In this document: one piece after another, positions 1-64,000 of the stretch
Layout: every line of letters starts with the position of its first letter
How positions within the stretch are numbered: the stretch's first letter is position 1
From: Cryobacterium zongtaii
GTDB taxonomy: Bacteria; Actinomycetota; Actinomycetes; Actinomycetales; Microbacteriaceae
Assembly (NCBI RefSeq): GCF_002909375.1
Contig: NZ_PPXD01000026.1
Location: forward strand, 372,001-436,000
DNA: 64,000 nucleotides
Direction of reading: 5' to 3'
Made by a program: the position numbers and the translations under genes
The notes under the pieces: generated by a model
The model's database searches: none
What the model saw: the letters and a program-made list of their open reading frames with translations, nothing else
What the model was told of the DNA's origin: nothing

Positions 1-162
1 TTCTACCTCATCGGCGCCAAGGCCGGCCGAGGCCGGTACAAGCAGATCCGCCGCAACGCCAAGAAGGCGTGGAACGACCCGACCGTGAAGAAGGCCCGCG
101 CCGGCACGAAGAAGCTCGCCCGCCGCAACACGAAGAAGATCACCAAGGCCGTTCACCGCTAA
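1..162 (+). CDS. small basic protein, C-terminal part (5' end outside window)
   Basis: The first bases read in frame 1 as 53 residues ending in TAA at 160-162, with the start beyond the left edge. The peptide opens with the end of a hydrophobic stretch (FYLIGAKAG) followed by a Lys/Arg-rich tail. It is clearly a paralogue of the 68-residue protein at 11706-11912: both share the pattern KAGRxRY, then KKxWN or RKVWN, then KLAxxNxKKIxKAxH. The likely architecture is one N-terminal membrane helix with a basic cytoplasmic tail, similar in layout to YtxH-type proteins, but no function is known. The gene at 190 follows 27 bases later and may be in the same operon. Confidence 0.7.
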   Translation, partial: FYLIGAKAGRGRYKQIRRNAKKAWNDPTVKKARAGTKKLARRNTKKITKAVHR

Positions 163-189
163 GCCAGCACCCCCTTCGAAAGGAATCTC

Positions 190-486
190 ATGACCGACAA
201 CACCGCACAGCAGGCCCACGACCTCGTCGAGGACACCGTCGCAAAGGCCGGCGAGCTCGCCGACCAGGCCCGCCACGCCGTCGACGACACCGTCGCCACC
301 GCCACCGCGGCCCTGCGCGACATCGACACCACCGCAGCCATCGCCTCGGCACGGGAGTTCGCGACCGACACGTTCGGGAAGCTCTCCGACGCCTACAAGC
401 GCAACCCCACCCTGGTCCTCACGCTCGGCTCCGTCGCCGTCGCCGCGGTGACCGGTCTCGGCGCCCTGCTCGCCAAGCGCCGGTAG
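190..486 (+). CDS. small helical protein with C-terminal membrane segment
   Basis: This 98-residue protein has an acidic, Ala-rich amphipathic helical region (about residues 1-70). A single hydrophobic segment (about 75-94, TLVLTLGSVAVAAVTG) follows, then a Lys-Arg-Arg end, so it is probably a tail-anchored membrane protein. An AAAGGA ribosome binding site lies 8 bases before the ATG. Repeated DDT/VDDT motifs in the helical part recall stress-related, apolipoprotein-like small proteins, but no family is assigned. It follows the basic small protein at 1-162 closely, which suggests a two-gene envelope-associated unit. Confidence 0.7.
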   Translation: MTDNTAQQAHDLVEDTVAKAGELADQARHAVDDTVATATAALRDIDTTAAIASAREFATDTFGKLSDAYKRNPTLVLTLGSVAVAAVTGLGALLAKRR

Positions 487-527
487 TCGCGGAGCCGACC
501 CGCGCGGGCGCTACCTGAGCGCAGCCG

Positions 528-1049
528 TCATCCCCTGTCGAGCACCGCCGCGAGCGTGGTGCCGAGCAGTCGGGCCGATTCCGTGTACTTGGCCGTGAGC
601 CGCCGGCTCATCTCCGGCGGCAACGCGGCCTGACGGACCGGGTTCGCGTTGTGAGCGAGGTCGGCGTGCTTCACGACCAGCGCCAGCGGGTCGGCGGCCA
701 CCCGGGCCATCGACTCGGCGAGCGGTTCGCCGGCCCGCTTGGTCAGCGCATCCACCGCCCGCACGACGGGCTCGTCAAAGCCCTGCGCGCGCAGGTCGTC
801 GAGCGTGATGGGGGTGTCCTCCACCACGTCGTGCAGCACGGCCACGGTCTTCTCGGGCACGGTGTTGACCAGGCTCATCACGCCCAGTGGATGCTCGATG
901 TAGGCCACCCCGAGTTTGTCGACCTGCCCGGCGTGCGCCGCCTGTGCCAGCGCGATGGCGGCCGCCAGGCTACCGGCCGCCGGGCTGCCCTGCCCGGCGG
1001 TGTCGTCCTGCTCGGGACCGGCGCCGGACGGTGCGGTGGTGTCTGTCAT
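528..1049 (-). CDS. HD-domain phosphohydrolase (SpoT-type hydrolase fold)
   Basis: A stand-alone HD domain of 173 residues. It carries the metal-binding pattern of the RelA/SpoT hydrolase family: H39 (AHAGQ), H53 (EHPLGV), the HD pair at 73-74 (VLHDVVEDT) with ED at 77-78, and a late Asp in KHADLAHN (about 127-134). Small proteins of this type hydrolyse (p)ppGpp or related nucleotides; the substrate here is inferred only from family. The first 25 residues are low-complexity and probably disordered. The ATG has a GAGGAG site 7 bases upstream. The gene faces away from the VOC gene at 1355. Confidence 0.8.
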   Translation of the reverse strand: MTDTTAPSGAGPEQDDTAGQGSPAAGSLAAAIALAQAAHAGQVDKLGVAYIEHPLGVMSLVNTVPEKTVAVLHDVVEDTPITLDDLRAQGFDEPVVRAVDALTKRAGEPLAESMARVAADPLALVVKHADLAHNANPVRQAALPPEMSRRLTAKYTESARLLGTTLAAVLDRG

Positions 1050-1204
1050 GGCAACTCCTCGGGGGCGATCAAAACTGAATCACCTCGACGCTAGCGCACC
1101 CCGTGCCGGCCCGCGGTGCCGTCGAGGTGCTCCTCGACGTACCGTACGCATGCCGTCGAGGCGCCGTCGGCGTGCCGTCGCTGTGCTCGTGGAGGGGCGG
1201 GTCA

Positions 1205-1246
1205 GGCGCCGTTATGCGGGTGGCGCGCCGCCCGCATAGCGGCGCC
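1205..1246. repeat. dispersed palindromic element, copy 1
   Basis: A 42-base near-perfect palindrome centred on GGCGCGCC; the arms contain TTATGCGGG and CCCGCATAGC and differ at two positions. The same core and the same trailing CCCGCACA-type tail recur at about 13936-13976 and, more diverged, at 26267-26308. It lies in the 305-base divergent space between the HD gene and the VOC gene, so it is not simply a terminator. The rest of that space (1050-1204) holds GC-rich short repeats of GCCGTCGAGG type and no gene that I can support. Confidence 0.75.
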
Positions 1247-1341
1247 CACCCCGCACAGCGCGCCGCCTTCGCGGCCACGCGTCACCCGTGCACCAAGGCC
1301 CTACGCCCGTCGACCTACGCACGGCCGCCACCCAGCGCGGC

Positions 1342-1347
1342 TACTAT
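1342..1347 (+). promoter_or_regulatory. -10 element of leaderless promoter (VOC gene)
   Basis: TACTAT lies 7 bases before the ATG at 1355 and no ribosome binding site separates them. This places the expected transcription start at or next to the A of the start codon, the usual actinobacterial leaderless arrangement. Confidence 0.5.
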
Positions 1348-1354
1348 CCACAGC

Positions 1355-1813
1355 ATGAGCGAACCCACGAACCCCAACCCGGCCCCGGTCCGGCAGCTGC
1401 GCCTCGTCGTCGAGACCGAGGACTTCGATGCCGCCCTCGCCTTCTACCGCGACGTGCTCGGGCTTCCAGTGTCGGAGTCCTACGAGGGCGAGGGCGACGC
1501 CCGGGTCGTGATCCTCAGCGCAGGGATCGCCACCCTCGAGCTGTCCAATCCCGCCCAGGTGCGGCTGATCGATCGGGTCGAGGCCGACGGCCAGCCCAGC
1601 CATCGACTCCGCGTCGCGTTCGAGGTGGACGACACCGCGGCGACCACCGACCGGCTCGTTGACGCCGGCGCGATTCTCACCGCCACGCCCCGCGAAACCC
1701 CGTGGCGCTCGATCAACTCGCGAATGGATGCGCCCGCCGGCCTCCAGATCACCCTCTTCCAAGAGCTCGACGCCGGGGAGCACCCCTCCGGCGACGGCGA
1801 CATCCCGGCCTAG
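1355..1813 (+). CDS. VOC family protein (glyoxalase/bleomycin resistance fold)
   Basis: A 152-residue single VOC domain. Its beta-alpha-beta-beta-beta halves are recognisable: LRLVVETEDFDAALAFYRDVLGLP at the start of the first module and LRVAFEVDDTAATTDRLVDAG at the start of the second, ending with the typical GLQITLFQ strand. Members are metal-dependent lyases, dioxygenases or antibiotic-binding proteins; nothing here decides between them. The open frame continues upstream to 1103. The ATG at 1355 is preferred because the family fold begins about 15 residues later and TACTAT sits 7 bases upstream as a leaderless promoter. Confidence 0.85.
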   Translation: MSEPTNPNPAPVRQLRLVVETEDFDAALAFYRDVLGLPVSESYEGEGDARVVILSAGIATLELSNPAQVRLIDRVEADGQPSHRLRVAFEVDDTAATTDRLVDAGAILTATPRETPWRSINSRMDAPAGLQITLFQELDAGEHPSGDGDIPA

Positions 1814-1941
1814 TCACGGCTAGCCCTGGAGCACGACCCCCTCGCCATTGGCAGTGAGGCTGATCACAGACGGACCCGCGCTGACAGCAGGGCCCGGGTT
1901 CGACAGCAGAAGCGAAACTTGTACTCGCAGGATGCTACAAC

Positions 1942-1963
1942 TTGTGTTAGACATGTGACACAA
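1942..1963. promoter_or_regulatory. operator candidate for the YtrA-type regulator
   Basis: The sequence TTGTGT-N10-ACACAA is an inverted repeat with perfect 6-base arms, 19 bases before the ATG at 1982. YtrA-subfamily GntR repressors usually bind such sites in front of their own operon, and the regulator is encoded as the second gene here (3028-3438). The functional assignment is inference. Confidence 0.5.
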
Positions 1964-1981
1964 CATCTGAAAGAAGCGGAC

Positions 1982-3031
1982 ATGTCACAGAGCATCCTCA
2001 CCTTTATGGGCCCGATGGACCTTGCCGCGGCGGTCTTCACGCTGCCGCTGTTCTCTCTGGTCCTCGCCGGGTTCATTGTCGTCGGCATCCTCGTCGTACC
2101 GCGGGTGCGCCGCCGGCGCGGTAGCGGCGCGGCGCCCGGCGGCGGTGCCCCGCTGCCGACGGTCCCGGCCCGCTACCGGTCCGAGCACCGGGCCCTCGGC
2201 ATCGGCGCGATCGCGGTCATCGTCGCCTACGCGGTCGAGAATGTCATCCGCGGCTACCTGCTCGACCTCGTCGACATCGTGGAGTGGTGGCAGTATGCAA
2301 CGCCGGTCTTCGCGGCGGTCTTCTGCCTCACGGTCGGCCTGGGGCTGATCGTGGTCCGGGGCACCCCCCAACCCGACGAGCCGGTGGTGCCGACCGCTCG
2401 CCGCACCTGGCTGAGCTTCGGCCCGCGCGCCGGCTTCGTCGGCGGCACCATCGCGCTGGTCACCCTCCTCGCCACGACCATCGCGGCCGGCCTGGCCTCG
2501 TCGTCCGACGAGCGTGGGCGCTTCATCTACCTTGAGATCCCGGTGCCGAATACGCAGCTCGAACCGCTCCGCCCCTGGTTCTACGGCTGGGACTTCGGCG
2601 TGCCGGTGCTCCTCGGACTCGCCGCACTAGTACTCGTGACCTGGGCGACACTGCACCGAAACGCTCTGCGGCCTTACCTCCGCCCCGAGCCCGTCGCCGC
2701 CGAGCGCAACGCGCGCACCCAGGTCGCCTCCGGCGCCGTTGCTATCGCGACGGCCGCCACGCTGCTCGCCCTCGGCGGCGCGTTCCGCTTCATCGGCAGA
2801 TACGGCTCGATGTCTCAACTGACGGTCGGGAACGACGACCACGGCATCACCTATGACATGACCTGGCGGTACGCGGAGTTCGCAGCATTGGGCGGCGGGC
2901 TGGCTCCGGCGCTGGAGGTGACCGGTTTCGCACTTCTGTTGCTCGTCGCGATCCGGCTGCTACGCCGACCGGCTCCGGAGCGCCAGCACCCACGCCCGCA
3001 GCCCAGCACCCAGCCGGAGAGCGTGCGATGA
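1982..3031 (+). CDS. polytopic membrane protein in YtrA-type operon
   Basis: A 349-residue integral membrane protein with about seven hydrophobic segments (near residues 12-38, 72-92, 105-125, 148-170, 205-225, 255-275 and 320-340). I do not recognise the family. The open frame extends upstream to 1919, but the ATG at 1982 fits better: it follows a purine-rich stretch (GAAAGAAG), and the extension would cover the putative operator. The 3' end overlaps the GntR gene by four bases (ATGA at 3028-3031), so the two are translationally coupled. YtrA operons often encode export or membrane functions responding to envelope stress or antibiotics. Confidence 0.75.
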   Translation: MSQSILTFMGPMDLAAAVFTLPLFSLVLAGFIVVGILVVPRVRRRRGSGAAPGGGAPLPTVPARYRSEHRALGIGAIAVIVAYAVENVIRGYLLDLVDIVEWWQYATPVFAAVFCLTVGLGLIVVRGTPQPDEPVVPTARRTWLSFGPRAGFVGGTIALVTLLATTIAAGLASSSDERGRFIYLEIPVPNTQLEPLRPWFYGWDFGVPVLLGLAALVLVTWATLHRNALRPYLRPEPVAAERNARTQVASGAVAIATAATLLALGGAFRFIGRYGSMSQLTVGNDDHGITYDMTWRYAEFAALGGGLAPALEVTGFALLLLVAIRLLRRPAPERQHPRPQPSTQPESVR

Positions 3032-3438
3032 GCGCTGGGCCGATCCTGCCGCTGACGGATGAGTCCAGCCCCGCCCTCGACATCTACCGCCAGTTTCGGG
3101 GCTTGATTGTCTCGGGCCAGCTCGGCGCCGGCGAGCGCCTGCCCACCGTGCGTCAGACCGCAAGCGACCTGGGCGTGGCTCCCGGCACTGCGGCGCGGGC
3201 CTACAAGCTGCTCGAGCGAGACGGACTCGTGGTGACCCGCACCGCGGCCGGCACCCGGGTGGCCGAGTCGGCGGCGGTGCTGCCCGGATCCGTCGTCACA
3301 CGCATCCGTGACCTCGTCACCGAGGCCGGATCGGTCGGCGCCGACGCCGAGGACGTCATCGATGTGCTGCGCGTCATCTGGCAGGCCGCATCCGCCGCAT
3401 CCCCTCGGCCGGAGGATGGCCGCTCGGTCACTGGGTAA
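3028..3438 (+). CDS. GntR family transcriptional regulator, YtrA subfamily
   Basis: The 136-residue protein has an N-terminal winged helix-turn-helix (about residues 12-78; GERLPTVRQTASDLGVAP, then a wing ending GTRV). Only a short helical tail follows instead of a large effector domain, which is typical of the YtrA subfamily. It overlaps the upstream membrane protein gene by ATGA and probably represses its own operon through the inverted repeat at 1942-1963. The effector is unknown. Confidence 0.85.
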   Translation: MSAGPILPLTDESSPALDIYRQFRGLIVSGQLGAGERLPTVRQTASDLGVAPGTAARAYKLLERDGLVVTRTAAGTRVAESAAVLPGSVVTRIRDLVTEAGSVGADAEDVIDVLRVIWQAASAASPRPEDGRSVTG

Positions 3439-3479
3439 TCCGCACAGACAACATCCGACAAACACCACCTCCGTTCGCC

Positions 3480-3869
3480 GTGCTCCCGAGTCCGGAATCA
3501 TGCGGATCGAGGTCGTCATCGTGGGCTGCGCAGAAGTTCGCTGCGGGGATTGCCCTCATCACGATTGCGGATGAAACTGCCCGTGTGGATGACACCAACT
3601 GCCCTCACCCCCTCAGTAAGCGCGATGCTGCCGCTCTCGTCGGCGTGCTGGCCAACCTCGAAGGGCTGGTCTGGATGGCCGGCCTCGACGATCATTCGGT
3701 GCAGACCCTTCTGCACCGTCTCGCAAGCGACGGCATCGCCGCGCCACTGAGCGAGGGCGCCGACCCTCGTTACAACGTGCGCCAGGCGCTCAACGACCTC
3801 AACCAACAGCTGCGCTACGCCCTGGGCGAGTACGACAGCCCGCACAGCTCGGCGCCGGTGCCTCGCTGA
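3480..3869 (+). CDS. hypothetical protein
   Basis: An open frame of 129 codons from a GTG at 3480. The second half (LSKRDAAALVGVLANLEGLVWMAG through ALNDLNQQLRYALGEY) looks like a real helical protein. The first 30 residues are of doubtful quality, and a GTG near 3582 is an alternative start. No membrane segment or known motif is seen. The gene converges on the DHFR-like gene at 3955. Family unknown. Confidence 0.5.
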   Translation: MLPSPESCGSRSSSWAAQKFAAGIALITIADETARVDDTNCPHPLSKRDAAALVGVLANLEGLVWMAGLDDHSVQTLLHRLASDGIAAPLSEGADPRYNVRQALNDLNQQLRYALGEYDSPHSSAPVPR

Positions 3870-3954
3870 GAGAGTGCGGTTCGAGCGGGACTGGTCGCCG
3901 GGTTCGACAGGCTCAACCAACGGATGGGTCGAGCGCGCCACGGCGTTGCACGGC

Positions 3955-4548
3955 TCAGTGCACCACCCTGTAGACGACGTGGGTGACCAGCTCGTTCTCC
4001 ACCGAGCTCACCTGTTCCAACCTCACGTCGTCCAGTCCCTCCAGCAAGGGCTCGCCGGTGCCCTGCACCACCTGCGCGATATGCAGCCGCAATTCGTCGA
4101 TCAGCCCGGCCGCGAGGTACTGCCGCACAGTGGACGCACCGCCGGCGATGGCCACGCTCAGTTCCCCCGCCGCGGCACGCGCCTGTTCCAAGGCCGATTC
4201 GATGCCGTCGGTGACAAACGTGAACGTCGTGCCTCCCGCCATGACCAGCGGTGCCCGCGGATAGTGCGTCAGCACGAACACCGGCGCGTGGTACGGCGGC
4301 TCGTCGCCCCACCAGCCCGTCCATTCGTCGTCCCACTCCCCTCGGCCGGGACCGAACATGTTGCGGCCCATGATGTATGCACCCGCCTCCAGGATGGCCG
4401 CCATTTGGGCGGCATTCTCGGCAGGCTGCTCGAGCGCCCAGCGGTGCAGCCGCATTCCCCCTTCACCGAGCGGATTCTCCAGGCTCTGGTTGGGGCCGGC
4501 CGCGTAGCCGTCGGTGGAGACGGTGATATCGCAGGTCACTGGCGTCAT
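3955..4548 (-). CDS. dihydrofolate reductase family protein (RibD C-terminal fold)
   Basis: The protein has 197 residues in this form. It opens with the family start VTCDITVSTDGYAAGPNQS and carries the middle motif YIMGRNMFGPGRGEW and the late segment IAGGASTVRQYLAAGLIDELRLHIAQVVQG, as in RibD C-terminal/DHFR-like reductases, which bind NADPH. Most members have no proven substrate. The ATG at 4548 has a GGAG site 9 bases upstream. A GTG at 4575 overlapping the stop of the EF-G-like gene (GTGA) is the alternative and would add nine residues. The gene is the second in a minus-strand unit with the EF-G-like GTPase. Confidence 0.85.
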   Translation of the reverse strand: MTPVTCDITVSTDGYAAGPNQSLENPLGEGGMRLHRWALEQPAENAAQMAAILEAGAYIMGRNMFGPGRGEWDDEWTGWWGDEPPYHAPVFVLTHYPRAPLVMAGGTTFTFVTDGIESALEQARAAAGELSVAIAGGASTVRQYLAAGLIDELRLHIAQVVQGTGEPLLEGLDDVRLEQVSSVENELVTHVVYRVVH

Positions 4549-4571
4549 GGTCGATCGCTCCGTTCGTTCGG

Positions 4572-6743
4572 TCACGCGCTCACGGTCGCCGGCACCACAT
4601 TGTGCGGCACCGGGTCGTGCCGCAGGTAGCTGCGGCGGAAGAGACCGCTCCCCGCCGTCAAGGCCCGGAGCTCGATGGCATACCGTAGTAGCTCGGCATC
4701 CGGGATCTCGGCGCTGATCTCGGTGCGCTCATCACCCACCGAGGTGGTGCCGGTCATGTGGCCGCGGCGGGTGGACAGGTCGGTCATCACCGCACCGACG
4801 GAGGCGTCGGGCACCCTGATCGTGACCGCCGAGACCGGTTCGAGCAGCTGGATCCGGGCCTCCGCGGCGGCCTCCCGCAGCGCCAGCGCCCCGGCTGCCT
4901 GGAACGCCGCATCCGACGAATCGACGCTGTGCGTCTTGCCGCCCACCAGCGTCACCCGGATGTCCACAACGGGGAATCCGGCCGAGACGCCCTTCTCCAT
5001 CTGCGCGCGAACGCCCTTCTCCACCGACCCGATGTAGTGCCCGGGGACCACGCCGCCGACGATCTTGTTCACGAACTCGAACCCCGCCCCGCGCTCCCGT
5101 GGTTCGACCTCGATCTCGCAGATGGCGTATTGGCCGTGGCCGCCGGACTGTTTCACGTACCTCCCCCGGGCGCCGGCCGGCGTGGCGAAGGTCTCCCGCA
5201 GCGGCGTGATCACGTCGACGGTCTCCAGCTTCACGCCCTGGCTGCGCAGCCGGTCCAGCACGACCTCGGCGTGCGCCTCGCCCATGCACCACAGCACCAG
5301 CTGGTGGGTCTCAGCGTTGCGCTCCACCCGCAGGGTCGGGTCGACGGCCACGATCTTGCCGAGGTTCTTGGCCAGCGCGTCGTCATCGCTGCGCGCCGCG
5401 CCGTGCACCGCCACCGGCATCAGCGGCTCCGGCATCTCCCACGCCTCGACCAGCAACGGCGCCTCCCGGTCGGACACGGTGTCCCCGGTCTCCGCGTCGG
5501 TCAGCCGGGTCAGCGCGCAGATGTCTCCCGCCACGCAATATGGCACCGGTCGCAGGATGGCGCCCAGCGGGGACTGCAGGTGGGTGACCCGTTCGTCACT
5601 GTCGTGGTCCTGATGGCCCCGGTCGGTGAGGCCATGGCCGCCGATGTGCACGATGGTGTCCTCCCGCAGCGTGCCGGAGAAGATGCGGACCAGGCAGACC
5701 CGGCCCAGAAACGAATCGATGGTGGTGCGCACGACCTCGCCCACCAACGGCCCGTCCGGATCGCAGGTCAGCGGCCCCACCGGTCGGCCGTCCAGGTCCG
5801 TCACCGACGGCAGGGCACGCTCCATCGGCGAGGGGAACGCGCCGGTCAGCAGCTCCAGCAGTTCCGTCATGCCTACCCCGGTCTCGGCGGAGGTCGCCAG
5901 CACCGGATAGAAGCTGCCGCGCACCACGGCGATCTCCAGGTCGGCGGTGAGGGTGTGCAGGTCGATCTGGGCGCCGCCGAGATAGCGGTCCATCAGGGTT
6001 TCGTCTTCGCTCTCGGCGATGATCCCCTCGATCAGGGTGGCCCGGGCCGGCTCCGCGTCAACGCGTTCGGCCTCGGTGGCCGGCCGTTGGGTGGGCCCGG
6101 CGGTGCCCGCGCCGGAGTCCTTGACCGTGCCGGAGAGCAACCCCAGCAGCCCGGTGATGCTCCCGTCGGTGCGGATCGGCACGGCCAGCGGCAACACGGC
6201 GCCGAAGTTCTCCTGGCACGCCGCGAGCACCGCCTCGTACGCCGCCCGCGGGTGATCGATCCGGTTGATCACCACCGCCCGGGGCATCCCGATGCGCTCG
6301 CACTCCGCCCAGAGAGCGGTGGTGGCTGCGTCGACACCGTCAACGGCCGAGACCACGAACAGCGCCGCATCCGCGGCCCGCAGCCCGGCACGCAGGTCGC
6401 CGACAAAATCGGCGTAGCCCGGGGTGTCGAGCAGGTTCACCTTCACCTCGCCGACCGTCAGCGGCAGCACCGACAGCGCCACGGATCGTTGCTGGTGGAT
6501 CTCGGACGGGTCCGAGTCGCTCACCGTGCTGCCGCCCTCGATCGTGCCCATCCGGGTGAGGGCACCGGTGGCCGCGAGCAGCGCTTCGGCGAGCAGGGTC
6601 TTACCGGCGCCGGACCGACCGACCAGGGCGACGTTGCGGATTTTCTCCGGCCGATCTGCCGGCGGGCCCGACGACGTCGCGGCCTTGCGTTGTTCCGCGC
6701 CGCCCCGGCCCGTCCCCTTCGACGCATCCTGTTTTCCCGACAT
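4572..6743 (-). CDS. EF-G-like translational GTPase (EF-G2 type)
   Basis: A 723-residue protein with the full EF-G domain order. It has a P-loop GRSGAGKT (about residues 42-49), DTPGYADF (G3), NRID (G4), the beta-barrel domain II, the glycine-rich domain IV segment (GGHGQYA, GFPVVDIRV) and the domain V segment ending at RRGHMTG. It differs from canonical EF-G in the Ser/Ala P-loop and in several domain II sites, as in the mycobacterial FusA2 group, whose role is not settled. The ATG at 6743 has GGGAG 7 bases upstream; the frame is open to 6821 but without a better site. Confidence 0.88.
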   Translation of the reverse strand: MSGKQDASKGTGRGGAEQRKAATSSGPPADRPEKIRNVALVGRSGAGKTLLAEALLAATGALTRMGTIEGGSTVSDSDPSEIHQQRSVALSVLPLTVGEVKVNLLDTPGYADFVGDLRAGLRAADAALFVVSAVDGVDAATTALWAECERIGMPRAVVINRIDHPRAAYEAVLAACQENFGAVLPLAVPIRTDGSITGLLGLLSGTVKDSGAGTAGPTQRPATEAERVDAEPARATLIEGIIAESEDETLMDRYLGGAQIDLHTLTADLEIAVVRGSFYPVLATSAETGVGMTELLELLTGAFPSPMERALPSVTDLDGRPVGPLTCDPDGPLVGEVVRTTIDSFLGRVCLVRIFSGTLREDTIVHIGGHGLTDRGHQDHDSDERVTHLQSPLGAILRPVPYCVAGDICALTRLTDAETGDTVSDREAPLLVEAWEMPEPLMPVAVHGAARSDDDALAKNLGKIVAVDPTLRVERNAETHQLVLWCMGEAHAEVVLDRLRSQGVKLETVDVITPLRETFATPAGARGRYVKQSGGHGQYAICEIEVEPRERGAGFEFVNKIVGGVVPGHYIGSVEKGVRAQMEKGVSAGFPVVDIRVTLVGGKTHSVDSSDAAFQAAGALALREAAAEARIQLLEPVSAVTIRVPDASVGAVMTDLSTRRGHMTGTTSVGDERTEISAEIPDAELLRYAIELRALTAGSGLFRRSYLRHDPVPHNVVPATVSA

Positions 6744-6919
6744 GAGCAACTCCCGACGTCGTCGTCCCAACTTTTCCTCACCGCTGCATCCAATTGACAC
6801 CCAGACCTCACCAAACGGCAAGGGCCGACCGGCACGCTACCCCCTGTGCGCAACCCCCCAGCGATCCCGGCCCGCCAGGCATAGGGTCTCGCTAAGCACA
6901 CCGTGAGGGAGGTCATCTG

Positions 6920-7252
6920 ATGGGACATCTGGTCTACGACTCGAGCCTCAGAATCGACTTCAACGATCGGATGCTTGCCCATCTTCAGGTTGCCTTCGCG
7001 GTGAAGCTGCACTCGAACGAGAGTTTCCAGTTCTCCTGGCGACAGGACAGAGATGGCGACGGCGGTCGAGGTTCGATCTGGATCCACCCCCACATTTCGA
7101 TCCTCTACAGGTTCACCGATCGACTGAAGCCAACACTCAATCCCCGCTGGATCGAAGCGCTCGTTCGCTCCGCCGACACGCCAGAGGGCATGTCCGCCCT
7201 GCCCGAACCGAGCGCGCTCAGCACGGCTGCGGATCCGCCCGCCGCACCATGA
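6920..7252 (+). CDS. DUF7882-type protein (often misnamed ATP-dependent DNA ligase)
   Basis: A 110-residue protein with the pattern MGHLVYDSS, IDFNDRMLAHLQVAFAVKL, SFQFSWR and SIWIHPHISILYRF, which I recognise as a small family typical of Microbacteriaceae. Many database entries call it DNA ligase without a catalytic domain to justify it; there is none here. The C-terminal 25 residues are low-complexity. A GGGAGGT ribosome binding site lies 7 bases before the ATG. It helps to place the organism but has no known function. Confidence 0.8.
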   Translation: MGHLVYDSSLRIDFNDRMLAHLQVAFAVKLHSNESFQFSWRQDRDGDGGRGSIWIHPHISILYRFTDRLKPTLNPRWIEALVRSADTPEGMSALPEPSALSTAADPPAAP

Positions 7253-7287
7253 CACGCTGAGCGGGGCCATGGTGGCTCGGCGCCCGT

Positions 7288-7293
7288 TACGCT
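7288..7293 (+). promoter_or_regulatory. -10 element of leaderless promoter (DUF1294 gene)
   Basis: TACGCT is followed by six bases and then the ATG at 7300, with no ribosome binding site. This is the same spacing as at 1342, 14148, 15262, 18300 and 50844. Confidence 0.45.
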
Positions 7294-7299
7294 CGAGCC

Positions 7300-7773
7300 A
7301 TGGGTTCCCGAACTGAGCAGTCCACGCGGGTGCGCCCGACCGGGCAACGGATGCCGTCCTCGTCGCGTCGCACCCCCGCCCGGCGCACATCCCGCGCCGC
7401 ACGGTACCTCCCGATCCTGGTCTTGGTGGCCGGCTACCTCGTCGTGCACCTGCTCTGGCCGATCCCCGTATGGGTGGCCGGCCTCTACCTCGTCGCCAGC
7501 ATCGTCTGCTTCGCCGTCTACGCGGCCGACAAGTCTGCGGCCACTAAGGGGCGCTGGCGGGTGTCGGAGAAGACGCTGCTCCTGCTCGGCGTCGTCGGCG
7601 GCTGGCCGGGCGCCATCGTCGCCCAGCAGACGCTGCGGCACAAGACCCAGAAGGCCAGCTTCCGGTCCGCCTTCTGGGCAACAGTATTTCTGAACCTGCT
7701 TGCCTTCGCGGTGTTCGCGACGCCCGTGTTCGACCTCCTGGCCGAGTGGACCCAGCGAACCCTGTCCCTCTAG
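7300..7773 (+). CDS. DUF1294 membrane protein
   Basis: A 157-residue protein. A basic N-terminus (about 35 residues) is followed by two hydrophobic helices, the conserved DUF1294 core (AVYAADKSAATKGRWRVSE, LLLLGVVGGWPGAIVAQQ, RHKTQKASFRSAFW) and a last membrane helix. The family is widespread and of unknown function; some members are fused to cold-shock domains, but not this one. It converges on the POT transporter gene. Confidence 0.85.
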   Translation: MGSRTEQSTRVRPTGQRMPSSSRRTPARRTSRAARYLPILVLVAGYLVVHLLWPIPVWVAGLYLVASIVCFAVYAADKSAATKGRWRVSEKTLLLLGVVGGWPGAIVAQQTLRHKTQKASFRSAFWATVFLNLLAFAVFATPVFDLLAEWTQRTLSL

Positions 7774-7801
7774 CGTCGAGTCTCAGCCGGAATGCGCGAG
7801 G

Positions 7802-9274
7802 TTAGCGCACCCCGCCCATCAGCCGCAGGATCGGCCGGGCGAACAGCGCCAGGATAATCCCGAGCACAATGGCGATGCCACCGAGCACCCCGAAGTACAG
7901 GTGTTCGGGGGCCACCGCGTACCACTCGGCCAGCAGACCGGAAATGGCGGTGCCGAGGGCGACCGACAGGAAGAACAGCGCGACCATCTGGGTCTTGAAC
8001 AGTTCGGGCGCGAGCTTCGTGGAGACGGACAGCCCGACGGGTGAGAGCAGCAGTTCCGCGACGGTGAAGACCAGCAGGATGCCGACCATTGCCAGCAACG
8101 GGGTCGAGTTGGCCGCGCCCCCGGCGAACGGCAGGAAGAAGAGGAACCCCACGCCCATGATCGCTGTACCGAAGGCGAATTTGACCGGCGTGGACGGCTG
8201 CTTCGAGCCCCACTTGGTCCACAGCGCAGCGAACACACCCGACAGCACGATGATGAAGACCGGGTTGATCGACTGCACCCACGACACCGGCATCTCCCAG
8301 CCGAAGAACACGCGGTCTAGCCGCAGGTCCGAGTAGAGCGTCACGACGGTGAACTGCTGCTGGTAGAGCGACCAGAACGCCACACTCGCCACGAACAGCG
8401 GGATGAATGCGTACACGCGCTTCCGTTCCACCGTGGTGATGTTCCGGTTGGTGAGAATCACGACGAAGTACGACACGGATGCGACGATCGTCACGCCGAT
8501 GACGATGGTCACCAGGTTCGAGGCGGTGATGATCCCCATGAGCACCAGCACCACGATGAGCACGATGAACGCGGCCGCGATCATCGCGTACGGCAGGTAC
8601 TTGCTGCGCGGCAGCGGGTCGGGCACCTCGCGGGAGGAGTCGGGCAGGCGCTTGCGCCCGAACGAGTACTGGGTCAGACCGATCGCCATTCCCACGGCGG
8701 CCAGACCGAATCCGTAGTGGAAGCCGATGGTTGACTGCAGCAGTCCGGTGAGGATCGGGCCGAAGAACGCGCCCAGGTTGATGCCGAGGTAGAACAGGGA
8801 GAAACCAGCGTCGCGGCGGGGATCGTCCTTGCGGTACAGCGTGCCGACCACGGAGGTCGCGTTGGCCTTGAGACCACCGCTGCCAAGCGCGATCAGGATC
8901 AGGCCGACGATGACTCCGGCGACGCCCGGGATCAGGGCCAGAGCGATGTGCCCGACCATGATGACGACCGCACTGACGTAGAGCACCCGTTCGGAGCCGG
9001 CCAGCCGGTCGGCGATCCAGGCGCCCAGGATGGTGGAGAGGTAAACCGCTCCGCCGTACGCCCCGACGATGCCCGCGGCCGTGGCCTGCGGGATATCGAG
9101 GCCGCCCTCCGCCGCCGAGTAGTACAAATAGAGCAGCAGGATGCCCTGCATCCCGTAGAACGAGAAGCGTTCCCACATCTCGACACCGAAAATGCTGGCC
9201 AGCGCCCGAGGCTGACCAAAGAACCGATGGTCGTCCTGTGGGGTGCCTGCAGCTGACTCCGCAATGTTTGTCAT
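7802..9274 (-). CDS. peptide MFS transporter, POT/PTR family (proton-coupled)
   Basis: A 490-residue transporter with 12 or more membrane segments. The POT signature GVEMWERFSFYGM (near residue 30, containing the ExxER-type proton-coupling motif) is followed by LGINLGAFFGPILTGLL. Family members import di- and tripeptides with protons. The ATG at 9274 is chosen because the signature normally starts about 25-30 residues in; the frame is open to 9337. A TAGTAT box lies 10 bases before the ATG, so the 5' leader is probably very short. The gene is monocistronic and convergent with DUF1294. Confidence 0.9.
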   Translation of the reverse strand: MTNIAESAAGTPQDDHRFFGQPRALASIFGVEMWERFSFYGMQGILLLYLYYSAAEGGLDIPQATAAGIVGAYGGAVYLSTILGAWIADRLAGSERVLYVSAVVIMVGHIALALIPGVAGVIVGLILIALGSGGLKANATSVVGTLYRKDDPRRDAGFSLFYLGINLGAFFGPILTGLLQSTIGFHYGFGLAAVGMAIGLTQYSFGRKRLPDSSREVPDPLPRSKYLPYAMIAAAFIVLIVVLVLMGIITASNLVTIVIGVTIVASVSYFVVILTNRNITTVERKRVYAFIPLFVASVAFWSLYQQQFTVVTLYSDLRLDRVFFGWEMPVSWVQSINPVFIIVLSGVFAALWTKWGSKQPSTPVKFAFGTAIMGVGFLFFLPFAGGAANSTPLLAMVGILLVFTVAELLLSPVGLSVSTKLAPELFKTQMVALFFLSVALGTAISGLLAEWYAVAPEHLYFGVLGGIAIVLGIILALFARPILRLMGGVR

Positions 9275-9380
9275 TGTTCCGACGATACTACGGAGGCGGA
9301 ACTCCGAATACCGTGGGTCGGCTGACGCGGGCGGCATCGGCTATGGCGCTCCGCGGCATCCGTGGGGTCGAATTCGCGAG

Positions 9381-11543
9381 TCATCGGGCCTCGAACCACA
9401 CCTGGGTGAACCCGCCGGCGGCGATAAACACCGTGCCGCCGCGCTTGTCGCCCTTGCCGTTGTGCGCGTCGGGGATCGGCTGGCCGGCGGCGTCGAAGGC
9501 CTGCTGCACCAGCTGCTGCCCGCGCGGTACGTCGATGCGGCGCTTCGTGTCAGCGACGTCGGCGCTCACGAACAGCGTCGAGTCGCCGTCCGGCCCGGTC
9601 ACCGCGACCGTGGAGATCAGCGGCTGGATCAGCAGCGCGTCCAGCTGCGCCGCAGCATCCGTCGTGCCGACGACCTCGCTGGCCTTGCCCGGCAGGGTGT
9701 TGGCCAGTGGCAGCGGCAGTAGCTGGCCGGGCGCCTCGGTGACGCCTTGCTCGCCGGCGCCGCCGTTGGCTGTGCTGCCCAACAGCGGGGCCTTGCCCTT
9801 GCCCGGCCGCTTGCTGCCGACGGTCCACGTCGTCGTGCCAGCGGGCTCGACGACCTGGTTCACGATCGGGTGCACCCGGCGCGCCTGGTCGTCGGTCGGG
9901 ACGGTGATGCGCAGGGTGCCGCCCGCCGCCAGGTCCACGTAGGCGCCGCCGGACCAGTTGGCCTCACCGGTCCAGGCCGAGGCCGGGGTGGTCACGGTGC
10001 CGCCGGTGATCGTCCCGGACTCGGCCTCCACCACACTGAGCCCGTCGGTGGCCACCGTGGCGGTGATTCCCAGGGCCGCGGCCTTGAGGTCGGGGTTGGC
10101 GTCCAGGGTGAGCATCGAGAACAGCGCGTGGATGGTCGACTCGGCGCCGGAGTTGGGGTTCACCCCGCCGTCCGGCTCGATGCCGTCGATGGCGGTGCCC
10201 GTGGCCGGGTCGTACGCCGGCAGGCCACTGGGGTTCGCGCCGAAGTACCAGCCGGCGGTGATCGCGGCGAGGTTCAGCAGCCCGGGGGCATCGGCGGCCT
10301 CAGCGGTGGCCACCAGGCTCTGCAGCCGGGAATCGACGCCGTAGGCGATCTGCGCCTCGCCGGGGGTCGGCGACCAGGCGTTGTCAGGTCCGCCCGCGGC
10401 GAGCAGCTGCGGGGTGAACTGTGCGGTGTCCTGAACCGCGGCCGCGAGCAGGGTCGGGTTGTCGAGCACCCCGGATGCCGTCGCCACGGCCACCGGGGCC
10501 AGCCCGCCCCAGGCGTGCCACAGGCTGGGCGACTTCGTCCACGGCATGATCGCGCCGAACGGCCAGTCGCCGCTGGCGCCCTCATCCGTCGACATCGCCG
10601 CGATGCCCTCGCTCAGCTGGCTGAGCGCGGTTTCGGCCACGGCCACGGTGGGGCCGGCGGGCTCGGCCTGCAGGTAGGCGGCGAGGCCGAGCACGGCCTC
10701 GGCCGACGCATCCGCGCCGTCGGCGATCAGCCAGGCCGGCACCGGGTCGCCGTCGGCGACGTCGTAGCTGGGGTAGTCGCCGAGCGACCCGGCGTTGAGC
10801 GCGGCCAGGCTGAGGTTGAGCCGCTCCTCGAGGAACGCGGCGAACTCCGGGTCATCGTCGGCGAACGCGGCGTAGCCCTCGCCGAGCGCCCACACCGTGC
10901 GGGCCAGCCAGTAGGACTCGTCCGAGTCGCTCGGGTCGGGCAGCTCGACGGGCTTGGCGCTGGGGTTCAGGGTGCCGTCCACCTGCTGCCAGAGCACCAC
11001 GTTGCCGGCGTTGGGTCCCTCGGTGGTCTGCAAGTAGGTGAGCGAGCGCAGGGTCTGGAAGGCGTGGTCCCGGCTCGTCGTGTCGCCGGTCTGTTGCCAA
11101 TGCCGCAGGTACACCACGGCAGCACGGGACGTGTCGTCGGCGTTGAACGCGCCCTGGCTGTAGTAGCCGGTGGCCGGGTCGAGGACACCGCCGCCGATCG
11201 GGCTGTAACTGCCGTCGTCGTTCTTACCGGCATAGGTCCAGGGTGCCTCCACCACCGGGTCCTCCGCGGCCTGGTAGGTGGTGTGCCCGGCGATCACCGG
11301 CAGGGGCACCTCGGCGAGCAGGAAGTTGAGGTGGCTGAGGTTGGTGAGCGGGGCGGATGCTTCGGCGGCCGGGAGAGCCGCCGGGGTGCTTTTTGTGGTG
11401 GTGGCGGTGGCCGCCGACGCTGGCACGGCGGCCAGGGCGCCGGTGCCGACCAGGGCGACCGACAGGGTGGCGGCCAGGGCGAAACGGCCCGGCCGTGAGT
11501 GAGCGGATGAACAGGAGCTTGATCGAACATCGTTGTACGTCAT
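9381..11543 (-). CDS. secreted putative glycoside hydrolase
   Basis: A 720-residue exported protein. A signal peptide (about residues 19-44, ALAATLSVALVGTGALAAVPASAA) precedes a helical repeat region (about 70-500) with Trp/Tyr-rich turns such as GDWPFGAIMPWTKSPSLWHAWGG and GVNPNSGAESTIHALFSML, suggesting an (alpha/alpha) barrel like six-hairpin glycosidases. A beta-rich C-terminal half (about 500-720) resembles a carbohydrate-binding module (AGGTLRITVP). The exact GH family is not recognised. A LacI-type operator lies six bases upstream of the start codon, which supports a sugar-induced role. Confidence 0.7.
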   Translation of the reverse strand: MTYNDVRSSSCSSAHSRPGRFALAATLSVALVGTGALAAVPASAATATTTKSTPAALPAAEASAPLTNLSHLNFLLAEVPLPVIAGHTTYQAAEDPVVEAPWTYAGKNDDGSYSPIGGGVLDPATGYYSQGAFNADDTSRAAVVYLRHWQQTGDTTSRDHAFQTLRSLTYLQTTEGPNAGNVVLWQQVDGTLNPSAKPVELPDPSDSDESYWLARTVWALGEGYAAFADDDPEFAAFLEERLNLSLAALNAGSLGDYPSYDVADGDPVPAWLIADGADASAEAVLGLAAYLQAEPAGPTVAVAETALSQLSEGIAAMSTDEGASGDWPFGAIMPWTKSPSLWHAWGGLAPVAVATASGVLDNPTLLAAAVQDTAQFTPQLLAAGGPDNAWSPTPGEAQIAYGVDSRLQSLVATAEAADAPGLLNLAAITAGWYFGANPSGLPAYDPATGTAIDGIEPDGGVNPNSGAESTIHALFSMLTLDANPDLKAAALGITATVATDGLSVVEAESGTITGGTVTTPASAWTGEANWSGGAYVDLAAGGTLRITVPTDDQARRVHPIVNQVVEPAGTTTWTVGSKRPGKGKAPLLGSTANGGAGEQGVTEAPGQLLPLPLANTLPGKASEVVGTTDAAAQLDALLIQPLISTVAVTGPDGDSTLFVSADVADTKRRIDVPRGQQLVQQAFDAAGQPIPDAHNGKGDKRGGTVFIAAGGFTQVWFEAR

Positions 11544-11548
11544 TCGTC

Positions 11549-11566
11549 AACTAAACCGGTTAAGTT
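11549..11566. promoter_or_regulatory. LacI-family operator
   Basis: AACTAAACCGGTTAAGTT is an 18-base palindrome with one mismatched pair and a central CG, the form bound by many LacI-family repressors. It ends six bases before the start codon of the secreted glycosidase gene, where bound repressor would block initiation. No LacI gene is adjacent; the one at 60693 probably prefers a different core (TTTACATCGATGTAAA). Confidence 0.65.
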
Positions 11567-11705
11567 CCGCCGCGTCAAGAGTTATCCTCAGTTCTCTCCA
11601 CAGGTCCGTCCAGCCTTCACCTGCGAAAACCGCGGCGTTGTGCCCCCGCGCGCGGCGGACGAGACTGGCGCGTATCACTGGCATCGACCCGGAAAGAAGG
11701 CCGCC

Positions 11706-11912
11706 ATGACTGCCGTTCTCGTCATCATCGCCGCACTGATCGCCCTCGTCGGTTACGCCTTCGGCACCAAGGCCGGCCGGAGTCGATACGAGAAGGTTGA
11801 GCGTGGCGCCCGGAAAGTCTGGAACGGGCCGGAGGCCAAGAAGGGTCGCGCCCACCTGCAGAAGCTGGCCAAACACAACGCGAAGAAGATCGACAAGGCG
11901 CTGCACCACTAG
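11706..11912 (+). CDS. small membrane protein with basic tail
   Basis: A 68-residue protein: one N-terminal transmembrane helix (residues 3-20, AVLVIIAALIALVGYAFG), then KAGRSRYEKVERGARKVWNGPEAKKGRAHLQKLAKHNAKKIDKALHH (shown only as its key motifs: KAGRSRY, RKVWN, KLAKHNAKKI). It is a paralogue of the truncated protein at 1-162. AGAAGG lies 7 bases upstream of the ATG. No function is known; a membrane-tethered nucleic-acid- or lipid-binding tail is a guess from charge alone. Confidence 0.75.
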   Translation: MTAVLVIIAALIALVGYAFGTKAGRSRYEKVERGARKVWNGPEAKKGRAHLQKLAKHNAKKIDKALHH

Positions 11913-11952
11913 ACGCTCCCCAGGGGGCAGCTGCGGTCCCCAGCCGGAATGC

Positions 11953-11980
11953 ACAACGAGTGTTGCGCAATGATCGTTGT
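11953..11980. promoter_or_regulatory. operator candidate for ArsR-type regulator
   Basis: Perfect 7-base inverted arms ACAACGA (11953-11959) and TCGTTGT (11974-11980) flank 14 bases. They end just before a TATATC box and 19 bases before the ArsR ATG at 11999. Autoregulation through such a site is usual for ArsR-family repressors; the assignment is inference. Confidence 0.5.
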
Positions 11981-11998
11981 TCTTATATCGTCGGGGGC

Positions 11999-12586
11999 AT
12001 GACTCCCCGCGATACCCGCCGAACCACGCTCACGTCGGCCGCCTCGATGCGGGTGCTCGCGCATCCGACCCGCCTGCGTCTGCTGGGACTGCTGCGCGAA
12101 CTCGGACCGCAGACCGCGGCGCAGCTCGGCGACATCGTGGACGAAGCCCCCGGCACCATCAGTTACCACCTCGGCAAGCTGGCCTCCATCGCGTTGATCG
12201 AGCCCGCCGAGGCGCAGAGCAGCGACCAGCGCGAACACTGGTGGCAGGCCACCACCGCGCTCACCAGCTGGGAGCCCGCCGATCTGCTCGACGATCCCGA
12301 CCAGCTCGCCGCCTCGGCGAGCCTGCAGAAGTCGATCGCCCAGGCCTACGCCGCCCGGTACACCGACTACATCGACGCAACACCGAACCTCCCCCGCGAC
12401 TGGGTCGGCGCCGCCGCCAGCGGTGACCGCAGCCTGCGCCTGACCGTCGAGGAGCTCACCGCCATGCGCGCCGAACTCGAGGCGCTCGTGGACCGCTGGG
12501 TCGAGACCGGGGCCGCCCACGACCCCGCCGGCAGCGACGGCGCCGAACCCGTGGTGCTGGTTTACCAGGCCTACCGCCGCCCCTGA
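11999..12586 (+). CDS. ArsR-type winged-helix transcriptional regulator
   Basis: A 195-residue protein with a winged HTH (about residues 12-80: ASMRVLAHPTRLRLLGLLRE, GDIVDEAPGTISYHLGKL) and a helical C-terminal part, the layout of larger ArsR/HTH_20 regulators. No Cys-rich metal site is visible, so it probably senses something other than metals. It precedes the MFS gene by 11 bases on the same strand and likely controls that pair. The ATG at 11999 is preferred over upstream frame extension because the promoter-like TATATC and the operator lie just before it. Confidence 0.85.
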   Translation: MTPRDTRRTTLTSAASMRVLAHPTRLRLLGLLRELGPQTAAQLGDIVDEAPGTISYHLGKLASIALIEPAEAQSSDQREHWWQATTALTSWEPADLLDDPDQLAASASLQKSIAQAYAARYTDYIDATPNLPRDWVGAAASGDRSLRLTVEELTAMRAELEALVDRWVETGAAHDPAGSDGAEPVVLVYQAYRRP

Positions 12587-12597
12587 CCGGCCCACCG

Positions 12598-13887
12598 ATG
12601 ACCACACCCACCACGGAGGCGCGCCCCCGCGACCGCCGCGCCACCGGTTCCCTCACCGCGCTGCTCACCGCACACGCCATCTCCCAAACGGGCAACGTCG
12701 TGACCGCGTTCGCCATCCCCTTTTACGTGCTCGGCCTCGGCGGCTCCGGGGTCGAGGTGGGCGTCGCCGCGTTCTTCGCCACCGCCCCGGTCGTGATCGG
12801 CGGAGCGCTCGGAGGGGTCGCCGTCGACAGGGTCGGCCACCGCCGCGCGGCCATCGTCGCCGACCTGGTCAGCGGAGCGACCGTGCTGACCATCCCGGTG
12901 CTCGCCCTCACCGTCGGCCTGCCGTTCTGGGCACTCCTCTTATTGGTGTTCGCCGGCGGCCTGCTGGACACCCCCGGGCAGACCGCCCGGCGGGTGATGC
13001 TGCCGAGCCTCACCGCCCGGGCAGGAGTACGCCTCGAGCAGAGCGTCGGCCTGCTCGACGGCTCGGAACGCTTCGCGAGGCTGATCGGTGCCTCCATCGC
13101 CGGACTGCTCGTCGCGCTGGTGGGGCCGATGGCGGCCCTGTTCGTCAACGCCGCCACCTTCGCGGTCTCGGCGCTGCTCACCTGGGCGTTCGTGGCCGTT
13201 CTGCCCGCCGACTCCCTCAAGCCCACGGCCGTCGACCGCTCCGACGCTCCCCGAACCAGCTACTGGGCCGACCTCGCCGAGGGATTCCGGTTTGTCATCC
13301 ACGACCCGCTGATGCGGCTGATTGTGGGCCTGGTTCTCATCACGAACCTGTTCGACGCGGCCCGCGGTGCGACCCTGCTGCCCCTCTACGCGAACGATCG
13401 CCTGGGCGGCGCAGCCGTGCTGGGTCTGCTGGTGGCGGTCATGGGCGGATGCGCCCTGGTCGGCAACGTCGTCTTCGGTTTCGTCGCCCACCGCGTTCCT
13501 CGCCGGCTGACGTTTGCGGCGTGCTTCGCCCTGGCCGGCGGGCCCTCGAGCGCAGCCTTCGCCCTCGGCGCTCCACTGCCCGTGCTCGTCGCCATGACCG
13601 CGCTGTCCGGCCTGGCCGCCGGGGCGATCAACCCGATCCTGGGCACGGTGGAGCTCGAACGTGTTCCCCCGCACATGCGCGGCAGGGTGTTCGGCATGAT
13701 CAACGCCGGCGCCTGGGCGGGCGTGCCGTTCGGCGCCCTGGTCGGCGGTATCGCCGCCGACACCATCGGCCTCGCGGCATCCTTCGGCATCATCGCCGTC
13801 GCCTACACTCTCGTCACGCTGAGCCCGCTCACCGGTGGCGCCTGGCGCCAGATGGAGCGGCAGCCGGCGCCGACGACCGTCACCTGA
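12598..13887 (+). CDS. MFS transporter (drug/multiple substrate efflux type)
   Basis: A 429-residue MFS protein with about 12 membrane segments. It has the loop 2-3 motif GVAVDRVGHRRAAIVAD (about 80-96) and the long central cytoplasmic loop (about 200-225, PTAVDRSDAPRTSYWADLAEG) typical of the MFS_3/enterobactin exporter-like group. It starts 11 bases behind the ArsR-type regulator gene, so a regulated efflux pair is likely. The substrate is unknown. Confidence 0.88.
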   Translation: MTTPTTEARPRDRRATGSLTALLTAHAISQTGNVVTAFAIPFYVLGLGGSGVEVGVAAFFATAPVVIGGALGGVAVDRVGHRRAAIVADLVSGATVLTIPVLALTVGLPFWALLLLVFAGGLLDTPGQTARRVMLPSLTARAGVRLEQSVGLLDGSERFARLIGASIAGLLVALVGPMAALFVNAATFAVSALLTWAFVAVLPADSLKPTAVDRSDAPRTSYWADLAEGFRFVIHDPLMRLIVGLVLITNLFDAARGATLLPLYANDRLGGAAVLGLLVAVMGGCALVGNVVFGFVAHRVPRRLTFAACFALAGGPSSAAFALGAPLPVLVAMTALSGLAAGAINPILGTVELERVPPHMRGRVFGMINAGAWAGVPFGALVGGIAADTIGLAASFGIIAVAYTLVTLSPLTGGAWRQMERQPAPTTVT

Positions 13888-13918
13888 TCCACCGCGGCCG
13901 CCCTGAGGTCGCGCCAGC

Positions 13919-13976
13919 GCCGCTATGCGGGTGCAGCGCCGCTATGCGGGTGGCGCGCCACCCGCATACCGGCGCC
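13919..13976. repeat. dispersed palindromic element, copy 2 with extra half unit
   Basis: The core palindrome (13936-13976) is centred on GGCGCGCC with arms CGCTATGCGGGT and ACCCGCATACCGGCG. It is preceded at 13919-13935 by an additional direct copy of one arm (GCGCCGCTATGCGGGTG), so the half unit is tandemly duplicated. A conserved tail TTGCCCGCACAACG follows, shared with copy 3. The element lies 30 bases after the MFS stop. Apart from it, the 272 bases to 14159 hold no supported gene. Confidence 0.75.
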
Positions 13977-14147
13977 TTGCCCGCACAACGACATCGAGCC
14001 AGCCCAGGCCGTCCCCGAGCTAGCGCGTTGGCCCAACCGCGTCGTTGATCTGCATCGGCCCAGCCCACCTGACCCCCGGCACGATCGCCGCCGCGCTGGG
14101 GTTCGTGCCGACCGGACGTCCTCGACAGTCCCCCAGGTGGGCCATCC

Positions 14148-14153
14148 TAGGCT
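14148..14153 (+). promoter_or_regulatory. -10 element of leaderless promoter
   Basis: TAGGCT is followed by six bases and an ATG at 14160. This ATG opens a 14-codon reading frame that overlaps the start of the membrane protein at 14201. Confidence 0.45.
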
Positions 14154-14159
14154 GAGCCC

Positions 14160-14204
14160 ATGCAGAGTAACGCCGTCTTCGCGCCCCGGGACCAGAGCTG
14201 GTGA
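14160..14204 (+). CDS. possible 14-residue leader peptide
   Basis: ATG at 14160 opens MQSNAVFAPRDQSW and ends in TGA at 14202-14204, overlapping the GTG start (14201) of the next gene as GTGA. With a leaderless promoter at 14148 this would be the first translated codon of the transcript, and it would couple translation to the downstream membrane protein. It could equally be the true start of that gene separated by a frame change. Confidence 0.35.
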   Translation: MQSNAVFAPRDQSW

Positions 14205-14560
14205 TCGCCGACAGCCAGGCGACACGCAGCCGTCGACTATTCGTCACCGGGGTCGTCCTGATCGACCTGATCGCAGTCGCCATCGCCTTCTGGCCGGTGC
14301 TTGTTCTCGGCTTGGGGCTCCAAGCGATCGGCGACGCCAACGGCTGGTGGCTGGGCGATCCCAATTCGAACGATGGCGAAGAGGTCTTCGCCACCATCGT
14401 CGGAGCGGTCGGTCTGCTGATCGTGCTGGTGGCGGCGGCGGTTCCAGTGGCACTTCTCGCGCGGCGGCAGCGGCAACCGGTGTTCCGCTCAACCGCGCGC
14501 AACACGCTCTACCTTCTGGGCGTCTGCCTCGTGGTCGGCATCCTGCTCGTCATCTTCTGA
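14201..14560 (+). CDS. small membrane protein
   Basis: A 119-residue protein with about three membrane helices (residues 13-42 as one or two segments, 66-86 and 100-118) and an acidic loop (GDPNSNDGEE) between them. It starts with GTG inside the stop codon of the 14-codon leader frame. No family is recognised. Confidence 0.55.
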   Translation: MIADSQATRSRRLFVTGVVLIDLIAVAIAFWPVLVLGLGLQAIGDANGWWLGDPNSNDGEEVFATIVGAVGLLIVLVAAAVPVALLARRQRQPVFRSTARNTLYLLGVCLVVGILLVIF

Positions 14561-14614
14561 CGGGGGCCGCTGAGACTGAGGGACGAACGATTAAGAGGAG
14601 ATAGGTCGCAAAAT

Positions 14615-14639
14615 AGGATGCTGCGCCCGATTGCATCCT
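14615..14639 (+). terminator. possible hairpin terminator
   Basis: Perfect 7-base arms AGGATGC and GCATCCT enclose an 11-base loop, and a T-rich run (CCTTTTTT) follows about 17 bases later. It lies between the plus-strand membrane protein and the convergent SOUL gene, in unusually AT-rich sequence. Confidence 0.35.
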
Positions 14640-14679
14640 AATAAAGTCACTGTTTCCTTTTTTGGAGGTGCCGGCTGGC

Positions 14680-15255
14680 TCAGGATGCGTTGACGTTGAT
14701 CAGCACCTCGTTGCGCCGCAGGAACGCGGGCTTGAACGGTGGATCGTAGCGGGCGAATCGCGGCTGACCAACCGGGGTGAGCCCGGCAGCCGAGATGGCC
14801 TGCCGCAGTTCGTCGAGGTGCCGCGTGTAGCTGTCCTGGGTCCAGCGTCCGCGGTAACGGATGACGGCCACGAGTGCCTCAGGCACGGCACGCAGGTGCA
14901 CCTCGGGGTTGGTCGGGCGCGGGGCGCTGTCGATGGTGAGGCTGGCTGGCAGAACGAACGCCACCCGGTAGCCGCCGTCCGCGGCATCCTCGGCTGCGAC
15001 AGGCTGCTGCACCACCGGGGCGGTCATAGCAATCCGTGATCCGGCGGCATCCTGCACCACCGGCGCCGTCATCGCCACCTTGGTGCGGGAGACGTTCTCT
15101 CCGCTGATGTAGGCGAACAGAGAACGGAAGGCCCGGTTGCCGGCCTCGTCGAACGGCCCACCGACCACGATTTCGGCCAGCACATGGCCGGGATAGCGGC
15201 GCACCTCGAAGTCGTCGTAGCTCTGCACACTGTCGTACGGCTGCTTTTCGGTCAC
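14680..15255 (-). CDS. SOUL family heme-binding protein
   Basis: A 191-residue SOUL/HEBP domain protein: the opening YDDFEVRRYPGHVLAEIVV, FRSLFAYISGEN and the duplicated MTAPV motif (KVAMTAPVVQ, RIAMTAPVVQ) are hallmarks, and FVLPASLT appears later. Members bind heme or tetrapyrroles, with uncertain physiological roles. Translation starts at GTG 15255, six bases after a TAGCGT box, which indicates a leaderless message. It lies downstream of putP on the same strand but is separated from it by a strong hairpin. Confidence 0.85.
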   Translation of the reverse strand: MTEKQPYDSVQSYDDFEVRRYPGHVLAEIVVGGPFDEAGNRAFRSLFAYISGENVSRTKVAMTAPVVQDAAGSRIAMTAPVVQQPVAAEDAADGGYRVAFVLPASLTIDSAPRPTNPEVHLRAVPEALVAVIRYRGRWTQDSYTRHLDELRQAISAAGLTPVGQPRFARYDPPFKPAFLRRNEVLINVNAS

Positions 15256-15261
15256 ACGCCC

Positions 15262-15267
15262 ACGCTA
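15262..15267 (-). promoter_or_regulatory. -10 element of leaderless promoter (SOUL gene)
   Basis: On the minus strand TAGCGT is followed by GGGCGT and then the GTG start codon at 15255, matching the six- to seven-base spacing seen at other starts in this window. Confidence 0.4.
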
Positions 15268-15270
15268 CAA

Positions 15271-15311
15271 CGCACCCCGCCCGCGACCATGATCGGTCGG
15301 GGCGGGGTGCG
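15271..15311 (-). terminator. hairpin terminator of putP
   Basis: CGCACCCCGCCC-G-CGACC pairs with GGTCGGGGCGGGGTGCG across a 6-base loop, a 17-base stem with one bulge, just after the putP stop on the minus strand. There is no U-tract, as is common in high-GC actinobacteria. Confidence 0.6.
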
Positions 15312-15331
15312 AACGAAAGTAGTGCCGAGAA

Positions 15332-16843
15332 CTAGACGGCGGCCGGAGCAACTTCCGGCTTCGTGTAATTGTGGTGGGCCTGCGCCACGGCTTCGTCGAA
15401 CTCCGCCTCAATCTCCATCGACGGCTTGTAGGTGGCCAGCGAGACCACCACTGTCACCAGCAGGCTCGCGAGGAAGCCCGGCACGATCTCATACATCGTG
15501 GCGCTCAGCTCGGAGTTGCCCCAGACGAACACGACCACAGCACCGGTGACCATGCCCGCCAGGGCACCCCAGGTGGAGAGCTTCTTCCAATACAGCGAGA
15601 GCAGCACCACGGGGCCGAACGCCGCACCGAAGCCGGCCCAGGCAAAGCCGACCAGTTCCAGGATGGTCGAATCCCGGTTCAGTGCGATCAGCCCGGCGAC
15701 GAGGGCCACCAGCAGCACGCCCAGACGGCCGAGCATGACCAGCTGCTTGGGCGTCGCATCCTTTTTGCCCACGATCTTGTACAGGTCCTCGACCAGCGCC
15801 GAGGAGCAGACGATCAGCTGCGACGAGATGGTGCTCATGATCGCGGCCAGCACCGCCGCCAGCACCAGACCGGCGACGAACGGGTGGAACAGGATCTGCG
15901 AGAGCAGCAGGAACACGGTTTCCGGGTTGTCCAGGGTCACGTCGGGGTTCTGCTGGAAGTAGGCGATGCCGATCAGCGCCGTGGCCAGGGCGCCGAGGGC
16001 GGTGAGAATCATCCAGCCGATGCCGATCCGGCGGCCGGCCTTGGCGTCCTGCGGGCTGCGCAGCGCCATGAACCGCACGAGGATGTGCGGTTGGCCGACG
16101 TAGCCCAGGCCCCACGCGGCGGCGGAGATGACGCCGAGCACGGATCCGCCGGCGGTGAGCGAGAGCAGGTCGGGGTTGACCTCGCGGATGGAGTCGATGG
16201 TGGCGCCGATGCCGCCGGTGGCGGAGAGGGCCACCACGGGCACCACGATCAGTGCGGCGAGCATCAGCAGGCCCTGCGCGACGTCGGTGAGGGTGGCGCC
16301 GAGGAAGCCGCCGAAGAGGGTGTAGAGCAGGGTGACGCCGGCGACGATGAGCATCCCGGCCAGGAAGGTGGAGCCGAACGAGTTCTCGAAGAACACCCCG
16401 CCGGCGACCATGCCGGAGGACACGTAGAACGTGAAGAACACCAGGATGATCACACCGGAGACCACGCGCAGCAGACGCGAGGTGTCCTTGAGCCGGTTCT
16501 CGAAGAAGCTCGGGATGGTGATGGAGTTGTTGGACACGTGGGTGTACGAGCGCAGCCGCGGGGCCACAAACTTCCAGTTCAGCCAGGCGCCGATGGTGAG
16601 GCCGATCGCGATCCACGCCTCCACCAGACCGGACACGTAGATGGCGCCGGGCAGGCCGAGCAGCAGCCAACCCGACATGTCGGATGCGCCGGCGCTGAGC
16701 GCCGCGGTGCCGGGCTTCAGGCCGCGGCCGGCGAGCATGTAGTCGTCCAGATCCTTCGTTTGCCGAAAGGCAAACCAGCCGATTGCGAGCATCCCGGCGA
16801 AGTACAGCACAATCGCCGCCAACTGAAAAGTTTGATCCGTCAT
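15332..16843 (-). CDS. putP: sodium/proline symporter
   Basis: A 503-residue solute:sodium symporter with 13 membrane segments. It has the PutP-type start (RQTKDLDDYMLAGRGL, SAGASDMSGWLLLGLPGAIY with the conserved Na+-site region) and WGLGYVGQPHILVRFMA in the middle. It should import proline with Na+ for nutrition or osmoprotection. The ATG at 16843 has AAAGGA about 7 bases upstream; the frame is open to 16915 without a site. It is monocistronic with a terminator hairpin downstream. Confidence 0.9.
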   Translation of the reverse strand: MTDQTFQLAAIVLYFAGMLAIGWFAFRQTKDLDDYMLAGRGLKPGTAALSAGASDMSGWLLLGLPGAIYVSGLVEAWIAIGLTIGAWLNWKFVAPRLRSYTHVSNNSITIPSFFENRLKDTSRLLRVVSGVIILVFFTFYVSSGMVAGGVFFENSFGSTFLAGMLIVAGVTLLYTLFGGFLGATLTDVAQGLLMLAALIVVPVVALSATGGIGATIDSIREVNPDLLSLTAGGSVLGVISAAAWGLGYVGQPHILVRFMALRSPQDAKAGRRIGIGWMILTALGALATALIGIAYFQQNPDVTLDNPETVFLLLSQILFHPFVAGLVLAAVLAAIMSTISSQLIVCSSALVEDLYKIVGKKDATPKQLVMLGRLGVLLVALVAGLIALNRDSTILELVGFAWAGFGAAFGPVVLLSLYWKKLSTWGALAGMVTGAVVVFVWGNSELSATMYEIVPGFLASLLVTVVVSLATYKPSMEIEAEFDEAVAQAHHNYTKPEVAPAAV

Positions 16844-16990
16844 TGGAGTTCCTTTTGTTCGGATGCCCGGCCTGCGGGCACTCGGATGCCGCAAGCGGGC
16901 ACGAGAAGTCGTCAAGTTTCACACACAAACGGGTTTCTGTGAAGTCGCACAGCCCGAACGGCGTCGCCACGGGGTCGTTCACCGGCTCGG

Positions 16991-18292
16991 TTAGGACCCG
17001 GAGGGAGTGGTCCGTCCGGGCGCCGGTATCAGGGTCTCGAGCTCGTCCATCAGGGTGGTGCCGGCGGCGTCGTGTCGGATCGCCTGGCCCAGCGCCTCGG
17101 CGGCCTTTCGGTAGTCGTCGGTGCCGAGCACCGTGGTCACACCCCGGGCGATGCGCTGTGCCGGTGCGCGCCGCGACACCGCCACTCCGGCGCCGCGAGC
17201 CGTGACCCGGGCGGCGTTGTCGGCCTGGTCGCGGCCGTGGTGCAGGATCACCAGGGGCAGTCCCGCCGCGAGCGCCTTGATGACGGTGCCGTGGCCACCG
17301 TGGGTGACAACGAGGCTGGCGTGGCGCATCACCTCGCGGTGCGGCGCCGAATCCACCACCGTGACATTCGCCGGCGCCCGTAGCGCGTCGGCGGGAACCG
17401 TGGGCCCCGTGGTCACCAGCCCCCGCACGGGCAGGCTGCCGAGCGCGTCGACGACCCGTTGCAGGCAGTCCGCCTGGTTCTGGAACGTGGAGGACATCGC
17501 GACCAGGACCAGCGGATTGTCACCGGCCGGCGCGGCCCATTCCTCCTCGGCCGCCCAGGCCGGATCGTCCAGAATCGGCCCCACATAGCGGGCGTTGTGC
17601 GGCAGCGTCGCCGGGAAGTCGAACGCCCGGGAGGTGAGCACGAGCTGACGTCGGGCGTGATGGATCTGGTCCCACATGTGCGCGACCGGGCCGAGACCGT
17701 AGTCGGCCCGCACCGCGTTGATCTTCTCCAGCGCGTACCGGTCGATCATCCGGGCGCCCAGGGCGGTCATGGTCTCATCCCGCAGTCGCCCGAGCGGTCC
17801 GTGCACGGGTGACAGGCCGGACCCGAACGGCGGCATGCCCGTGGCCGGCAACGGGTAGGAGTTGGGGAGCAGCACATCAAACGGGCATCCGTAGGCCTCG
17901 GCGGCGATCATGGCACCGAGCGCAAAGGAGGAGGTGACCAGCAGGTCCGGCCGCACGGCGTCCAGAGCCGCCGTCGTGTCCCGGGCCTGGGCCGGCGCCG
18001 GACCGGTGAACATGTAGTCGGCGATCCCCCGGGCGAGGCTCGTCGGGGTGCGCAACTCATAGTCGCGAAACGCCTCGGCCGGGCTCCACAGGCAGGGCAC
18101 GAACATCGCGCCGGTGTTGCGCACCTGGTCCGCCAGCGACTCGTCCGCGAGCACGGTGACCCGGTGCCCCCGGTCGACCAGCCGGCGTGCGACACCGAGC
18201 TCGGGAGGAACGGTGCCACCGCCGTCGGTGAGGGCGAACAGGTAGGTGCGCGGTGTGACGGTGGTCTCGGAGGTCGACGCGACGCCGGTCAT
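16991..18292 (-). CDS. glycosyltransferase, GT1/MGT-like (UDP-sugar dependent)
   Basis: A 433-residue GT-B protein. The N-terminal half opens with YLFALTDGGGTVPPELGVARRLVDRGHRVTVL, and the C-terminal half holds the donor-site region VVTHGGHGTVIKALAAGLPLVILHHGRDQADNAARV, as in macrolide/flavonoid glycosyltransferases and UDP-glucuronosyltransferase-like enzymes. The acceptor is unknown. The ATG at 18292 lies 7 bases after TACTAT (18305-18300), a leaderless promoter; the frame runs open to 18505 but without similarity. Confidence 0.85.
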   Translation of the reverse strand: MTGVASTSETTVTPRTYLFALTDGGGTVPPELGVARRLVDRGHRVTVLADESLADQVRNTGAMFVPCLWSPAEAFRDYELRTPTSLARGIADYMFTGPAPAQARDTTAALDAVRPDLLVTSSFALGAMIAAEAYGCPFDVLLPNSYPLPATGMPPFGSGLSPVHGPLGRLRDETMTALGARMIDRYALEKINAVRADYGLGPVAHMWDQIHHARRQLVLTSRAFDFPATLPHNARYVGPILDDPAWAAEEEWAAPAGDNPLVLVAMSSTFQNQADCLQRVVDALGSLPVRGLVTTGPTVPADALRAPANVTVVDSAPHREVMRHASLVVTHGGHGTVIKALAAGLPLVILHHGRDQADNAARVTARGAGVAVSRRAPAQRIARGVTTVLGTDDYRKAAEALGQAIRHDAAGTTLMDELETLIPAPGRTTPSGS

Positions 18293-18299
18293 GCCGCTG

Positions 18300-18305
18300 A
18301 TAGTA
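18300..18305 (-). promoter_or_regulatory. -10 element of leaderless promoter (glycosyltransferase)
   Basis: Minus-strand TACTAT followed by CAGCGGC and the ATG at 18292; identical hexamer and spacing to the VOC promoter at 1342. Confidence 0.5.
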
Positions 18306-18342
18306 CGCCGATTGCCGGTTCCGGCGACGACCGCGCCGGTTT

Positions 18343-18726
18343 CTAGACGACCGCCAGCTCGGCGCCGAGCACGGCGTGGGTGATGAGGCGGTCCAGCGCT
18401 CGCACGTCGACGGCCTTGCCCACCTTGATCTTGATGTGACCGGCGCGCGTCCACAACTCGATTTCCCCGTTCATGTCGAGCGAGCCGGCGTTCTCCGACG
18501 ATCACATGTTCACGCTGGAGTACGGCAGCGAGTACATCTCGACCTTCTTACCGGTGATCCCCTGAGCATCCCGCACGATAAGACGCTTGGTCGTGAACAC
18601 CGCGCTGTCCCGGAACGTCTTGTACGCCGCGACCGCCTTCTCCCCCGGAACAAGCATGGGTTCAACGTCGGCCGGGATCGGAACCTCGGAGACGAATGTC
18701 CAGGCGGTGATTGCAGCGGTATCCAT
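18343..18726 (-). pseudogene. PH-domain protein gene with in-frame TGA
   Basis: From ATG 18726 (AAAGGA six bases upstream) the frame encodes a bacterial PH domain: PGEKAVAAYKTFRDSAVFTTKRLIV and KVEMYSLPYSSVNM. It then meets TGA at 18504-18502. The same frame continues without interruption as SSENAGSLDMNGEIELWTRAGHIKI and on to TAG at 18345-18343. Relatives as I remember them have Trp after NM, so a single TGG-to-TGA change is the simplest reading. Either it is a recent nonsense mutation, a sequencing error, or the TGA is read through. Confidence 0.75.
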
Positions 18727-18843
18727 GGGAGTCCTTTGGGTCAGGTTCACCGCGTCTGAACGGATGCGGAACGGCCAATCTATTGCTCGTCGGCCACGCG
18801 CTCGGGCAGCGGCAGACCCCCACAGCGGGGCTTCCGAAGCGCC

Positions 18844-19245
18844 CTACCGCGGTCGCCGCAACCGGATCGGCCCCTTCGCTGTCGACGGATCCACCACGGA
18901 ACCACCCTGCGTGATCTGCAGTGCTCCGCGGGCGACCATCCGCCGGGCGGCCCGCCGGGCCGGCTCCATGAGGTCGCGCCACTCCTCGCCGCCGATGGCC
19001 CGCGCCGCGTCGGACGGACAGATCGTGGCATCCTGCGCCCGCGCATCCAGCAACGTCACGATGGTCTCCTCCAGCCGGAGGTCGGTCGAGTTGACGCCGT
19101 GTGAGCGGCACGCGGCGGAGCAGTATTTCACCGCATCCCAGTTGTCAGCCCACTTGGCGCGCCACTCGATGCGCCGTCCACACGAGGCGCAGGTCTTGTC
19201 TGCCCGTTCATCGGGAGAGGCGGGGGTGCGTTGACGGTGGGCCAT
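18844..19245 (-). CDS. DUF2256-DUF3253 two-domain protein
   Basis: A 133-residue protein. The N-terminal DUF2256 zinc-ribbon-like part (residues 18-48) has KTCASCGRRIEWRAKW and KYCSAACR, giving four Cys. The DUF3253 domain (about 55-130), a small winged-helix-like module, carries LEETIVTLLDARA, TICPSDAARAIGGEEWRDLMEPARRAARRM and LQITQGG. Function is unknown. It follows the PH-domain pseudogene upstream on the same strand by about 120 bases. Confidence 0.85.
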   Translation of the reverse strand: MAHRQRTPASPDERADKTCASCGRRIEWRAKWADNWDAVKYCSAACRSHGVNSTDLRLEETIVTLLDARAQDATICPSDAARAIGGEEWRDLMEPARRAARRMVARGALQITQGGSVVDPSTAKGPIRLRRPR

Positions 19246-19283
19246 GCCTTCTATCCTGCGGGATTCCTGCCCTGAGCGCTCTC

Positions 19284-20318
19284 CTACTGGCCGGCCGCCA
19301 CGTCGATCAGCACCTTTCCCACCACGCCGCTCTCCACCAGCGCATGGGCATCCGCGGTGTGCGCGAGATCGGTGCGGTGCAACGGCAGCCCAGCCTCCTC
19401 CCCCACGGCGAGCGCGCCGTCGATGAGTGCCGCGGTGATGTCCTCGGCCGCCGCCCGAATCGCGTCCATCCCCACCGTGTAGAGCAGCACGAACTGGTAG
19501 CGCACGTTGAGGCTGAAGTGCTGGCGCACGTCGAGGGTCATCTGGTCGCCGCCGTTGTTGGCGTAGACCGCGATCGACCCACGGTTACGGATGACCGCCA
19601 GGTCTAGCCGCGCATTCTGGGCAGGTGCGACCTCAACGATCAGGTCCACCCCCTCCGGTGCGATCGCCCGGATCTGGCCGACGATGTCCGGGTCGGTGTA
19701 GGTGAGCACGTGCTGAGCGCCGGCGGCGGTGGCCAGTGCCGCCTTTGCCGGTGAACTCACGGTCGTGATGACGGATGCCCCGGCCCACCGGGCCAGCTGG
19801 ATCGCGGCATGCCCGACCGCCCCGGCCCCGCCGGCCACGAGTACGACTGTGCCGGCCAGCGCCCCCGGCTGCAGCCGGCGCGGACCGTCTTCGGCCACCG
19901 TCAACGCGCGATGCGCCGTGATCGCCGGCACCCCAAGGCTTGCGCCCTGGTCGAAGCTCGCGTTCGCCGGCAGCCCGAAGACGCGCTCCGCGGGGAGCAC
20001 GGCGTATTCCTGGGCCGAGCCGCTGTTCGCCCGCTGGTACGCGGCGAGCGCCAGCCAGACCCGGTCGCCCACCGCGACATGCTGCACGCCGGCGCCGACC
20101 TCTTCCACGATGCCGGCACCGTCCTGGCCGGGCACGACATCGTCGAATGCCAGCTTCTCGCCCGGTACCGAGCCGGCGCGGGACTTCCAGTCGGTGGGGT
20201 TCACCCCGCTGACCACAATGCGCACCCGCACCTCGCCCGCGCCGGGTTCGGTCACCGGCCGATCCACGAGCTGAAGCACGGACGGGTCACCGGTCTGGCT
20301 GTACACAATGGTCTTCAT
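19284..20318 (-). CDS. NADPH:quinone reductase-like zinc-free medium-chain dehydrogenase
   Basis: A 344-residue MDR-family protein: the GroES-like N-terminus MKTIVYSQTGDPSVLQLVDRP and the motif SGVNPTDWKSRAG are followed by the NADP-binding VLVAGGAGAVGHAAIQLARWAGA near residue 160. The catalytic zinc ligands of alcohol dehydrogenases are missing, as in QOR enzymes that reduce quinones or enones with NADPH. The start at 20318 matches the family start exactly; the frame remains open far upstream but this is high-GC read-through. Confidence 0.88.
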   Translation of the reverse strand: MKTIVYSQTGDPSVLQLVDRPVTEPGAGEVRVRIVVSGVNPTDWKSRAGSVPGEKLAFDDVVPGQDGAGIVEEVGAGVQHVAVGDRVWLALAAYQRANSGSAQEYAVLPAERVFGLPANASFDQGASLGVPAITAHRALTVAEDGPRRLQPGALAGTVVLVAGGAGAVGHAAIQLARWAGASVITTVSSPAKAALATAAGAQHVLTYTDPDIVGQIRAIAPEGVDLIVEVAPAQNARLDLAVIRNRGSIAVYANNGGDQMTLDVRQHFSLNVRYQFVLLYTVGMDAIRAAAEDITAALIDGALAVGEEAGLPLHRTDLAHTADAHALVESGVVGKVLIDVAAGQ

Positions 20319-20364
20319 ATCAGGGGTAACGCAGCCGCCGCCGGAATGGTTCCCGTGGCAGCAC

Positions 20365-20399
20365 AACGGCCCCGCAGCAATGGTCGCTGCGGGGCCGTT
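20365..20399 (-). terminator. strong hairpin terminator of TM2 gene
   Basis: A perfect 14-base stem (AACGGCCCCGCAGC with GCTGCGGGGCCGTT) and a 7-base loop lie 17 bases after the TM2 gene's stop on the minus strand and before the quinone reductase start. It has no U-tract. Confidence 0.7.
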
Positions 20400-20415
20400 C
20401 ACGTGCGTGTGCTGG

Positions 20416-21450
20416 TTAGCCCTGCGCGATGGTCCAGGTCCCGGTGGCGAAGACGGCGATGACCGACGGGCCGGCGCTGATCGGAACGGTGCCCGAGTAG
20501 GGGCTGGCGCCGTTGACCAGGCTGGCCCCGCTGAAGTTGCCGTTGGAGTATTCGACGTCGGTGTACTCGAACACGGCGAAGACGCCTTCAGTCTCGGAGC
20601 TGAGCACCAGGTTGGTCGCGTCACCGTTGTAGAAGAACACGTTCTCGCCGGTTCCGGCGGTCGGGAGCTCGGTCGCGTAGGAGATAGGCGCAACGTCGAT
20701 CGTCCAGGGGCCATCTGCCGTGATCTTGAGCGAGACAGCAGGCTCCTCGGAATCGAGCCCGTACAGACCGTAGGCAAGGATGCCGGTGTAGGCACCGAAG
20801 GCATTCACGCTCATTGCCGACATAGTGGGCTGGTTCTGCGCGTCCAGCACCTCTACGAAGAAGTTACTTGTTCCCGCGTGGGTTGCCCGCACCAGTCCGG
20901 CCGCGGTATCAGCCGGCAGCGTGACGACCGAGTCACCGGTGCCGGACTGGCTGATGGCCTCGAACGTGCCGTACTTCTCGTCGGCCCAGGCGGCCAGGTC
21001 GGTCGGCTTGGCCACGGCCTCGGCCTCGGTCTCGGCCTCGACCGGCGCGGCGGCGGTGTCGTCCAGCTCCTGAGCGGACTGCGAGATCGCTGCCACAGTC
21101 GCCGCGGCGGTTGCGCCAGCCACGGCGCCGCCGATGCCACCAACCACAACGAAGATGCCCGTGATAATCCAGGCCAGGACCTTTTTCTGGTCATAGCCGG
21201 TGAGCGGCTGGCCCTGCTTGTCCTTCGTCTTACCGATGAGCACGATGATCAGGTCGATCAGCGACCAGATACCGAGGCCGCCGGCGGTCACGAGCTTGAG
21301 CACGCCGGTGCCGATCTTGCCGAGGTAGAACCGGTCGGCGCCGAAGCCGCCCAGGAGCCAGGCGAACAGCCAGGTGGCGACGAAGCTCCGCTGCGGGTGG
21401 ACCGGCGTGGTCATCACGATCGGATCTTTGGTGACGGTGGGGGTGGACAT
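20416..21450 (-). CDS. TM2 domain membrane protein
   Basis: A 344-residue protein. The N-terminal TM2 domain (about residues 20-75) shows SFVATWLFAWLLGGFGADRFYLGKIGTGVLKL and GIWSLIDLIIVL, two helices with the conserved DRFYLG turn. A third helix (about 92-115) and an exported or cytoplasmic beta-rich domain (about 150-344) follow, with a repeated GxTLP/GTWTI-like strand pattern. The ATG at 21450 has AAGGAG 5 bases upstream. TM2 proteins have no settled function. Confidence 0.8.
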   Translation of the reverse strand: MSTPTVTKDPIVMTTPVHPQRSFVATWLFAWLLGGFGADRFYLGKIGTGVLKLVTAGGLGIWSLIDLIIVLIGKTKDKQGQPLTGYDQKKVLAWIITGIFVVVGGIGGAVAGATAAATVAAISQSAQELDDTAAAPVEAETEAEAVAKPTDLAAWADEKYGTFEAISQSGTGDSVVTLPADTAAGLVRATHAGTSNFFVEVLDAQNQPTMSAMSVNAFGAYTGILAYGLYGLDSEEPAVSLKITADGPWTIDVAPISYATELPTAGTGENVFFYNGDATNLVLSSETEGVFAVFEYTDVEYSNGNFSGASLVNGASPYSGTVPISAGPSVIAVFATGTWTIAQG

Positions 21451-21664
21451 GTGACTCCTTGGTGAGCGTGACAACTCTGGGAGCCGACAGCCGCATGGAC
21501 CGACGTCGCGTGTGTCCCCCCAGAACACGTGTCTAAAGGATAGGGCCCTTGGCCCTGATCAACGGACAAAACAGGCTCATATTTCCAAGCTGCGCTCAAG
21601 GCACCCCGGCGGATGTGGCAAAGCGCCCGCCCCGACTCGTCGACGCGGCCGGCCGGCCGGGCAA

Positions 21665-22909
21665 TCAACGCGCACTACCCCGTGGACGCCTACGGAAAGA
21701 CCAAGCCCGGCGTGCGTGACGCTCTCGCCGAGCTCGCGCGATGAGCGCCCAGGTGAGCAGGGCGCCGGTCGCGAAGAACGCGCCGAGCAGGGCCGAGCCG
21801 GTCCACCCCGCGGAGTCGTAGAGGGCGGTGGTGGTCGTGGCGCCCAGAGCGGAACCGAGAGAGTAGAACACCATGTAGGCGCCAATCGTGGTGCTGATGC
21901 GGTCGGAATAGGCGGCGGTGAGGATGTGCTGGTTGCTCACGTGCACGACCTGCACCGCGAAGTCGAGCAGGACCACGCCGGCCACCAGAAGGATCAGCGA
22001 CCAACCGAGCTGTCCGATGGCCAGCCAGGACACGACCAGGGCAACGAGCGCGATGCCCACGACACGGTTGGCCTGCCCCGTGTCCGCCCAACGACCGGCG
22101 CGACCGGCACCCGCCGCGCCAGCGAGGCCGGCCAGGCCGAACAGGCCAATCTGCGCCTCGCTGAGGTACCACGGCGAAGCACTCAAGGGCAACGCCAGTC
22201 CGCTCCACAGTGCACCGAAGGACGCGAACAGGAAGAACGCGATCAGTCCACGGCCCAGAAACGCGGGATGCGTGAACATGCCGGCGAAGGAACTCAGCAG
22301 CGACCCATACCGGGAGACGCGCCCCCGGTCATCCGCAGGCAGCAGCAGCAGGACCAACCCGGCCAGCGTCGCCGCGAGCACGGCGAGCACCACGTAAATG
22401 CTGCGCCACCCCCACACCTCCGTCAGGAGCCCAGCAAGCAGGCGCACACCGAGGATGCCGATCAACACGCCCGACGTGACGATGCCGATGTTGCGGCCGC
22501 GCTCGGACGGTGCCGAGAGGGCCGTCGCGTAGGCGACCGCGGTCTGCACCACCACGGCGAACAGGCCCGCCATCGCGAGTCCGACAAACGCCAGCCACGC
22601 TTCCGAGGCGACCGCCACCACCATCAGGCCCGCCGCGACCACAACCAGGTGCACCAGGATCAGGCGCCTGCGGTCGAGGAGATCCCCCAGCGGCACCAGG
22701 AGAATCAGCCCGACCAGGTAACCGAGTTGGCCCACGGCCACGAACCATCCCACCGCGTCGACCGGCACACCCAGATCACGCCCCATCTGGCCCACGACCG
22801 GCTGCCCCGCATACACACTCGCCACCGCGACCCCGCAGACCACCGCAAGCAGCACCCTTGTCCATCCGTTGATATCAACCACCCCATTCAGTTGCAATTT
22901 GCTACTCAA
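21665..22909 (-). CDS. MFS transporter, divergent from HxlR regulator
   Basis: A 414-residue major facilitator with 12 membrane segments and the motif PLGDLLDRRRLILVHL (about 75-90). It resembles chloramphenicol/arabinose-type efflux proteins (AraJ-like). The start is uncertain: TTG at 22909 opens the frame, but GTG codons about nine or seventeen codons later are alternatives because the divergent operator overlaps the TTG. It is transcribed away from the HxlR regulator at 22958 and is probably its target. Confidence 0.85.
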   Translation of the reverse strand: MSSKLQLNGVVDINGWTRVLLAVVCGVAVASVYAGQPVVGQMGRDLGVPVDAVGWFVAVGQLGYLVGLILLVPLGDLLDRRRLILVHLVVVAAGLMVVAVASEAWLAFVGLAMAGLFAVVVQTAVAYATALSAPSERGRNIGIVTSGVLIGILGVRLLAGLLTEVWGWRSIYVVLAVLAATLAGLVLLLLPADDRGRVSRYGSLLSSFAGMFTHPAFLGRGLIAFFLFASFGALWSGLALPLSASPWYLSEAQIGLFGLAGLAGAAGAGRAGRWADTGQANRVVGIALVALVVSWLAIGQLGWSLILLVAGVVLLDFAVQVVHVSNQHILTAAYSDRISTTIGAYMVFYSLGSALGATTTTALYDSAGWTGSALLGAFFATGALLTWALIARARRERHARRAWSFRRRPRGSAR

Positions 22910-22928
22910 CGAAAGTTAGGGCAAACTG

Positions 22929-22943
22929 GTTGCACAATGCAAC
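22929..22943. promoter_or_regulatory. HxlR operator candidate between MFS and regulator
   Basis: GTTGCA-CAA-TGCAAC is a perfect inverted repeat; a second GTTGCA half site lies at 22891-22896. The site sits 14 bases before the HxlR ATG and 19 bases from the MFS start, as expected for a shared repressor site. Confidence 0.55.
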
Positions 22944-22957
22944 TCAACGGAGGTGTG

Positions 22958-23410
22958 ATGCCGGACGCCCCACCCGCACGCGTCGTGTGGACAGACCCGA
23001 ACTGCCCGGTGGCCCGAACGGCCGACCTGGTCGGTGACCGCTGGAGCCTGCTGGTCATCCGGGACGCGATGGACGGCGCCCGAACCTTCACCGATTTCGT
23101 TCAGCGCACAGGCATCGCGCGCAACATCCTCACCGACCGACTGCGCAAGCTCACCGCACACGGCCTCCTCACGCAGGTAGATGCGCCGTCCGGCACCCGC
23201 AAGCTCTATCAACTCACCGACGCGGGCAAAGACTTCTTTGCGGTGATCGTCGCTCTAAGGCAGTGGGGCGAGCGTCACGCGTTCGCCGACGGCGAAGATC
23301 GATCGGTGCTGCTCGGTGCGGATGACACCCGCGTCCCGCAACTCGTGCCGAGAGCGACGGACGGAACGGTTCTGACAAGCGAGAACACCCACGTCCGGCG
23401 GACGGCGTAA
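22958..23410 (+). CDS. HxlR family transcriptional regulator
   Basis: A 150-residue HxlR-type winged-helix protein: the N-terminal Cys (NCPVARTADLVGDRWSLLVIRD), TDFVQRTGIARNILTDRLRKL and the wing DAPSGTRKLYQLTDAG. The conserved Cys could be redox- or electrophile-sensing. The ATG at 22958 has GGAGG 5 bases upstream. It is divergent from the MFS gene and shares the palindrome at 22929. Confidence 0.88.
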   Translation: MPDAPPARVVWTDPNCPVARTADLVGDRWSLLVIRDAMDGARTFTDFVQRTGIARNILTDRLRKLTAHGLLTQVDAPSGTRKLYQLTDAGKDFFAVIVALRQWGERHAFADGEDRSVLLGADDTRVPQLVPRATDGTVLTSENTHVRRTA

Positions 23411-23479
23411 CGGCACGAATCCAGCTATCTCGACTTCCAGCAACTCAACCGGCAGCTACCGGAACCGGCGCGCAGGCCG

Positions 23480-24097
23480 CTATGCCGTCGGCTCGAACGT
23501 GATCGCGCCCGCCCTGGCGAAATCCCGGATCAGCACGAGAGCCTCTTCGACCAGGACCGAGTCGAACGTTCGTCCCTGGTCTTTTTCGTTCTTCTCGACG
23601 CTGAGCCGCCCCTCGTGGCCTGCGAGAACCTCTGTCTTTACAGCTTGGGCGATCTCTCCCAGAGTGCGCTCACCGTCGACGAACGGCAGAAAGCGCGCAC
23701 CAAGCTCCGAGACAGCGAAGGGTGCGTCGTCGCCGGCACGGAGGAGATATCCCTCGTCCAGGTCCTCGACAACGGCTATGTCCCGCCGCGGTACCGGCAC
23801 CACTTTGAGGTTCTCAGGGCCGGCATCGCCTGTCACCAGCGCAATGAAACCTTGACCTGCCAACCATCCGAGCAAACCCAACTCTTCCGCCGTGAACTCC
23901 CGTTCACCGACGGTGGGGTCGAGCGAACTGATGAAGGTGTAATACGCCGGAGTCAGCTTCACCCCGCGCTTGTCGCCACCGTTGCGGTCACCCACCGTAA
24001 GCGTGTGGCCGCTCTCGAAAGGCGTCAAATAGCCCAGTCCCACGTAACAAATTCCGGGGTTCACCATGGCCGGGTCGTAGTGGATGGTCATATGCAT
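23480..24097 (-). CDS. unknown protein with PqqD-like C-terminal domain
   Basis: A 205-residue protein. The region around 118-150 (PFAVSELGARFLPFVDGERTLGEIAQAV) follows the pattern of PqqD/RRE-type peptide-binding winged helices, namely a hydrophobic strand, then GxxTLxEI. The N-terminal part (MTIHYDPAMVNPGICYVGLGY) is unfamiliar. It begins five bases after the stop of the membrane protein gene upstream, so the two form an operon. There is no radical-SAM or other RiPP enzyme nearby, so a RiPP role is not supported. Confidence 0.6.
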   Translation of the reverse strand: MHMTIHYDPAMVNPGICYVGLGYLTPFESGHTLTVGDRNGGDKRGVKLTPAYYTFISSLDPTVGEREFTAEELGLLGWLAGQGFIALVTGDAGPENLKVVPVPRRDIAVVEDLDEGYLLRAGDDAPFAVSELGARFLPFVDGERTLGEIAQAVKTEVLAGHEGRLSVEKNEKDQGRTFDSVLVEEALVLIRDFARAGAITFEPTA

Positions 24098-24102
24098 CGC
24101 GC

Positions 24103-25173
24103 TCAGGCCTGAGCTTTCTGCCCGAATTCCCCGAGTAGTTGATTCAATTCCGCAGGGTTAGTCGAGTGCGGTGCCCGTGCGATTGGCATCTCAACGGCGA
24201 TGAGGTCCGACTGCGCCGGGGGCCGCCCGTGGCCGTCAAAGAGCGCAAGCTGCATGAGCCGATCAGCGTAGCCTTCGGTGCGTGGTGACTCGTACCAGGT
24301 GAACCCTGTGTAGCCAGGCTCCACTGCAAGGGGATCGAAGCGCCAGCGCTCGACCCGTGCCCTCGACTCGTTCTCAGCGGTCTGGTCTTGCCGCGCTGCC
24401 CGCTGCTTCTTCCGGCGAACGACGATGAGCGCGATGCCCAGCCCGAGGAACAGGGTCAGGGGTATGGCCTGCGGGATATTCGATCCCGCAGGCCCAGGAT
24501 TGATGGCCTCGCAATCGGCTTCGCTGAGGAGGGCATTGGATGGGTCATCGAGGGTCGCCAGACATTCTTCGTAGGTGAACCCGCCCGTGGCAGGCGCGGA
24601 ATCCGTGACGCTCAGCGCGAAAAGCTGACCCAGCAGGCCGAGCATGAACAAGCCGGCCACAGCGAAGCTCACTATGGAAGCAACTTTCAGACCGGATTGA
24701 CGCAGACTTGCCGGGCGCCGCATGAGACGCTGCTTCTCGTCATTGGGGATCTCGGCCTGGGCCTGCCCGATAGCCCGCGCCCAACCCTGCAGCCAGTGAG
24801 AATCACGATCGCGCAGTGTCTGCGCAAGCGCGAAGGCCGGCTCCCGCCAGGCCAGAAACGCGACCCCTTCGGGTGTCTGCCGCCAGCGCGCGAACTCATT
24901 CCACGTGATCTGCTCGGCCAGCTCATTCTGGCGCTCGGCCATGACGTGCTGCAGCGCAAGCTGCTCCTCCGCTGCCCGGGCCGCGCGAGCTGCCTGGAAT
25001 GCAGTTGCGGCCTGGAAACCTGCGCCGACCCACGCGCCGGACGCGGCGCTCCGTGCGGCCTGGCTCGTTGCGGCGTTGCTCTGAGCCGACTGCGCCGTCG
25101 AGCGCGCGGTGTCCTGTAGGTGACGTTAGCTGTTGTGCAGAGAGTTGCGGATGTCGCGGATGTCTTTGGCCAT
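24103..25173 (-). pseudogene. membrane protein gene interrupted by TAA at codon 16
   Basis: ATG 25173 with GGGGGA 8 bases upstream begins MAKDIRDIRNSLHNS and then reads TAA at 25128-25126. The same frame goes on as RHLQDTARSTAQSAQSNAATSQ through an Ala-rich helix to the long open part from 24942 to 24103. That part has 279 residues: Trp-rich WNEFARW and LQGWARAIGQAQ, two or three membrane helices near 90-115 and 165-180, and a cytoplasmic tail ending in LLGEFGQKAQA. No start codon with a ribosome site follows the TAA, so the gene is probably broken, or truncated from ATG 24942. Family unknown. Confidence 0.6.
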
Positions 25174-25369
25174 AGCTGTGTTCCCCCGTTGTCTGAGCCG
25201 GCGCCGGTGACGTGGCACAGTTGCCCGTGCCCTCCTCTGCCGACCTCCACCTCATCGGAGTGTAATGGCCGGACCAACCGGGCGACACCAGCCCTGGTCG
25301 GCGTCAATCTCCGACGGAATCTCCACCAAGGGCGATCAACGCGCGTTACCTCGTGAATGGCTGCGGCGG

Positions 25370-25747
25370 CTACGCCTCCTCGGCGTCGAACCGCTCCCGC
25401 GCCCGCTCCACCTCGGGCATGTTCTCGGTGGTCCAGCGCAGCAGCGCGTCAACGAGCTCGTTGAGCGTGTTGCCCACCGGCGCGATCCGGTACTCCACCG
25501 CTACCGGACGGGACTGCAGAACAACTCGCTCAATCATGCCGTTGCGCTCGAGCCGGCGCAGCGACGCGGTCAGTGACTTCTGTCCGATCGCCGGGATGGC
25601 TCGGCGCAACTCGTTGAACCGCAGGTCCTTCCCACACAGCACGTCGAGCACCTGCAGCGACCACTTATCGAGCACCTGGTCGAGCAGCTCGCGGTGCGGC
25701 GCATCCACCTGGAGAAGTTCGGATGCGGCCGGAGAGGTGTCATTCAC
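25370..25747 (-). CDS. HxlR family transcriptional regulator
   Basis: A 125-residue HxlR protein: LDQVLDKWSLQVLDVLCGKDLRFNELRRAI, IGQKSLTASLRRLERNGMIER and VEYRIAPVGNTLNELVDALLRW. The usual N-terminal Cys is absent; a single Cys lies in DVLCGKD. It is divergent from the RidA-like gene at 25829, with a long inverted repeat between them. Confidence 0.88.
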   Translation of the reverse strand: MNDTSPAASELLQVDAPHRELLDQVLDKWSLQVLDVLCGKDLRFNELRRAIPAIGQKSLTASLRRLERNGMIERVVLQSRPVAVEYRIAPVGNTLNELVDALLRWTTENMPEVERARERFDAEEA

Positions 25748-25750
25748 GAC

Positions 25751-25786
25751 ACCTAGTCTCGTTGAAGTTCCCTTCGTGCACTAGGT
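25751..25786. promoter_or_regulatory. inverted repeat between HxlR and RidA genes
   Basis: ACCTAGT (25751-25757) and ACTAGGT (25780-25786) are perfect inverted arms 22 bases apart. They sit directly in front of the HxlR start and about 42 bases before the RidA start, a likely HxlR operator. Inference. Confidence 0.5.
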
Positions 25787-25828
25787 AGACAGGAGATACC
25801 ACTTGAAAACCTCGACGAAAGCAGCCCT

Positions 25829-26242
25829 ATGAGCGTCCAGACCCTGTCCCCCGCCAACATGTTCCAGCCCGTCCCGTACCATCACGTCGCCATCGGCACT
25901 GGCACCCGACACGTACACGTCGCCGGTCAGATCTCCCGCGACGGCGACGCCAACCGCATCGCCACCGGCGACCTCACCGGGCAGGTCGCCCAGGTGCTGC
26001 GCAACACCGCGCTCGGCCTGGCCGGTGCCGGTGCGACCTTCGCGGATGTCGTGCGGCTGCGCTTCTTCCTCACCGACGCATCCGCACCAGGCCGGGTCGA
26101 GGACTTCATGGCCGGCATCGAACTGGTGGCCGACGAGCTGGGGCTGCCGCAGCCGCTGCCGCCGGTGTCCGTCATCGGCGTGGACTTCCTCTTCGAACCC
26201 GACGTGCTCGTCGAGCTCGAGGCGTACGCCGTTCTCGACTGA
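25829..26242 (+). CDS. RidA family protein
   Basis: A 137-residue RidA/YjgF/UK114 domain: VHVAGQISRDGDAN, QVLRNTALGLAGAGATFADVVRLRFFLTD and VSVIGVDFLFEPDVLVELEAYAVL. The Arg of VVRLRFF sits where canonical RidA holds its carboxylate-binding Arg in a later strand, so enamine/imine deaminase activity is not assured. It is likely regulated by the divergent HxlR protein, a common pairing with RidA-type detoxification genes. Confidence 0.88.
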   Translation: MSVQTLSPANMFQPVPYHHVAIGTGTRHVHVAGQISRDGDANRIATGDLTGQVAQVLRNTALGLAGAGATFADVVRLRFFLTDASAPGRVEDFMAGIELVADELGLPQPLPPVSVIGVDFLFEPDVLVELEAYAVLD

Positions 26243-26266
26243 GCGAGTGCGACGTTTCGCGGGTCA

Positions 26267-26308
26267 GGCGCCGTTGCGCACCAGGCGCGCCACCCGCGAA
26301 GCGGCGCT
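26267..26308. repeat. dispersed palindromic element, copy 3 (diverged)
   Basis: It has the same GGCGCGCC centre (26284-26291), the same outer GGCGCCG and GCGGCGC arms and the same TTTGCCCGCGCAAC tail as copy 2, but the TATGCGGG part is changed to TGCGCACC on one side and CGCGAAG on the other. It begins 25 bases after the RidA stop; the remaining space to 26489 has no supported gene. Confidence 0.6.
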
Positions 26309-26489
26309 TTGCCCGCGCAACTCGGAAGGCCGGCCGCGCGGCACCCACCCAGTCGGCGGGAACTGGCGTGCGATGCACCTACTGAACTCCCGAGAAGTCG
26401 CTTTTGAGCCCTCGGAGCGCCCCCCAACGGGCCGCAACTGTCACCTCGGCGGAAGCACTCTCGCGAGGTGACAGCTGGGACCGCTTTAC

Positions 26490-27011
26490 TCACCACCAGC
26501 GGAACCGGCGCGGCACCGCGCCGGCCAGTGTCGCCAGCCCGCCGAGGGCGCAGAGCGCACTGACGCCGGCGAGAACTCCATCGCCGGCTGGCCCGGTGAG
26601 CAGCAGGATACCGACGCCGAGCGCCACCACCCCGAGGGTCAGCCGCCACGCCAGGCGCACCCGGGGACTGGGCTCTCGTCGGGCGACGCCACTCCTGCTC
26701 GGCCAGCCGCTGCGGGGGCCGGGTGGGTTCGGGTTCTCCACCTCCGGGCCGTCGACGACCGCGGCGAACTCGTTGACCCACCGGCCGGTTCCCACCTCGG
26801 GGCAGTTCGCGTGCACGCTGTCCCTGATGGGCCCGAAGTCGGCCGGCGACCCCCGGTACATCGCGGCCGTGAGGCTCACGTCGGACTCGACGCGGCCATC
26901 CGCCCAGCAGGCGTCATACCGCACGCGGCGCACCGGCCGGCGACGCCACCGGGATTCACCGATGAATCCGGTGGCGCGCACGGCGACGGGATGGTCTGTG
27001 GTTGCAGGCAT
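26490..27011 (-). CDS. hypothetical protein with C-terminal membrane hairpin
   Basis: A 173-residue protein. A soluble N-terminal part rich in Arg/Trp (ATGFIGESRWRRRPVRRVRYDACWADGRVESDVS) is followed by a proline-rich link and two hydrophobic helices (about 122-143 and 148-165). The start at ATG 27011 is chosen because upstream residues look like noise. The family is not recognised. Confidence 0.55.
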   Translation of the reverse strand: MPATTDHPVAVRATGFIGESRWRRRPVRRVRYDACWADGRVESDVSLTAAMYRGSPADFGPIRDSVHANCPEVGTGRWVNEFAAVVDGPEVENPNPPGPRSGWPSRSGVARREPSPRVRLAWRLTLGVVALGVGILLLTGPAGDGVLAGVSALCALGGLATLAGAVPRRFRWW

Positions 27012-27174
27012 AAGTCGATGCTCACACACCCAGTCCGCAGCAGCGCCCGCCCACGCCACACCGCGGCGGTCGTGATTGTGGAGACCCCGCACCCCGCACC
27101 GGCGCTACACTTCGCGAGCCGGGCCGCGGATGCGAGGTACACCAGCCGCAGCGCGCCCCACGTACAACGGCCGA

Positions 27175-27203
27175 AGGGCGACCCCGCACCGCGGAGCCGC
27201 CCT
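27175..27203 (-). terminator. possible hairpin terminator after PTS operon
   Basis: AGGGCG pairs with CGCCCT and an inner CCGC with GCGG, beginning 20 bases after the IIC stop on the minus strand. It has no U-tract. Confidence 0.35.
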
Positions 27204-27222
27204 CTGGCGATGCAGAAAGAAG

Positions 27223-28749
27223 TTAAACGGCCTCGGCCGCCGCCTCCTTCTCCGCCTTGCGACGAGCCTTCTCGGCGTCGAGCACGGCCTTCTCGGCCGC
27301 CTTCTCCTCCGCAATCCAGACGTCACGCTTGGCCCCGGGCACCCAGCCCTTGTCCACAACGCGGATCTGGTAGACGATCGCGACGCTGACAAGCACCACG
27401 GCGATAAGGATCGCGAGAATCACTGCGAGGCCGCCGCCCACGCCGACGCTGACGCCCACGAGGGTGCCGAACCAACCGAAGTCGGCGTCACCGAAGGTGC
27501 TGTTGGCAAAGCCGAAGTCGCCGAGCACCAGCAGCAGAATGGCGGGCAGGATGGTGATGATCACGCCGTTGACGAAACCACCGATCATCGCGCCGAGGCG
27601 TCCGCCGGTCGCGTTGCCGTAGACACCGGCTCCACCACCGGTGAAGAAGTGCGGCACCATGCCGGGCAGGATCAGCGCGAGGCCGAAGACCGGGTTCAGC
27701 CAGACCGCCAGCACGCCGAGTGCGAGGAGGCCACCGGCGAAGGAGCTCAGGAAGCCGATCAGCACGGCGTTGGCGCCGAACGGGAACACGATCGGGATGT
27801 CGAGCGCCGGACGTGCGCCGGGGACGACCTTCTCAGCGATGCCCTGGAACGCGGGAACCAGTTCACCCAAGACGGTGCGCACACCATAGAGGATGATCGC
27901 GACGCCGACACCGAACTGCAGGGCCTGCGCGAAGGCGGCCATGATGAACGCACCCGCGTCAGCGGAGCCGAAGATGTCCAGGGCTTCCTGCAGCGGCAGG
28001 GCGATGAGGCCCCAGATGGCGAAGACCATGTAGATGAGCACCATCGACAGTGAGGTGGCGACCATCGAGTCGCGCAGGAACTTGAGGCCCTGCGGGAACT
28101 TGATGTCTTCGGTGGACTTGCTGCGACGGCCCACGGCCTGACCGGCGGCACCGGCGGCGATGTAGCCGAGGGTGCCGAAGTGGCCGATGGCGATGGTGTC
28201 GTTGCCGGTGATCTTCTTGGTCCACGGGTGCACGAACGCGGGCATGACCACCATGATCACGCCGAGCAGCAGCGCACCGATGAGAACGACGAGCCAGCTG
28301 GCCCCATTGCCGAAGCCGACGGAGAGCACCACGGTGAGCATGGTGGCCATGAAGACCATGTGGTGCCCGGTGAGGAACACGTACTTAAGAGGAGTGAACC
28401 TGGCCAGGACCAGCATCACCAGGAACCCGAGGGTGAGCACGTAGGCGCTCTGCGCACCGAACTCGTCCTGCGCGATCGCGGTGATGACCTCGTTGGTGGG
28501 GATGACGCCCTGTGCGCCGGTCACCGCGAGGATCAGGGTGCCCAGCGGGTCGAGGGAGCCCACTACGACGTTGGCGCCGGCACCGAGGATCAGGAAGCCG
28601 AGGGCCGCCTTGAGTGCGCCACCGATCACCTGCCCGGAGTTGCGCTTGAGCGCCATGAGCCCGATGGCGGTGATGATGCCGATCAGGTACGCAGGCACGT
28701 TGAGGATCTGCTGTCCGATGAAGTTCAGTACGACGACGAGCCACTCCAT
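27223..28749 (-). CDS. PTS transporter subunit IIC, ascorbate (UlaA/SgaT) type
   Basis: A 508-residue membrane permease. It has 10-12 helices and UlaA-type segments such as FIGQQILNVPAYLIGIITAIGLMALKRNSGQVIGGALKAALGFLI (given by its key motifs NVPAYLIG and KRNSGQVI), LTGHHMVFMA and GGGAGVYGNATGGRLGA. A Lys/Glu-rich coiled tail closes the protein. It works with the IIB and IIA genes just upstream on the same strand. The substrate class (L-ascorbate or another pentose-like sugar or acid) is from family only. Confidence 0.9.
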   Translation of the reverse strand: MEWLVVVLNFIGQQILNVPAYLIGIITAIGLMALKRNSGQVIGGALKAALGFLILGAGANVVVGSLDPLGTLILAVTGAQGVIPTNEVITAIAQDEFGAQSAYVLTLGFLVMLVLARFTPLKYVFLTGHHMVFMATMLTVVLSVGFGNGASWLVVLIGALLLGVIMVVMPAFVHPWTKKITGNDTIAIGHFGTLGYIAAGAAGQAVGRRSKSTEDIKFPQGLKFLRDSMVATSLSMVLIYMVFAIWGLIALPLQEALDIFGSADAGAFIMAAFAQALQFGVGVAIILYGVRTVLGELVPAFQGIAEKVVPGARPALDIPIVFPFGANAVLIGFLSSFAGGLLALGVLAVWLNPVFGLALILPGMVPHFFTGGGAGVYGNATGGRLGAMIGGFVNGVIITILPAILLLVLGDFGFANSTFGDADFGWFGTLVGVSVGVGGGLAVILAILIAVVLVSVAIVYQIRVVDKGWVPGAKRDVWIAEEKAAEKAVLDAEKARRKAEKEAAAEAV

Positions 28750-28791
28750 TGTGGGAGCTCCATATTCTGTGAGAAGGGAAGGTGAAGGGGA

Positions 28792-29064
28792 CTACTCGAC
28801 GGCGGCGGTGAGCTTCTCGGTGATCTCTTCGAGATCGAAGAAGTTCTTGATGATGATGACCTCGGCGGGCACATCGCCGAGCTCCTCGGCCAGCTCCTCC
28901 GAGGTGAGCACGATCTCGGCGGTCTGCGCGGCGCCGCGAGCCACACCCATGTCGGCGGCCTCAACATCCGCATCGATGCCGAGCTTGGCGAGAACCTTCT
29001 CGGCGTTCATTTTCAGGAGCACTGACGTTCCAATGCCCATTCCACAGACGGCGACGATCTTCAT
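28792..29064 (-). CDS. PTS transporter subunit IIB, ascorbate type
   Basis: A 90-residue IIB domain with the phosphocysteine loop CGMGIGTS at residues 7-14 (Cys7 is the expected phosphorylation site) and a Rossmann-like helix-strand pattern. Residues 57-61 (ELAEE) lie in an acidic helix. It lies 42 bases upstream of IIC and 58 bases downstream of IIA in one minus-strand operon. Confidence 0.9.
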   Translation of the reverse strand: MKIVAVCGMGIGTSVLLKMNAEKVLAKLGIDADVEAADMGVARGAAQTAEIVLTSEELAEELGDVPAEVIIIKNFFDLEEITEKLTAAVE

Positions 29065-29122
29065 GGGGTGCCTTTCGATTGGGTGAGACGAGAGAGTGAA
29101 AAGGGGATGCGTGGGGGCCGCG

Positions 29123-29584
29123 TTACGCAGCAGCGGCGGCGAGTTCGCCGAGCACGGCGCGCACCTCGTCGGAGGAGGTGGCGGTGCGCAGCCGTTCCAT
29201 GGCCGGCCCGTCAGAGAGCACCCCGGCCAGGGCTCGCATCACCTGGAGGTGAGCGTCGTGGTCAACGGCGGCCAGGCCGATCACGACGGTGACCGGGTCG
29301 TTGGCCTTGTTGCCGAATTCCACCGGGGTGGCCAGGCTCACCCAGCTGAGTCCGCCGGTGAGCACCGCGGGCGACGGCCGGGAGTGCGCCAGGGCAATGC
29401 CCGGGGCGATGACGATGTAGGGGCCGTGCTTCTCGACGGCGTCGATCATCTCGTCGGTGTAGGCAGCCGTGGTGGCACCACCGGAGACCAGACCCGCGCC
29501 CGCCAGACGAATCGCGTCGCGCCAGTCGGAGGCATCCGCCTGGGTCTGAATCGACGACAGCGCTTCGGCGAGGTTGAATGCCAC
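29123..29584 (-). CDS. PTS transporter subunit IIA, mannitol/fructose-ascorbate type
   Basis: A 153-residue IIA domain: the active-site His is H67 in APGIALAHSRPSP, preceded by YTDEMIDAVEKHGPYIVIAPGIAL. It carries phosphate from HPr to IIB. It is the first PTS gene downstream of the ROK regulator on the same strand, with 139 bases between them that contain the operator-like TTTGTCTACAAG. Confidence 0.9.
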   Translation of the reverse strand: MAFNLAEALSSIQTQADASDWRDAIRLAGAGLVSGGATTAAYTDEMIDAVEKHGPYIVIAPGIALAHSRPSPAVLTGGLSWVSLATPVEFGNKANDPVTVVIGLAAVDHDAHLQVMRALAGVLSDGPAMERLRTATSSDEVRAVLGELAAAAA

Positions 29585-29662
29585 GGGTGAACTCCTTTGT
29601 TGGGTGCGAGCCGTCTCAACCTGCGAGAGCGACTGGGATGACTGTATAAGCCTAGGCGACCT

Positions 29663-29674
29663 TTTGTCTACAAG
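29663..29674. promoter_or_regulatory. ROK operator candidate in front of PTS genes
   Basis: TTTGTCTACAAG shares the form TTTGTnTACnAA with the site at 30974-30987 in front of the transketolase gene. A shared repressor site for both arms of the cluster is inferred. Confidence 0.4.
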
Positions 29675-29723
29675 TGCACCAAAGTTTATTGAGATGCCGT
29701 CATCGACCCTCGGGAATCAGTAC

Positions 29724-30899
29724 CTACGCGCGGAGCGACACGCCGCTGCCGCCGGCGCGGGTGAGCCGGCTGATGCGGTCGGCCTCGAACAGGGCGTCCT
29801 GCGCGATGAGAGAGGCCCCGGTGACCCCGGCAATGTGTCCGAGCCGGGTTTTCTCCACGACCAGGCCCTGCAGAGCGAAGTCCCGGGCGCCGGCGAAGAT
29901 GGCCTCCCGGATGGGCCCGAGGAACGGCTCGCCGGCCTGAGCCAGGTTGCCGCCGATCACCACGGCCTGCGGGTTGAGCAGCCCCACCACGTGGGCCAGG
30001 CTCCGCCCGATGGCGGTGCCGGTCTCGCCGAGCAGCCGCAGCACCTCGGCGTCGCCGGCCAGCGCGAGTCCCACGATGTCGTTGCTGGTGCGCACGCTCC
30101 GGCCCTGGGCCAGCAGCTCCTGGCGCATCACCGCGCCGCTGGCGATCGTCTCGAGGCGCTGCATCCGTGCGCCGCCGGCGCCCACCGCGCTCAGGTCGCC
30201 GGCCCCCCCGCGCGAGCCGTGGTAAATCGAGCCGTCGAGCACAAACGCGAGCCCCACGCCGATGCCGGCCTTGAGCACCGCCACGTCACGGTAGGAGCTC
30301 CACGCGCGCCGCACCTCGGCGAGCGCCATGATGTTCACGTCGCGGTCTACCGCGAACACGGCGTGTTCGTAGCGGCCGGCGAAGTAGTCCTTCACCAGCA
30401 CGCCCTCCCACTGGGCGTAGACCTGCGGGGTGGCGAGCCTGCCGGTGACGAAGTCGACCGGGCCGGGCACGCCCACGCCGATACCCACCACGTCGGCGCG
30501 GGTCTTGCCGAGCCTGTCGAGCATGTGGTCGAAGACCTGGCCGGCCCACTCGAAGATCTCTGCCGGGCCCTCGCTCAGCCCGATGTCGGCCTCGTCCTCG
30601 CTGAGGATGGTGGAGACCAGGTCGGTGATGGCCAGGCGGGTGTGCGAGCCGCCGATGTCCACGGCCAGCAGCAGCCCGGCATTCGGGTTCACCGCGAACT
30701 CCTCCGGCGGGCGGCCGCCGCGGGAATCGAGCTGCCCCACGCTCACCACGATCTCGGCGAGCAACAACTCGTCGAGCCGCCGGGCCAGGGTGATGCGCGA
30801 CCAGCCGAGCTGGTCGATCAGGTCGCTGCGGGTGGTGGCTCGGCCGGAGCGGATCAAGCCCAGCACCACACCCGAACCGGTGGAGAGAGTGTGCGCCAT
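29724..30899 (-). CDS. ROK family transcriptional regulator (NagC/XylR type)
   Basis: A 391-residue protein. The N-terminal winged helix (about residues 10-60: GLIRSGRATTRSDLIDQLGWSRITLARRLDEL) is followed by a ROK sugar-kinase fold with the phosphate-binding motif VDIGGSHTRLAI (about 95-106) and GIGVGVPGPVD. The ROK zinc motif CxCGxxGC is not seen, which suggests the domain senses a ligand and is not an active kinase. It lies between the PTS genes and the divergent tkt-deoC operon and probably represses both. Confidence 0.88.
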   Translation of the reverse strand: MAHTLSTGSGVVLGLIRSGRATTRSDLIDQLGWSRITLARRLDELLLAEIVVSVGQLDSRGGRPPEEFAVNPNAGLLLAVDIGGSHTRLAITDLVSTILSEDEADIGLSEGPAEIFEWAGQVFDHMLDRLGKTRADVVGIGVGVPGPVDFVTGRLATPQVYAQWEGVLVKDYFAGRYEHAVFAVDRDVNIMALAEVRRAWSSYRDVAVLKAGIGVGLAFVLDGSIYHGSRGGAGDLSAVGAGGARMQRLETIASGAVMRQELLAQGRSVRTSNDIVGLALAGDAEVLRLLGETGTAIGRSLAHVVGLLNPQAVVIGGNLAQAGEPFLGPIREAIFAGARDFALQGLVVEKTRLGHIAGVTGASLIAQDALFEADRISRLTRAGGSGVSLRA

Positions 30900-30973
30900 C
30901 GAATTCCCGTTCCTTCCGAAGAACCGGACTGCGCGCTGACACGGCAGCCAAACCCCTTGTTGACTTAAGTACA

Positions 30974-30987
30974 TTTGTATACCAAAG
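30974..30987. promoter_or_regulatory. ROK operator candidate in front of tkt
   Basis: TTTGTATACCAAAG contains TTTG and CAAA as inverted arms around TATAC and matches the TTTGTnTACnAA form at 29663. It lies 8 bases before the tkt ATG in the divergent intergenic region. Confidence 0.45.
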
Positions 30988-30995
30988 TGTCTCGC

Positions 30996-33083
30996 ATGGC
31001 TACCGAAACGAAGAAATCCCCGTCAACGACGACGCACACCGAGCTCGACGCCCGAGCCGTGGCGAGCGCCCAAGCCTTGGCCGCCCACGTGGTACAGGCT
31101 AAAGGTCACGGACACGGCGGCACCGCCATGGCATTGGCACCAGTGTCCCACGTGTTGTTCTCCCGGGTCCTGCGCCACTCCCCCGCCCAGCCCGACTGGC
31201 CCGCCCGAGACCGGTTCGTTCTTTCCGCCGGTCACGCCAGTCTTTTGCTCTACACCCAGCTGTTCCTCACCGGCTACGGGCTCACCCTCGACGACCTCGC
31301 CAAGAGCCGCACCCTGGGCTCCAGGACCCCCGGCCACCCCGAGGTGCACCACACCGTGGGCGTGGAGATGAGCACCGGCCCGCTCGGCCAGGGCGTCGCA
31401 TCCGCCGTGGGCATGGCCATGGCCGCCCGGCACGAGAGCGCCGTGTTCACCCCCGGCTCCGCCCTGCTCGACCACACCACATGGGTGCTCGCCGGCGACG
31501 GCTGCTTGCAGGAGGGCGTCTCCGGTGAGGCGTCGAGCCTGGCCGGCACCCTCGGCCTCGACAACCTGGTGCTGATCTGGGACGACAACGGCATCACCAT
31601 CGACTCCAACACCGACGCGACCTTCGCCGAAGACGTGCGCGCCCGGTACCGAGCCTACGGATGGCGGGTGCTCGAGATCGACACCCCCAACGACCTCGAC
31701 GCCCTCGAGGCCACCCTGCGCGAGGCCGCCGAGCGCACCGGCAAGCCCACCCTGGTGGCCCTCCGCACCGTCATCGGCGCCCCCTCCGCCAAGTTCGGCG
31801 GCACCTCCGCCGCGCACTCCGGCGGCTTCGGCGCCGACGAACTCGCGCTCGTGAAGACCACCCTGGGCTTCGCGCCCGACGCCCCGCTGAACGACCTCGT
31901 GGCCCCCGACACCCTCGAGCACACCCGCGAGGCGCTGGCCCGCGGCGAGAGGATGCATACCGCCTGGGAGGCCGACCTCGCCGCCTGGGCCACCCGCGAG
32001 CCCGAGGCTGCAGCGCGCTGGCGGGCCTTCCGTGGTGGCGAATTCAGCACCGCCGCCCTCGACACCGTGAAGCTCGGCGAGCCCGGCGACCAGATCGCCA
32101 CCCGCAAGACCAACGGCGCCGTGCTGCGCGCCCTGCAGGGCCAGGCCCCGCTCTGGGGCGGCTCCGCCGACCTGGCCGGCTCCACCACCGTGGAGGTCGA
32201 CGGCGACCGGTTCTCCGCCGCCAACCCGGCCGGCGAGTTCATCCGGTTCGGCATCCGCGAGCACGCCATGGCCGCCATCCTCAGCGGCATCGCCCTGCAG
32301 GGCCCGTGGCGCCCGTTCGCCTCCACCTACCTGGTGTTCAGCGACTACATGCGCCCGAGCATCCGCCTGGCCGCCCTGATGGGACTCGGCACCGTCTACG
32401 TGTACACCCACGACTCCGTGGCCGTCGGCGAAGACGGCCCCACCCACCAGCCGGTCGAGCAGATCGCGTCACTCCGCACCGTGCCCGGGCTCGACGTGGT
32501 GCGCCCCGCCGACTCCGTGGAGGTCGTCGCCGCCTGGCAGCGCATCCTCGCCTCCCCCGACCGCCCGGTCGCGCTCATCCTCAGTCGGCAAGACCTGCCC
32601 GTGCTGGCCAGCACCGACACCACCGTCGCCGGGGTGACCGCCGGCGGCTACGTGCGATGGCAGCACAGCGATGGAGCCGACCTGGCGATCCTGGCTACCG
32701 GCAGCGAGGTGCACCTGGCCATCGAGGCCGCCACCCACCTCGCCTCGGTCGGCATCAGCGCCCGCGTGGTCTCGATGCCCTGCGTCGAGTGGTTCGCCGA
32801 GCAGAGCGCCGACTACCGCGAGCAGGTGCTGCCCGCCGCCGTGCGCGCCCGGGTGGCCGTGGAGGCCGGCCGCGGCGACGCCTGGTACCGCTGGGTGGGC
32901 CTCGACGGCCAAGTGGTCTCGGTCGAAGAGTTCGGCGAATCGGGCAGAGGCCCCGAGGTGCTCCGCCTGCGCGGCATCCACCTCGACGCCGTCATCGCCG
33001 CCGCCCACGCCACCCTCGCAGGCACCCCTGCTGGCCCGCACGGCACCCCCGAACTCATCACCAACTCAGGACTGATGTCATGA
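30996..33083 (+). CDS. tkt: transketolase
   Basis: A 695-residue, full-length transketolase. The ThDP-binding motif GDG...DDNG ([12 protein letters not shown] to [11 protein letters not shown], about residues 165-200), the Pyr domain with [13 protein letters not shown] (about 415) and the C-terminal domain with [14 protein letters not shown] are present. It moves two-carbon units between ketoses and aldoses in the pentose phosphate pathway. Its position before deoC and opposite a PTS operon suggests a dedicated catabolic copy and not the housekeeping one. The start at 30996 (MATETKK) is preferred over the frame opening at 30975, which lies within the operator. Confidence 0.9.
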
Positions 33084-33766
33084 CCAACCTCTCCCCCGAC
33101 GCCGCCAGCGTCGCCCGTATGATCGACCACACCCTGCTCAAGCCCGAGGCCACCGCCGCCGATGTGACCGCCCTCATCGCCGAGGCCATCGAACTCGGCA
33201 CCTACTCGGTCTGCGTCTCCCCCTCGATGCTGCCGCTCACCATCCCCGCCGGCGCCGACCTCAAGGTCGCCGTCGTCTGCGGCTTCCCCAGCGGCAAGCA
33301 CCACAGCAGCATCAAGGCCACCGAGGCCGCCCTCGCCATCGCCCAGGGCGCCGACGAGATCGACATGGTCATCGACATCGGCGCGGCCAAGGCCGGCCGC
33401 TTCGCCGACGTGCAGTCCGACATCGCCGCGGTGCGCGTCAGCATCCCGGCCCCGAAGGTGCTCAAGGTGATCATCGAATTCGCGGCGCTGACGGATGCCG
33501 AGATCGTCGCCATCTGCGAAGCCGCCGTGGCCGCCGGTGCCGACTTCGTCAAAACCTCCACCGGCTTCCACCCGAGCGGTGGTGCAACCGCGCATGCCGT
33601 GCGCCTGATGAAGCAGACCGTTGGCCGCCGGGCTCAGGTAAAGGCGTCGGGCGGCGTTCGTACCTTCGATGACGCGCGCTCAATGATTGAAGCCGGTGCG
33701 ACACGCCTAGGCATCTCGGGCAGCGCCGCGCTCCTCGCCGGCAAAGCCCCGGGCGGCACCTATTAG
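33080..33766 (+). CDS. deoC: deoxyribose-phosphate aldolase
   Basis: A 228-residue class I aldolase: [35 protein letters not shown], the Schiff-base Lys in [17 protein letters not shown] (about residue 158) and the second Lys in [13 protein letters not shown]. It cleaves 2-deoxyribose 5-phosphate to acetaldehyde and glyceraldehyde 3-phosphate. The ATG overlaps the tkt stop as ATGA, so the two are coupled. A degraded second copy of the part around the active site lies at 39487-39715. Confidence 0.92.
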
Positions 33767-33878
33767 GCGACGTCGATCACCTGGCAAGGGCCTGCCTGAC
33801 AAGTTCGGTGGGACGGCCAAGTGGTCACCGCCAGGAGTTAGTCGACTCCGGCAGCTGCCCTGAGGCGCTACGAGCATT

Positions 33879-35981
33879 CTATGAGGAATCGCGGCCTCCG
33901 CCCATGCCCTCAACTACGTCATCTAGGATCCATTGCTCCACGCTGGACAGGTGCCGTATGACTCTTGGGGCGCGATAGGCCTGTTCGATAGAAAGGATTA
34001 GTTCGACCGCGTTGTCCCCTTGTAGGCCGAGCTCCTTCAGCTTGATCCCCAGCGGAATAGGGATCCCATACTCTTCCAATTCGACTAGTCCAGGAGCCAA
34101 GTAAAGAGACTCAACCTCCCTCAGGACGAACTCATAGTTGCTTCGCGGCGCGCCAAGTCGCTCACCGAGTTCTGACTGAATTGATTGCAATCCACGCAAC
34201 ATGGAGGGGATCGTAAAACCCATCCAACTACGTTGGAATCTAAGAACATCCATGACGGCGTCGCCGCGGTCCTGACCCGGGCGAAGGTACTTTTCCTGCT
34301 GACTGACCATCGCTGAGAAATTGCCGGCATTTATTCGAGCGTTTTGAAGTTTGCCCCAAAGCATGTCGAAGTTTATGCCTCGGCGTTGCCTCGGAATCAG
34401 CAGCTCGTCGAACGCAATTTTGAGTGCAGATCTAAGTTGACTGGAGTTTGGGGATCCAGACCAGCCCAATGACATCACTTCGCTAGGGTTTGAGAGAAAG
34501 CGCGTGGCTAACTGAATCTGCAGATCGGGATCTAAACCCCGGTTCGAGCGAATGGTCGACAAGCCGAGGACGTCTTGCTCAAAAATGTGTTTCGCACGTT
34601 CCCGTGCCGGCCCTTGAAGATCCGCGTATTCGAGTTGTGCCAATGTCGCTAGCGAAGCTAGTTCCGATTGGGATTCAATCGGGATATCGACCTCGGTCGC
34701 CTCATCAACGGGCGGCGCCGAATAGGTGTAGACCTTGCCTACGAAATGCCTGAACATCCGCCCCGCGCGACCTCGGATGTTGCTAAAGGTGAAGAAGCTG
34801 AGGAGTTCGTTATCGATCTTGTGGTCGTAAATAACGACGTTCTTTGCCGAAGTGTTTACACCCTCAATAAGCGTAGAGGTGCAAACCATGGCTGGCACAT
34901 TGCCAGCGTTGAACAGCCGAACCATCATCCGTTGAACAGGACGCGGCACCACGCCGGTGTGCACTGAAATCCCACCCTTTAGCGCGACTACAGTTCGCCA
35001 GGCCGGGTCATAATTCTCGCTGAGCCAATCCGCAACCGAGTTTGATCGGCTGTCGGTATCCGGCACCGGTACGGACCCAAGAAGCTCAGTTGCCAACGTC
35101 TCCGCCTTATCGGGGGATCCAGAGAAGACCAGGGTGGAATCGTTTGCCTCCAAAGCCAGCAGACCCTTCAAGTCCGCGAGTTGGTCTTCGACTCCCGAAC
35201 GATCAATTACGTCAACGACTACCGTCGTAAATTCAGTTCGCACTAAATTGGCACGCACTTCCGGATCGACGCCGGCCACAAGCGAGTCAATGTTGGGGCC
35301 GATCAAGTAATACTGAGCTCCGGTGTCCTTCAGTTTCTTCCAAGTGAGATTTAGCAGGGATCGTCGCTGATCAAATGACTCCACGGAACCAAGCTTGTAG
35401 AACTCGTCTATCAGGAACAGGTCCACAGACGGGAATTTAGGAAGCTCCAGGAATCGCTCCTGTGTGAGTACGAATATCGACCGTTCGGAAGGGGTTTGGG
35501 ATGTTGAGGTGATGATGGTGTAGTCGTCTCGGAACCGAGATATGCGACGGCGTGTCTCGTCAATAAGCGCGATCGTCGGAACAATCACCACTATGTTGGA
35601 CCATTTGTTGCTCGCTACAAGTGCGTCAAGAATCGCCGATTTTCCAAAGGAGGTGGGGGCGGACAGAATGACGTTCTCTCCATCCATGAGTCGCTGGTAG
35701 ACCTCCTGCTGTTTGGCGTGAAAGGTGAAACCTTCTTTCGCAAGATCTTGGGGAGTGTGATATTCGACTGCGAGCGCCTCAATCGATCCCTCGCCAACGG
35801 ACGTCGACATGTAAGGAAACAGCCCGAAGCTGGCGCACAGCGAGTCAACGATTGGCAGCTCCGGCCCGGCCGTGGAATATGTGTCGAGAAACCTAATTAA
35901 GCGGTCTCGACCCAAATTCCGATGTTCGGCTCTTCTACTTAGTCGTGCTATTTCGCGAAGCTCCGTAAACGTGTCAGTCAT
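33879..35981 (-). CDS. hamB: Hachiman helicase HamB (SF2 DEAD/DEAH-like)
   Basis: A 700-residue SF2 helicase: motif I APTSFGKS (about 108-115), motif II DEFY (192-195), a helicase C region with TSTLIEGVNTSAKNVVIYD and the motif VI segment NIRGRAGRMFRHFVG. It starts just after the DUF1837 gene (hamA) on the same strand. The DUF1837 plus helicase pair defines the Hachiman anti-phage system, in which HamB is known to watch DNA and release the HamA nuclease. The ATG at 35981 has a GGA-containing site; a TTG at 35996 is the alternative. GC content is clearly below that of the flanks. Confidence 0.85.
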   Translation of the reverse strand: MTDTFTELREIARLSRRAEHRNLGRDRLIRFLDTYSTAGPELPIVDSLCASFGLFPYMSTSVGEGSIEALAVEYHTPQDLAKEGFTFHAKQQEVYQRLMDGENVILSAPTSFGKSAILDALVASNKWSNIVVIVPTIALIDETRRRISRFRDDYTIITSTSQTPSERSIFVLTQERFLELPKFPSVDLFLIDEFYKLGSVESFDQRRSLLNLTWKKLKDTGAQYYLIGPNIDSLVAGVDPEVRANLVRTEFTTVVVDVIDRSGVEDQLADLKGLLALEANDSTLVFSGSPDKAETLATELLGSVPVPDTDSRSNSVADWLSENYDPAWRTVVALKGGISVHTGVVPRPVQRMMVRLFNAGNVPAMVCTSTLIEGVNTSAKNVVIYDHKIDNELLSFFTFSNIRGRAGRMFRHFVGKVYTYSAPPVDEATEVDIPIESQSELASLATLAQLEYADLQGPARERAKHIFEQDVLGLSTIRSNRGLDPDLQIQLATRFLSNPSEVMSLGWSGSPNSSQLRSALKIAFDELLIPRQRRGINFDMLWGKLQNARINAGNFSAMVSQQEKYLRPGQDRGDAVMDVLRFQRSWMGFTIPSMLRGLQSIQSELGERLGAPRSNYEFVLREVESLYLAPGLVELEEYGIPIPLGIKLKELGLQGDNAVELILSIEQAYRAPRVIRHLSSVEQWILDDVVEGMGGGRDSS

Positions 35982-35996
35982 CAGATCGCCGTCCAA

Positions 35997-36845
35997 TTAG
36001 AGGTGCTTGTAAAGATTGAGTTTTTGGTGCATGAGATTGAGCAAACGCTCCTTGCTCTGCATAGGAAGCAAGATAAGTTGAAGGGTGACGGTCAACTTAG
36101 TCCCAAGATCTTTCCTGGCGAACCTTGACCACGCTTCCCTAGCCTCCAGTTCGATCGCCGCAATGTAGTCACTATCGTGTGCGACAGCTGCGGCAGACGC
36201 TTCACTTTCGTATGTGATGAGTACTGGAATAACAATTGTCTTGGCGATGTCATCGAGGCTCGTTGCCTCATCTAGAGCGTCGGCGAATTCAACGGCGTGG
36301 GGCCAATTCGAATCGAGCTTGTTGGTGATAGCCACGAATTCCCTCCGGAGAAAGTCCCGAGTGAGATGATCTGAGATCGATTTCGCAGCTTCGTCAATCG
36401 CGCTGTTCAAATCCTTGTAGAACTTCGCTTCCCCAAGCCAGATCTCCACTGAGTCAGATGCGGCGACCAAATGAACAGAGTCGAAGCCCTTGACTGTGTC
36501 GTTATCGCTGTCCTTGTAGTAGATCTTGCTAACAGCGGGCGTCGCGCCGAAAAAATCTACAAGAGCGGCATGCAAGATTAGTTCTCCGAACTCACCACGC
36601 CGACGATATTTGTTAGTTGCGTACACGACTTCAGCCGCACGCTTTAAAGATCGCGCGGCAGTTGCACCTGTGATTGCGTCGTGCTCCGAATAGCTCAATG
36701 CGAAGGAAGTGAGATGTCGCTGAAACAGGTCGTCCGTCAATGACTGCGCGCGCCAGTCGCCGAGTTCGAAGCCCGCGCAAAGCACGCTAAGTGCAGGGCT
36801 CAATGCCGCGTCTTGAAAACGAACTTGCAATACCGAACTAGGCAT
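35997..36845 (-). CDS. hamA: Hachiman nuclease HamA (DUF1837)
   Basis: A 282-residue DUF1837 protein. A PD-(D/E)xK-type nuclease core is visible: E85/E88 in RRRGEFGELILHAAL, D122 in KGFDSVHLV and the E139-x-K141 pair in IWLGEAKFY. These match the expected catalytic set of HamA, an effector nuclease held inactive by HamB. GAGAGG lies five bases before the ATG at 36845. It is the first gene of the two-gene Hachiman operon, ending just before hamB. Confidence 0.85.
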   Translation of the reverse strand: MPSSVLQVRFQDAALSPALSVLCAGFELGDWRAQSLTDDLFQRHLTSFALSYSEHDAITGATAARSLKRAAEVVYATNKYRRRGEFGELILHAALVDFFGATPAVSKIYYKDSDNDTVKGFDSVHLVAASDSVEIWLGEAKFYKDLNSAIDEAAKSISDHLTRDFLRREFVAITNKLDSNWPHAVEFADALDEATSLDDIAKTIVIPVLITYESEASAAAVAHDSDYIAAIELEAREAWSRFARKDLGTKLTVTLQLILLPMQSKERLLNLMHQKLNLYKHL

Positions 36846-37375
36846 CCGAACCTCTCGTTAAGGCCTCAATCTTCACTAGTTCGATATCGTCGGCCATGGA
36901 CGATTCCCCTTGCATCTCGTTTCAAGCTATCGCCCTCGCGAGTTGCGATTAGGTCGAGTACTAATCCTGCTGAACCCCACTGAGGCACATCCTATTGGCG
37001 CTCCCGAGTGGCCACTTGGGCGGCACCCATCCGAGTGACTTTACGTACGCCACCAATCAGAGCGAATTCCCACTTGCCGTCGACGAGCTCAGCTGCACAC
37101 TCCCCGGGCTAGTTATCGTCTTCAACTTTGAGTCGGTACGGGATGGGCTGCCTGCGCCTCAGCTGCGCTAAATGCGCTCCCCTCAGAGTGGCAGGCTTGG
37201 AGAAGACTAATGTCCACCGCCCACCCCCAGTCCGGGCGCTGTCGGCGTCTACCCTGCCCACGGCGGTGGCGCATTTCGGCGCTCGGCCAGATGAGCCCAC
37301 GGCACCAACTCCGCACATCCACCTGCCCGCAAGACGCTGAGTTGCGCCATCGAACAACGACCGAGAGACTGACGG
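36846..37375. other. 530-base space without a supported gene
   Basis: Between hamA and the NYN gene no frame on either strand shows a convincing protein. The stretch nearest hamA is AT-richer and should hold the hamA promoter. The part from about 37120 on is GC-rich and may belong to the damaged 5' region of the NYN gene. Confidence 0.4.
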
Positions 37376-38715
37376 GTGGGGACAGGTGCGCGTAACCGGT
37401 ACCGACCGACAAACGCCGAGCAGTCCGAAGATCGGGTTGGGCTCTACTTGGACTTCGACAACATCGTCACCTCTCGCTACAACCAGCTGCACGGCACCAA
37501 TCAGTTCGCCAAGGACAAAGCACGCCACCACACCAACAGCCATGCCAAGTCCGACCCGGCCGTCACCGCCCGCATCCAACTCGCAGTCATCGACATCGGT
37601 GCAATGCTGGACTACGCATCATCGTTCGGCTCCATCGTCATCAGCCGTGCCTACGCCGACTGGTCGGCCGCGGTCAACGCCCGGTACCAACGGCAGCTCA
37701 CCGACCGTGCCGTAGACCTCATCCAGCTGTTCCCGACAGTGGCGTCGCTCAAGAATGGGCGGACATCCGACTGGCCATCGATGTGATGGAGGATTCGTTC
37801 CGTTCCGCTGACCTCACTCACATCGTCATGGTTGCCGCTGACTCGGACTACATCCCGCTCGCCCAACACTGCAAGCGGATCGGCCGTTACATCATCGGCA
37901 TCGGCGTGTCAGGGGCCACCAGCACCTCCCTGGCCGCGGCCTGCCACGAGTTTGCCGACTACGATTCCCTCCCCGGTGTGGTGAGCGCGGCACAACTCAC
38001 CGCACACGTGGTCGAGTCAGCGGATGCGCCGGCAGCAGCATCTGCGGTGTCAGACTTTGTGTTGCCGGCCTGTGGAGAACCGGACGGTGCCGAAGCAAGC
38101 GCGCCCGCAAACCCGGCCGTCAGCCCGGCCGCGCGCAAGGCCGCGACAGCCCTGCTGGTTCGGGCAATGGACCTGCTGGCGAACAACGACGAGGAGTGGC
38201 AACACGCGTCGGCGCTCAAAAGGCAGGTGCGGCGCATGGATCCGTCATTTCAGGAACGGACTCTGGGATTCCGTCAGTTCTCGGAGTTTCTGAAGTCGCG
38301 CCACGCGGTCGTCGAGCTCGAAAGGAAGAGCCCAACCGGTCCTGTTCTACTCTGCCTTCGGTCTAATCGCCGCACGCCACCGCCAGGTGCGCTCGATCGG
38401 CACTGTGTCTTCGTGGCGGCCGGCATGCCTTTCGCGGTAGCGAGTTCATCCGATTCGGCCTCCATGGCCGCCATCCTCATCGGCAGTGCCCTGCGGGCCC
38501 GGGGCGCCCGTTCGCCTCCGCCTGCCTGGTGTTCAGCCGCTACGCGCACACACGCATCCGTCTCGGCGCGCAGATGGACCTCCGCGAAAATCGAAGCAGG
38601 CGACTCGGAAGAGGCGGTTGGCAATGCGGGAAACCGGCTGCATCTCATCGAAGGCTACCTCCCGGAAGTATCAATCTTTTCCAGACTTGGTACGAGCATC
38701 CCTCCCAGCGCTTGA
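37376..38715 (+). pseudogene. NYN-OST-HTH (LabA/DUF88-like) nuclease gene, frameshifted, 3' end replaced
   Basis: The first frame (GTG 37376) gives the NYN domain start VGLYLDFDNIVTSRYN and ISRAYADWSAAVNARYQRQL. It breaks at 37757-37759, where a run of three G should be four; with one G added it reads KNGADIRLAIDVMEDSF and joins the second frame. That frame has the acidic nuclease motif VAADSDYIPLAQHCKRIG and ends with an OST-HTH/LOTUS domain (about 38130-38330, ALKRQVRRMDPSFQERTLGFRQFSEFLKS). After about 38340 the frame runs into transketolase-like debris, so the natural C-terminus is lost. NYN-LOTUS proteins cut or bind RNA and appear in defence contexts. Confidence 0.7.
38440..38570 (+). 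pseudogene. transketolase fragment A
   Basis: This stretch aligns base by base with tkt 32233-32370: GCGAGTTCATCCG, then CATGGCCGCCATCCTC, CGCCCGTTCGCCTCC and CTGGTGTTCAGC are kept. A deletion of about 13 bases (ATCCGCGAGCACG in tkt) and several substitutions are present. It lies at the 3' end of the NYN gene, is in a different frame, and cannot be functional. Confidence 0.75.
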
Positions 38716-39128
38716 AAGACGCCATATCCGAGGGCGGCCGTCACCCCGAGGATTATGAACCCTTCCGTCCCCGCAATCGCTGACCAGAAGTTGAGGCCTC
38801 CAGCGACTGAGATCAGACTGATAACCGCGATCAGCAAGGTGAAGACCGCAATCAAGCTCCAGGTGGCGTAAGTAACGCCCCTGTTCGTTCCCGTCATCTT
38901 CGCCCGGTACATGCTCAGCCGCGCAATCTGCCTTCGAACGTGCACTGCGAACTGATCTTTTTCTGCGCCTTCGGGCAATTGGCCTAGGATCGCCACATCG
39001 ACCGCGAGCTGGCGCGTCCAGCGAGAGACTGGCAACAGTCTCGGCCCAAGAAAGACGATGAAGACAGTAGCTACGCTTGACAGGACTACACCGAAATTTT
39101 CCAACATGTTCATGACACTATCGAACAA
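38655..39128 (-). CDS. small membrane protein of unknown family
   Basis: A protein of up to 157 residues. A membrane helix (about residues 12-30, VLSSVATVFIVFLGPRLL) is followed by a basic amphipathic region with VRRQIARLSMYRAKMTG and two more helices (about 90-110 and 122-142). The TTG at 39128 has AGGAG very close by, and ATG 39113 is an alternative start. It is codon-wise intact between two tkt fragments, so it may be a cargo gene of the island. Unrecognised. Confidence 0.55.
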   Translation of the reverse strand: MFDSVMNMLENFGVVLSSVATVFIVFLGPRLLPVSRWTRQLAVDVAILGQLPEGAEKDQFAVHVRRQIARLSMYRAKMTGTNRGVTYATWSLIAVFTLLIAVISLISVAGGLNFWSAIAGTEGFIILGVTAALGYGVFQALGGMLVPSLEKIDTSGR

Positions 39129-39168
39129 TAACTCCTGTTGAGACCGAAATTCGGATGACGCTTCGGTC

Positions 39169-39225
39169 GCCCTTCATAGCGGCATCGCCCAGCAGAGCCC
39201 GTGGCGGCCGTTCACTTTTACCTAC
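39169..39225 (+). pseudogene. transketolase fragment B
   Basis: Nineteen codons match the same part of transketolase as fragment A: the reading ALHSGIAQQSPWRPFTFTY corresponds to [19 protein letters not shown]. It is cut off on the right exactly where the minus-strand ATPase remnant begins. Confidence 0.65.
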
Positions 39226-39344
39226 AGCGTTGTCCCAGTGCCATTCCTGCCGCTTATGACAACAGTCGGAGCAGCAGACAATCCGTCTACAGCAGCCCGA
39301 GCTACGCCCTTGCAGTTTCGTACCTCGAAGGGCTGAATCCGCAT
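39222..39344 (-). pseudogene. AAA ATPase N-terminal remnant
   Basis: ATG 39344 opens MRIQPFEVRNCKGVARAAVD and runs to VISGRNGTGTTL before a stop. This is the usual start of OLD/SMC-like AAA ATPases: a beta strand, then NCKG, then a P-loop GxNGxGK(S/T), here changed at the Lys. The gene is cut just at the P-loop, where transketolase fragment B begins. Confidence 0.6.
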
Positions 39345-39486
39345 CACATGCCTCGCTACCTGGCCACAGGAAGTGCCCCCTAGAAGAACGTATCGCCTCC
39401 TGCCCTCCACTTTCACAACGCTGCAAATCGAAGTCCACCTTATTGAAGGAACTCAGCGGTTGGAGGCGGGACCTGGCGTCACGACA

Positions 39487-39715
39487 ACGGATGCCGAGAT
39501 GGTCGCCGTCTGCTAGGCCGCCCTCGCTGCGAGCGCCGACTTCGTCAAGACGTCCATCGGTTTACACCCCGCCAGCGGGGCAACCGTGCTCGCCGTGCGC
39601 CTGATGATGCAGGCCGTGGGGAACCGGCCCAGGTGAATGCATCCGGTGGCGTGAGCAGCTTCGATGACGCCGTAGGCATGATCGGCGCACGCGCCAGTCG
39701 ATTCGGTGTCTCAAG
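39487..39715 (+). pseudogene. deoC remnant
   Basis: It aligns with deoC 33490-33718: ACGGATGCCGAGAT, GCCGACTTCGTCAA, GCCGTGCGCCTGATGA and TTCGATGACGC are shared. An in-frame TAG replaces the Glu codon of CEAAV, and a frameshift occurs in the AVGNRPQ region. It follows the two transketolase fragments in the same gene order as the intact operon. Confidence 0.8.
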
Positions 39716-40116
39716 TTGAGATGATCCTGCACTTCAGCACCATCTCCGCCACCGTCGCCGGCGATTCCTATAGGTCCGTCTGCGGCTAGATCGACGACTT
39801 TACTGTTTGGATTGAAGGCCGGGTTAAGAGCGTAGTAGTCGTCTATGGTCGCCTTACCGACAAAGAGAGTTTCTATGTCCCCGGCTTCGATGATGGCCGT
39901 GCCGAATCCACGGATGGTCTGATACTCACCCGCGGCAACAAGGCGATGGTGTATCTCGCCCGACAAGGTGGTGGTGCGGTTGGGGTCGGCGTCGCCGGAA
40001 TTATCGTGAGAGTGAAGAACCCCGTCGATCCAGCCGCCTCGGCGGAGTTGGCCTCCCACGAGCACTACGTCGGTCGATTTTCCTGTATCGAACCCCGTGT
40101 TCCACGCTGACGACAT
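39716..40116 (-). pseudogene. unknown gene truncated at deoC remnant
   Basis: ATG 40116 (GAAGGGTGG upstream) opens MSSAWNTGFDTGKSTDVVLV and continues with HSHDNSGDADPNRTTTLSGEIHHRLV and GFGTAIIEAGDIETLFVGKATIDDYYALNPAF. The convincing coding stretch ends near 39716; from there the frame reads antisense through the deoC remnant to 39562. The 3' part is therefore probably missing. The family is not recognised. The space from 40126 to 40277 holds no gene. Confidence 0.5.
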
Positions 40117-40277
40117 GGCCACCACCCTTCTGCGGCGGCCTGCGCCTTGGCGAAGGTGGCCGATTCCGGTCCTAGGCGGCGAAGACGGCAGAGCAGCAAC
40201 GAGCGCGCACGCTTCTGCATGCGCCCATAGGGCTATCCCCGGCGGTTAGCCCGGTTGTTGCATTTGGGTGGCTATCT

Positions 40278-43235
40278 TCACCGCCTTGCGGGCTCTCTCA
40301 TCTCCTTGCGGTATCGAGTTAAAGGCGCAGCCGAGGCACCGGCACCTGATGCAAAGTACTCGTAGAGACTTGATTCAATAGGGCTTGCGAGACCAAGGGT
40401 CATCGAGACCACATCGAGGTTGCTTCCTCCCTCCCCGGACATCTTTGTCTGTCTGGCGTCCTGAGATGTTGCTTGGCCGAGGTAGTAGAAGTCGGTACCT
40501 TCCGCGTCGTCCTTCTTCGCGAACACGTGAAGCGGAAGTCGATTCTCCACAATGGCCTTCACCTCTCCGCTAACAAGGGTGCGCCGACTGCGGGTGAACC
40601 AAGTCAAGGTTGACGGGTTGATAAAGGCATCTTCGTACTTCGTGCTCTCTGACACCTCAGCGCCCTTGTGGTACGTGACGAAAATGGGGCAGCTGTTCGA
40701 GAAGGTATCGACCTTGTAGCCGTAGATTGTGCTTTGCTGATTCGATTTCCAGTTGAGGAGTCGGCAGACGTCCTTGCGGGAATATCGTTGGCCTACTTCG
40801 AGCCGTCCCGTCCATTTGTAGCGGTGCCGGGCCAGATATAGCCCGGTGTCCAGGACATCCTGCACCTGATCGCGGAACATCGATTCTCTGTCCCATGCCT
40901 CGGAAAAGTCGTCGCCCAGGCGATAGATCCCGTCCCGGAGGGAGACGATCGGGGAGGAACCGTACTTTGCGACATCCGCCTCCGTGAAGAATGACAGGCT
41001 CAGCAGAGCGAGCACTGAATCGACAGTTGCCGGCTCGCTGGACAGATCGCTCTCCTCCAGCAATGCTTTGAATTCTTCAACCGTCACTCCGTCCCGGGCG
41101 GACAGAAGTTCAGCGAGGAGCAGGAGCTCATGGGGGCGCTTGCCGTTCAAGAGCTCCCCCGAGAGATAAGTCAGAATAGCGTTCTCGTAAGGGCTGGCCT
41201 CGACGTTGGCCGCCCGAACTTTGCACAGGAAACGCCAGTAGTTCTTCTGCTTCGTCGCTATCACCACAGGGTCAACCAGATCGAAGCGAGCGAAGTCGAG
41301 TAGCGCCGGCGGACGCCCCAACCGGTTCATGAGCTCGAGGAAGGACTTCTTCAGATTGGTCATGCTGTCGAGGGTTGTGGTCGCGAGGGACGCGAAAATC
41401 CTCTCCCTCGATATCTCGTCGAAGTTGACGCTCGATAGCCCCGCGATGGCGCCCGCTTCTTGAGCATCGATGATCTTCTTGCGGATCGAGTCCTTGTTCA
41501 GGGTGCTGTCGCCGAACAGCGCAATGGGGATCAGGTAGTTGTTGTCGTAATTGCCGATGAAGTCGATGACTACGAGGTGGTCCTTGCCTGCAGCCTTTCG
41601 AAGTCCGCGCCCCAATTGCTGTGTGAACACGATGCTGGAGAGCGTCTGCCGGAGCATGATCACTTGATTGACCGATGGGATGTCGATTCCCTCGTTGAAG
41701 ATGTCTACAGTCGCGATGTAGTCAAGCTCGCCGCACTCCAACATCTGCACAACCAGCTCGCGTTCTTCGACCGAGTCTGTGCCGCTCAGTGCGCGGGTGC
41801 GCAGCCGGTGGCCATGGACATCCCGTCGATTCAGAAGAGTGGCGAGCTCGGCCGCCTCAGCGTTCTTGCTGCAGAAAATCAGCCCTCGAACCGGAACGCC
41901 AGCGTGGCCGTAGCGTTCGATCGTCGACACGAGATGATCCACCCGCTCAGAGGCCACAAGCCGACTGAGGTCTGCCACCTCATCGATGACCTCGCCGTCC
42001 GCTTGAACAAAGTCGGTCACGCCGTAGTAATGAAACGGCGCCAACATGTCTGCCTCAAGGGCCTTCTGGAGGCGAATCTCGTACGGCACGTTGTAGTCGA
42101 ATAGCTCAAAGACGTTGAAATCGTCGGTACGCTCCGGAGTCGCTGTCATTCCGAGGAGGAAGTCCGGCTCGAGGTAGTCGATCAGCCGTCGGTAGCTGAC
42201 GGCACCGGCACGGTGGACTTCGTCGATCAGGACATAGTCAAAGGCTTCGGGCGGGATCGCTTCGAGATTCTCTGGCCGTGACAGCGATTGGATCGAAGCA
42301 AAGACGTAGCGGCGGTCGAGTTCCTTCTTAGACCCCACAAACTTGCCAAAGTCGCTATCCGGGGCACCCAGTACTCGCTTGAACTCATCGATGGCACGGT
42401 CGAGGATCTGTTCGCGGTGCACAACGAACAACATCCGCTCCGGTGAATAGGCACGCACATCCAGGGCGGAGAGGATTGTCTTTCCTGTCCCTGTTGCAGA
42501 AATAACGACTGCCTTGTGCTCACCCGCATCCCGCAGCGCAGCAATCTCAGCAAGTGCTTCGACCTGCATTGCGTTCGGGAAGATCATTCCGCCCAGCGGA
42601 AAACCACCAGACGGTTCCGTCCCGCCGGGCATGGCCAGAGAAGCGCGAGGCGGTGCCGACCAGGTCAACGCATACATGTCGATCCAGGCCCGGGTAAGAG
42701 CAGCTGAAGCGTCAACATGTGCTTGAGCGGCTCGCTTCAGCTGCTGCACGATGTCACCGTCGGGAAGTGCTGAGAAGCGCAGGTTCCACTCGTGGTTCTG
42801 AAGCAGCGCGCGTTCTGTCAAGTTGGAACTTCCAACGATGGCTGTGGTGCTCGATTCTTGCTCGAAGATGTACCCCTTGGCATGGAAGCCTGCAGCCGAA
42901 TCTGGGTGCACGTAGACGTCGACGCCCTCTAGGTTAAGCAGCTCATAGAACGCGGCGGGTGAGTTGAATCCGAGGTAGGTAGACGTGATGATCGTTCCGG
43001 TACCCCGAAAATCGAGGAGGGCCTGTTTGAGCATGGCGATCGCGCTCGGCGTGATGAATGCGACGGAGAAGACGAACCGCTCTGAGCGCTTCAGCTCATT
43101 GCGAATGGCCCGAAGCATCGTATTGCCGTCGGTGTTCGAGACCAGGGTCGGATTAAATACCTGATCGGCCTCAACCTGTGAATCGAGAAATCCAAACGTG
43201 TTGTCGCGGGTTAGCTGCCTGCTGGTCGAACTCAA
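40278..43235 (-). CDS. PLD-nuclease/SF2 helicase with DUF3427 domain
   Basis: A 985-residue protein. An N-terminal phospholipase D-like nuclease (about 35-170) has the motif HAK (118-120) and SSN (136-138). An SF2 helicase core (about 220-590) has Walker A ATGTGKT (247-253), DEVH (338-341) and QQLGRGLRKA. A C-terminal DUF3427 domain (about 800-950) shows CPIFVTYHKG, TLTWFTRSRRTL and FAKKDDAEGTDFYYLG. It starts with TTG overlapping the NUDIX stop (TTGA). Such proteins are found with NUDIX hydrolases in defence islands; the mechanism is not known to me. Confidence 0.85.
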   Translation of the reverse strand: MSSTSRQLTRDNTFGFLDSQVEADQVFNPTLVSNTDGNTMLRAIRNELKRSERFVFSVAFITPSAIAMLKQALLDFRGTGTIITSTYLGFNSPAAFYELLNLEGVDVYVHPDSAAGFHAKGYIFEQESSTTAIVGSSNLTERALLQNHEWNLRFSALPDGDIVQQLKRAAQAHVDASAALTRAWIDMYALTWSAPPRASLAMPGGTEPSGGFPLGGMIFPNAMQVEALAEIAALRDAGEHKAVVISATGTGKTILSALDVRAYSPERMLFVVHREQILDRAIDEFKRVLGAPDSDFGKFVGSKKELDRRYVFASIQSLSRPENLEAIPPEAFDYVLIDEVHRAGAVSYRRLIDYLEPDFLLGMTATPERTDDFNVFELFDYNVPYEIRLQKALEADMLAPFHYYGVTDFVQADGEVIDEVADLSRLVASERVDHLVSTIERYGHAGVPVRGLIFCSKNAEAAELATLLNRRDVHGHRLRTRALSGTDSVEERELVVQMLECGELDYIATVDIFNEGIDIPSVNQVIMLRQTLSSIVFTQQLGRGLRKAAGKDHLVVIDFIGNYDNNYLIPIALFGDSTLNKDSIRKKIIDAQEAGAIAGLSSVNFDEISRERIFASLATTTLDSMTNLKKSFLELMNRLGRPPALLDFARFDLVDPVVIATKQKNYWRFLCKVRAANVEASPYENAILTYLSGELLNGKRPHELLLLAELLSARDGVTVEEFKALLEESDLSSEPATVDSVLALLSLSFFTEADVAKYGSSPIVSLRDGIYRLGDDFSEAWDRESMFRDQVQDVLDTGLYLARHRYKWTGRLEVGQRYSRKDVCRLLNWKSNQQSTIYGYKVDTFSNSCPIFVTYHKGAEVSESTKYEDAFINPSTLTWFTRSRRTLVSGEVKAIVENRLPLHVFAKKDDAEGTDFYYLGQATSQDARQTKMSGEGGSNLDVVSMTLGLASPIESSLYEYFASGAGASAAPLTRYRKEMREPARR

Positions 43236-43630
43236 ACTCGAAAGTCTTTCATGACCCGTTCCACAGCAGGTACGTCAGCGGGAGCCCATTCAAGCTGGTC
43301 CAGCTCGGTCGCCTGTACCCAGCGAATCTCTGAATGCTCGGTGAGGCGAGGTTCAGCCCCAACTAGCGAGCAGTAGTACGTGGTGAGAATTACGATCCCG
43401 AAGTCATACTCGTGCTCCGTGGTTTCGACGTGCTCGCCGATCTCTGCCGAGCAAAGCAACTCTTCGTCTAGCTCGCGGAGCAAAGCTTGCTCCGGCGACT
43501 CGTTCGGCTCGATCTTTCCCCCAGGGAATTCCCACATGCCAGGCAGCGACATTGTGGAGCTGCGACGTGCCGCAAGAATTGTCTGGCCCCGGGTGAGAAC
43601 AGCACCGACGACATTGATTCTCTTCTTCAC
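43232..43630 (-). CDS. NUDIX hydrolase (MutT/8-oxo-dGTP diphosphatase-like)
   Basis: A 132-residue NUDIX domain with a full Nudix box GKIEPNESPEQALLRELDEEL (residues about 36-56; G-x5-E-x7-RE-x2-EE). It follows the MutT start INVVGAVLTRGQTILAARRSS and GMWEFPGGK. The start is GTG at 43630. Four bases overlap the PLD-helicase gene. MutT-like enzymes clear oxidised or modified NTPs; in this setting it may instead act on nucleotides that control the helicase. Confidence 0.88.
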   Translation of the reverse strand: MKKRINVVGAVLTRGQTILAARRSSTMSLPGMWEFPGGKIEPNESPEQALLRELDEELLCSAEIGEHVETTEHEYDFGIVILTTYYCSLVGAEPRLTEHSEIRWVQATELDQLEWAPADVPAVERVMKDFRV

Positions 43631-43754
43631 AAGTGCACTCCGTTGCTTGGCCGTCGATGCGTATTGTCAGCTTAGCTAGCGACGTGCTGGAGGATGCTCA
43701 CCATTGCGCCCGATGGTCCCCTCCCCTATCAGCCGCCCGTATCGGAGCTGTCTC

Positions 43755-45530
43755 TTAGTTGTGCGGCATGAACTGCTGCAAGTGCACACGAAGAGCTGGA
43801 TCGCACACGTAGATGAAGGTGCCCCGGATGCCGCGCGTCAGCAGGACCGCGTAGATATTGGTGATGAAACGCAAAAGGTCTTCGTCGGTATAGACCTTGC
43901 CAAGGACCGCGTTGTTTTCCTTGCCCTTTTTGTCGAAGTACTGTGACCGATCGACGACAAGCCGCCCAGCGCCAGCGTCGTAGCTCAGGTCGGGGCCGAT
44001 GATGACCCCGGCGTAGTTGAGGTCGTACCCCTGCACGGTGTGGATAGACCCGACCTCTTCAAGCGATGTCGCAGAAGCAACCCAGTCAGTCTGCGTGCCA
44101 TTCCAACGAAGCTGAACGCCCGGAAGCTCGATGTCGTAGGCGCTTTTGTCGGTCTTGGTCGTCCATGCCCAGGCGAATCCGGCCAACAGCCGCGATAGTC
44201 CGACCTCGGCATCCAAGCGACGGATTTCTGCGTGCATGTCAGCGACGCTGTCGAACATGCGAAGGTCATATCCTTCAAACGTCTCAGGACGCATTGGTAC
44301 CGAGTCAGCCCCGACGTCGGGGCTGAGTATCCGCCGGACGTACCCCACGTAGTCCGCGCCGGCGCGCACCCGCATTTGGGTGGCGAGGGGGTAGTTGCGA
44401 TTGGCCGCGCGCGCACGTTCTACAAGCTGCGAGAGGACTTCGGGAGGAAGGTCCGCGGGCCGAACGCTCTGTGCGGCGTCAAGCAGGAGAATCTGGTGTG
44501 TGCTCTTGGCCCGGATCCAATCGAGCTGGGTCTTCGTTGTGTCATCGGTTCCGAACAGCTTCTCCGTGATCACCTGGAACTTCTTGTTTTGCACGCCTGA
44601 TGGCTGATTGGCTCTCTGGTTGAGACGATGCGATTCGTCGACAATCAGGAGATCAAAGTGCTCGTCCGACTCCCCCGCCTCGAACGCCGTCATCACCATG
44701 TCGGGCTTCAATCCAGGCGTCTTCTTGAACACCTTCTTGATCGAGTTCCGCAACGACTGTTGGGGAACCACAAGACCGATTCGGATTCCGGAAAGGCGTT
44801 TCTTGTATTCACCGCCGAAGAACTCGGAGAAGAGGGAATCGCTATCAAGATCTTCAGTCGGAACAGAATTGGCAATGTCCACGAGCAGCTTCAACATGTA
44901 AATGGCGACAACGGTCTTACCAGTGCCGGGTTCGCCCTGCACGACTGTAGTGCTCGTGGCACCAGAACCCAGGTCCTCGAATAGGCCCTCGAGGATGCCC
45001 TCAACCGCGACTGCCTGGTCCAAGGTCAGTGCTTTGAAGGGCGACAGCTTGAAGAGATCGCTGTTCTCAATCTCCGGGATACTCCGCGTGAAGACCCCAT
45101 CGCGCCTGAGCTGATCAAACACCTCCAGAAACGAGGCTTGATAGCGGTCTCGATCGAAGTAATCCGATTCGGTGATTCCATCGTTGCGATTCAGGACCCG
45201 GTACGAACCATCGCCGGCGAGCATCCTAATAAGGTACGACTCGAGGTCGAGGCAGACAGACTTGTTGAAGGACTCGTCGACGATGACCCTGACGGTACTG
45301 AGGTGTCTCTTGTCCGGGGCAACCAGATGCTGGCGCATCCGCGCCACGGCATTTCGGGACTCACCCACGTACACGTCGTTGAGTCGGCCGCCTCGCATGG
45401 TCGGGCGACTGGCAGTGACATCGTCCAGGACGTACACCACAGGCCAGTTTGTATTGCGGTGGTCGCCGGGGGCCCAAGTCGAGATTGAATCGCTAGTGAA
45501 CTTCAGATGCTCGATCTTAAAGGGCGTCAT
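43755..45530 (-). CDS. GIY-YIG nuclease fused to DUF2075 (Schlafen-like) helicase
   Basis: A 591-residue protein. The N-terminal GIY-YIG domain (about 30-115) has VVYVL (31-35), VYVGES (53-58), R61/R65 and E97 in the DLESYLIRML segment. The DUF2075 helicase (about 165-580) has Walker A GEPGTGKT (199-206), LIVDESHRL, LLLDAAQSV and a C-terminal TVQGYDLNYAGVIIG. The ATG lies 14 bases inside the MazG-like gene. DUF2075 proteins are related to the Schlafen group III helicase part. A nuclease plus helicase suggests degradation of foreign DNA. Confidence 0.85.
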   Translation of the reverse strand: MTPFKIEHLKFTSDSISTWAPGDHRNTNWPVVYVLDDVTASRPTMRGGRLNDVYVGESRNAVARMRQHLVAPDKRHLSTVRVIVDESFNKSVCLDLESYLIRMLAGDGSYRVLNRNDGITESDYFDRDRYQASFLEVFDQLRRDGVFTRSIPEIENSDLFKLSPFKALTLDQAVAVEGILEGLFEDLGSGATSTTVVQGEPGTGKTVVAIYMLKLLVDIANSVPTEDLDSDSLFSEFFGGEYKKRLSGIRIGLVVPQQSLRNSIKKVFKKTPGLKPDMVMTAFEAGESDEHFDLLIVDESHRLNQRANQPSGVQNKKFQVITEKLFGTDDTTKTQLDWIRAKSTHQILLLDAAQSVRPADLPPEVLSQLVERARAANRNYPLATQMRVRAGADYVGYVRRILSPDVGADSVPMRPETFEGYDLRMFDSVADMHAEIRRLDAEVGLSRLLAGFAWAWTTKTDKSAYDIELPGVQLRWNGTQTDWVASATSLEEVGSIHTVQGYDLNYAGVIIGPDLSYDAGAGRLVVDRSQYFDKKGKENNAVLGKVYTDEDLLRFITNIYAVLLTRGIRGTFIYVCDPALRVHLQQFMPHN

Positions 45531-45837
45531 ATTTGGTACTGCGCCCCCGAGCCTTGTCGGCAGGGTATTTCGCTCTCGTGGTCACGAGCTTGTCGCGAAC
45601 GATCTGATCAGGGTCTGCCCCGATGCGGTCGGCGAGCATGATGCAGTAGGTGAGGACATCGGCGAGTTCTTCGCGCACTCGATCCATGTCGGCGTCAGCG
45701 TTCCATTGGAAGCACTCGAGAAGCTCGCTTGCCTCAATGGAGATACTCTTTGCCAGGTTCTCTGGAGTGTGGAACTGCGCCCAATCGCGCTCCGCTACGA
45801 AAGCTGCGATCTCCTGCCGGATTGTCTGATCGACCAT
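45517..45837 (-). CDS. MazG-like nucleotide pyrophosphohydrolase
   Basis: A 106-residue all-helical MazG/RS21-C6-type domain. The metal-binding motif is visible as ISIEASELLECFQW (about 31-44) and REELADVLTYCIMLAD (about 55-70), the EExxE/ExxD arrangement. It hydrolyses (d)NTPs to monophosphates and pyrophosphate. It is the first gene of the minus-strand set and overlaps the GIY-YIG-helicase gene by 14 bases. The ATG at 45837 is the only plausible start. Confidence 0.88.
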   Translation of the reverse strand: MVDQTIRQEIAAFVAERDWAQFHTPENLAKSISIEASELLECFQWNADADMDRVREELADVLTYCIMLADRIGADPDQIVRDKLVTTRAKYPADKARGRSTKYDAL

Positions 45838-46019
45838 TCGGCCAACCTAGCAGTTGGTGCGTCAACGGATTCCGTCGACGGCTGAGAGACCACCGACCTC
45901 CGCTGCGTGCCTGGCTCTGAACGAGGAAGTGACGAGATCTGCTCACGGTGGACGCGATCCACACTACGACTAACAAAACGATGCACCCGCTTATTGCTCG
46001 AGTCCGCCAGACTGAGCCC

Positions 46020-47060
46020 ATGCCTCTGTACCGCTATTCAACTTCCAAGATCGAACCTCTAGTGCGTACGACTCTGGCGGCTGAGCACATACGAGAGCGC
46101 GACGACCTGCAGCGCCTTCTGATTGAGCGGATGAGCATCATCAGCGATGACCTTCTCGTCATCGCCGAGGAGTACAACTTGTTCAAGGACTCCCGCCGGC
46201 GGATTGACATTCTCGCCATCGATCGCACTGGCACCTTGGTCGTCATGGAGTTGAAGCGAACGGAAGATGGTGGGCATATGGAGCTCCAGGCGCTGCGCTA
46301 TGCAGCAATGGTCTCCACTGTGACCCTGGACCACCTGGTACAAACACTTGCTGATTCTCGCAACATCCCAGTAGCTGAGGCCAGGGATACCATCCTCAAC
46401 TGGCTAGATGAACCCATCGAAGAGCTGCCTAATCACGTTCGAATTGTCCTCGTTGCTGCGGACTTCAGCACCGAGATTACTAGCACCGTCCTATGGCTAA
46501 ACGAAAACTACAGCACAGACATCTCCTGCTTCCGCCTCGTCGCTTACCGACTGGATAAAGACGTGCTGCTCGATGTGCAGCAGATCATCCCCCTCCCCGA
46601 AGCAAAAGACTTCCAGATTCAGCAACGTCAGAAGGGGGCCGCGGTCACTGCCGGGATCTCTGCAGGGCGAGATTTCACGCGATACAACCTCCAGCTAGCA
46701 GGCACGATCTTCCCCAACCTGAGCAAGCAAGCCGCAGTCAAGCTCGCCCTGCAAAAGCTTCATGGCGCCGGCGTACACCTTCAAGAACTTCAGTCGGTCA
46801 CGCAGCCTGGGCGGTGGCTTGCTGTCCAGCCGGCCCCTGATGAATCAGTCGAAGCTGCATTCATTCGCGAACACCCAGCCCGCACACCCGCTCATCTCTG
46901 GTTCGACCTCGACATCATCGAAGATGGAATCACCTGGGTCACCCCCCGATTCGGCGGCACCAGTACCGAAGGGATGTTGGACGGCCTCGCGAAGGTGGCT
47001 GGAGCACATGCATCACTAACTTGGAGCCGGTTCGAGTCCGACGTGACGGTTCCGAACTGA
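46020..47060 (+). CDS. NucS/DUF91-like endonuclease
   Basis: A 346-residue protein. The N-terminal PD-(D/E)xK nuclease domain has the core RRIDILAIDRTGTLVVMELKR (D at about 63, E-x-K at 77-79). A Q-like helix ELQALRYAAMVST follows, then a second half (about 200-346) of unknown fold. The same core is found in NucS and in DUF91 proteins. The ATG at 46020 is chosen because the frame opened at 45948 has no similarity. It is divergent from the pyrophosphohydrolase-helicase set, so it may share its promoter region. Confidence 0.8.
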   Translation: MPLYRYSTSKIEPLVRTTLAAEHIRERDDLQRLLIERMSIISDDLLVIAEEYNLFKDSRRRIDILAIDRTGTLVVMELKRTEDGGHMELQALRYAAMVSTVTLDHLVQTLADSRNIPVAEARDTILNWLDEPIEELPNHVRIVLVAADFSTEITSTVLWLNENYSTDISCFRLVAYRLDKDVLLDVQQIIPLPEAKDFQIQQRQKGAAVTAGISAGRDFTRYNLQLAGTIFPNLSKQAAVKLALQKLHGAGVHLQELQSVTQPGRWLAVQPAPDESVEAAFIREHPARTPAHLWFDLDIIEDGITWVTPRFGGTSTEGMLDGLAKVAGAHASLTWSRFESDVTVPN

Positions 47061-47270
47061 GTGAACCGCTCTGACACGCGTCCGCTCATGTGGGCGGCAG
47101 GTGGGGAGCCGCGTTATTACCCTCCGTGTGAGAGACGCGTCAGCCCACTGACCCTGAGCCGGGCCGCTGCCTGTTCGATTGCCGCGGGAGCCCTCCCGCG
47201 AGACTTGACCCGGCGCCCGCGCAGGACCATGAAAAATGGAACTACCCCGGCCCTAAGAAGCACCCTACCG

Positions 47271-48164
47271 TCAGCCGATAAACCTGTTGCTCTTCCCGAG
47301 GTTGCACGACTCACAGAGCGTTTGCAGGTTCTCCGGCACGGTCAGGCCATCGCGGCTTACCGGCGTGATGTGGTCGATGTGCAAGACTGCCCCGTCTGCT
47401 GCCGAGGCGCCGCACATCCGGCATCGGTAGTCATCTCTTCGCAAGATCGTCACACGGAGACCTGAGGTCATCAGGCTTCGCTCCCGCTGACGCAGGGCAG
47501 CTGTCGTGGACTGTCGTGCACGAGACGCCTGCGCGGCGTCAAGGCCCTGCTGGAGCTGTTCGAAGTTCCAGTCCACGTGCCGTGAATACGAGTTCTGGCC
47601 CTTTGGGCTCGTGTACTTCACCGTTGTGGTGACCTTGGCTGTCGGAGTTGGATACGCCAGCTTGCGGCGATTGAAGTCCTTCTTTTCGATTGCAGCGAAT
47701 CTCGCGTCGCTGAGGCGGGGATGGCTGCTTCTGCCGAGCGAGCCAAATTCGATGGCTTCGACGTCGTGGTTGTACGTTCTGAAATGCCTCGTCGGCACCA
47801 ACCGCGTCTCGATCTCTTGCAGGTACCACAGCTCACTCTCGAGGACATTTACACTCATCCGTGAAGACAGATCGAAGCGATCAAATTTCGCCTTGGTGTT
47901 AACGGACACAGAGTACGAGTGGTGAATCGGCGCGGTGCTCGGCACGAGTGATTGAGATCGCAAGTTCAGCTCCTCGAGCCGCTTCAAGGCGTCGCTCGAA
48001 CCGCGCACGAGATGCCGCCGTCTAAGTGTCACCAGCGCCCAGACCAGGGCAACTGCGAGAACGATAATGACTGCGACGAATACGAACGTTAGTCCAGCCG
48101 TCAGGCTATCCGCAGGAACCGCGGGTTCTGATTCGTACGGGGGCAAATGGCCTAGAGTGCGCAA
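47271..48164 (-). CDS. membrane-anchored HNH endonuclease
   Basis: A 297-residue protein. One N-terminal membrane helix (about 22-48, AGLTFVFVAVIIVLAVALVWALV) is followed by a middle domain (about 80-225) of unknown fold. The C-terminal HNH nuclease (about 243-297) has the zinc Cys pair CRMCG, LHIDHITPVSRDG (the HNH His-His region) and LCESCNLGKSNR. It starts with TTG 48164, five to six bases after AAAGG. Tethering an HNH nuclease to the membrane suggests action on incoming DNA at the cell surface or as an abortive effector. Confidence 0.8.
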   Translation of the reverse strand: MRTLGHLPPYESEPAVPADSLTAGLTFVFVAVIIVLAVALVWALVTLRRRHLVRGSSDALKRLEELNLRSQSLVPSTAPIHHSYSVSVNTKAKFDRFDLSSRMSVNVLESELWYLQEIETRLVPTRHFRTYNHDVEAIEFGSLGRSSHPRLSDARFAAIEKKDFNRRKLAYPTPTAKVTTTVKYTSPKGQNSYSRHVDWNFEQLQQGLDAAQASRARQSTTAALRQRERSLMTSGLRVTILRRDDYRCRMCGASAADGAVLHIDHITPVSRDGLTVPENLQTLCESCNLGKSNRFIG

Positions 48165-48185
48165 GCGATACCTTTGCGGTCGAGA

Positions 48186-48629
48186 TTATGAATGGTCCCG
48201 CGCACGGGCCGCGAGTTCATGGGTCTCTGACAGGTCGGAAGGGCGCAGCACCCACAAGTTAGCAGCGCACGGCTGTCGGAAAACGATCATCCCCCAGTAG
48301 CTGGTGCCCCAGTTCGGGGCCTCGCGCTTCGACTGTGTGTGCCTCCAAAGACCGAGGCCGGCCATGAAGGAGGGGCTCTGGCATATTCTCCACTTGCCGA
48401 GCCTGTGCGCCAGGGCCAGCTGCGAGGTGGGCTGCTCGGTGGTGATCGCCACGAGCACCTGGTAGCTGCGGGGGCCGCCGGGCACATCGGCCACGGCGAC
48501 GCTGCCGGCCCGGGAGTAGCCCTGGTACATGGCGGTGAGGGACCAGCCCAGCTTTGTTTCGATGCCGTTGGAGGTCCAGTCGATCTCGGGGGCGGCATCC
48601 GGGGCCGGGGTGGGGTCTGGTGCGGGCAT
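48186..48629 (-). pseudogene. MarR regulator fragment joined to unrelated sequence
   Basis: ATG 48629 opens a MarR-type N-terminus: LGWSLTAMYQGYSRAGSVAVADVPGGPRSYQVLVAI and TSQLALAHRLG (residues about 27-80). Near 48390 the similarity stops within the DNA-binding region and the frame goes on as KWRICQSPSFMAGLGLWRHTQ. That part reads like real protein but is not MarR. The regulator has lost its recognition helix and wing. This point is the likely right edge of the island. Confidence 0.6.
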
Positions 48630-48698
48630 AGTCGGATCGCATCAGAGTGAGATCATCTTGCGATCGGATGGTTGTAGTCGAGCGCCGCGAGCTACCCG

Positions 48699-49400
48699 TC
48701 ACCTCGACCGCAGTAACCTCCCCAGGCGCGACGCGCCAACGCCGGTCGAGGTGCGGGTAGACGTCTTGAGCAGCACGAAGCCGACGACAGCGCTCCACAG
48801 CGTGAGGGTATCGAAGGCGACACGTTCAATAAGTCCCCGGCCCAACGCCTGGACAGACCCGCCACCGAGGACATCGACGAAGAGAACGAAGCCCAGAACG
48901 GACACGAGGAGGCTCCCGATCGTCAGGGCGGAGATCCAGTGCGCAGCAGAGTTGCCTCGGGAGGCGACAGCGAGCAGGATCATGCCGCCCCACTGAGTGA
49001 CGGCCTGAGCGAGGGCCACCACATTATGCGCTTCGGGATGGGTGTCCCAGGGGAACACACCAACCAGCATCACGAACACACCGCCCGCCGCGAGGAACGC
49101 CATGGCCACTCGCCCCGTGCGCAGCCGTGGCCAGGCCGACCAGAGCAGGAGTGAGCCGATCAGGAGCGTCGCTCCCACGACGATGAACGATCCGTTCACC
49201 AGCAGGTGCGCCGGAGAGCAGATGTAACGCTCCACGCGGGTACCGACATCGAAGGTGTCGCAGGTGGTGACGCCGAGATCGCTGATCAGGTTCGACGTCC
49301 ACGAGTACCGCTGCGGCCACTGCGCGGCCGCGATCAGCTGGGCCGGCACCGTCACGAGGCCAGCGATCCAGAGCAGTGCGCCCCATCGAAGTCGTGTCAT
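48699..49400 (-). CDS. DUF998 membrane protein
   Basis: A 233-residue protein with six membrane helices. It has the family pattern: a first helix ending QLIAAAQW, YSWTSNLISDLGVTTC, a helix-loop region with HLLVNGSFIVVGATLLIG, VFPWDTHPEAHN and LAVASRG. Members are of unknown function. It faces away from the 5'-truncated gene at 49376 and overlaps its first bases. Confidence 0.85.
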   Translation of the reverse strand: MTRLRWGALLWIAGLVTVPAQLIAAAQWPQRYSWTSNLISDLGVTTCDTFDVGTRVERYICSPAHLLVNGSFIVVGATLLIGSLLLWSAWPRLRTGRVAMAFLAAGGVFVMLVGVFPWDTHPEAHNVVALAQAVTQWGGMILLAVASRGNSAAHWISALTIGSLLVSVLGFVLFVDVLGGGSVQALGRGLIERVAFDTLTLWSAVVGFVLLKTSTRTSTGVGASRLGRLLRSR

Positions 49401-49969
49401 CCCACGACCCTACATTCACCCTGTATTGCCCCGAGGAGTACGAGCGGGATGCGCTGTACCTCTTCACCCCGGATGTGATGGCGCGCCTGATCGATCGAGT
49501 GCGCGGATTCGATGTGGAGATCATCGACGATTGGCTGTTGTTGGTCAGCAGCCGCGACGTGGTGACCCTCGACCCAGAATCTTGGCAGAAACTTTTCGAT
49601 GCAGTCGGCGCCCTGAGCGACAAGATCGACCGGTGGGAGCGCTGGCGCGACGACCGGCTGCCGACGGTGCCGCCGGTCACAACGGGCACGGGTGCCGGCA
49701 CGGCCGCGGTCGGGCTGACGCCTGCCCCGAGATCCGGTCGGGTGGCTAAGCGCGGCCGACGGCTACTGATGCGCCTGGGCGTGGGCGAGCGAATCGGGCT
49801 GCTCGCCTTCGCGCTGCTGATGGTCGGCGGTGAGATCTCGATGTTCCGCTCGGGCCCGCTGCTGCACGCCGGTATCGACCGGGGGTGGCGGTGGGCGCCG
49901 GCTATGAACCTCAGAGCGCCGGGCGGTGCTGGCGGAACTCCGACGGTGTCGCTCCGACCTGGCGCTTGA
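49376..49969 (+). pseudogene. DUF3137-like gene, 5' part missing
   Basis: The 197-codon frame begins inside the family core: FTLYCPEEYERDALYLFTPDVMARLIDRV and the following FDVEIIDDWLLLV correspond to the second half of DUF3137-type proteins. It then has a helix with LSDKIDRWERWRD and a C-terminal hydrophobic segment (about 140-160). The usual 100-150 N-terminal residues are absent, because the DUF998 gene occupies the upstream side. It converges on, and overlaps, the AraC gene at the 3' end. Probably a truncated gene. Confidence 0.45.
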
Positions 49970-50837
49970 AGGCGGTGCTGAAGGCATAGGCGTTGGTGTA
50001 GCCGACCTTGCGAGCGACTTCTGAGACGGTGTGTTCGGGGGAATGCAGCAAGTCGCCCGCGAGGGTGAGGCGCCAGCGGGTGAGATAGCTCATCGGCGGT
50101 TCGCCAACACCGGTCCTGAACCGGGCGGCAAGCGAGGCCCGTGAGGTGTTGACCCGACGGGCAAGGGTCTCCACTGTCCACGGAGCTGCGGGTTCGGCAT
50201 GCAAACACTCGAGAGCCTGCCCCACCACAGGGTCGGAGCAGGTAAGCCAGGTTGCCTCTCTCGCGCGGTCGGGATCGTTGACCCAACTCCGGATCGTACT
50301 GATCACCAGCACGTCCAGGAGCCGGTCCACGACGACCTGGGCTGCCGGATCATCGTTCGCGATCTCGCGTTCGAGCAGACCCACGAGCGAGCCGTCGGCA
50401 CGGTCGTTCGGCACGATGGCGAGTCGAGGCAGGGCGCGGGAGACGAGGCCGCCGGCCTCAGTGGTTCGTTCGTATGTGCCGACCAGAACCGAGGTCTCGC
50501 CAGGGAACGCATTGCCCCAGCGCCGGATGCCGTGTCGCAGCTCATCCCGCAGATCGCGGCCATCCAGGGTGGTGCAGACCTGGCCGGGACCGATCTCGAT
50601 CGACGGCGGGCTGGCGGAGGCATCCGTCACGGTATAGGGCTCGGGGCCACGAATCAGAGCAACGTCACCGGCCAGGAGCAGCACTCCGTCCACGCGGGCC
50701 TGCCCTCGGGTCACGGCGAGCACAGTGAGGGCGGCGTTGTCTCGAACGCAGATGCCCCACGGGGCGCTCATGTGCATGGCGAGAGCAAAAGCGCCGGTTG
50801 CACGAGGCCCGTCCAGGAAATGTGTCAACGGATCCAT
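49911..50837 (-). CDS. AraC family transcriptional regulator
   Basis: A 308-residue protein. The cupin_6-type N-terminal ligand domain (about 10-190, PWGICVRDNAALTVLAVTRGQA) precedes two AraC HTH motifs at the C-terminus (WTVETLARRVNTSRASLAARFRTGVGEPPMSYL and HTVSEVARKVGYTNAYAFSTAFKRQVGATPSEFR). It starts six bases after a TAGTCT box and is probably leaderless. It is divergent from the NmrA-type oxidoreductase pair, which it likely activates. Confidence 0.9.
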   Translation of the reverse strand: MDPLTHFLDGPRATGAFALAMHMSAPWGICVRDNAALTVLAVTRGQARVDGVLLLAGDVALIRGPEPYTVTDASASPPSIEIGPGQVCTTLDGRDLRDELRHGIRRWGNAFPGETSVLVGTYERTTEAGGLVSRALPRLAIVPNDRADGSLVGLLEREIANDDPAAQVVVDRLLDVLVISTIRSWVNDPDRAREATWLTCSDPVVGQALECLHAEPAAPWTVETLARRVNTSRASLAARFRTGVGEPPMSYLTRWRLTLAGDLLHSPEHTVSEVARKVGYTNAYAFSTAFKRQVGATPSEFRQHRPAL

Positions 50838-50843
50838 CCCACT

Positions 50844-50849
50844 AGACTA
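50844..50849 (-). promoter_or_regulatory. -10 element of leaderless promoter (AraC gene)
   Basis: Minus-strand TAGTCT followed by AGTGGG and the ATG at 50837. Confidence 0.45.
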
Positions 50850-50917
50850 GACGCTGACAAAGGGTTTGTGCAGTGTGACCCATTCCGCGTCCAAGCCGAT
50901 GCCAGTGTACTGAAGCC

Positions 50918-51724
50918 ATGACTACTCTCATCCTCGGTGGTGCCGGACGATCCGGCACGCGCATCCTCGACCGTTTCGCCGCCTCCGGGTTGCCGGCGCG
51001 GCCCGCATCCCGCCGCACCGGCTTCGACTGGGAAGACCGCGAGACCTGGGCTTCCGCTCTCCGCGGCGCCTCGGCGGCGTACGTCTGCTTCACCCCCGAC
51101 CTCGCCTTCCCGGGCACGCCCGACAAGATGGCCGCACTGGGCGTACTGGCCGCTCAACACGGGCTCGAGCGGCTCGTGCTGCTCTCGGGTCGCGGCGAGG
51201 AGGGCGCAAGATTGAGCGAGGCGGCCCTGCGCAGCGGTGGGGTTCCGACCACGGTCTTGCGCTGTTCCTGGTTTCAACAGAATTTCTCCGAGCACTTTCT
51301 CGCCGGTCCGGTTCGTCGCGGTCGACTGCGCCTTCCGGCACCCGACGTGCCCGAAGCCTTCGTCGATCTCGGCGACGTCGCGGATGCCGCTGTTCTGGCC
51401 CTCACCCGACCGGACCCGCTCGACGCCACGTACGAGTTGTCCGGGCCAGAGCTGCTGACCTTCGCGCAGGTGGCCGAGGTTCTTACCGACGCCTGTGCGC
51501 GGCGGATCGTGTTCGAATCGGTCGCCGTTCCGACATTCGTTGACGACCTCGCCGCAGACGGAGTGCCCGCCGAGGACGCCACACCCCTCGCGCACCTCTT
51601 CACCGACATTCTGGATGGTCGTAACGCCTCGCTCGCGCACGGCATCCAGGCCCTGCTGGGGCGCCAACCGTCCTCGCTGAAGGCCTACGCGGGGCGCACC
51701 GCCGCGTCTGGAGTCTGGTCGTGA
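50918..51724 (+). CDS. NmrA-like NAD(P)-binding protein
   Basis: A 268-residue atypical short-chain dehydrogenase: the nucleotide-binding start TTLILGGAGRSGTRILDRFAASG (GGxGxxG at about 7-12), a sequence LVLLSGRGEEGAR and WFQQNFSEHFL in place of the SDR Tyr-Lys pair, and VDLGDVADAAVLALT. Such proteins act as redox sensors or reduce quinones. Its stop overlaps the start of the DUF1772 gene by four bases (GTGA). Likely controlled by the divergent AraC protein. Confidence 0.85.
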   Translation: MTTLILGGAGRSGTRILDRFAASGLPARPASRRTGFDWEDRETWASALRGASAAYVCFTPDLAFPGTPDKMAALGVLAAQHGLERLVLLSGRGEEGARLSEAALRSGGVPTTVLRCSWFQQNFSEHFLAGPVRRGRLRLPAPDVPEAFVDLGDVADAAVLALTRPDPLDATYELSGPELLTFAQVAEVLTDACARRIVFESVAVPTFVDDLAADGVPAEDATPLAHLFTDILDGRNASLAHGIQALLGRQPSSLKAYAGRTAASGVWS

Positions 51725-52152
51725 TCCAGGTCATTGCCGTCGTGGGCGCAGGTCTGCTCAGCGGCGTCTACGCCTCGTTTTCGACGATGGTCATGCCCGC
51801 ACTGAATCGGCTCGGACATCACGAGGCCACCGCCGCGATGGTACAGATCAACAGGAAGGCCGAACGTGGACCCTTCATCGTGATCTTCGCATCCGCAGCG
51901 GTGGCCGCCACCGCTCTGGCGGTGGCGGCGGCGCCGCGGGGAGCGGGCGTTGAACTCGCCATAGCCGGGGCGTCGCTGGCGAGCACCGTCGTGACCGTGG
52001 CCGTGAACGTTCCGCTCAACCGGCGGCTGGAGCGAGACGGTGCTCGGTTCTGGCCGGAGTACAGCCGCCGATGGACGGCGGCGAACACGGTGCGCGCCGG
52101 CTGTGCCGCCATTGCGGTGATCGCCGCCGGCGCGCACTGGGTCGACAGCTGA
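51721..52152 (+). CDS. DUF1772 (anthrone oxygenase-like) membrane protein
   Basis: A 143-residue protein with four membrane helices and the family motifs: GVYASFSTMVMPALNRL, AMVQINRKAERGPFIVIF, NVPLNRRL and a Trp-containing RRWTAANTVRAGCA. The GTG start overlaps the NmrA gene's stop. DUF1772 proteins occur beside NmrA-type oxidoreductases and AraC regulators, so the three likely form one unit. Confidence 0.87.
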   Translation: MIQVIAVVGAGLLSGVYASFSTMVMPALNRLGHHEATAAMVQINRKAERGPFIVIFASAAVAATALAVAAAPRGAGVELAIAGASLASTVVTVAVNVPLNRRLERDGARFWPEYSRRWTAANTVRAGCAAIAVIAAGAHWVDS

Positions 52153-52175
52153 GCCCGACTCCGTCGAGCACGCAT

Positions 52176-53156
52176 TCAGCCATTCAGATCGAGATCCACC
52201 CCCACGCCCCGTGCACGCGCCTCGCGCACGAGCAGATCGGCGATCGCGAGGTCTTGCGCGCCGATGCCCACCGAGTCGAAGAGGGTGATCTGTTCGGCGC
52301 TTGTGCGGCCCGGGCGCAGGCCCGCGAGGACCTGGCCGATGGTTCCGACCACGTCGTGCAGGGTGAGTGCGCCCTCCGCCACTGCCAGCATGAGGTCACC
52401 TGATTTGGTCTCGGCCGTGGCCATATCGTCGACCCAGACCGAGGAACGGGCCATCGCCCTGGAGTCGACCTCGCGTTCGTCCGGCCGCGGGCGGGCGCCG
52501 ACGACGTTGAGGTGCTGGCCGGGTCGCAGCCACTCGCCCTGGATGATCGGGGTGACGGAGGGGGTGAGCGTGCAGATCGCATCCGCTTCGGCGAAGACCG
52601 CCGCGCACTCCTCGACCACCTCGATGGCACCGTCCCATTCGAGAGAGTCGGCGAGGGCCTGCGCGCGCACCGGGGTGCGCGACCAGATCACCAGCCGGTT
52701 CCAGTCCCGCACCCCCCGCAGCGCCTCAACGTGCTCGCGGGCGAGCCCGCCCGCTCCCACCAGGCCCAGCACGCGGCTGTCTTCACGGGCCAGGGCGCGG
52801 GTCGCGACCGCGCTGGCCGCGGCGGTGCGCACCCGGGTGGGCACCCCGCCGTGTAGCAGGGCCACCGGGGCGCCGTCCTCGCGGTCGAGCACCACGATCA
52901 TCGAGCGCTGGGTGGGCAGGCCACGAGCGGAGTTGTCAGGCACGTCGGCGAGCAGTTTCACCGCCGCGGTGCCGGTGGTGTCCGACAGCGCCGCCATGAG
53001 CACGTAGCGACCGGTTCCCGCGTTCGTGCCCATCGAGGTGGGCCGCGGCTGGTCGGCCGCCCCTCTCGCGATGTCGGTGAAGACCTGTGCGACGGCCCGC
53101 TCGGTGGCCGGCCGGTCGACCAGGTCTTCGAGTTGGGACGCTGTGAGCACGATCAT
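52176..53156 (-). CDS. ornithine cyclodeaminase/mu-crystallin family protein
   Basis: A 326-residue protein. It has an N-terminal dimer domain, then a Rossmann fold with GLVGAGGLAREHVEAL (about 130-145), RVRTAAASAVATRAL and ICTLTPSVTPIIQGEWLRPGQHLNVVG. Members are NAD(P)-dependent: ornithine cyclodeaminase, alanine dehydrogenase, ketimine reductase or synthases. It is the last gene of the peptide-ABC operon and overlaps the amidohydrolase gene by four bases. Confidence 0.88.
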   Translation of the reverse strand: MIVLTASQLEDLVDRPATERAVAQVFTDIARGAADQPRPTSMGTNAGTGRYVLMAALSDTTGTAAVKLLADVPDNSARGLPTQRSMIVVLDREDGAPVALLHGGVPTRVRTAAASAVATRALAREDSRVLGLVGAGGLAREHVEALRGVRDWNRLVIWSRTPVRAQALADSLEWDGAIEVVEECAAVFAEADAICTLTPSVTPIIQGEWLRPGQHLNVVGARPRPDEREVDSRAMARSSVWVDDMATAETKSGDLMLAVAEGALTLHDVVGTIGQVLAGLRPGRTSAEQITLFDSVGIGAQDLAIADLLVREARARGVGVDLDLNG

Positions 53157-54367
53157 GCGGCAGCCGTGAGCTCGAGGCTGTGTGCCACGACCGCGCCGCG
53201 GAACAGGACGGTGCGGTCGGGCAGCCGGTCCATCACTGCGCTGGTGACGGTCTCGCCGGTGACAAGTTGCAGGTCGGCGGGGTCGCCGACGGCGACACCG
53301 GGGCGGTCGAGGTGCCCCCGCAGCGCCGGTGCGGTGCCGAGCACCGAGCGCCCGCCGACGGTGGCCACCGCGACGCAGTGCTCGATGTCTTCGTCGCGAC
53401 GAAAGTTGTTCGTGAAGGCCATCTGCCAGGTGCGGTCGAGCATGTCAGCGTTGCCGTACGGCGACCAGTAGTCCCGCTGGCCGTCCTCACCGAGGCCCAG
53501 CCGGATGCCGTGTTCGGCGAGCAGCAGCGTCGGCAACGGCGTCGCGGGGGCGATGGTCGCCCAGGCGATGTCGAGTTCGGCGAATTGCTCGAGCAGAGGC
53601 ACCAGTTGCGCCTGGGGCAGCTGGCCGAGGCCGTAGCCGTGCGAGATGGTGACCCGGCCGGTCATGCCGTGGGCGCGGGTGCGCTCCACGATCAGCTCGG
53701 CCGAGAACTTCGCCAGTTGATCCGGCTCGTGCAGGTGGATGTCGATGGGAGCGTCGAAGCGTTCGGCCAGCCCGAAGACCAGGTCCAGGTGCTTCGTGGG
53801 GTCGCGATCGAGCAAACACGGGTCGATGCCGCCGACAACGTCCGCGCCCTGGCGCATGGCCTCTTCGAGCAGGTCGAAGGAGCCCTCCTCGCGCAGCAGA
53901 CCGGCTTGCGGGAACGCGATCACCTCGACGGTGGCGCGATCCTGGTGTGCCTCCTTGGCCGCGAGCACGCCGTGTAAGCGTTCGAGGCCGGCATCCACGT
54001 CGACCTGCGCGTAGCTGCGCACGCTGGTGGTGCCGTGGGCGACCATCCGGCCCAGGGTCTCCGTGGTGCGCTCGGCGATCGAGGCCTCCGCCTCACGCCA
54101 GTTGGCCCGGTCGTTGAGCATCATGCCCCACACCCCCGGCGCACCCGTGTGCTCCCGGAACGGCAGCCCGAGGCGGGTGGAGTCGAGGTGCACGTGCACG
54201 TCGGCGAACGACGGGAGCAGGATGCGGCCCCGGCCCTCGATCAGCGTCTCGCCGGCCTGCGGCACCGTGCCGGGTGGGAGGACCTCGGCGATGACGCCGT
54301 CGACAACTCGAACATCGGCCGCGGCGCCGCCCCAGGGGCGCGCGTCGGTGATCAGAGCGCGGTTCAC
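53153..54367 (-). CDS. amidohydrolase, cytosine deaminase-like
   Basis: A 404-residue metal-dependent amidohydrolase. The HxH motif HVHLD (about 58-62), a conserved HLHE (about 214), SHGYGL (about 243) and the terminal Asp in LGLGEDGQRDYWSPYG match the cytosine deaminase/isopropylammelide isopropyl amidohydrolase group. The substrate is an N-heterocycle or amide, unknown here. It lies between the substrate-binding protein and the cyclodeaminase-like gene; both neighbours overlap it by four bases. Confidence 0.87.
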   Translation of the reverse strand: MNRALITDARPWGGAAADVRVVDGVIAEVLPPGTVPQAGETLIEGRGRILLPSFADVHVHLDSTRLGLPFREHTGAPGVWGMMLNDRANWREAEASIAERTTETLGRMVAHGTTSVRSYAQVDVDAGLERLHGVLAAKEAHQDRATVEVIAFPQAGLLREEGSFDLLEEAMRQGADVVGGIDPCLLDRDPTKHLDLVFGLAERFDAPIDIHLHEPDQLAKFSAELIVERTRAHGMTGRVTISHGYGLGQLPQAQLVPLLEQFAELDIAWATIAPATPLPTLLLAEHGIRLGLGEDGQRDYWSPYGNADMLDRTWQMAFTNNFRRDEDIEHCVAVATVGGRSVLGTAPALRGHLDRPGVAVGDPADLQLVTGETVTSAVMDRLPDRTVLFRGAVVAHSLELTAAA

Positions 54368-55908
54368 TTGAAGCTCGTCTGGGTGAAGTCGAACAGGCCG
54401 TCGGCGCGGGGCGTCCAGTCGAGGTCGGCGTCGGCGGCGTAGTTGTTCATCGGCACGTAGAGCGGCACGTAGTAGCCCTGCTCGTTGCTGTAGCTGAGCA
54501 GCTCTGCGAACACGTCGAGTCGGCTGGCGCCCTCGACGCCGCGCTGCTCGGCAGCCAACTCGGCGGTGCGGGGGTCCTGCGCGTAGTTGTTGTTGCCGGC
54601 CGGCTCGTACAGGTCGGTGAGGGGCAGGTCGCCGTCGACGGTGGAGGGCGCCCAGGTGTTCAGGTAGATCCCCTCCATCTCCCGGCCGCGCACCTTGAGG
54701 GTGTGCGCCTGCTGGTCGGCGCCGCGCAGGTCGATCGTGATGCCGACCTCCTCTAGGGAGGCCTGGATGGTCTGGGCCACATCGGCGGAGAGCGGGATAC
54801 GACCATCGGTCGCGTAGTCGAACGGGATCGGCTCACCGGCATAACCGGCTTCGGCGAGCAGCTCGCGGGCCCGCTCGGGGTCGTAGGCCGGGTCGGTCAC
54901 GTCCTCGCTGTAACCCTCCACGGCCGGAGCGAGGGTCGTGGCGGCAGGCTCGGCAAGCCCGGAGAGCAGGCCCTCGGTGATGGCCTCCTTGTCGATCGCG
55001 AGACCGATGGCTTCGCGGATGCGCGCATCCGTCAGCACCCCGCTGGTGGAGTTGACGCCGAGGAAGACGACACCGTTGGAGAGCGCGGAGAACACCTGGG
55101 CGGAATCCTGGCCCTCGACCGACTCCACCTGGGTCGGGCCGATGGGTGCCACGTCGAGGCTGCCCGAGAGCACGCCGTTGACCCGGGACTCATCGGAGGA
55201 GACCGGCTGCAGTGAGATCGACTCGATCGCCGGTGCGTCGCCCCAGTAGCCGTCGTTGCGCACGAGGTCGTAGGAGACACCGGTCTGGATCTTGTCGAAG
55301 AGGTAGGGGCCCGAGCCGATCGGGGCCTGCGCGAACGCGTCGGCTCCCATCTCCTGGTAGGTGTCGGCGGGCACGATCGAGATCAGGGAGGTGTTGCGGG
55401 GGAACGCCGAGAACGGCGACTTGAGGGTGAAGCGCACGGTGAGATCGTCGACGGCTTCGACCGAGGCGACCGAGCTGAGGTAGGCGAAGTTCTCGCCGGT
55501 GGGGTCGGCGAGGATGGTCTGGTAGGAGAAGGCCACATCCTCGGCGGTGATGGCCTCGCCGTTGCTGGCGGTAACACCCTCCTGCAGGGTGAAGTCCCAC
55601 TGGGTGAGGTCGTCGTTGGCGGTCCACTCGGTGGCGAGTTTGGGCGCGAGCTCGCCGTCCGCGGTGATGGTAACGAGCTGGTCGAAGGTGTGGAAGAACA
55701 CCGACAGCACCACGAGGGCGCCCGACTTGATCGGGTCCATCGACGTGGGGTCGGTCGGGATCGCGGCGACGATTCGGGTTGGGGTGTCGCCCGAGGCGGC
55801 GTCACCGCCGTCGTCGAAACCCCCGGCGCACCCCGAGAGCATCAGGGTTCCGGTTGCGGCGAGCGCGCCGATGCTGAGCATCTGGCGGCGGAAGGTGGAC
55901 GTGGGCAT
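54364..55908 (-). CDS. ABC transporter substrate-binding lipoprotein, family 5 (peptide/nickel type)
   Basis: A 514-residue exported lipoprotein with lipobox LSGC (Cys27). It belongs to the SBP_bac_5 family: RIVAAIPTDPTSMDPIKSG, LATEWTANDDLTQWDFTLQEGVTASNGEAITAEDVAFSYQ and later AIGLAIDKEAI. The ATG at 55908 is preceded by GAGG at 6 bases; the ATG at 55920 has no site. It binds oligopeptides or a similar ligand for the ATPase and permease genes upstream in the operon. Overlaps the amidohydrolase gene by four bases. Confidence 0.9.
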   Translation of the reverse strand: MPTSTFRRQMLSIGALAATGTLMLSGCAGGFDDGGDAASGDTPTRIVAAIPTDPTSMDPIKSGALVVLSVFFHTFDQLVTITADGELAPKLATEWTANDDLTQWDFTLQEGVTASNGEAITAEDVAFSYQTILADPTGENFAYLSSVASVEAVDDLTVRFTLKSPFSAFPRNTSLISIVPADTYQEMGADAFAQAPIGSGPYLFDKIQTGVSYDLVRNDGYWGDAPAIESISLQPVSSDESRVNGVLSGSLDVAPIGPTQVESVEGQDSAQVFSALSNGVVFLGVNSTSGVLTDARIREAIGLAIDKEAITEGLLSGLAEPAATTLAPAVEGYSEDVTDPAYDPERARELLAEAGYAGEPIPFDYATDGRIPLSADVAQTIQASLEEVGITIDLRGADQQAHTLKVRGREMEGIYLNTWAPSTVDGDLPLTDLYEPAGNNNYAQDPRTAELAAEQRGVEGASRLDVFAELLSYSNEQGYYVPLYVPMNNYAADADLDWTPRADGLFDFTQTSFK

Positions 55909-55960
55909 GGGGATCCTCATTTCGATGGGTGACGCAGGAGGTGAAGGGTGACTTGGGAGA

Positions 55961-57592
55961 TTAGGAGGCAGCGGCTGTGCGCGCGGTGCGGCGCGGTCCG
56001 TCGAGGCGCGGTACCGCGGCGAGCAGTTGGCGGGTGAACGGATGCTGCGGGTCGCTGAAGATCTGCGCCGTCGGCGCCTCTTCCACGACACGGCCGTGCT
56101 GCATGACGATCACCCGGTCGGCGATGCTGCGCACGACGCCGAGGTCGTGTGAGATGAAGAGGTAGCCGAGGCCGTGCTCGCGTTGCAGGGTGTCGAGCAG
56201 GGTGAGCACCTGGGCTTGGATGGAGACGTCGAGCGCTGAGACGGGTTCGTCGAGCACCAGTAGCTTGGGCCGCAGGGCGAGAGCGCGGGCGATGCCGACC
56301 CGCTGCCGTTGGCCGCCGGAGAGCTGACCGGGGAGCCGCTTGGCGTACGACTCGTCGAGGCCGACATCGGCCAGCAGCGCCCCAACCGTGGCGCGGTCGT
56401 AGACGCGGCGAATGCGCAACGGTTCGGCCACGAGTTCGTGCACGGTCAGCCGCGGGTCGAGGGCCGAGTACGGGTCTTGGAAGACGATCTGGGCGAGCTC
56501 GCGCTCCGCGGCCGTGCGGCCCGCGAGCTCCGAGCGCAGCGGGACTCCACCGACCACGACCGTTCCCGCTGCGGCGGGCTGGATGCCGAGCACGGCTTTC
56601 GCGAGCGACGACTTGCCGCAGCCGGACTCCCCGACTACCGCCACGGTCTCACCGGCCATGATGCGCACCGAGACGCCGTCGACGGCGCGGACCGGGGTTT
56701 TGCGGCCGGACACCCTGTAGTCGACGACGATGTTCTCGGCGTCCAGCGCATCCGCTTCGCCGGTGCGTACCGCGGGGGTCGCCCGTTCCTGCTCGGCGGG
56801 CATCGCTGCCATGAGGCGTCGGGTGTAGTCCTCGGCCGGTGCCGCGAGCACCGCGCGGGTGGCGCCGGTTTCGACGACCCGGCCGTGGTGCATCACGGCG
56901 AGTCGGTCGCTGTTCTCGGCGACGAGGCCGAGATCGTGGGTGATCAGCACCAGGGCCGAGCCGGTGCGCTCCCGCACCTCGGCGAGGAGGTCCATCACCT
57001 GCGCCTGCACGGTCACGTCGAGCGCGGTGGTGGGCTCGTCGGCGATCAGGAGCAGCGGGTCGTGTGCGATGGCCATGGCGATCATCGCGCGTTGACGCAT
57101 CCCTCCCGACCACTGGTGCGGGCGGGTGGCGGCGCGCTCGGCGGCGTGACGCACGCCCACCGACGAAAGCAGTTCGATGGCGCGCTCACGGGCGGCGCGC
57201 CGGCCGAGCCGTGGCGCGTGTACCCGCACGGCCGAGGCCACTTGGGCGCCGACGGCTCGCAGCGGGTCGAGGGAGGACATCGGGTCTTGGAAGACCATGG
57301 CGGCGGTGCGTCCTCGGAGAGCGCGGAGTTCGCGCTCGCCGGCCCAGACGCCCGCCTCGACATCGACGAGCACGCGGTCGTCGAGAACGATGCGGCCCCC
57401 GGTGACGCGGGTGCCGACGGGCAGCAGGCCGAGTGCGGCGAGCACGGTGAGGCTCTTGCCCGAACCGGACTCCCCCACGACGCCGAGGGACTCACCACGG
57501 TCGACCCGCAGAGAGACGCCGTCGACGAGAACGCGTGGTGTCTCACCGTCGGTCTCGATGCGCAGATCGTCGATACGCAGAACGGCGCTCAT
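55961..57592 (-). CDS. fused two-domain ABC ATPase (DppD-DppF type)
   Basis: A 543-residue fusion of two ATPases. The first has [10 protein letters not shown] (Walker A), [13 protein letters not shown] and the Walker B end [11 protein letters not shown]; the second has [26 protein letters not shown] and [11 protein letters not shown]. Peptide-type importers often carry separate DppD/DppF genes; here they are one chain. The ATG at 57592 overlaps the permease stop (ATGA) and has GGAGGAATG directly upstream. Confidence 0.92.
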
Positions 57593-58464
57593 CGCATTCC
57601 TCCCTTTCGCAGCAGGCCGCCGCGGGTCTCCGCCGTGAATTGTTGGCTCAGAAACTGCACGCCGCCGACGGCGAGGAGCAGCATCAGGCCGGGCAGCAGA
57701 GCCAGCCACGGGTCACCGGCCAGGTGACGCTGGCCGTCGAAGATCATCGAGCCCCAGCTGGGTACGGGCGGCTGCACGCCGAGGCCGAGATACTCGAGCG
57801 ACGACGTGATCAGCACGATCGTGGCGACGTCGGTCGCCGCGATGATGAGGGTGTGCGGCCACACATTGGGCACGATGTGCCGGGTGAGCACCCACACGGA
57901 GTCGGCGCCCTGGGTGAGCGGGGAGACCACGAAGTCCTGTCGGCGGAGCGCCGCGGCGATGTTTCGGGTGACCCGGGCGTAGCCCACCCACCAGGTGCAG
58001 CCGAGCACCAGGATGGTCAGGCCGGCGCTGGGTCGCAGCACCGCGCAGATGGCGATTAGCAGCAGTACGACGGGCATTGCCAGGGTCACGTTGCTCACCA
58101 GGGTGATGAGCGCCTCGAGGCGGCCACCGTAGTACCCGGCGAGAATGCCGACCAGGCTGCCCAGAACGGCATTCATGATCACGATTAGCACGGTCATGCC
58201 CAGGGTCACCGCCGAGGCGAGCGCGAGACGGCTGAGCAGGTCACGGCCGAGCGCATCGGTGCCGAGCGGATGCGCCGGGTCGGTGAAGGGCGGCAGCAGC
58301 GCCGCGCGCAGGTCTTGGCCCATCGGGTCGTAGCCGGGCAGCAGCGGCACGAGGGCGGTGAGCAGGAGCACCGTGCCGAGCATCAGAGCGCCGACGATGG
58401 CACCGGGCCGTGGCCGCCAGCGTTGCACGACGGGGGCCGTGGCCAGGGTGAGTGAGGTGGTCAT
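57589..58464 (-). CDS. ABC transporter permease, DppC type
   Basis: A 291-residue permease with an N-terminal OppC-type helix, the conserved DALGRDLLSRLALA segment after the first helix, and five further helices with VILITSSLEYLGLGVQPPVPSWG (EAA-loop region, short form). It overlaps both neighbours (58461-58464 and 57589-57592). It pairs with the DppB-type permease to form the membrane channel. Confidence 0.92.
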   Translation of the reverse strand: MTTSLTLATAPVVQRWRPRPGAIVGALMLGTVLLLTALVPLLPGYDPMGQDLRAALLPPFTDPAHPLGTDALGRDLLSRLALASAVTLGMTVLIVIMNAVLGSLVGILAGYYGGRLEALITLVSNVTLAMPVVLLLIAICAVLRPSAGLTILVLGCTWWVGYARVTRNIAAALRRQDFVVSPLTQGADSVWVLTRHIVPNVWPHTLIIAATDVATIVLITSSLEYLGLGVQPPVPSWGSMIFDGQRHLAGDPWLALLPGLMLLLAVGGVQFLSQQFTAETRGGLLRKGGMR

Positions 58465-59378
58465 GCGGCCGCCGTCCTGGTGTCGATGCGGCGCACGAGT
58501 ACGTCTACCGCGGTATTGACGATCACGAAGGCGAGGGCCACGAAGACCAGGCCGGCCTGCACGATCGGGAAGTCGCGTTGGCTGACCGCGTCCGTGAGGA
58601 GTTTGCCGAGACCGGGCCACGCGAAGACGACCTCCACGACGACGGTGCCGCCGAGCAGGCCGCCGAGGTTGAGGCCGGCCATGCCGAGCACCGGCACGAT
58701 CGCGTTCGGCAGCATCCGGGTGAACAGCACTGTCGAGCGGCGTTGGCCCTGGGCGATGGCGGTGCGAACGAAGTCCTGCCCGGCTTGCTCGCTCAGCGCG
58801 GCATCCAGCAGTCGCAGGTACATGACGAACTGGCCGGTGACCAGGGTGACGACAGGCAGCACGAGGCTCGCGTAGCTTGTGCGACCCAGCGACGGGAGGG
58901 CGCCGAGCAGAACCGAGAACGCCAGCACCAGCAGCAGGGCGAAGAAGAAGTCGGGCACCGACTGGCGCAGGGCACCGGCCCAGCCCACGATGGCCCGCAA
59001 CACCCGGCTGCCCGTGAGCTGGATGGCCAGGGCCGCGACGACCGCGAGTGCGAGGCCGATCACGAAAGCCCAGAACGCGAGCTCGATGGTGGCGGGTACT
59101 CGTTCGAGAACGAGTCCCAGTGCGGATTCGCGCAGGCGGTAGGAATCGCCGAAATCGCCGGTGACAAGGCCGGCGAGGGTGTCGAGGTACTGCAGGAGGA
59201 GGGGGCGGTCGAAGCCGAGCGCGGAATTGAGCGCTTCGACATCGGCCTGGGTCGCGTTGTCGGGCAGGAGCAGCGCACCGGGTTCACCGGTAGCACGGCC
59301 GAGCACGAAGGCGATGGTCACCACGGCGAGCACTGTGGCGACGGCGAGGGCCAATCGGCGGGCGATGAATAGGAGCAC
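58461..59378 (-). CDS. ABC transporter permease, DppB type
   Basis: A 305-residue permease with six helices and the DppB-type loop SAIGLDRPLLLQYLDTLAGLVTGDFGDSYR (key part: RPLLLQYLDTLAGLVTGDFG), then RTAIAQGQRRSTVLFTRMLPNAIVPVL (EAA loop). It is the first gene of the operon (order B, C, D-F, SBP, amidohydrolase, cyclodeaminase). The start is uncertain: GTG 59378 is chosen, as the frame opens at 59435 without a good site. Confidence 0.85.
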   Translation of the reverse strand: MLLFIARRLALAVATVLAVVTIAFVLGRATGEPGALLLPDNATQADVEALNSALGFDRPLLLQYLDTLAGLVTGDFGDSYRLRESALGLVLERVPATIELAFWAFVIGLALAVVAALAIQLTGSRVLRAIVGWAGALRQSVPDFFFALLLVLAFSVLLGALPSLGRTSYASLVLPVVTLVTGQFVMYLRLLDAALSEQAGQDFVRTAIAQGQRRSTVLFTRMLPNAIVPVLGMAGLNLGGLLGGTVVVEVVFAWPGLGKLLTDAVSQRDFPIVQAGLVFVALAFVIVNTAVDVLVRRIDTRTAAA

Positions 59379-59509
59379 GTCACTGACGCTATGTGACCGT
59401 CTGCCCGGCTCGGGCCGGTGTAACAAGCTCGTCACATACTTCTTACGTCAGCGTCACTCTCGCATACCAAAACGCGCCTAAATCGGTGTTTCTCGCTCGG
59501 AATGCCGTT

Positions 59510-59523
59510 TTTGGTATTCCAAA
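59510..59523. promoter_or_regulatory. FadR-type operator candidate
   Basis: TTTGG-TATT-CCAAA is a perfect inverted repeat of the size bound by FCD-type GntR regulators. A related ATACCAAAACG half lies at 59464-59474, inverted with respect to CGTTTTTGGTAT at 59506. The region is between the divergent peptide-ABC operon and the regulator gene. Confidence 0.55.
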
Positions 59524-59555
59524 GGCGACGTGGTGGACGTGTCAGAATGGTGTCC

Positions 59556-60266
59556 ATGAGCCTCGAACAAACCCCAGCGCGCATCGCCAACGTTCTGCGC
59601 GAGCAGATCATCACGGGCGAGCTGAAGATGGGGTCGAAGCTCAATGAGCGCGAGATCGCCGAGCGACTGCAGGTGTCGCGCATTCCCGTACGAGAAGCAC
59701 TGCCGATCCTCGAATCCGAGGGTTTCATCAGCTCACAACCGCGGCGCGGAGCGGTCGTGCACGCGCTCACTCTCACCGACGCCGCCGAGCTCTTCGATCT
59801 TCGCCGTCAACTCGAACCGATGGCGTCGGCGTTCGCCGCACGACGGGCCGCCGCGGGCGCCGACGTCGAGCCGATGCTTGCCGCGCTCCGCACCGCCCGT
59901 GGCGCTTTCGCTCCGGTCAAGGCGCTGGACACCCTCGACGAGGGCGCCCCACCGTCGACACGAAATTCCGACCTGCACGAGGAGATCATCGCCCTCGCCG
60001 ATCACGCCCTGCTGCAGCGCGTGACCAAACTCATGAGTGGGCGCGTTCGCTGGCTTTTCCGGCTCACTCCTCAGCGCGACACCACGGCGATGTGGGCTGA
60101 ACACCGCGAAATCGTCGACGCCATCGTCGCCGGGCAGGCCGACGTCGCCGAGCTCCTCACCGCGGCACACGTGGAGCGGGGACGCTTCGAGTCGATGCCG
60201 CTGCTTGCCGAACTACTGCCCTCCGCGGCGCCCGCCTCGCTCCGGAGACGGCGGAAGGCGAGCTAG
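59556..60266 (+). CDS. GntR family regulator, FadR/FCD subfamily
   Basis: A 236-residue protein. The winged helix (about 5-70: ARIANVLREQIITGELKMGSKLNEREIAERLQVSRIPVREAL, shown by its motifs SKLNEREIAERL and RIPVREAL) is followed by an all-helical FCD domain (about 80-220). The FCD has DLHEEIIALADH and EHREIVDAIVAGQ, the metal-ligand positions of the family. It is divergent from the peptide-ABC/amidohydrolase operon and is its likely regulator. Confidence 0.9.
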   Translation: MSLEQTPARIANVLREQIITGELKMGSKLNEREIAERLQVSRIPVREALPILESEGFISSQPRRGAVVHALTLTDAAELFDLRRQLEPMASAFAARRAAAGADVEPMLAALRTARGAFAPVKALDTLDEGAPPSTRNSDLHEEIIALADHALLQRVTKLMSGRVRWLFRLTPQRDTTAMWAEHREIVDAIVAGQADVAELLTAAHVERGRFESMPLLAELLPSAAPASLRRRRKAS

Positions 60267-60319
60267 CACTCAGCGTCGCCCGACGGTTCCCGGGCGCGGG
60301 GCATCCTAGGCTCGGACGT

Positions 60320-60650
60320 ATGGCACTCCAGATCACGACAGCGTACGCTCTGCGGGCGACGGAGTACGCCGAGCAACTGGGCTCTATGACGTCGGTGCAT
60401 CCCTTGGATCTGCAGCTGGTCACCGGGTGGGCCGATCGGCTCGACGGCCCAGTGATCGATGCTGGCTGCGGTCCGGGGCATTGGACGGGGCCCCATGGGG
60501 CGATCCTGGCTCGCGTTTCCGCGGGAGCGGATCCCACCCCTCGCATTCAGAGCCAACGATGAAGAGCTCTGGAGCCGATCACGCTGGGCATCTACGACTA
60601 CCCGAGGGTGCCATCGCTCCCCAACGAGGCAGCCCCGGTGCGGTACCGTC
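60320..60650 (+). pseudogene. class I SAM methyltransferase remnant
   Basis: ATG 60320 starts a methyltransferase N-terminus with the SAM motif VIDAGCGPGHWT (about residues 46-57), preceded by TAGGCT and seven bases as a leaderless promoter. After about 60490 the frame loses similarity and the sequence is short of the remaining 120 or more residues expected. Only about 80 codons are open. Confidence 0.6.
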
Positions 60651-60692
60651 ATGGTGAGATCCGGACAACGGCGCGTGGGGAATGGGGCAACG

Positions 60693-61763
60693 GTGAGAGG
60701 CAACGGTTCTCCCGCGACCATGCAAGACGTCGCCCGCCTCGCCGGGGTCTCGGTCAAGACCGTCTCCAACGTTCTCTCGGGCTACGAGCACGTCAGCACG
60801 CGGATGCACGACAGGGTCATGAGCGCCGTGACCGAGCTGGACTACGAGATCAACATCTCGGCCCGCAACCTTCGGTCGGGGCGCACCAAGGTGATCGGGC
60901 TCGCCGTCCCAGAACTCAGCCAGGCTTACTTCGCCGAACTTGCGGATGCCGTCATCCGGGCCGCGAAGGCTCACGACTACACCGTGCTGATCGAGCAGAC
61001 CAGCTCCGACAATGACGAGATCGCCACGGTCGCGGCCATGCGCCGCCACGCCATCGACGGCCTTATCTTTAGCCCTATCGCGCTGGGCCCCGGCGACGTC
61101 AGCGGCCTGTCCGTGGACTTCCCCGTGGTCGTTTTGGGCGACTGGGTCGAGGGCAGCCCTGCTGACCACATCACCCTGCCGAACACGGCCGCGATCCGCA
61201 CCGCCACCGAACACCTGCTCGATCTGGGGCGCTGCCGCATCGCCGTCGTCGGCGCGCATCCGGAAGGGCCGGTCGGCACCAGCGCCCTCCGGTTCAATGG
61301 CTATGCGGACGCACTCACCGCTCGGGGCATCGTGATCTCGCCCGAGCTGGTCGCCGATGTGCCGCTCTGGCACCGCGCCGATGGCGCGGCCGCCGTCACG
61401 CAGCTGTTGGCCGCCGGCACGGAGTTCGACGGCGTCGTCTGTTTCAACGACGCCCTCGCCCTCGGTGCCATGAGCGCCTTGCAGCTTGCCGGCCTGCGCG
61501 TTCCCGAGGACGTCGCCGTGGTGGGCTTCGACGACATCGAAGACGCGCGTTTTTCCAGCCCGGCACTCACCACCATCTCCCCCGGCCGCGAGGAACTGGC
61601 CCGCCTGGCCGTTGACCGGGTGCTCGCGCGCATCGAAGCCGGCGGCGACGCCGCGGAATCGGTGCACGTGGAGGTCGGCTACTCGCTCGAGGTTCGCGCG
61701 TCTACGGTTAGCCTCTCCGCGAAGCCCGTCCCCGCCGCCATGGAGCCCCTGCTCCACGACTAA
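60693..61763 (+). CDS. LacI family transcriptional regulator
   Basis: A 356-residue protein. The N-terminal LacI HTH (ATMQDVARLAGVSVKTVSNVLSG, about residues 8-30) and hinge helix are followed by a periplasmic-binding-protein-like sensor (about 60-335: VIGLAVPELSQAYFAELADAVI, GLIFSPIA, FDGVVCFNDALALGAM, VAVVGFDDIEDARFSSPALTTI). The GTG at 60693 has GGGG about 8 bases upstream; ATG 60651 is an alternative. It precedes the sugar ABC genes on the same strand and very likely binds the palindrome at 61826. Confidence 0.9.
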   Translation: MRGNGSPATMQDVARLAGVSVKTVSNVLSGYEHVSTRMHDRVMSAVTELDYEINISARNLRSGRTKVIGLAVPELSQAYFAELADAVIRAAKAHDYTVLIEQTSSDNDEIATVAAMRRHAIDGLIFSPIALGPGDVSGLSVDFPVVVLGDWVEGSPADHITLPNTAAIRTATEHLLDLGRCRIAVVGAHPEGPVGTSALRFNGYADALTARGIVISPELVADVPLWHRADGAAAVTQLLAAGTEFDGVVCFNDALALGAMSALQLAGLRVPEDVAVVGFDDIEDARFSSPALTTISPGREELARLAVDRVLARIEAGGDAAESVHVEVGYSLEVRASTVSLSAKPVPAAMEPLLHD

Positions 61764-61794
61764 GCCGGCCGATGCGCCCGTTTGCACCGCGGTG

Positions 61795-61823
61795 TTGACA
61801 GCGCTCAAATCATGCCGTACCTT
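61795..61823 (+). promoter_or_regulatory. sigma-A promoter of the sugar ABC operon
   Basis: TTGACA (61795-61800) and TACCTT (61818-61823) are spaced by 17 bases, a good vegetative promoter. The expected transcription start falls inside the operator at 61826-61845. Confidence 0.65.
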
Positions 61824-61825
61824 CA

Positions 61826-61845
61826 AATTTACATCGATGTAAATT
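61826..61845. promoter_or_regulatory. LacI-family operator (perfect palindrome)
   Basis: The core TTTACATCGATGTAAA extends to a perfect 20-base palindrome (AATTTACATCG and its complement). It overlaps the transcription start of the sugar ABC operon, immediately downstream of the LacI gene. Confidence 0.75.
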
Positions 61846-61908
61846 ACGTCGAAACCCGTTTCTAGTGACTTCCCGACAGCGTTGTGGGAAGCAGATTGCA
61901 GGTACCCA

Positions 61909-63174
61909 GTGAAGAAGCTGTTGGCCGCCTTTGCGGCTTCCGCCGTCGTCGTTTCCGGTCTGTCCGGCTGCGCCGCCGCCACCCCCGCCGCTAGTGAGGG
62001 GCCCGTCGCCCTGACCTTCTGGCACGGCTACACCGAGGCCGACGGCGATGTGCTCAACGGCATCGTGGAGGACTTCAACGCGTCGCAGGACGACGTGGTG
62101 GTCACCCCCCAGACCAAGACCTGGGCGGTCATCGACGACACACTCCTGACGGCCCTGTCGTCGGGCGAAGGCCCGCAGATCGTCGCAATGCCCGCCGAGC
62201 GCCTCCCGGTCTACGCATCCAAGAAGGCCCTGGTCAACCTCGATGACTTCTACGCGGATGACACGAGCAACACGGCGGAGCTGAACGAGGAGGCCGTGGC
62301 GATGGAGACCGTCGAGGGATCCAAGTACGGCGTGCCGACCGGTTTCGTGCCGCTGTCGGTCTTCTACGACAAAGACAAGCTGGCCGCCGCCGGGGTCACG
62401 ACCTTCCCGGCCACCTGGGACGACTGGGTCGCCGCCGCGAAGGCCACCACCATCGACGCGGATGGCGACGGCACGCCCGAACAGTACGGCATGGCGCTGC
62501 CCGACCACGGCACCGTCGGCAACGGCGTCTGGGCGAGCCTCTTCGAGGGCGGCGGCGGCTCGATCACGAACGAAGACGGCACCGAGGCCACCGTGGACTC
62601 GGCCGCCAACATCGACACCCTCACCTACTGGGCCGACGCCGTGCAGCAGGATTTGATCTCCCCCACCGGTCTGGACGGCATCGACGCCGACGCCCTCTTC
62701 ACCTCGGGCAAGGCTGTCATGCACATCGGCGGCCCCTGGATGACGGGTCTCGCCACCGACGCCGGCATCAACTACGGCATCGCGGCCATTCCGGCCGGCC
62801 CCGACGCTCAGGCCGCGTCGGCGATTGGCGTCTCGATGGCCGTCACCGCTCAGGCGACGGACGCCGAACAAGCCGCCGCGCAGGACTTCCTGGCTTACTT
62901 CAACAAGAAGGATGTGGCCACAGCATGGTCGCTCGGTTCCGGCTGGCCGGCGCTGCGCACCGACGTGACCGCGGAAGACGTCAGCGCGAACGCCACCGTC
63001 GCCGCCCTCACCGAAATCTCCGACACCAGCCGGGCGCTTCTGCCCGGCGTCGTGAACAGCACCGACGTGCTGACCGCCGTAGACGAGGCCACCCAGAAGG
63101 CACTTGCCGGCGGTGACCCTGCCGAGCTGCTCGCCGCCGCACAGGCATCCGTGCAGCAGGCGCTGGACAACTGA
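61909..63174 (+). CDS. ABC transporter sugar-binding lipoprotein (SBP family 1)
   Basis: A 421-residue exported lipoprotein with lipobox LSGC (Cys21). Its pattern is of extracellular sugar-binding proteins: VALTFWHGYTEADG, GVPTGFVPLSVFYDKDKLAAAG, FPATWDDWVAAAKA and GKAVMHIGGPWMTG. The start is GTG 61909. It should deliver an oligosaccharide or disaccharide to the permease encoded next. It is the first gene of a LacI-controlled operon. Confidence 0.92.
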   Translation: MKKLLAAFAASAVVVSGLSGCAAATPAASEGPVALTFWHGYTEADGDVLNGIVEDFNASQDDVVVTPQTKTWAVIDDTLLTALSSGEGPQIVAMPAERLPVYASKKALVNLDDFYADDTSNTAELNEEAVAMETVEGSKYGVPTGFVPLSVFYDKDKLAAAGVTTFPATWDDWVAAAKATTIDADGDGTPEQYGMALPDHGTVGNGVWASLFEGGGGSITNEDGTEATVDSAANIDTLTYWADAVQQDLISPTGLDGIDADALFTSGKAVMHIGGPWMTGLATDAGINYGIAAIPAGPDAQAASAIGVSMAVTAQATDAEQAAAQDFLAYFNKKDVATAWSLGSGWPALRTDVTAEDVSANATVAALTEISDTSRALLPGVVNSTDVLTAVDEATQKALAGGDPAELLAAAQASVQQALDN

Positions 63175-63185
63175 GCCGGAATCCG

Positions 63186-64000
63186 ATGACGACCTCATCT
63201 CTCCAACGACGCCGACCGTGGCGCCCGCCCGGTCAGCTCGGCGGCAGACGACCGCTGAACGACGGCTTCCGCCGGCGGGCCGTCGTCGTCGGGTTCCTGG
63301 CGCCGGCCCTGATCATCCTCACGGCCTTCGTGGGCTGGCCGATGTTCTCGGCCCTCCGACTCTCCTTCACCGACGCCAGCGGCTTCGGGCAGGAAACCTG
63401 GGTGGGCCTGGAGAACTACGCGCGGGTCTTCACCGATCCGAGCATCCTGCAGTCGATCGGGAACACCGCGTTGTACGCCGTGTTGTTCACGCCCGTCGCC
63501 CTGATCGTGGCGCTGGTGCTCGCCCTCGCGGTAAACAGTCCGCAGCTGCCGTTCCGCGGATTCTTCCGCACCACCCTGTTCCTTCCGTTCATCGTGTCGC
63601 TGGCCGTCGCGGCGTTCGCCTGGTCGTACCTGCTCGACCCGCAGATCGGGCTGTTGAACTATTGGTTGCAGGCCGTCGGTATTCGGATCGGCAACGTGCT
63701 GGAGGACCCGGCGCTGGCCATGCCGACCGTGGTGCTCGTGGCCGTGTGGAAGAGTTTCGGCTTCTACATGGTGATCTTCCTGGCCGGCCTGCAAGACATC
63801 CCTAAGAGCCTGTACGAAGCGGCATCGCTCGACGGCGCGAACGGATGGCGCCGGTTCACGAACGTGACCTTCCCGATGCTCAGCAACACCATGGCGTTCG
63901 TGGTGGTGATCGCGCTGATCGCGGCGCTGCAGGCATTCGACCAGATCTACGTGCTCACCGGAGGCGGACCCTACCGAAGCACGCAGACCATCGTGATGGA
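63186..64000 (+). CDS. sugar ABC transporter permease, MalF type (partial, runs off the end)
   Basis: From ATG 63186 the frame is open to the edge with no stop (271 codons so far). It has a basic N-terminus, a first helix (VVVGFLAPALIILTAFVGWPMF), VGLENYARVF, and the MalF EAA loop (YEAASLDGANGWRRFTNVTFPML, about 212-234), then AFDQIYVLTGGGP, the last conserved segment. About 20-30 residues and a MalG-type gene are expected beyond 64000. Confidence 0.9.
   Translation, partial: MTTSSLQRRRPWRPPGQLGGRRPLNDGFRRRAVVVGFLAPALIILTAFVGWPMFSALRLSFTDASGFGQETWVGLENYARVFTDPSILQSIGNTALYAVLFTPVALIVALVLALAVNSPQLPFRGFFRTTLFLPFIVSLAVAAFAWSYLLDPQIGLLNYWLQAVGIRIGNVLEDPALAMPTVVLVAVWKSFGFYMVIFLAGLQDIPKSLYEAASLDGANGWRRFTNVTFPMLSNTMAFVVVIALIAALQAFDQIYVLTGGGPYRSTQTIVM

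Follow-up and report, generated by a model that had tools for sequence, protein, structure and literature searches.

The closest described relatives of the four proteins considered here are of several kinds. The NudG and DCTPP1 families are known for the hydrolysis of 5-methyl-dCTP. SauUSI is a type IV restriction enzyme which, in the available text of its report, is a single polypeptide sufficient for activity and requires ATP or dATP together with modified DNA (PMC3874153). The PADLOC candidate PDC-S07 was co-localised with type IV restriction-modification in 23 of 23 cases in Streptococcus suis, the co-localisation being given in the available text of that study without a function or substrate (PMC12813430). 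A link between NUDIX proteins and type IV enzymes is already in print, as far as the accessible parts of both sources show (PMC12813430, PMC7641849). A GIY-YIG nuclease is used for defence against modified DNA by CMoRE (PD-T4-3), described in the available text as combining GIY-YIG, in a motif that has a third tyrosine (GIYxY), with a sensing domain (PMC12923530).

The Cryobacterium zongtaii locus

The window is the whole stretch of 64,000 nucleotides that was analysed, from contig NZ_PPXD01000026.1 of C. zongtaii. It carries four genes on the minus strand, whose order and overlaps had been correctly predicted to the base. A MazG-like (DCTPP1-like) pyrophosphohydrolase of 106 aa (45517..45837) overlaps by 14 nt (45517–45530) the gene of a 591-aa protein (43755..45530) with a GIY-YIG domain at approximately residues 28–115 and an SF1 SLFN-g3/DUF2075 helicase. 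These are followed, after a gap that was indeed 124 nt long (43631..43754), by a NudG-like NUDIX hydrolase of 132 aa (43232..43630), which overlaps by 4 nt (TTGA, 43232–43235) the gene of a SauUSI-type PLD-SF2 helicase-DUF3427 restriction enzyme of 985 aa (40278..43235). No sigma-70-like promoter or terminator was called in the gap using a consensus that may not fit this host. The four genes look like two separate predicted defence pairs side by side, with the NUDIX and SauUSI-type genes forming module A and the MazG-like and helicase genes module B. The defence island around them also contains Hachiman and other candidates. On the right flank, the DNA at 48600–51500 of the window had no match in the five relatives searched, and the flank further right (52176–59882) matched that of Cryobacterium arcticum SK-1 at 91.9%.

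A scan with defence-system models, as suggested in the original prediction, returned mREase_IV for the PLD protein (2.2e-233) and PDC-S07 for the NUDIX protein (5.3e-54). The PLD protein also matched PDB entry 7clg over residues 14–961 of 985 (6.1e-229); this entry, deposited as a putative helicase, we take to be SauUSI. Pfam identified PLDc_2, ResIII, Helicase_C and DUF3427 (4e-84), giving the same order of PLD, SF2 helicase and DUF3427 across the full length as in SauUSI. The motifs HAK, GSSN, SATGTGKT and DEVH, presumably the PLD and helicase catalytic motifs, are intact in the translation. What sets the window enzyme apart from SauUSI is its NUDIX partner, encoded with the 4-nt overlap. 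This partner is not needed for cutting, since SauUSI alone was active in E. coli according to the available text of its report (PMC3874153).

The NUDIX protein (PF00293, 8.2e-20) scored higher with the NudG model than with the MutT model (101.4 versus 79 bits), with all scores under the NCBIfam cut-offs. As the NudG equivalog cut-off of 156 bits was not reached, it is referred to here as NudG-like and not as NudG. Alignment likewise placed it closer to E. coli NudG (Orf135), with which it is 37% identical, than to E. coli MutT. Among the 31 module-linked NUDIX rows (28 distinct), the columns of NudG E33, presumably the Nudix catalytic Glu, and of D118, which is common to NudG and the window protein and presumably has a role in NudG-type 5-methyl-dCTP hydrolases, were E and D in all 31. 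However, NudG R72 and R77, for which we assume a role in the same type of hydrolase, are not conserved, with no Arg at either column in any of the 31 rows. The closest PDB sequence was 5x1x (2e-46), deposited as a mutator MutT protein. It should also be noted that nudG of E. coli K-12, unlike the window NUDIX gene, has no nuclease gene beside it.

The MazG-like protein (PF12643, 2.1e-20) had RS21-C6/DCTPP1, a dCTP pyrophosphatase, as its top PDB sequence match (2.8e-18), aligned across residues 5–104 of 106. Seven of the eight pocket residues of DCTPP1 are kept (W47, E63, E66, W73, E95, D98 and Y102), whereas H38 is replaced by I, and every one of the 45 ungapped rows has I, L or V in this column. 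H38 touches the base in a docking model, according to the available text (PMC4491611). DCTPP1 itself, unlike the window protein, is a eukaryotic housecleaning enzyme.

The helicase gene product matched SLFN-g3 helicase (PF09848, 1.4e-62), presumably the former DUF2075. Pfam reported no GIY-YIG domain in it at E<=0.001, and a fold search with the N-terminal model likewise gave nothing at E<=0.001; the best fold match was 2lwf, which we take to be a GIY-YIG-fold domain entry (probability 0.99 but E 0.038, TM 0.56–0.59). In an alignment of 39 homologues, Y33, Y54-x-G56-E57, R64, H68, E97 and N114 are invariant, as are the Walker residues. With both tyrosines, a catalytic Arg and Glu and an alpha/beta fold present, the predicted GIY-YIG assignment is backed by these residues and by the match to 2lwf at E 0.038. 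The helicase model (pLDDT 88) gave Foldseek matches to Dna2, RecD, Upf1 and SLFN14. At least 14 distant relatives were found on viral contigs (24–31% identity), and 12 records on plasmids (25–30% identity). Identity with CMoRE was considered and rejected: the window protein reads V-V-Y33-V-L, so that the position two residues further is not a tyrosine, and it continues into an SF1 helicase, whereas the word helicase is absent from the available text on CMoRE (PMC12923530).

Host methyltransferases and the two modules

Cleavage of 5mC or 5hmC DNA by the window PLD protein is predicted from its sequence, with C5-methyltransferase counts serving as an indirect genomic proxy. A C5-methyltransferase was found in 8 of 76 genomes with the PLD-SF2-DUF3427 family versus 100 of 221 others, in a comparison uncorrected for phylogeny and with up to two candidates scored per genome, so that second copies may be missed. 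The N6-methyltransferase control was flat. Within one genus, judged by eye, nine genomes carried PLD-SF2 and eleven PF00145, with zero overlap. This avoidance is not absolute: a PF00145 match at E<=1e-15 was present in 5 of 22 close-class genomes and in 12 of 54 genomes of the distant class, which includes a few partial matches (G012, G046 and G163). For that class, DUF3427 and mREase_IV were confirmed by model in the scanned proteins (L055 and L067) and, in the class sample, by PF11907.

Genomes with the MazG-helicase pair, by comparison, did not avoid C5-methyltransferases (9/29 versus 99/268, p 0.69), so that module B has no demonstrated connection with 5mC. A SauUSI-like targeting of 5mC by this module is unsupported by these counts, by the predicted 5mC writer at the orthologous locus of SK-1 and by a genome (G128) with a PF00145 gene about 6 kb from the helicase. 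MazG-helicase genomes showed a weak deficit of N6-methyltransferases (9/29 versus 141/268, p 0.03, uncorrected for several tests), which is only a lead.

Possible roles of the hydrolases

Our main reading, to which we give a probability of about 0.5, is that a single defence island contains two distinct modules side by side, each of them translationally coupled, with the hydrolases acting as cleaners of modified dCTP. The PLD-SF2-DUF3427 protein of module A would be an ATP-dependent cutter of DNA with 5-methyl- or 5-hydroxymethyl-cytosine, and its NUDIX partner would most likely hydrolyse 5-methyl- or 5-hydroxymethyl-dCTP, a role proposed here beyond what is published for PDC-S07. In this way, modified cytosine from phage synthesis or from the salvage of degraded DNA would be prevented from entering the host genome, where its presence would lead to self-cutting by the SauUSI-type enzyme, and the phage would also be deprived of its modified precursor. 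Module B, a putative anti-phage pair, would be an ATP-driven GIY-YIG nuclease-helicase with a trigger other than ordinary 5mC, its DCTPP1-like MazG protein hydrolysing dCTP or modified dCTP. The role as cleaners is a new proposal based on sequence resemblance: both hydrolases resemble the NudG/DCTPP1 families and may clean modified dCTP. Against a 5-methyl-dCTP substrate stand the absence of DCTPP1 H38 and of NudG R72 and R77, and the MutT-deposited 5x1x as closest PDB sequence. More tentative is the wider suggestion that bacterial modification-dependent or replication-targeting nuclease-helicases have twice recruited a modified-dCTP pyrophosphatase from unrelated folds as their regular partner ("clean the pool, cut the DNA"). 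The hydrolase would bar the trigger base from the host genome and cut off the supply of precursors to the phage, and the MazG-GIY-YIG-SLFN helicase would be an undescribed defence system directed at a cytosine modification other than 5mC.

Abortive infection, in which the pool of dCTP, or of every dNTP, is depleted by the hydrolases once the partner nuclease detects a phage, so that replication is starved, would suit the tight coupling expected of an effector-sensor pair, and module B in particular, given its lack of a 5mC link. It is a less probable explanation, since no extra regulatory domain was found in the 106- and 132-aa hydrolases, both resemble constitutive housecleaning enzymes and the partner nuclease already carries its own effector domain. 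Nucleotide signals are used in other defence systems, and this together with the operonic coupling speaks for the first suggestion made on this locus, that the hydrolases remove a nucleotide holding the nuclease off or on. That is improbable, as the searches at E<=0.001 gave none of the four proteins a cyclase, nucleotidyltransferase or nucleotide-sensor domain, and SauUSI, in the text available, reportedly depends on ATP or dATP as well as on modified DNA (PMC3874153).

Conservation and separability of the pairs

The MazG-like gene adjoins the helicase gene at 30 of 30 loci. Of 44 loci examined, drawn from two collections possibly sharing species, 32 have an overlap of exactly 14 nt, which is therefore not due to chance. 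A NUDIX gene lies just upstream of close SauUSI-type homologues in 22 of 22 cases. A recognisable one adjoins only 5 of the 17 distant-class PLD-SF2 genes examined, and the hydrolase is therefore dispensable in that class. The same arrangement, a small pyrophosphohydrolase gene overlapping that of a large nuclease-helicase, thus does occur twice with unrelated families, as had been proposed, and each pair is conserved. The presence of Hachiman and other candidates in the island and the heterogeneous downstream neighbours of the scanned MazG-helicase pairs would suit a mere clustering in which the hydrolases are housekeeping genes caught by chance. Such capture is quite unlikely as the whole explanation and is excluded for each pair by the 30/30 and 22/22 pairings, whose overlaps are widely conserved; island clustering may, however, account for A lying next to B.

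The original prediction also raised the idea that all four genes form one undescribed system. A PLD-SF2 gene was next downstream of the MazG-helicase pair on the same strand in 4 of 29 genomes, belonging to four families and with a NUDIX gene between in two, so that side-by-side stacking is more than a single accident (binomial p = 3e-5 for at least 4 of 10 adjacent at a chance of 1 in 50, independence assumed). At one of these loci (L067) all four genes follow each other as in the window, again overlapping by 14 and 4 nt, and the NUDIX relative matches PDC-S07 at 1.1e-42; the PLD protein of this locus is only about 33% identical, and the locus is therefore not a recent copy. The helicase gene is whole on five Bacteroidota contigs (L041–L045), and on two of these both modules are found a few kb from each other at most, in convergent orientation. 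However, no PLD-SF2 gene was found next downstream in 25 of the 29 MazG-helicase genomes of the order sample, including one (G272) where the helicase runs to the contig edge and the SauUSI gene lies on another contig with no helicase beside it. A single system, with separate occurrences as reduced or decayed versions, is thus very improbable and was rejected, as adjacency falls far short of most genomes, co-occurrence of the modules is not enriched (p 0.27), the orthologous locus of SK-1 has the MazG-helicase pair without NUDIX-SauUSI, and the modules differ in behaviour toward host C5-methyltransferases. The idea thus falls by the refuting condition given with the original prediction, and two separate systems side by side, named there as the alternative, are favoured.

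The set's supposed novelty does not extend to the NUDIX-type IV link, which the available text of both sources already reports (PMC12813430, PMC7641849). The MazG-GIY-YIG-SLFN helicase is a conserved gene pair described here, and a literature search found no paper combining MazG, GIY-YIG and DUF2075. For module A, genomic evidence with a control indicates that hosts writing 5mC seldom carry the PLD-SF2-DUF3427 family, and a concrete, testable reason is offered for a NUDIX protein beside type IV restriction enzymes, where the published link, in the text available, is one of co-localisation. If the hydrolases do act as modified-dCTP cleaners, the restriction of modified phage DNA would gain a nucleotide-pool arm.

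Gene order and domains of the four-gene set

All four genes are encoded on the minus strand, in the order MazG-like (45517–45837), GIY-YIG-helicase (43755–45530), NUDIX (43232–43630; PADLOC candidate PDC-S07) and PLD-SF2-DUF3427 (40278–43235), with a 14-nt overlap within the first pair, a 124-nt gap before the NUDIX gene and a 4-nt overlap within the second pair, exactly as in the original prediction. Domain searches also concurred with the domains named there, PLD-SF2-DUF3427 included, except that Pfam reported no GIY-YIG domain in the helicase protein at 1e-3. The GIY-YIG assignment was made because its residues are invariant in an alignment of 39 homologues of this protein and the model of its N-terminus matched the fold of 2lwf (probability 0.99, E 0.038), which we take to be a GIY-YIG-fold domain. 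The remainder of the protein resembles the SF1 helicases Dna2, RecD, Upf1 and SLFN14 by structure comparison (model pLDDT 88). The type IV enzyme CMoRE has a GIY-YIG domain like the window protein but differs in that an SF1 helicase is not mentioned for it, its paper nowhere using the word helicase (PMC12923530). Another study includes MazG in its list of defence domains that are predicted but not validated (PMC13092281). No paper combining MazG, GIY-YIG and DUF2075 was found in the CC0, CC BY and CC BY-SA literature, and neither the MazG-helicase module nor a nucleotide-sanitising role was recognised by title and abstract start among the matches listed from openly licensed literature.

Two gene pairs and their junction in other genomes

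The helicase (counted at at least 47% identity) was present in 29 of 297 genomes of an order-wide sample, giving 30 loci including the window. MazG adjoins it at all 30, so that the predicted coupling is a real pair: the MazG gene is at the helicase 5′ end in 28 (spanning two frames in locus L058), and in L063 and L064, of the same genus, a different MazG (35–39% identical) is directly downstream. MazG and the helicase share exactly 14 nt in 32 of 44 loci (from two collections which may share species) and, by ORF calls, 4 nt in the four Bacteroidota loci L041–L044; in L045 the two are separated by a 136-aa gene. In the Flavobacteriales loci L044 and L045, MazG-helicase and NUDIX-SauUSI are convergent and a few kb apart. 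Partial extra helicase copies downstream of the full gene in L033 (15092–18012) and L034 (16696–16908) look as if they were decayed tandem copies.

The coupling of NUDIX and PLD-SF2 was likewise borne out. PLD-SF2 homologues were found in 76 of the 297 genomes, 22 of a close and 54 of a distant similarity class, some distant matches being partial. NUDIX is directly upstream in 22/22 close homologues; in the distant class it adjoins in five of the 17 genomes examined with flanks, the window NUDIX being the query. Both distant-class proteins scanned have DUF3427 and a PADLOC mREase_IV match. At L106, L107 and L108 (three genomes, G032, G087 and G115, of two families) a distant-class PLD-SF2 gene and a distant SLFN-g3 helicase (26–28% identity) are arranged head to head, and no MazG match adjoins the helicase. 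A figure legend mentions MutT homologues next to SauUSI homologues (PMC7641849), and 23/23 co-localisation of PDC-S07 with RM type IV is given for S. suis in a further paper (PMC12813430).

The suggestion that the four genes form a single system was not supported: 10 of the 297 genomes hold both modules, with no significant excess over expectation (p 0.27), and in 25 of the 29 MazG-helicase genomes no PLD gene was found next downstream. Among these 25, the helicase of G272 runs to the contig edge, with SauUSI on another contig. The junction itself does recur, the PLD gene being next downstream on the same strand, with NUDIX between or not, in 4 of the 10 two-module genomes, namely the window, G011 (L067), G078 (L055) and G281 (L057). 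L067 has the full gene order and the same overlaps, with a PLD protein ~33% identical; in G120 the PLD gene is ~7 kb from MazG-helicase, on the other side. The binomial p for 4/10, assuming independence, is 3e-5 at a chance of 1 in 50 per genome and 1e-3 at 1 in 20; adjacency therefore exceeds random placement, yet it is facultative. In a class-wide sample of 394 genomes overlapping the first (helicase profile E≤1e-60), the helicase was found in 17, DUF3427 in 59 and both in three, adjacent in two. Other downstream neighbours were mixed (HNH, McrB-like AAA, AAA_21, GmrSD_C, a weak PD-(D/E)XK, metabolic genes, and, in two congeners of the window's host, NYN-OST-HTH); the 20 proteins scanned were a subset and included the three PLD or NUDIX genes found at L055 and L067. 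The reading supported is that of two separate modules with a shared logic, side by side.

The surrounding island

The set lies within a stretch (34001–48000) with a G+C of 0.578 against 0.685 outside. A Hachiman pair, HamA (35997–36845, minus; PADLOC 6e-115) and HamB (33879–35996, minus; 3e-214), adjoins deoC (33080–33766, plus), with further defence candidates in the same low-G+C stretch. Between this block and the set lies a degraded deoC 3′ copy (39487–39713, plus), 78% identical to the 3′ part of deoC over 185 bp, which suggests that insertion at the deoC 3′ end happened repeatedly. Cryobacterium arcticum SK-1, the nearest named relative found (helicase 93% identical), carries different cargo at this hotspot. 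An NYN-OST-HTH gene (37376–38715, plus) is split over two reading frames, with NYN profile positions 16–75 in one ORF and 85–144 in the following one; in G125 and G227 (L047, L048) a single continuous ORF is directly downstream of MazG-helicase. A PDC-S11 candidate (45948–47060, plus) and MazG are oriented divergently, and 47271–48164 (minus) encodes an HNH protein; the similarity of the PDC-S11 candidate to NucS and that of the HNH protein to IscB are weak and below cut-off.

Methyltransferases and possible substrates

SauUSI, with a 5mC/5hmC target, has been described (PMC3874153). As a PLD enzyme cutting 5mC DNA would be expected in genomes without C5-methyltransferases, matches to PF00145 were counted in the order sample, kinship being ignored. 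At E≤1e-40 these occurred in 8/76 PLD-SF2 genomes against 100/221 others (p 1.5e-8; close class 0/22, p 3.8e-5; distant class 8/54, p 2.6e-4), and at E≤1e-15 in 17/76 against 122/221 (p 6e-7; close class 5/22, p 0.025; distant class 12/54). The N6-methyltransferase control was flat (37/76 against 113/221, p 0.79), and a search of the window's genome gave no match to PF00145 up to E 10. MazG-helicase genomes show no such avoidance (9/29 against 99/268, p 0.69; 12/29 against 127/268 at E≤1e-15). These counts, with kinship ignored, argue that the two modules follow different self/non-self rules. N6-methyltransferases are rarer in MazG-helicase genomes of the order sample (9/29 against 141/268, p 0.03, uncorrected), a possible hint at the target.

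The window NUDIX scored 101.4 bits with the NudG model, 79 with MutT and 101.9 with general Nudix, all below their own cut-offs. It aligned better with NudG (2rrk, 3e-21) than with E. coli MutT (1mut, 1.3e-11), and its closest PDB sequence is 5x1x (2e-46), deposited as a mutator MutT protein. At the column of NudG D118, all 31 module-linked NUDIX rows (28 distinct) have D, and E. coli MutT has N; none of the 31 retains NudG R72 or R77. The best match of the MazG-like protein is DCTPP1/RS21-C6 (2.8e-18); of the DCTPP1 pocket residues, W47, E63, E66, W73, E95, D98 and Y102 are retained in the window protein and H38 is not. Orf135/NudG and RS21-C6/DCTPP1 are jointly named in the literature as highly specific 5-methyl-dCTP sanitation enzymes (PMC10742078), and the two hydrolases thus resemble exactly those two families. 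For E. coli NudG, kcat/Km is given as 1.3e6 M−1 s−1 for 5-methyl-dCTP against 4.7e4 for CTP (PMC5158307). From sequence, a pool-cleaning mechanism is proposed for both hydrolases: the MazG-like substrate could equally be dCTP, and cleaning of 5-methyl-dCTP by the NUDIX protein would fit the 5mC/5hmC target described for SauUSI (PMC3874153).
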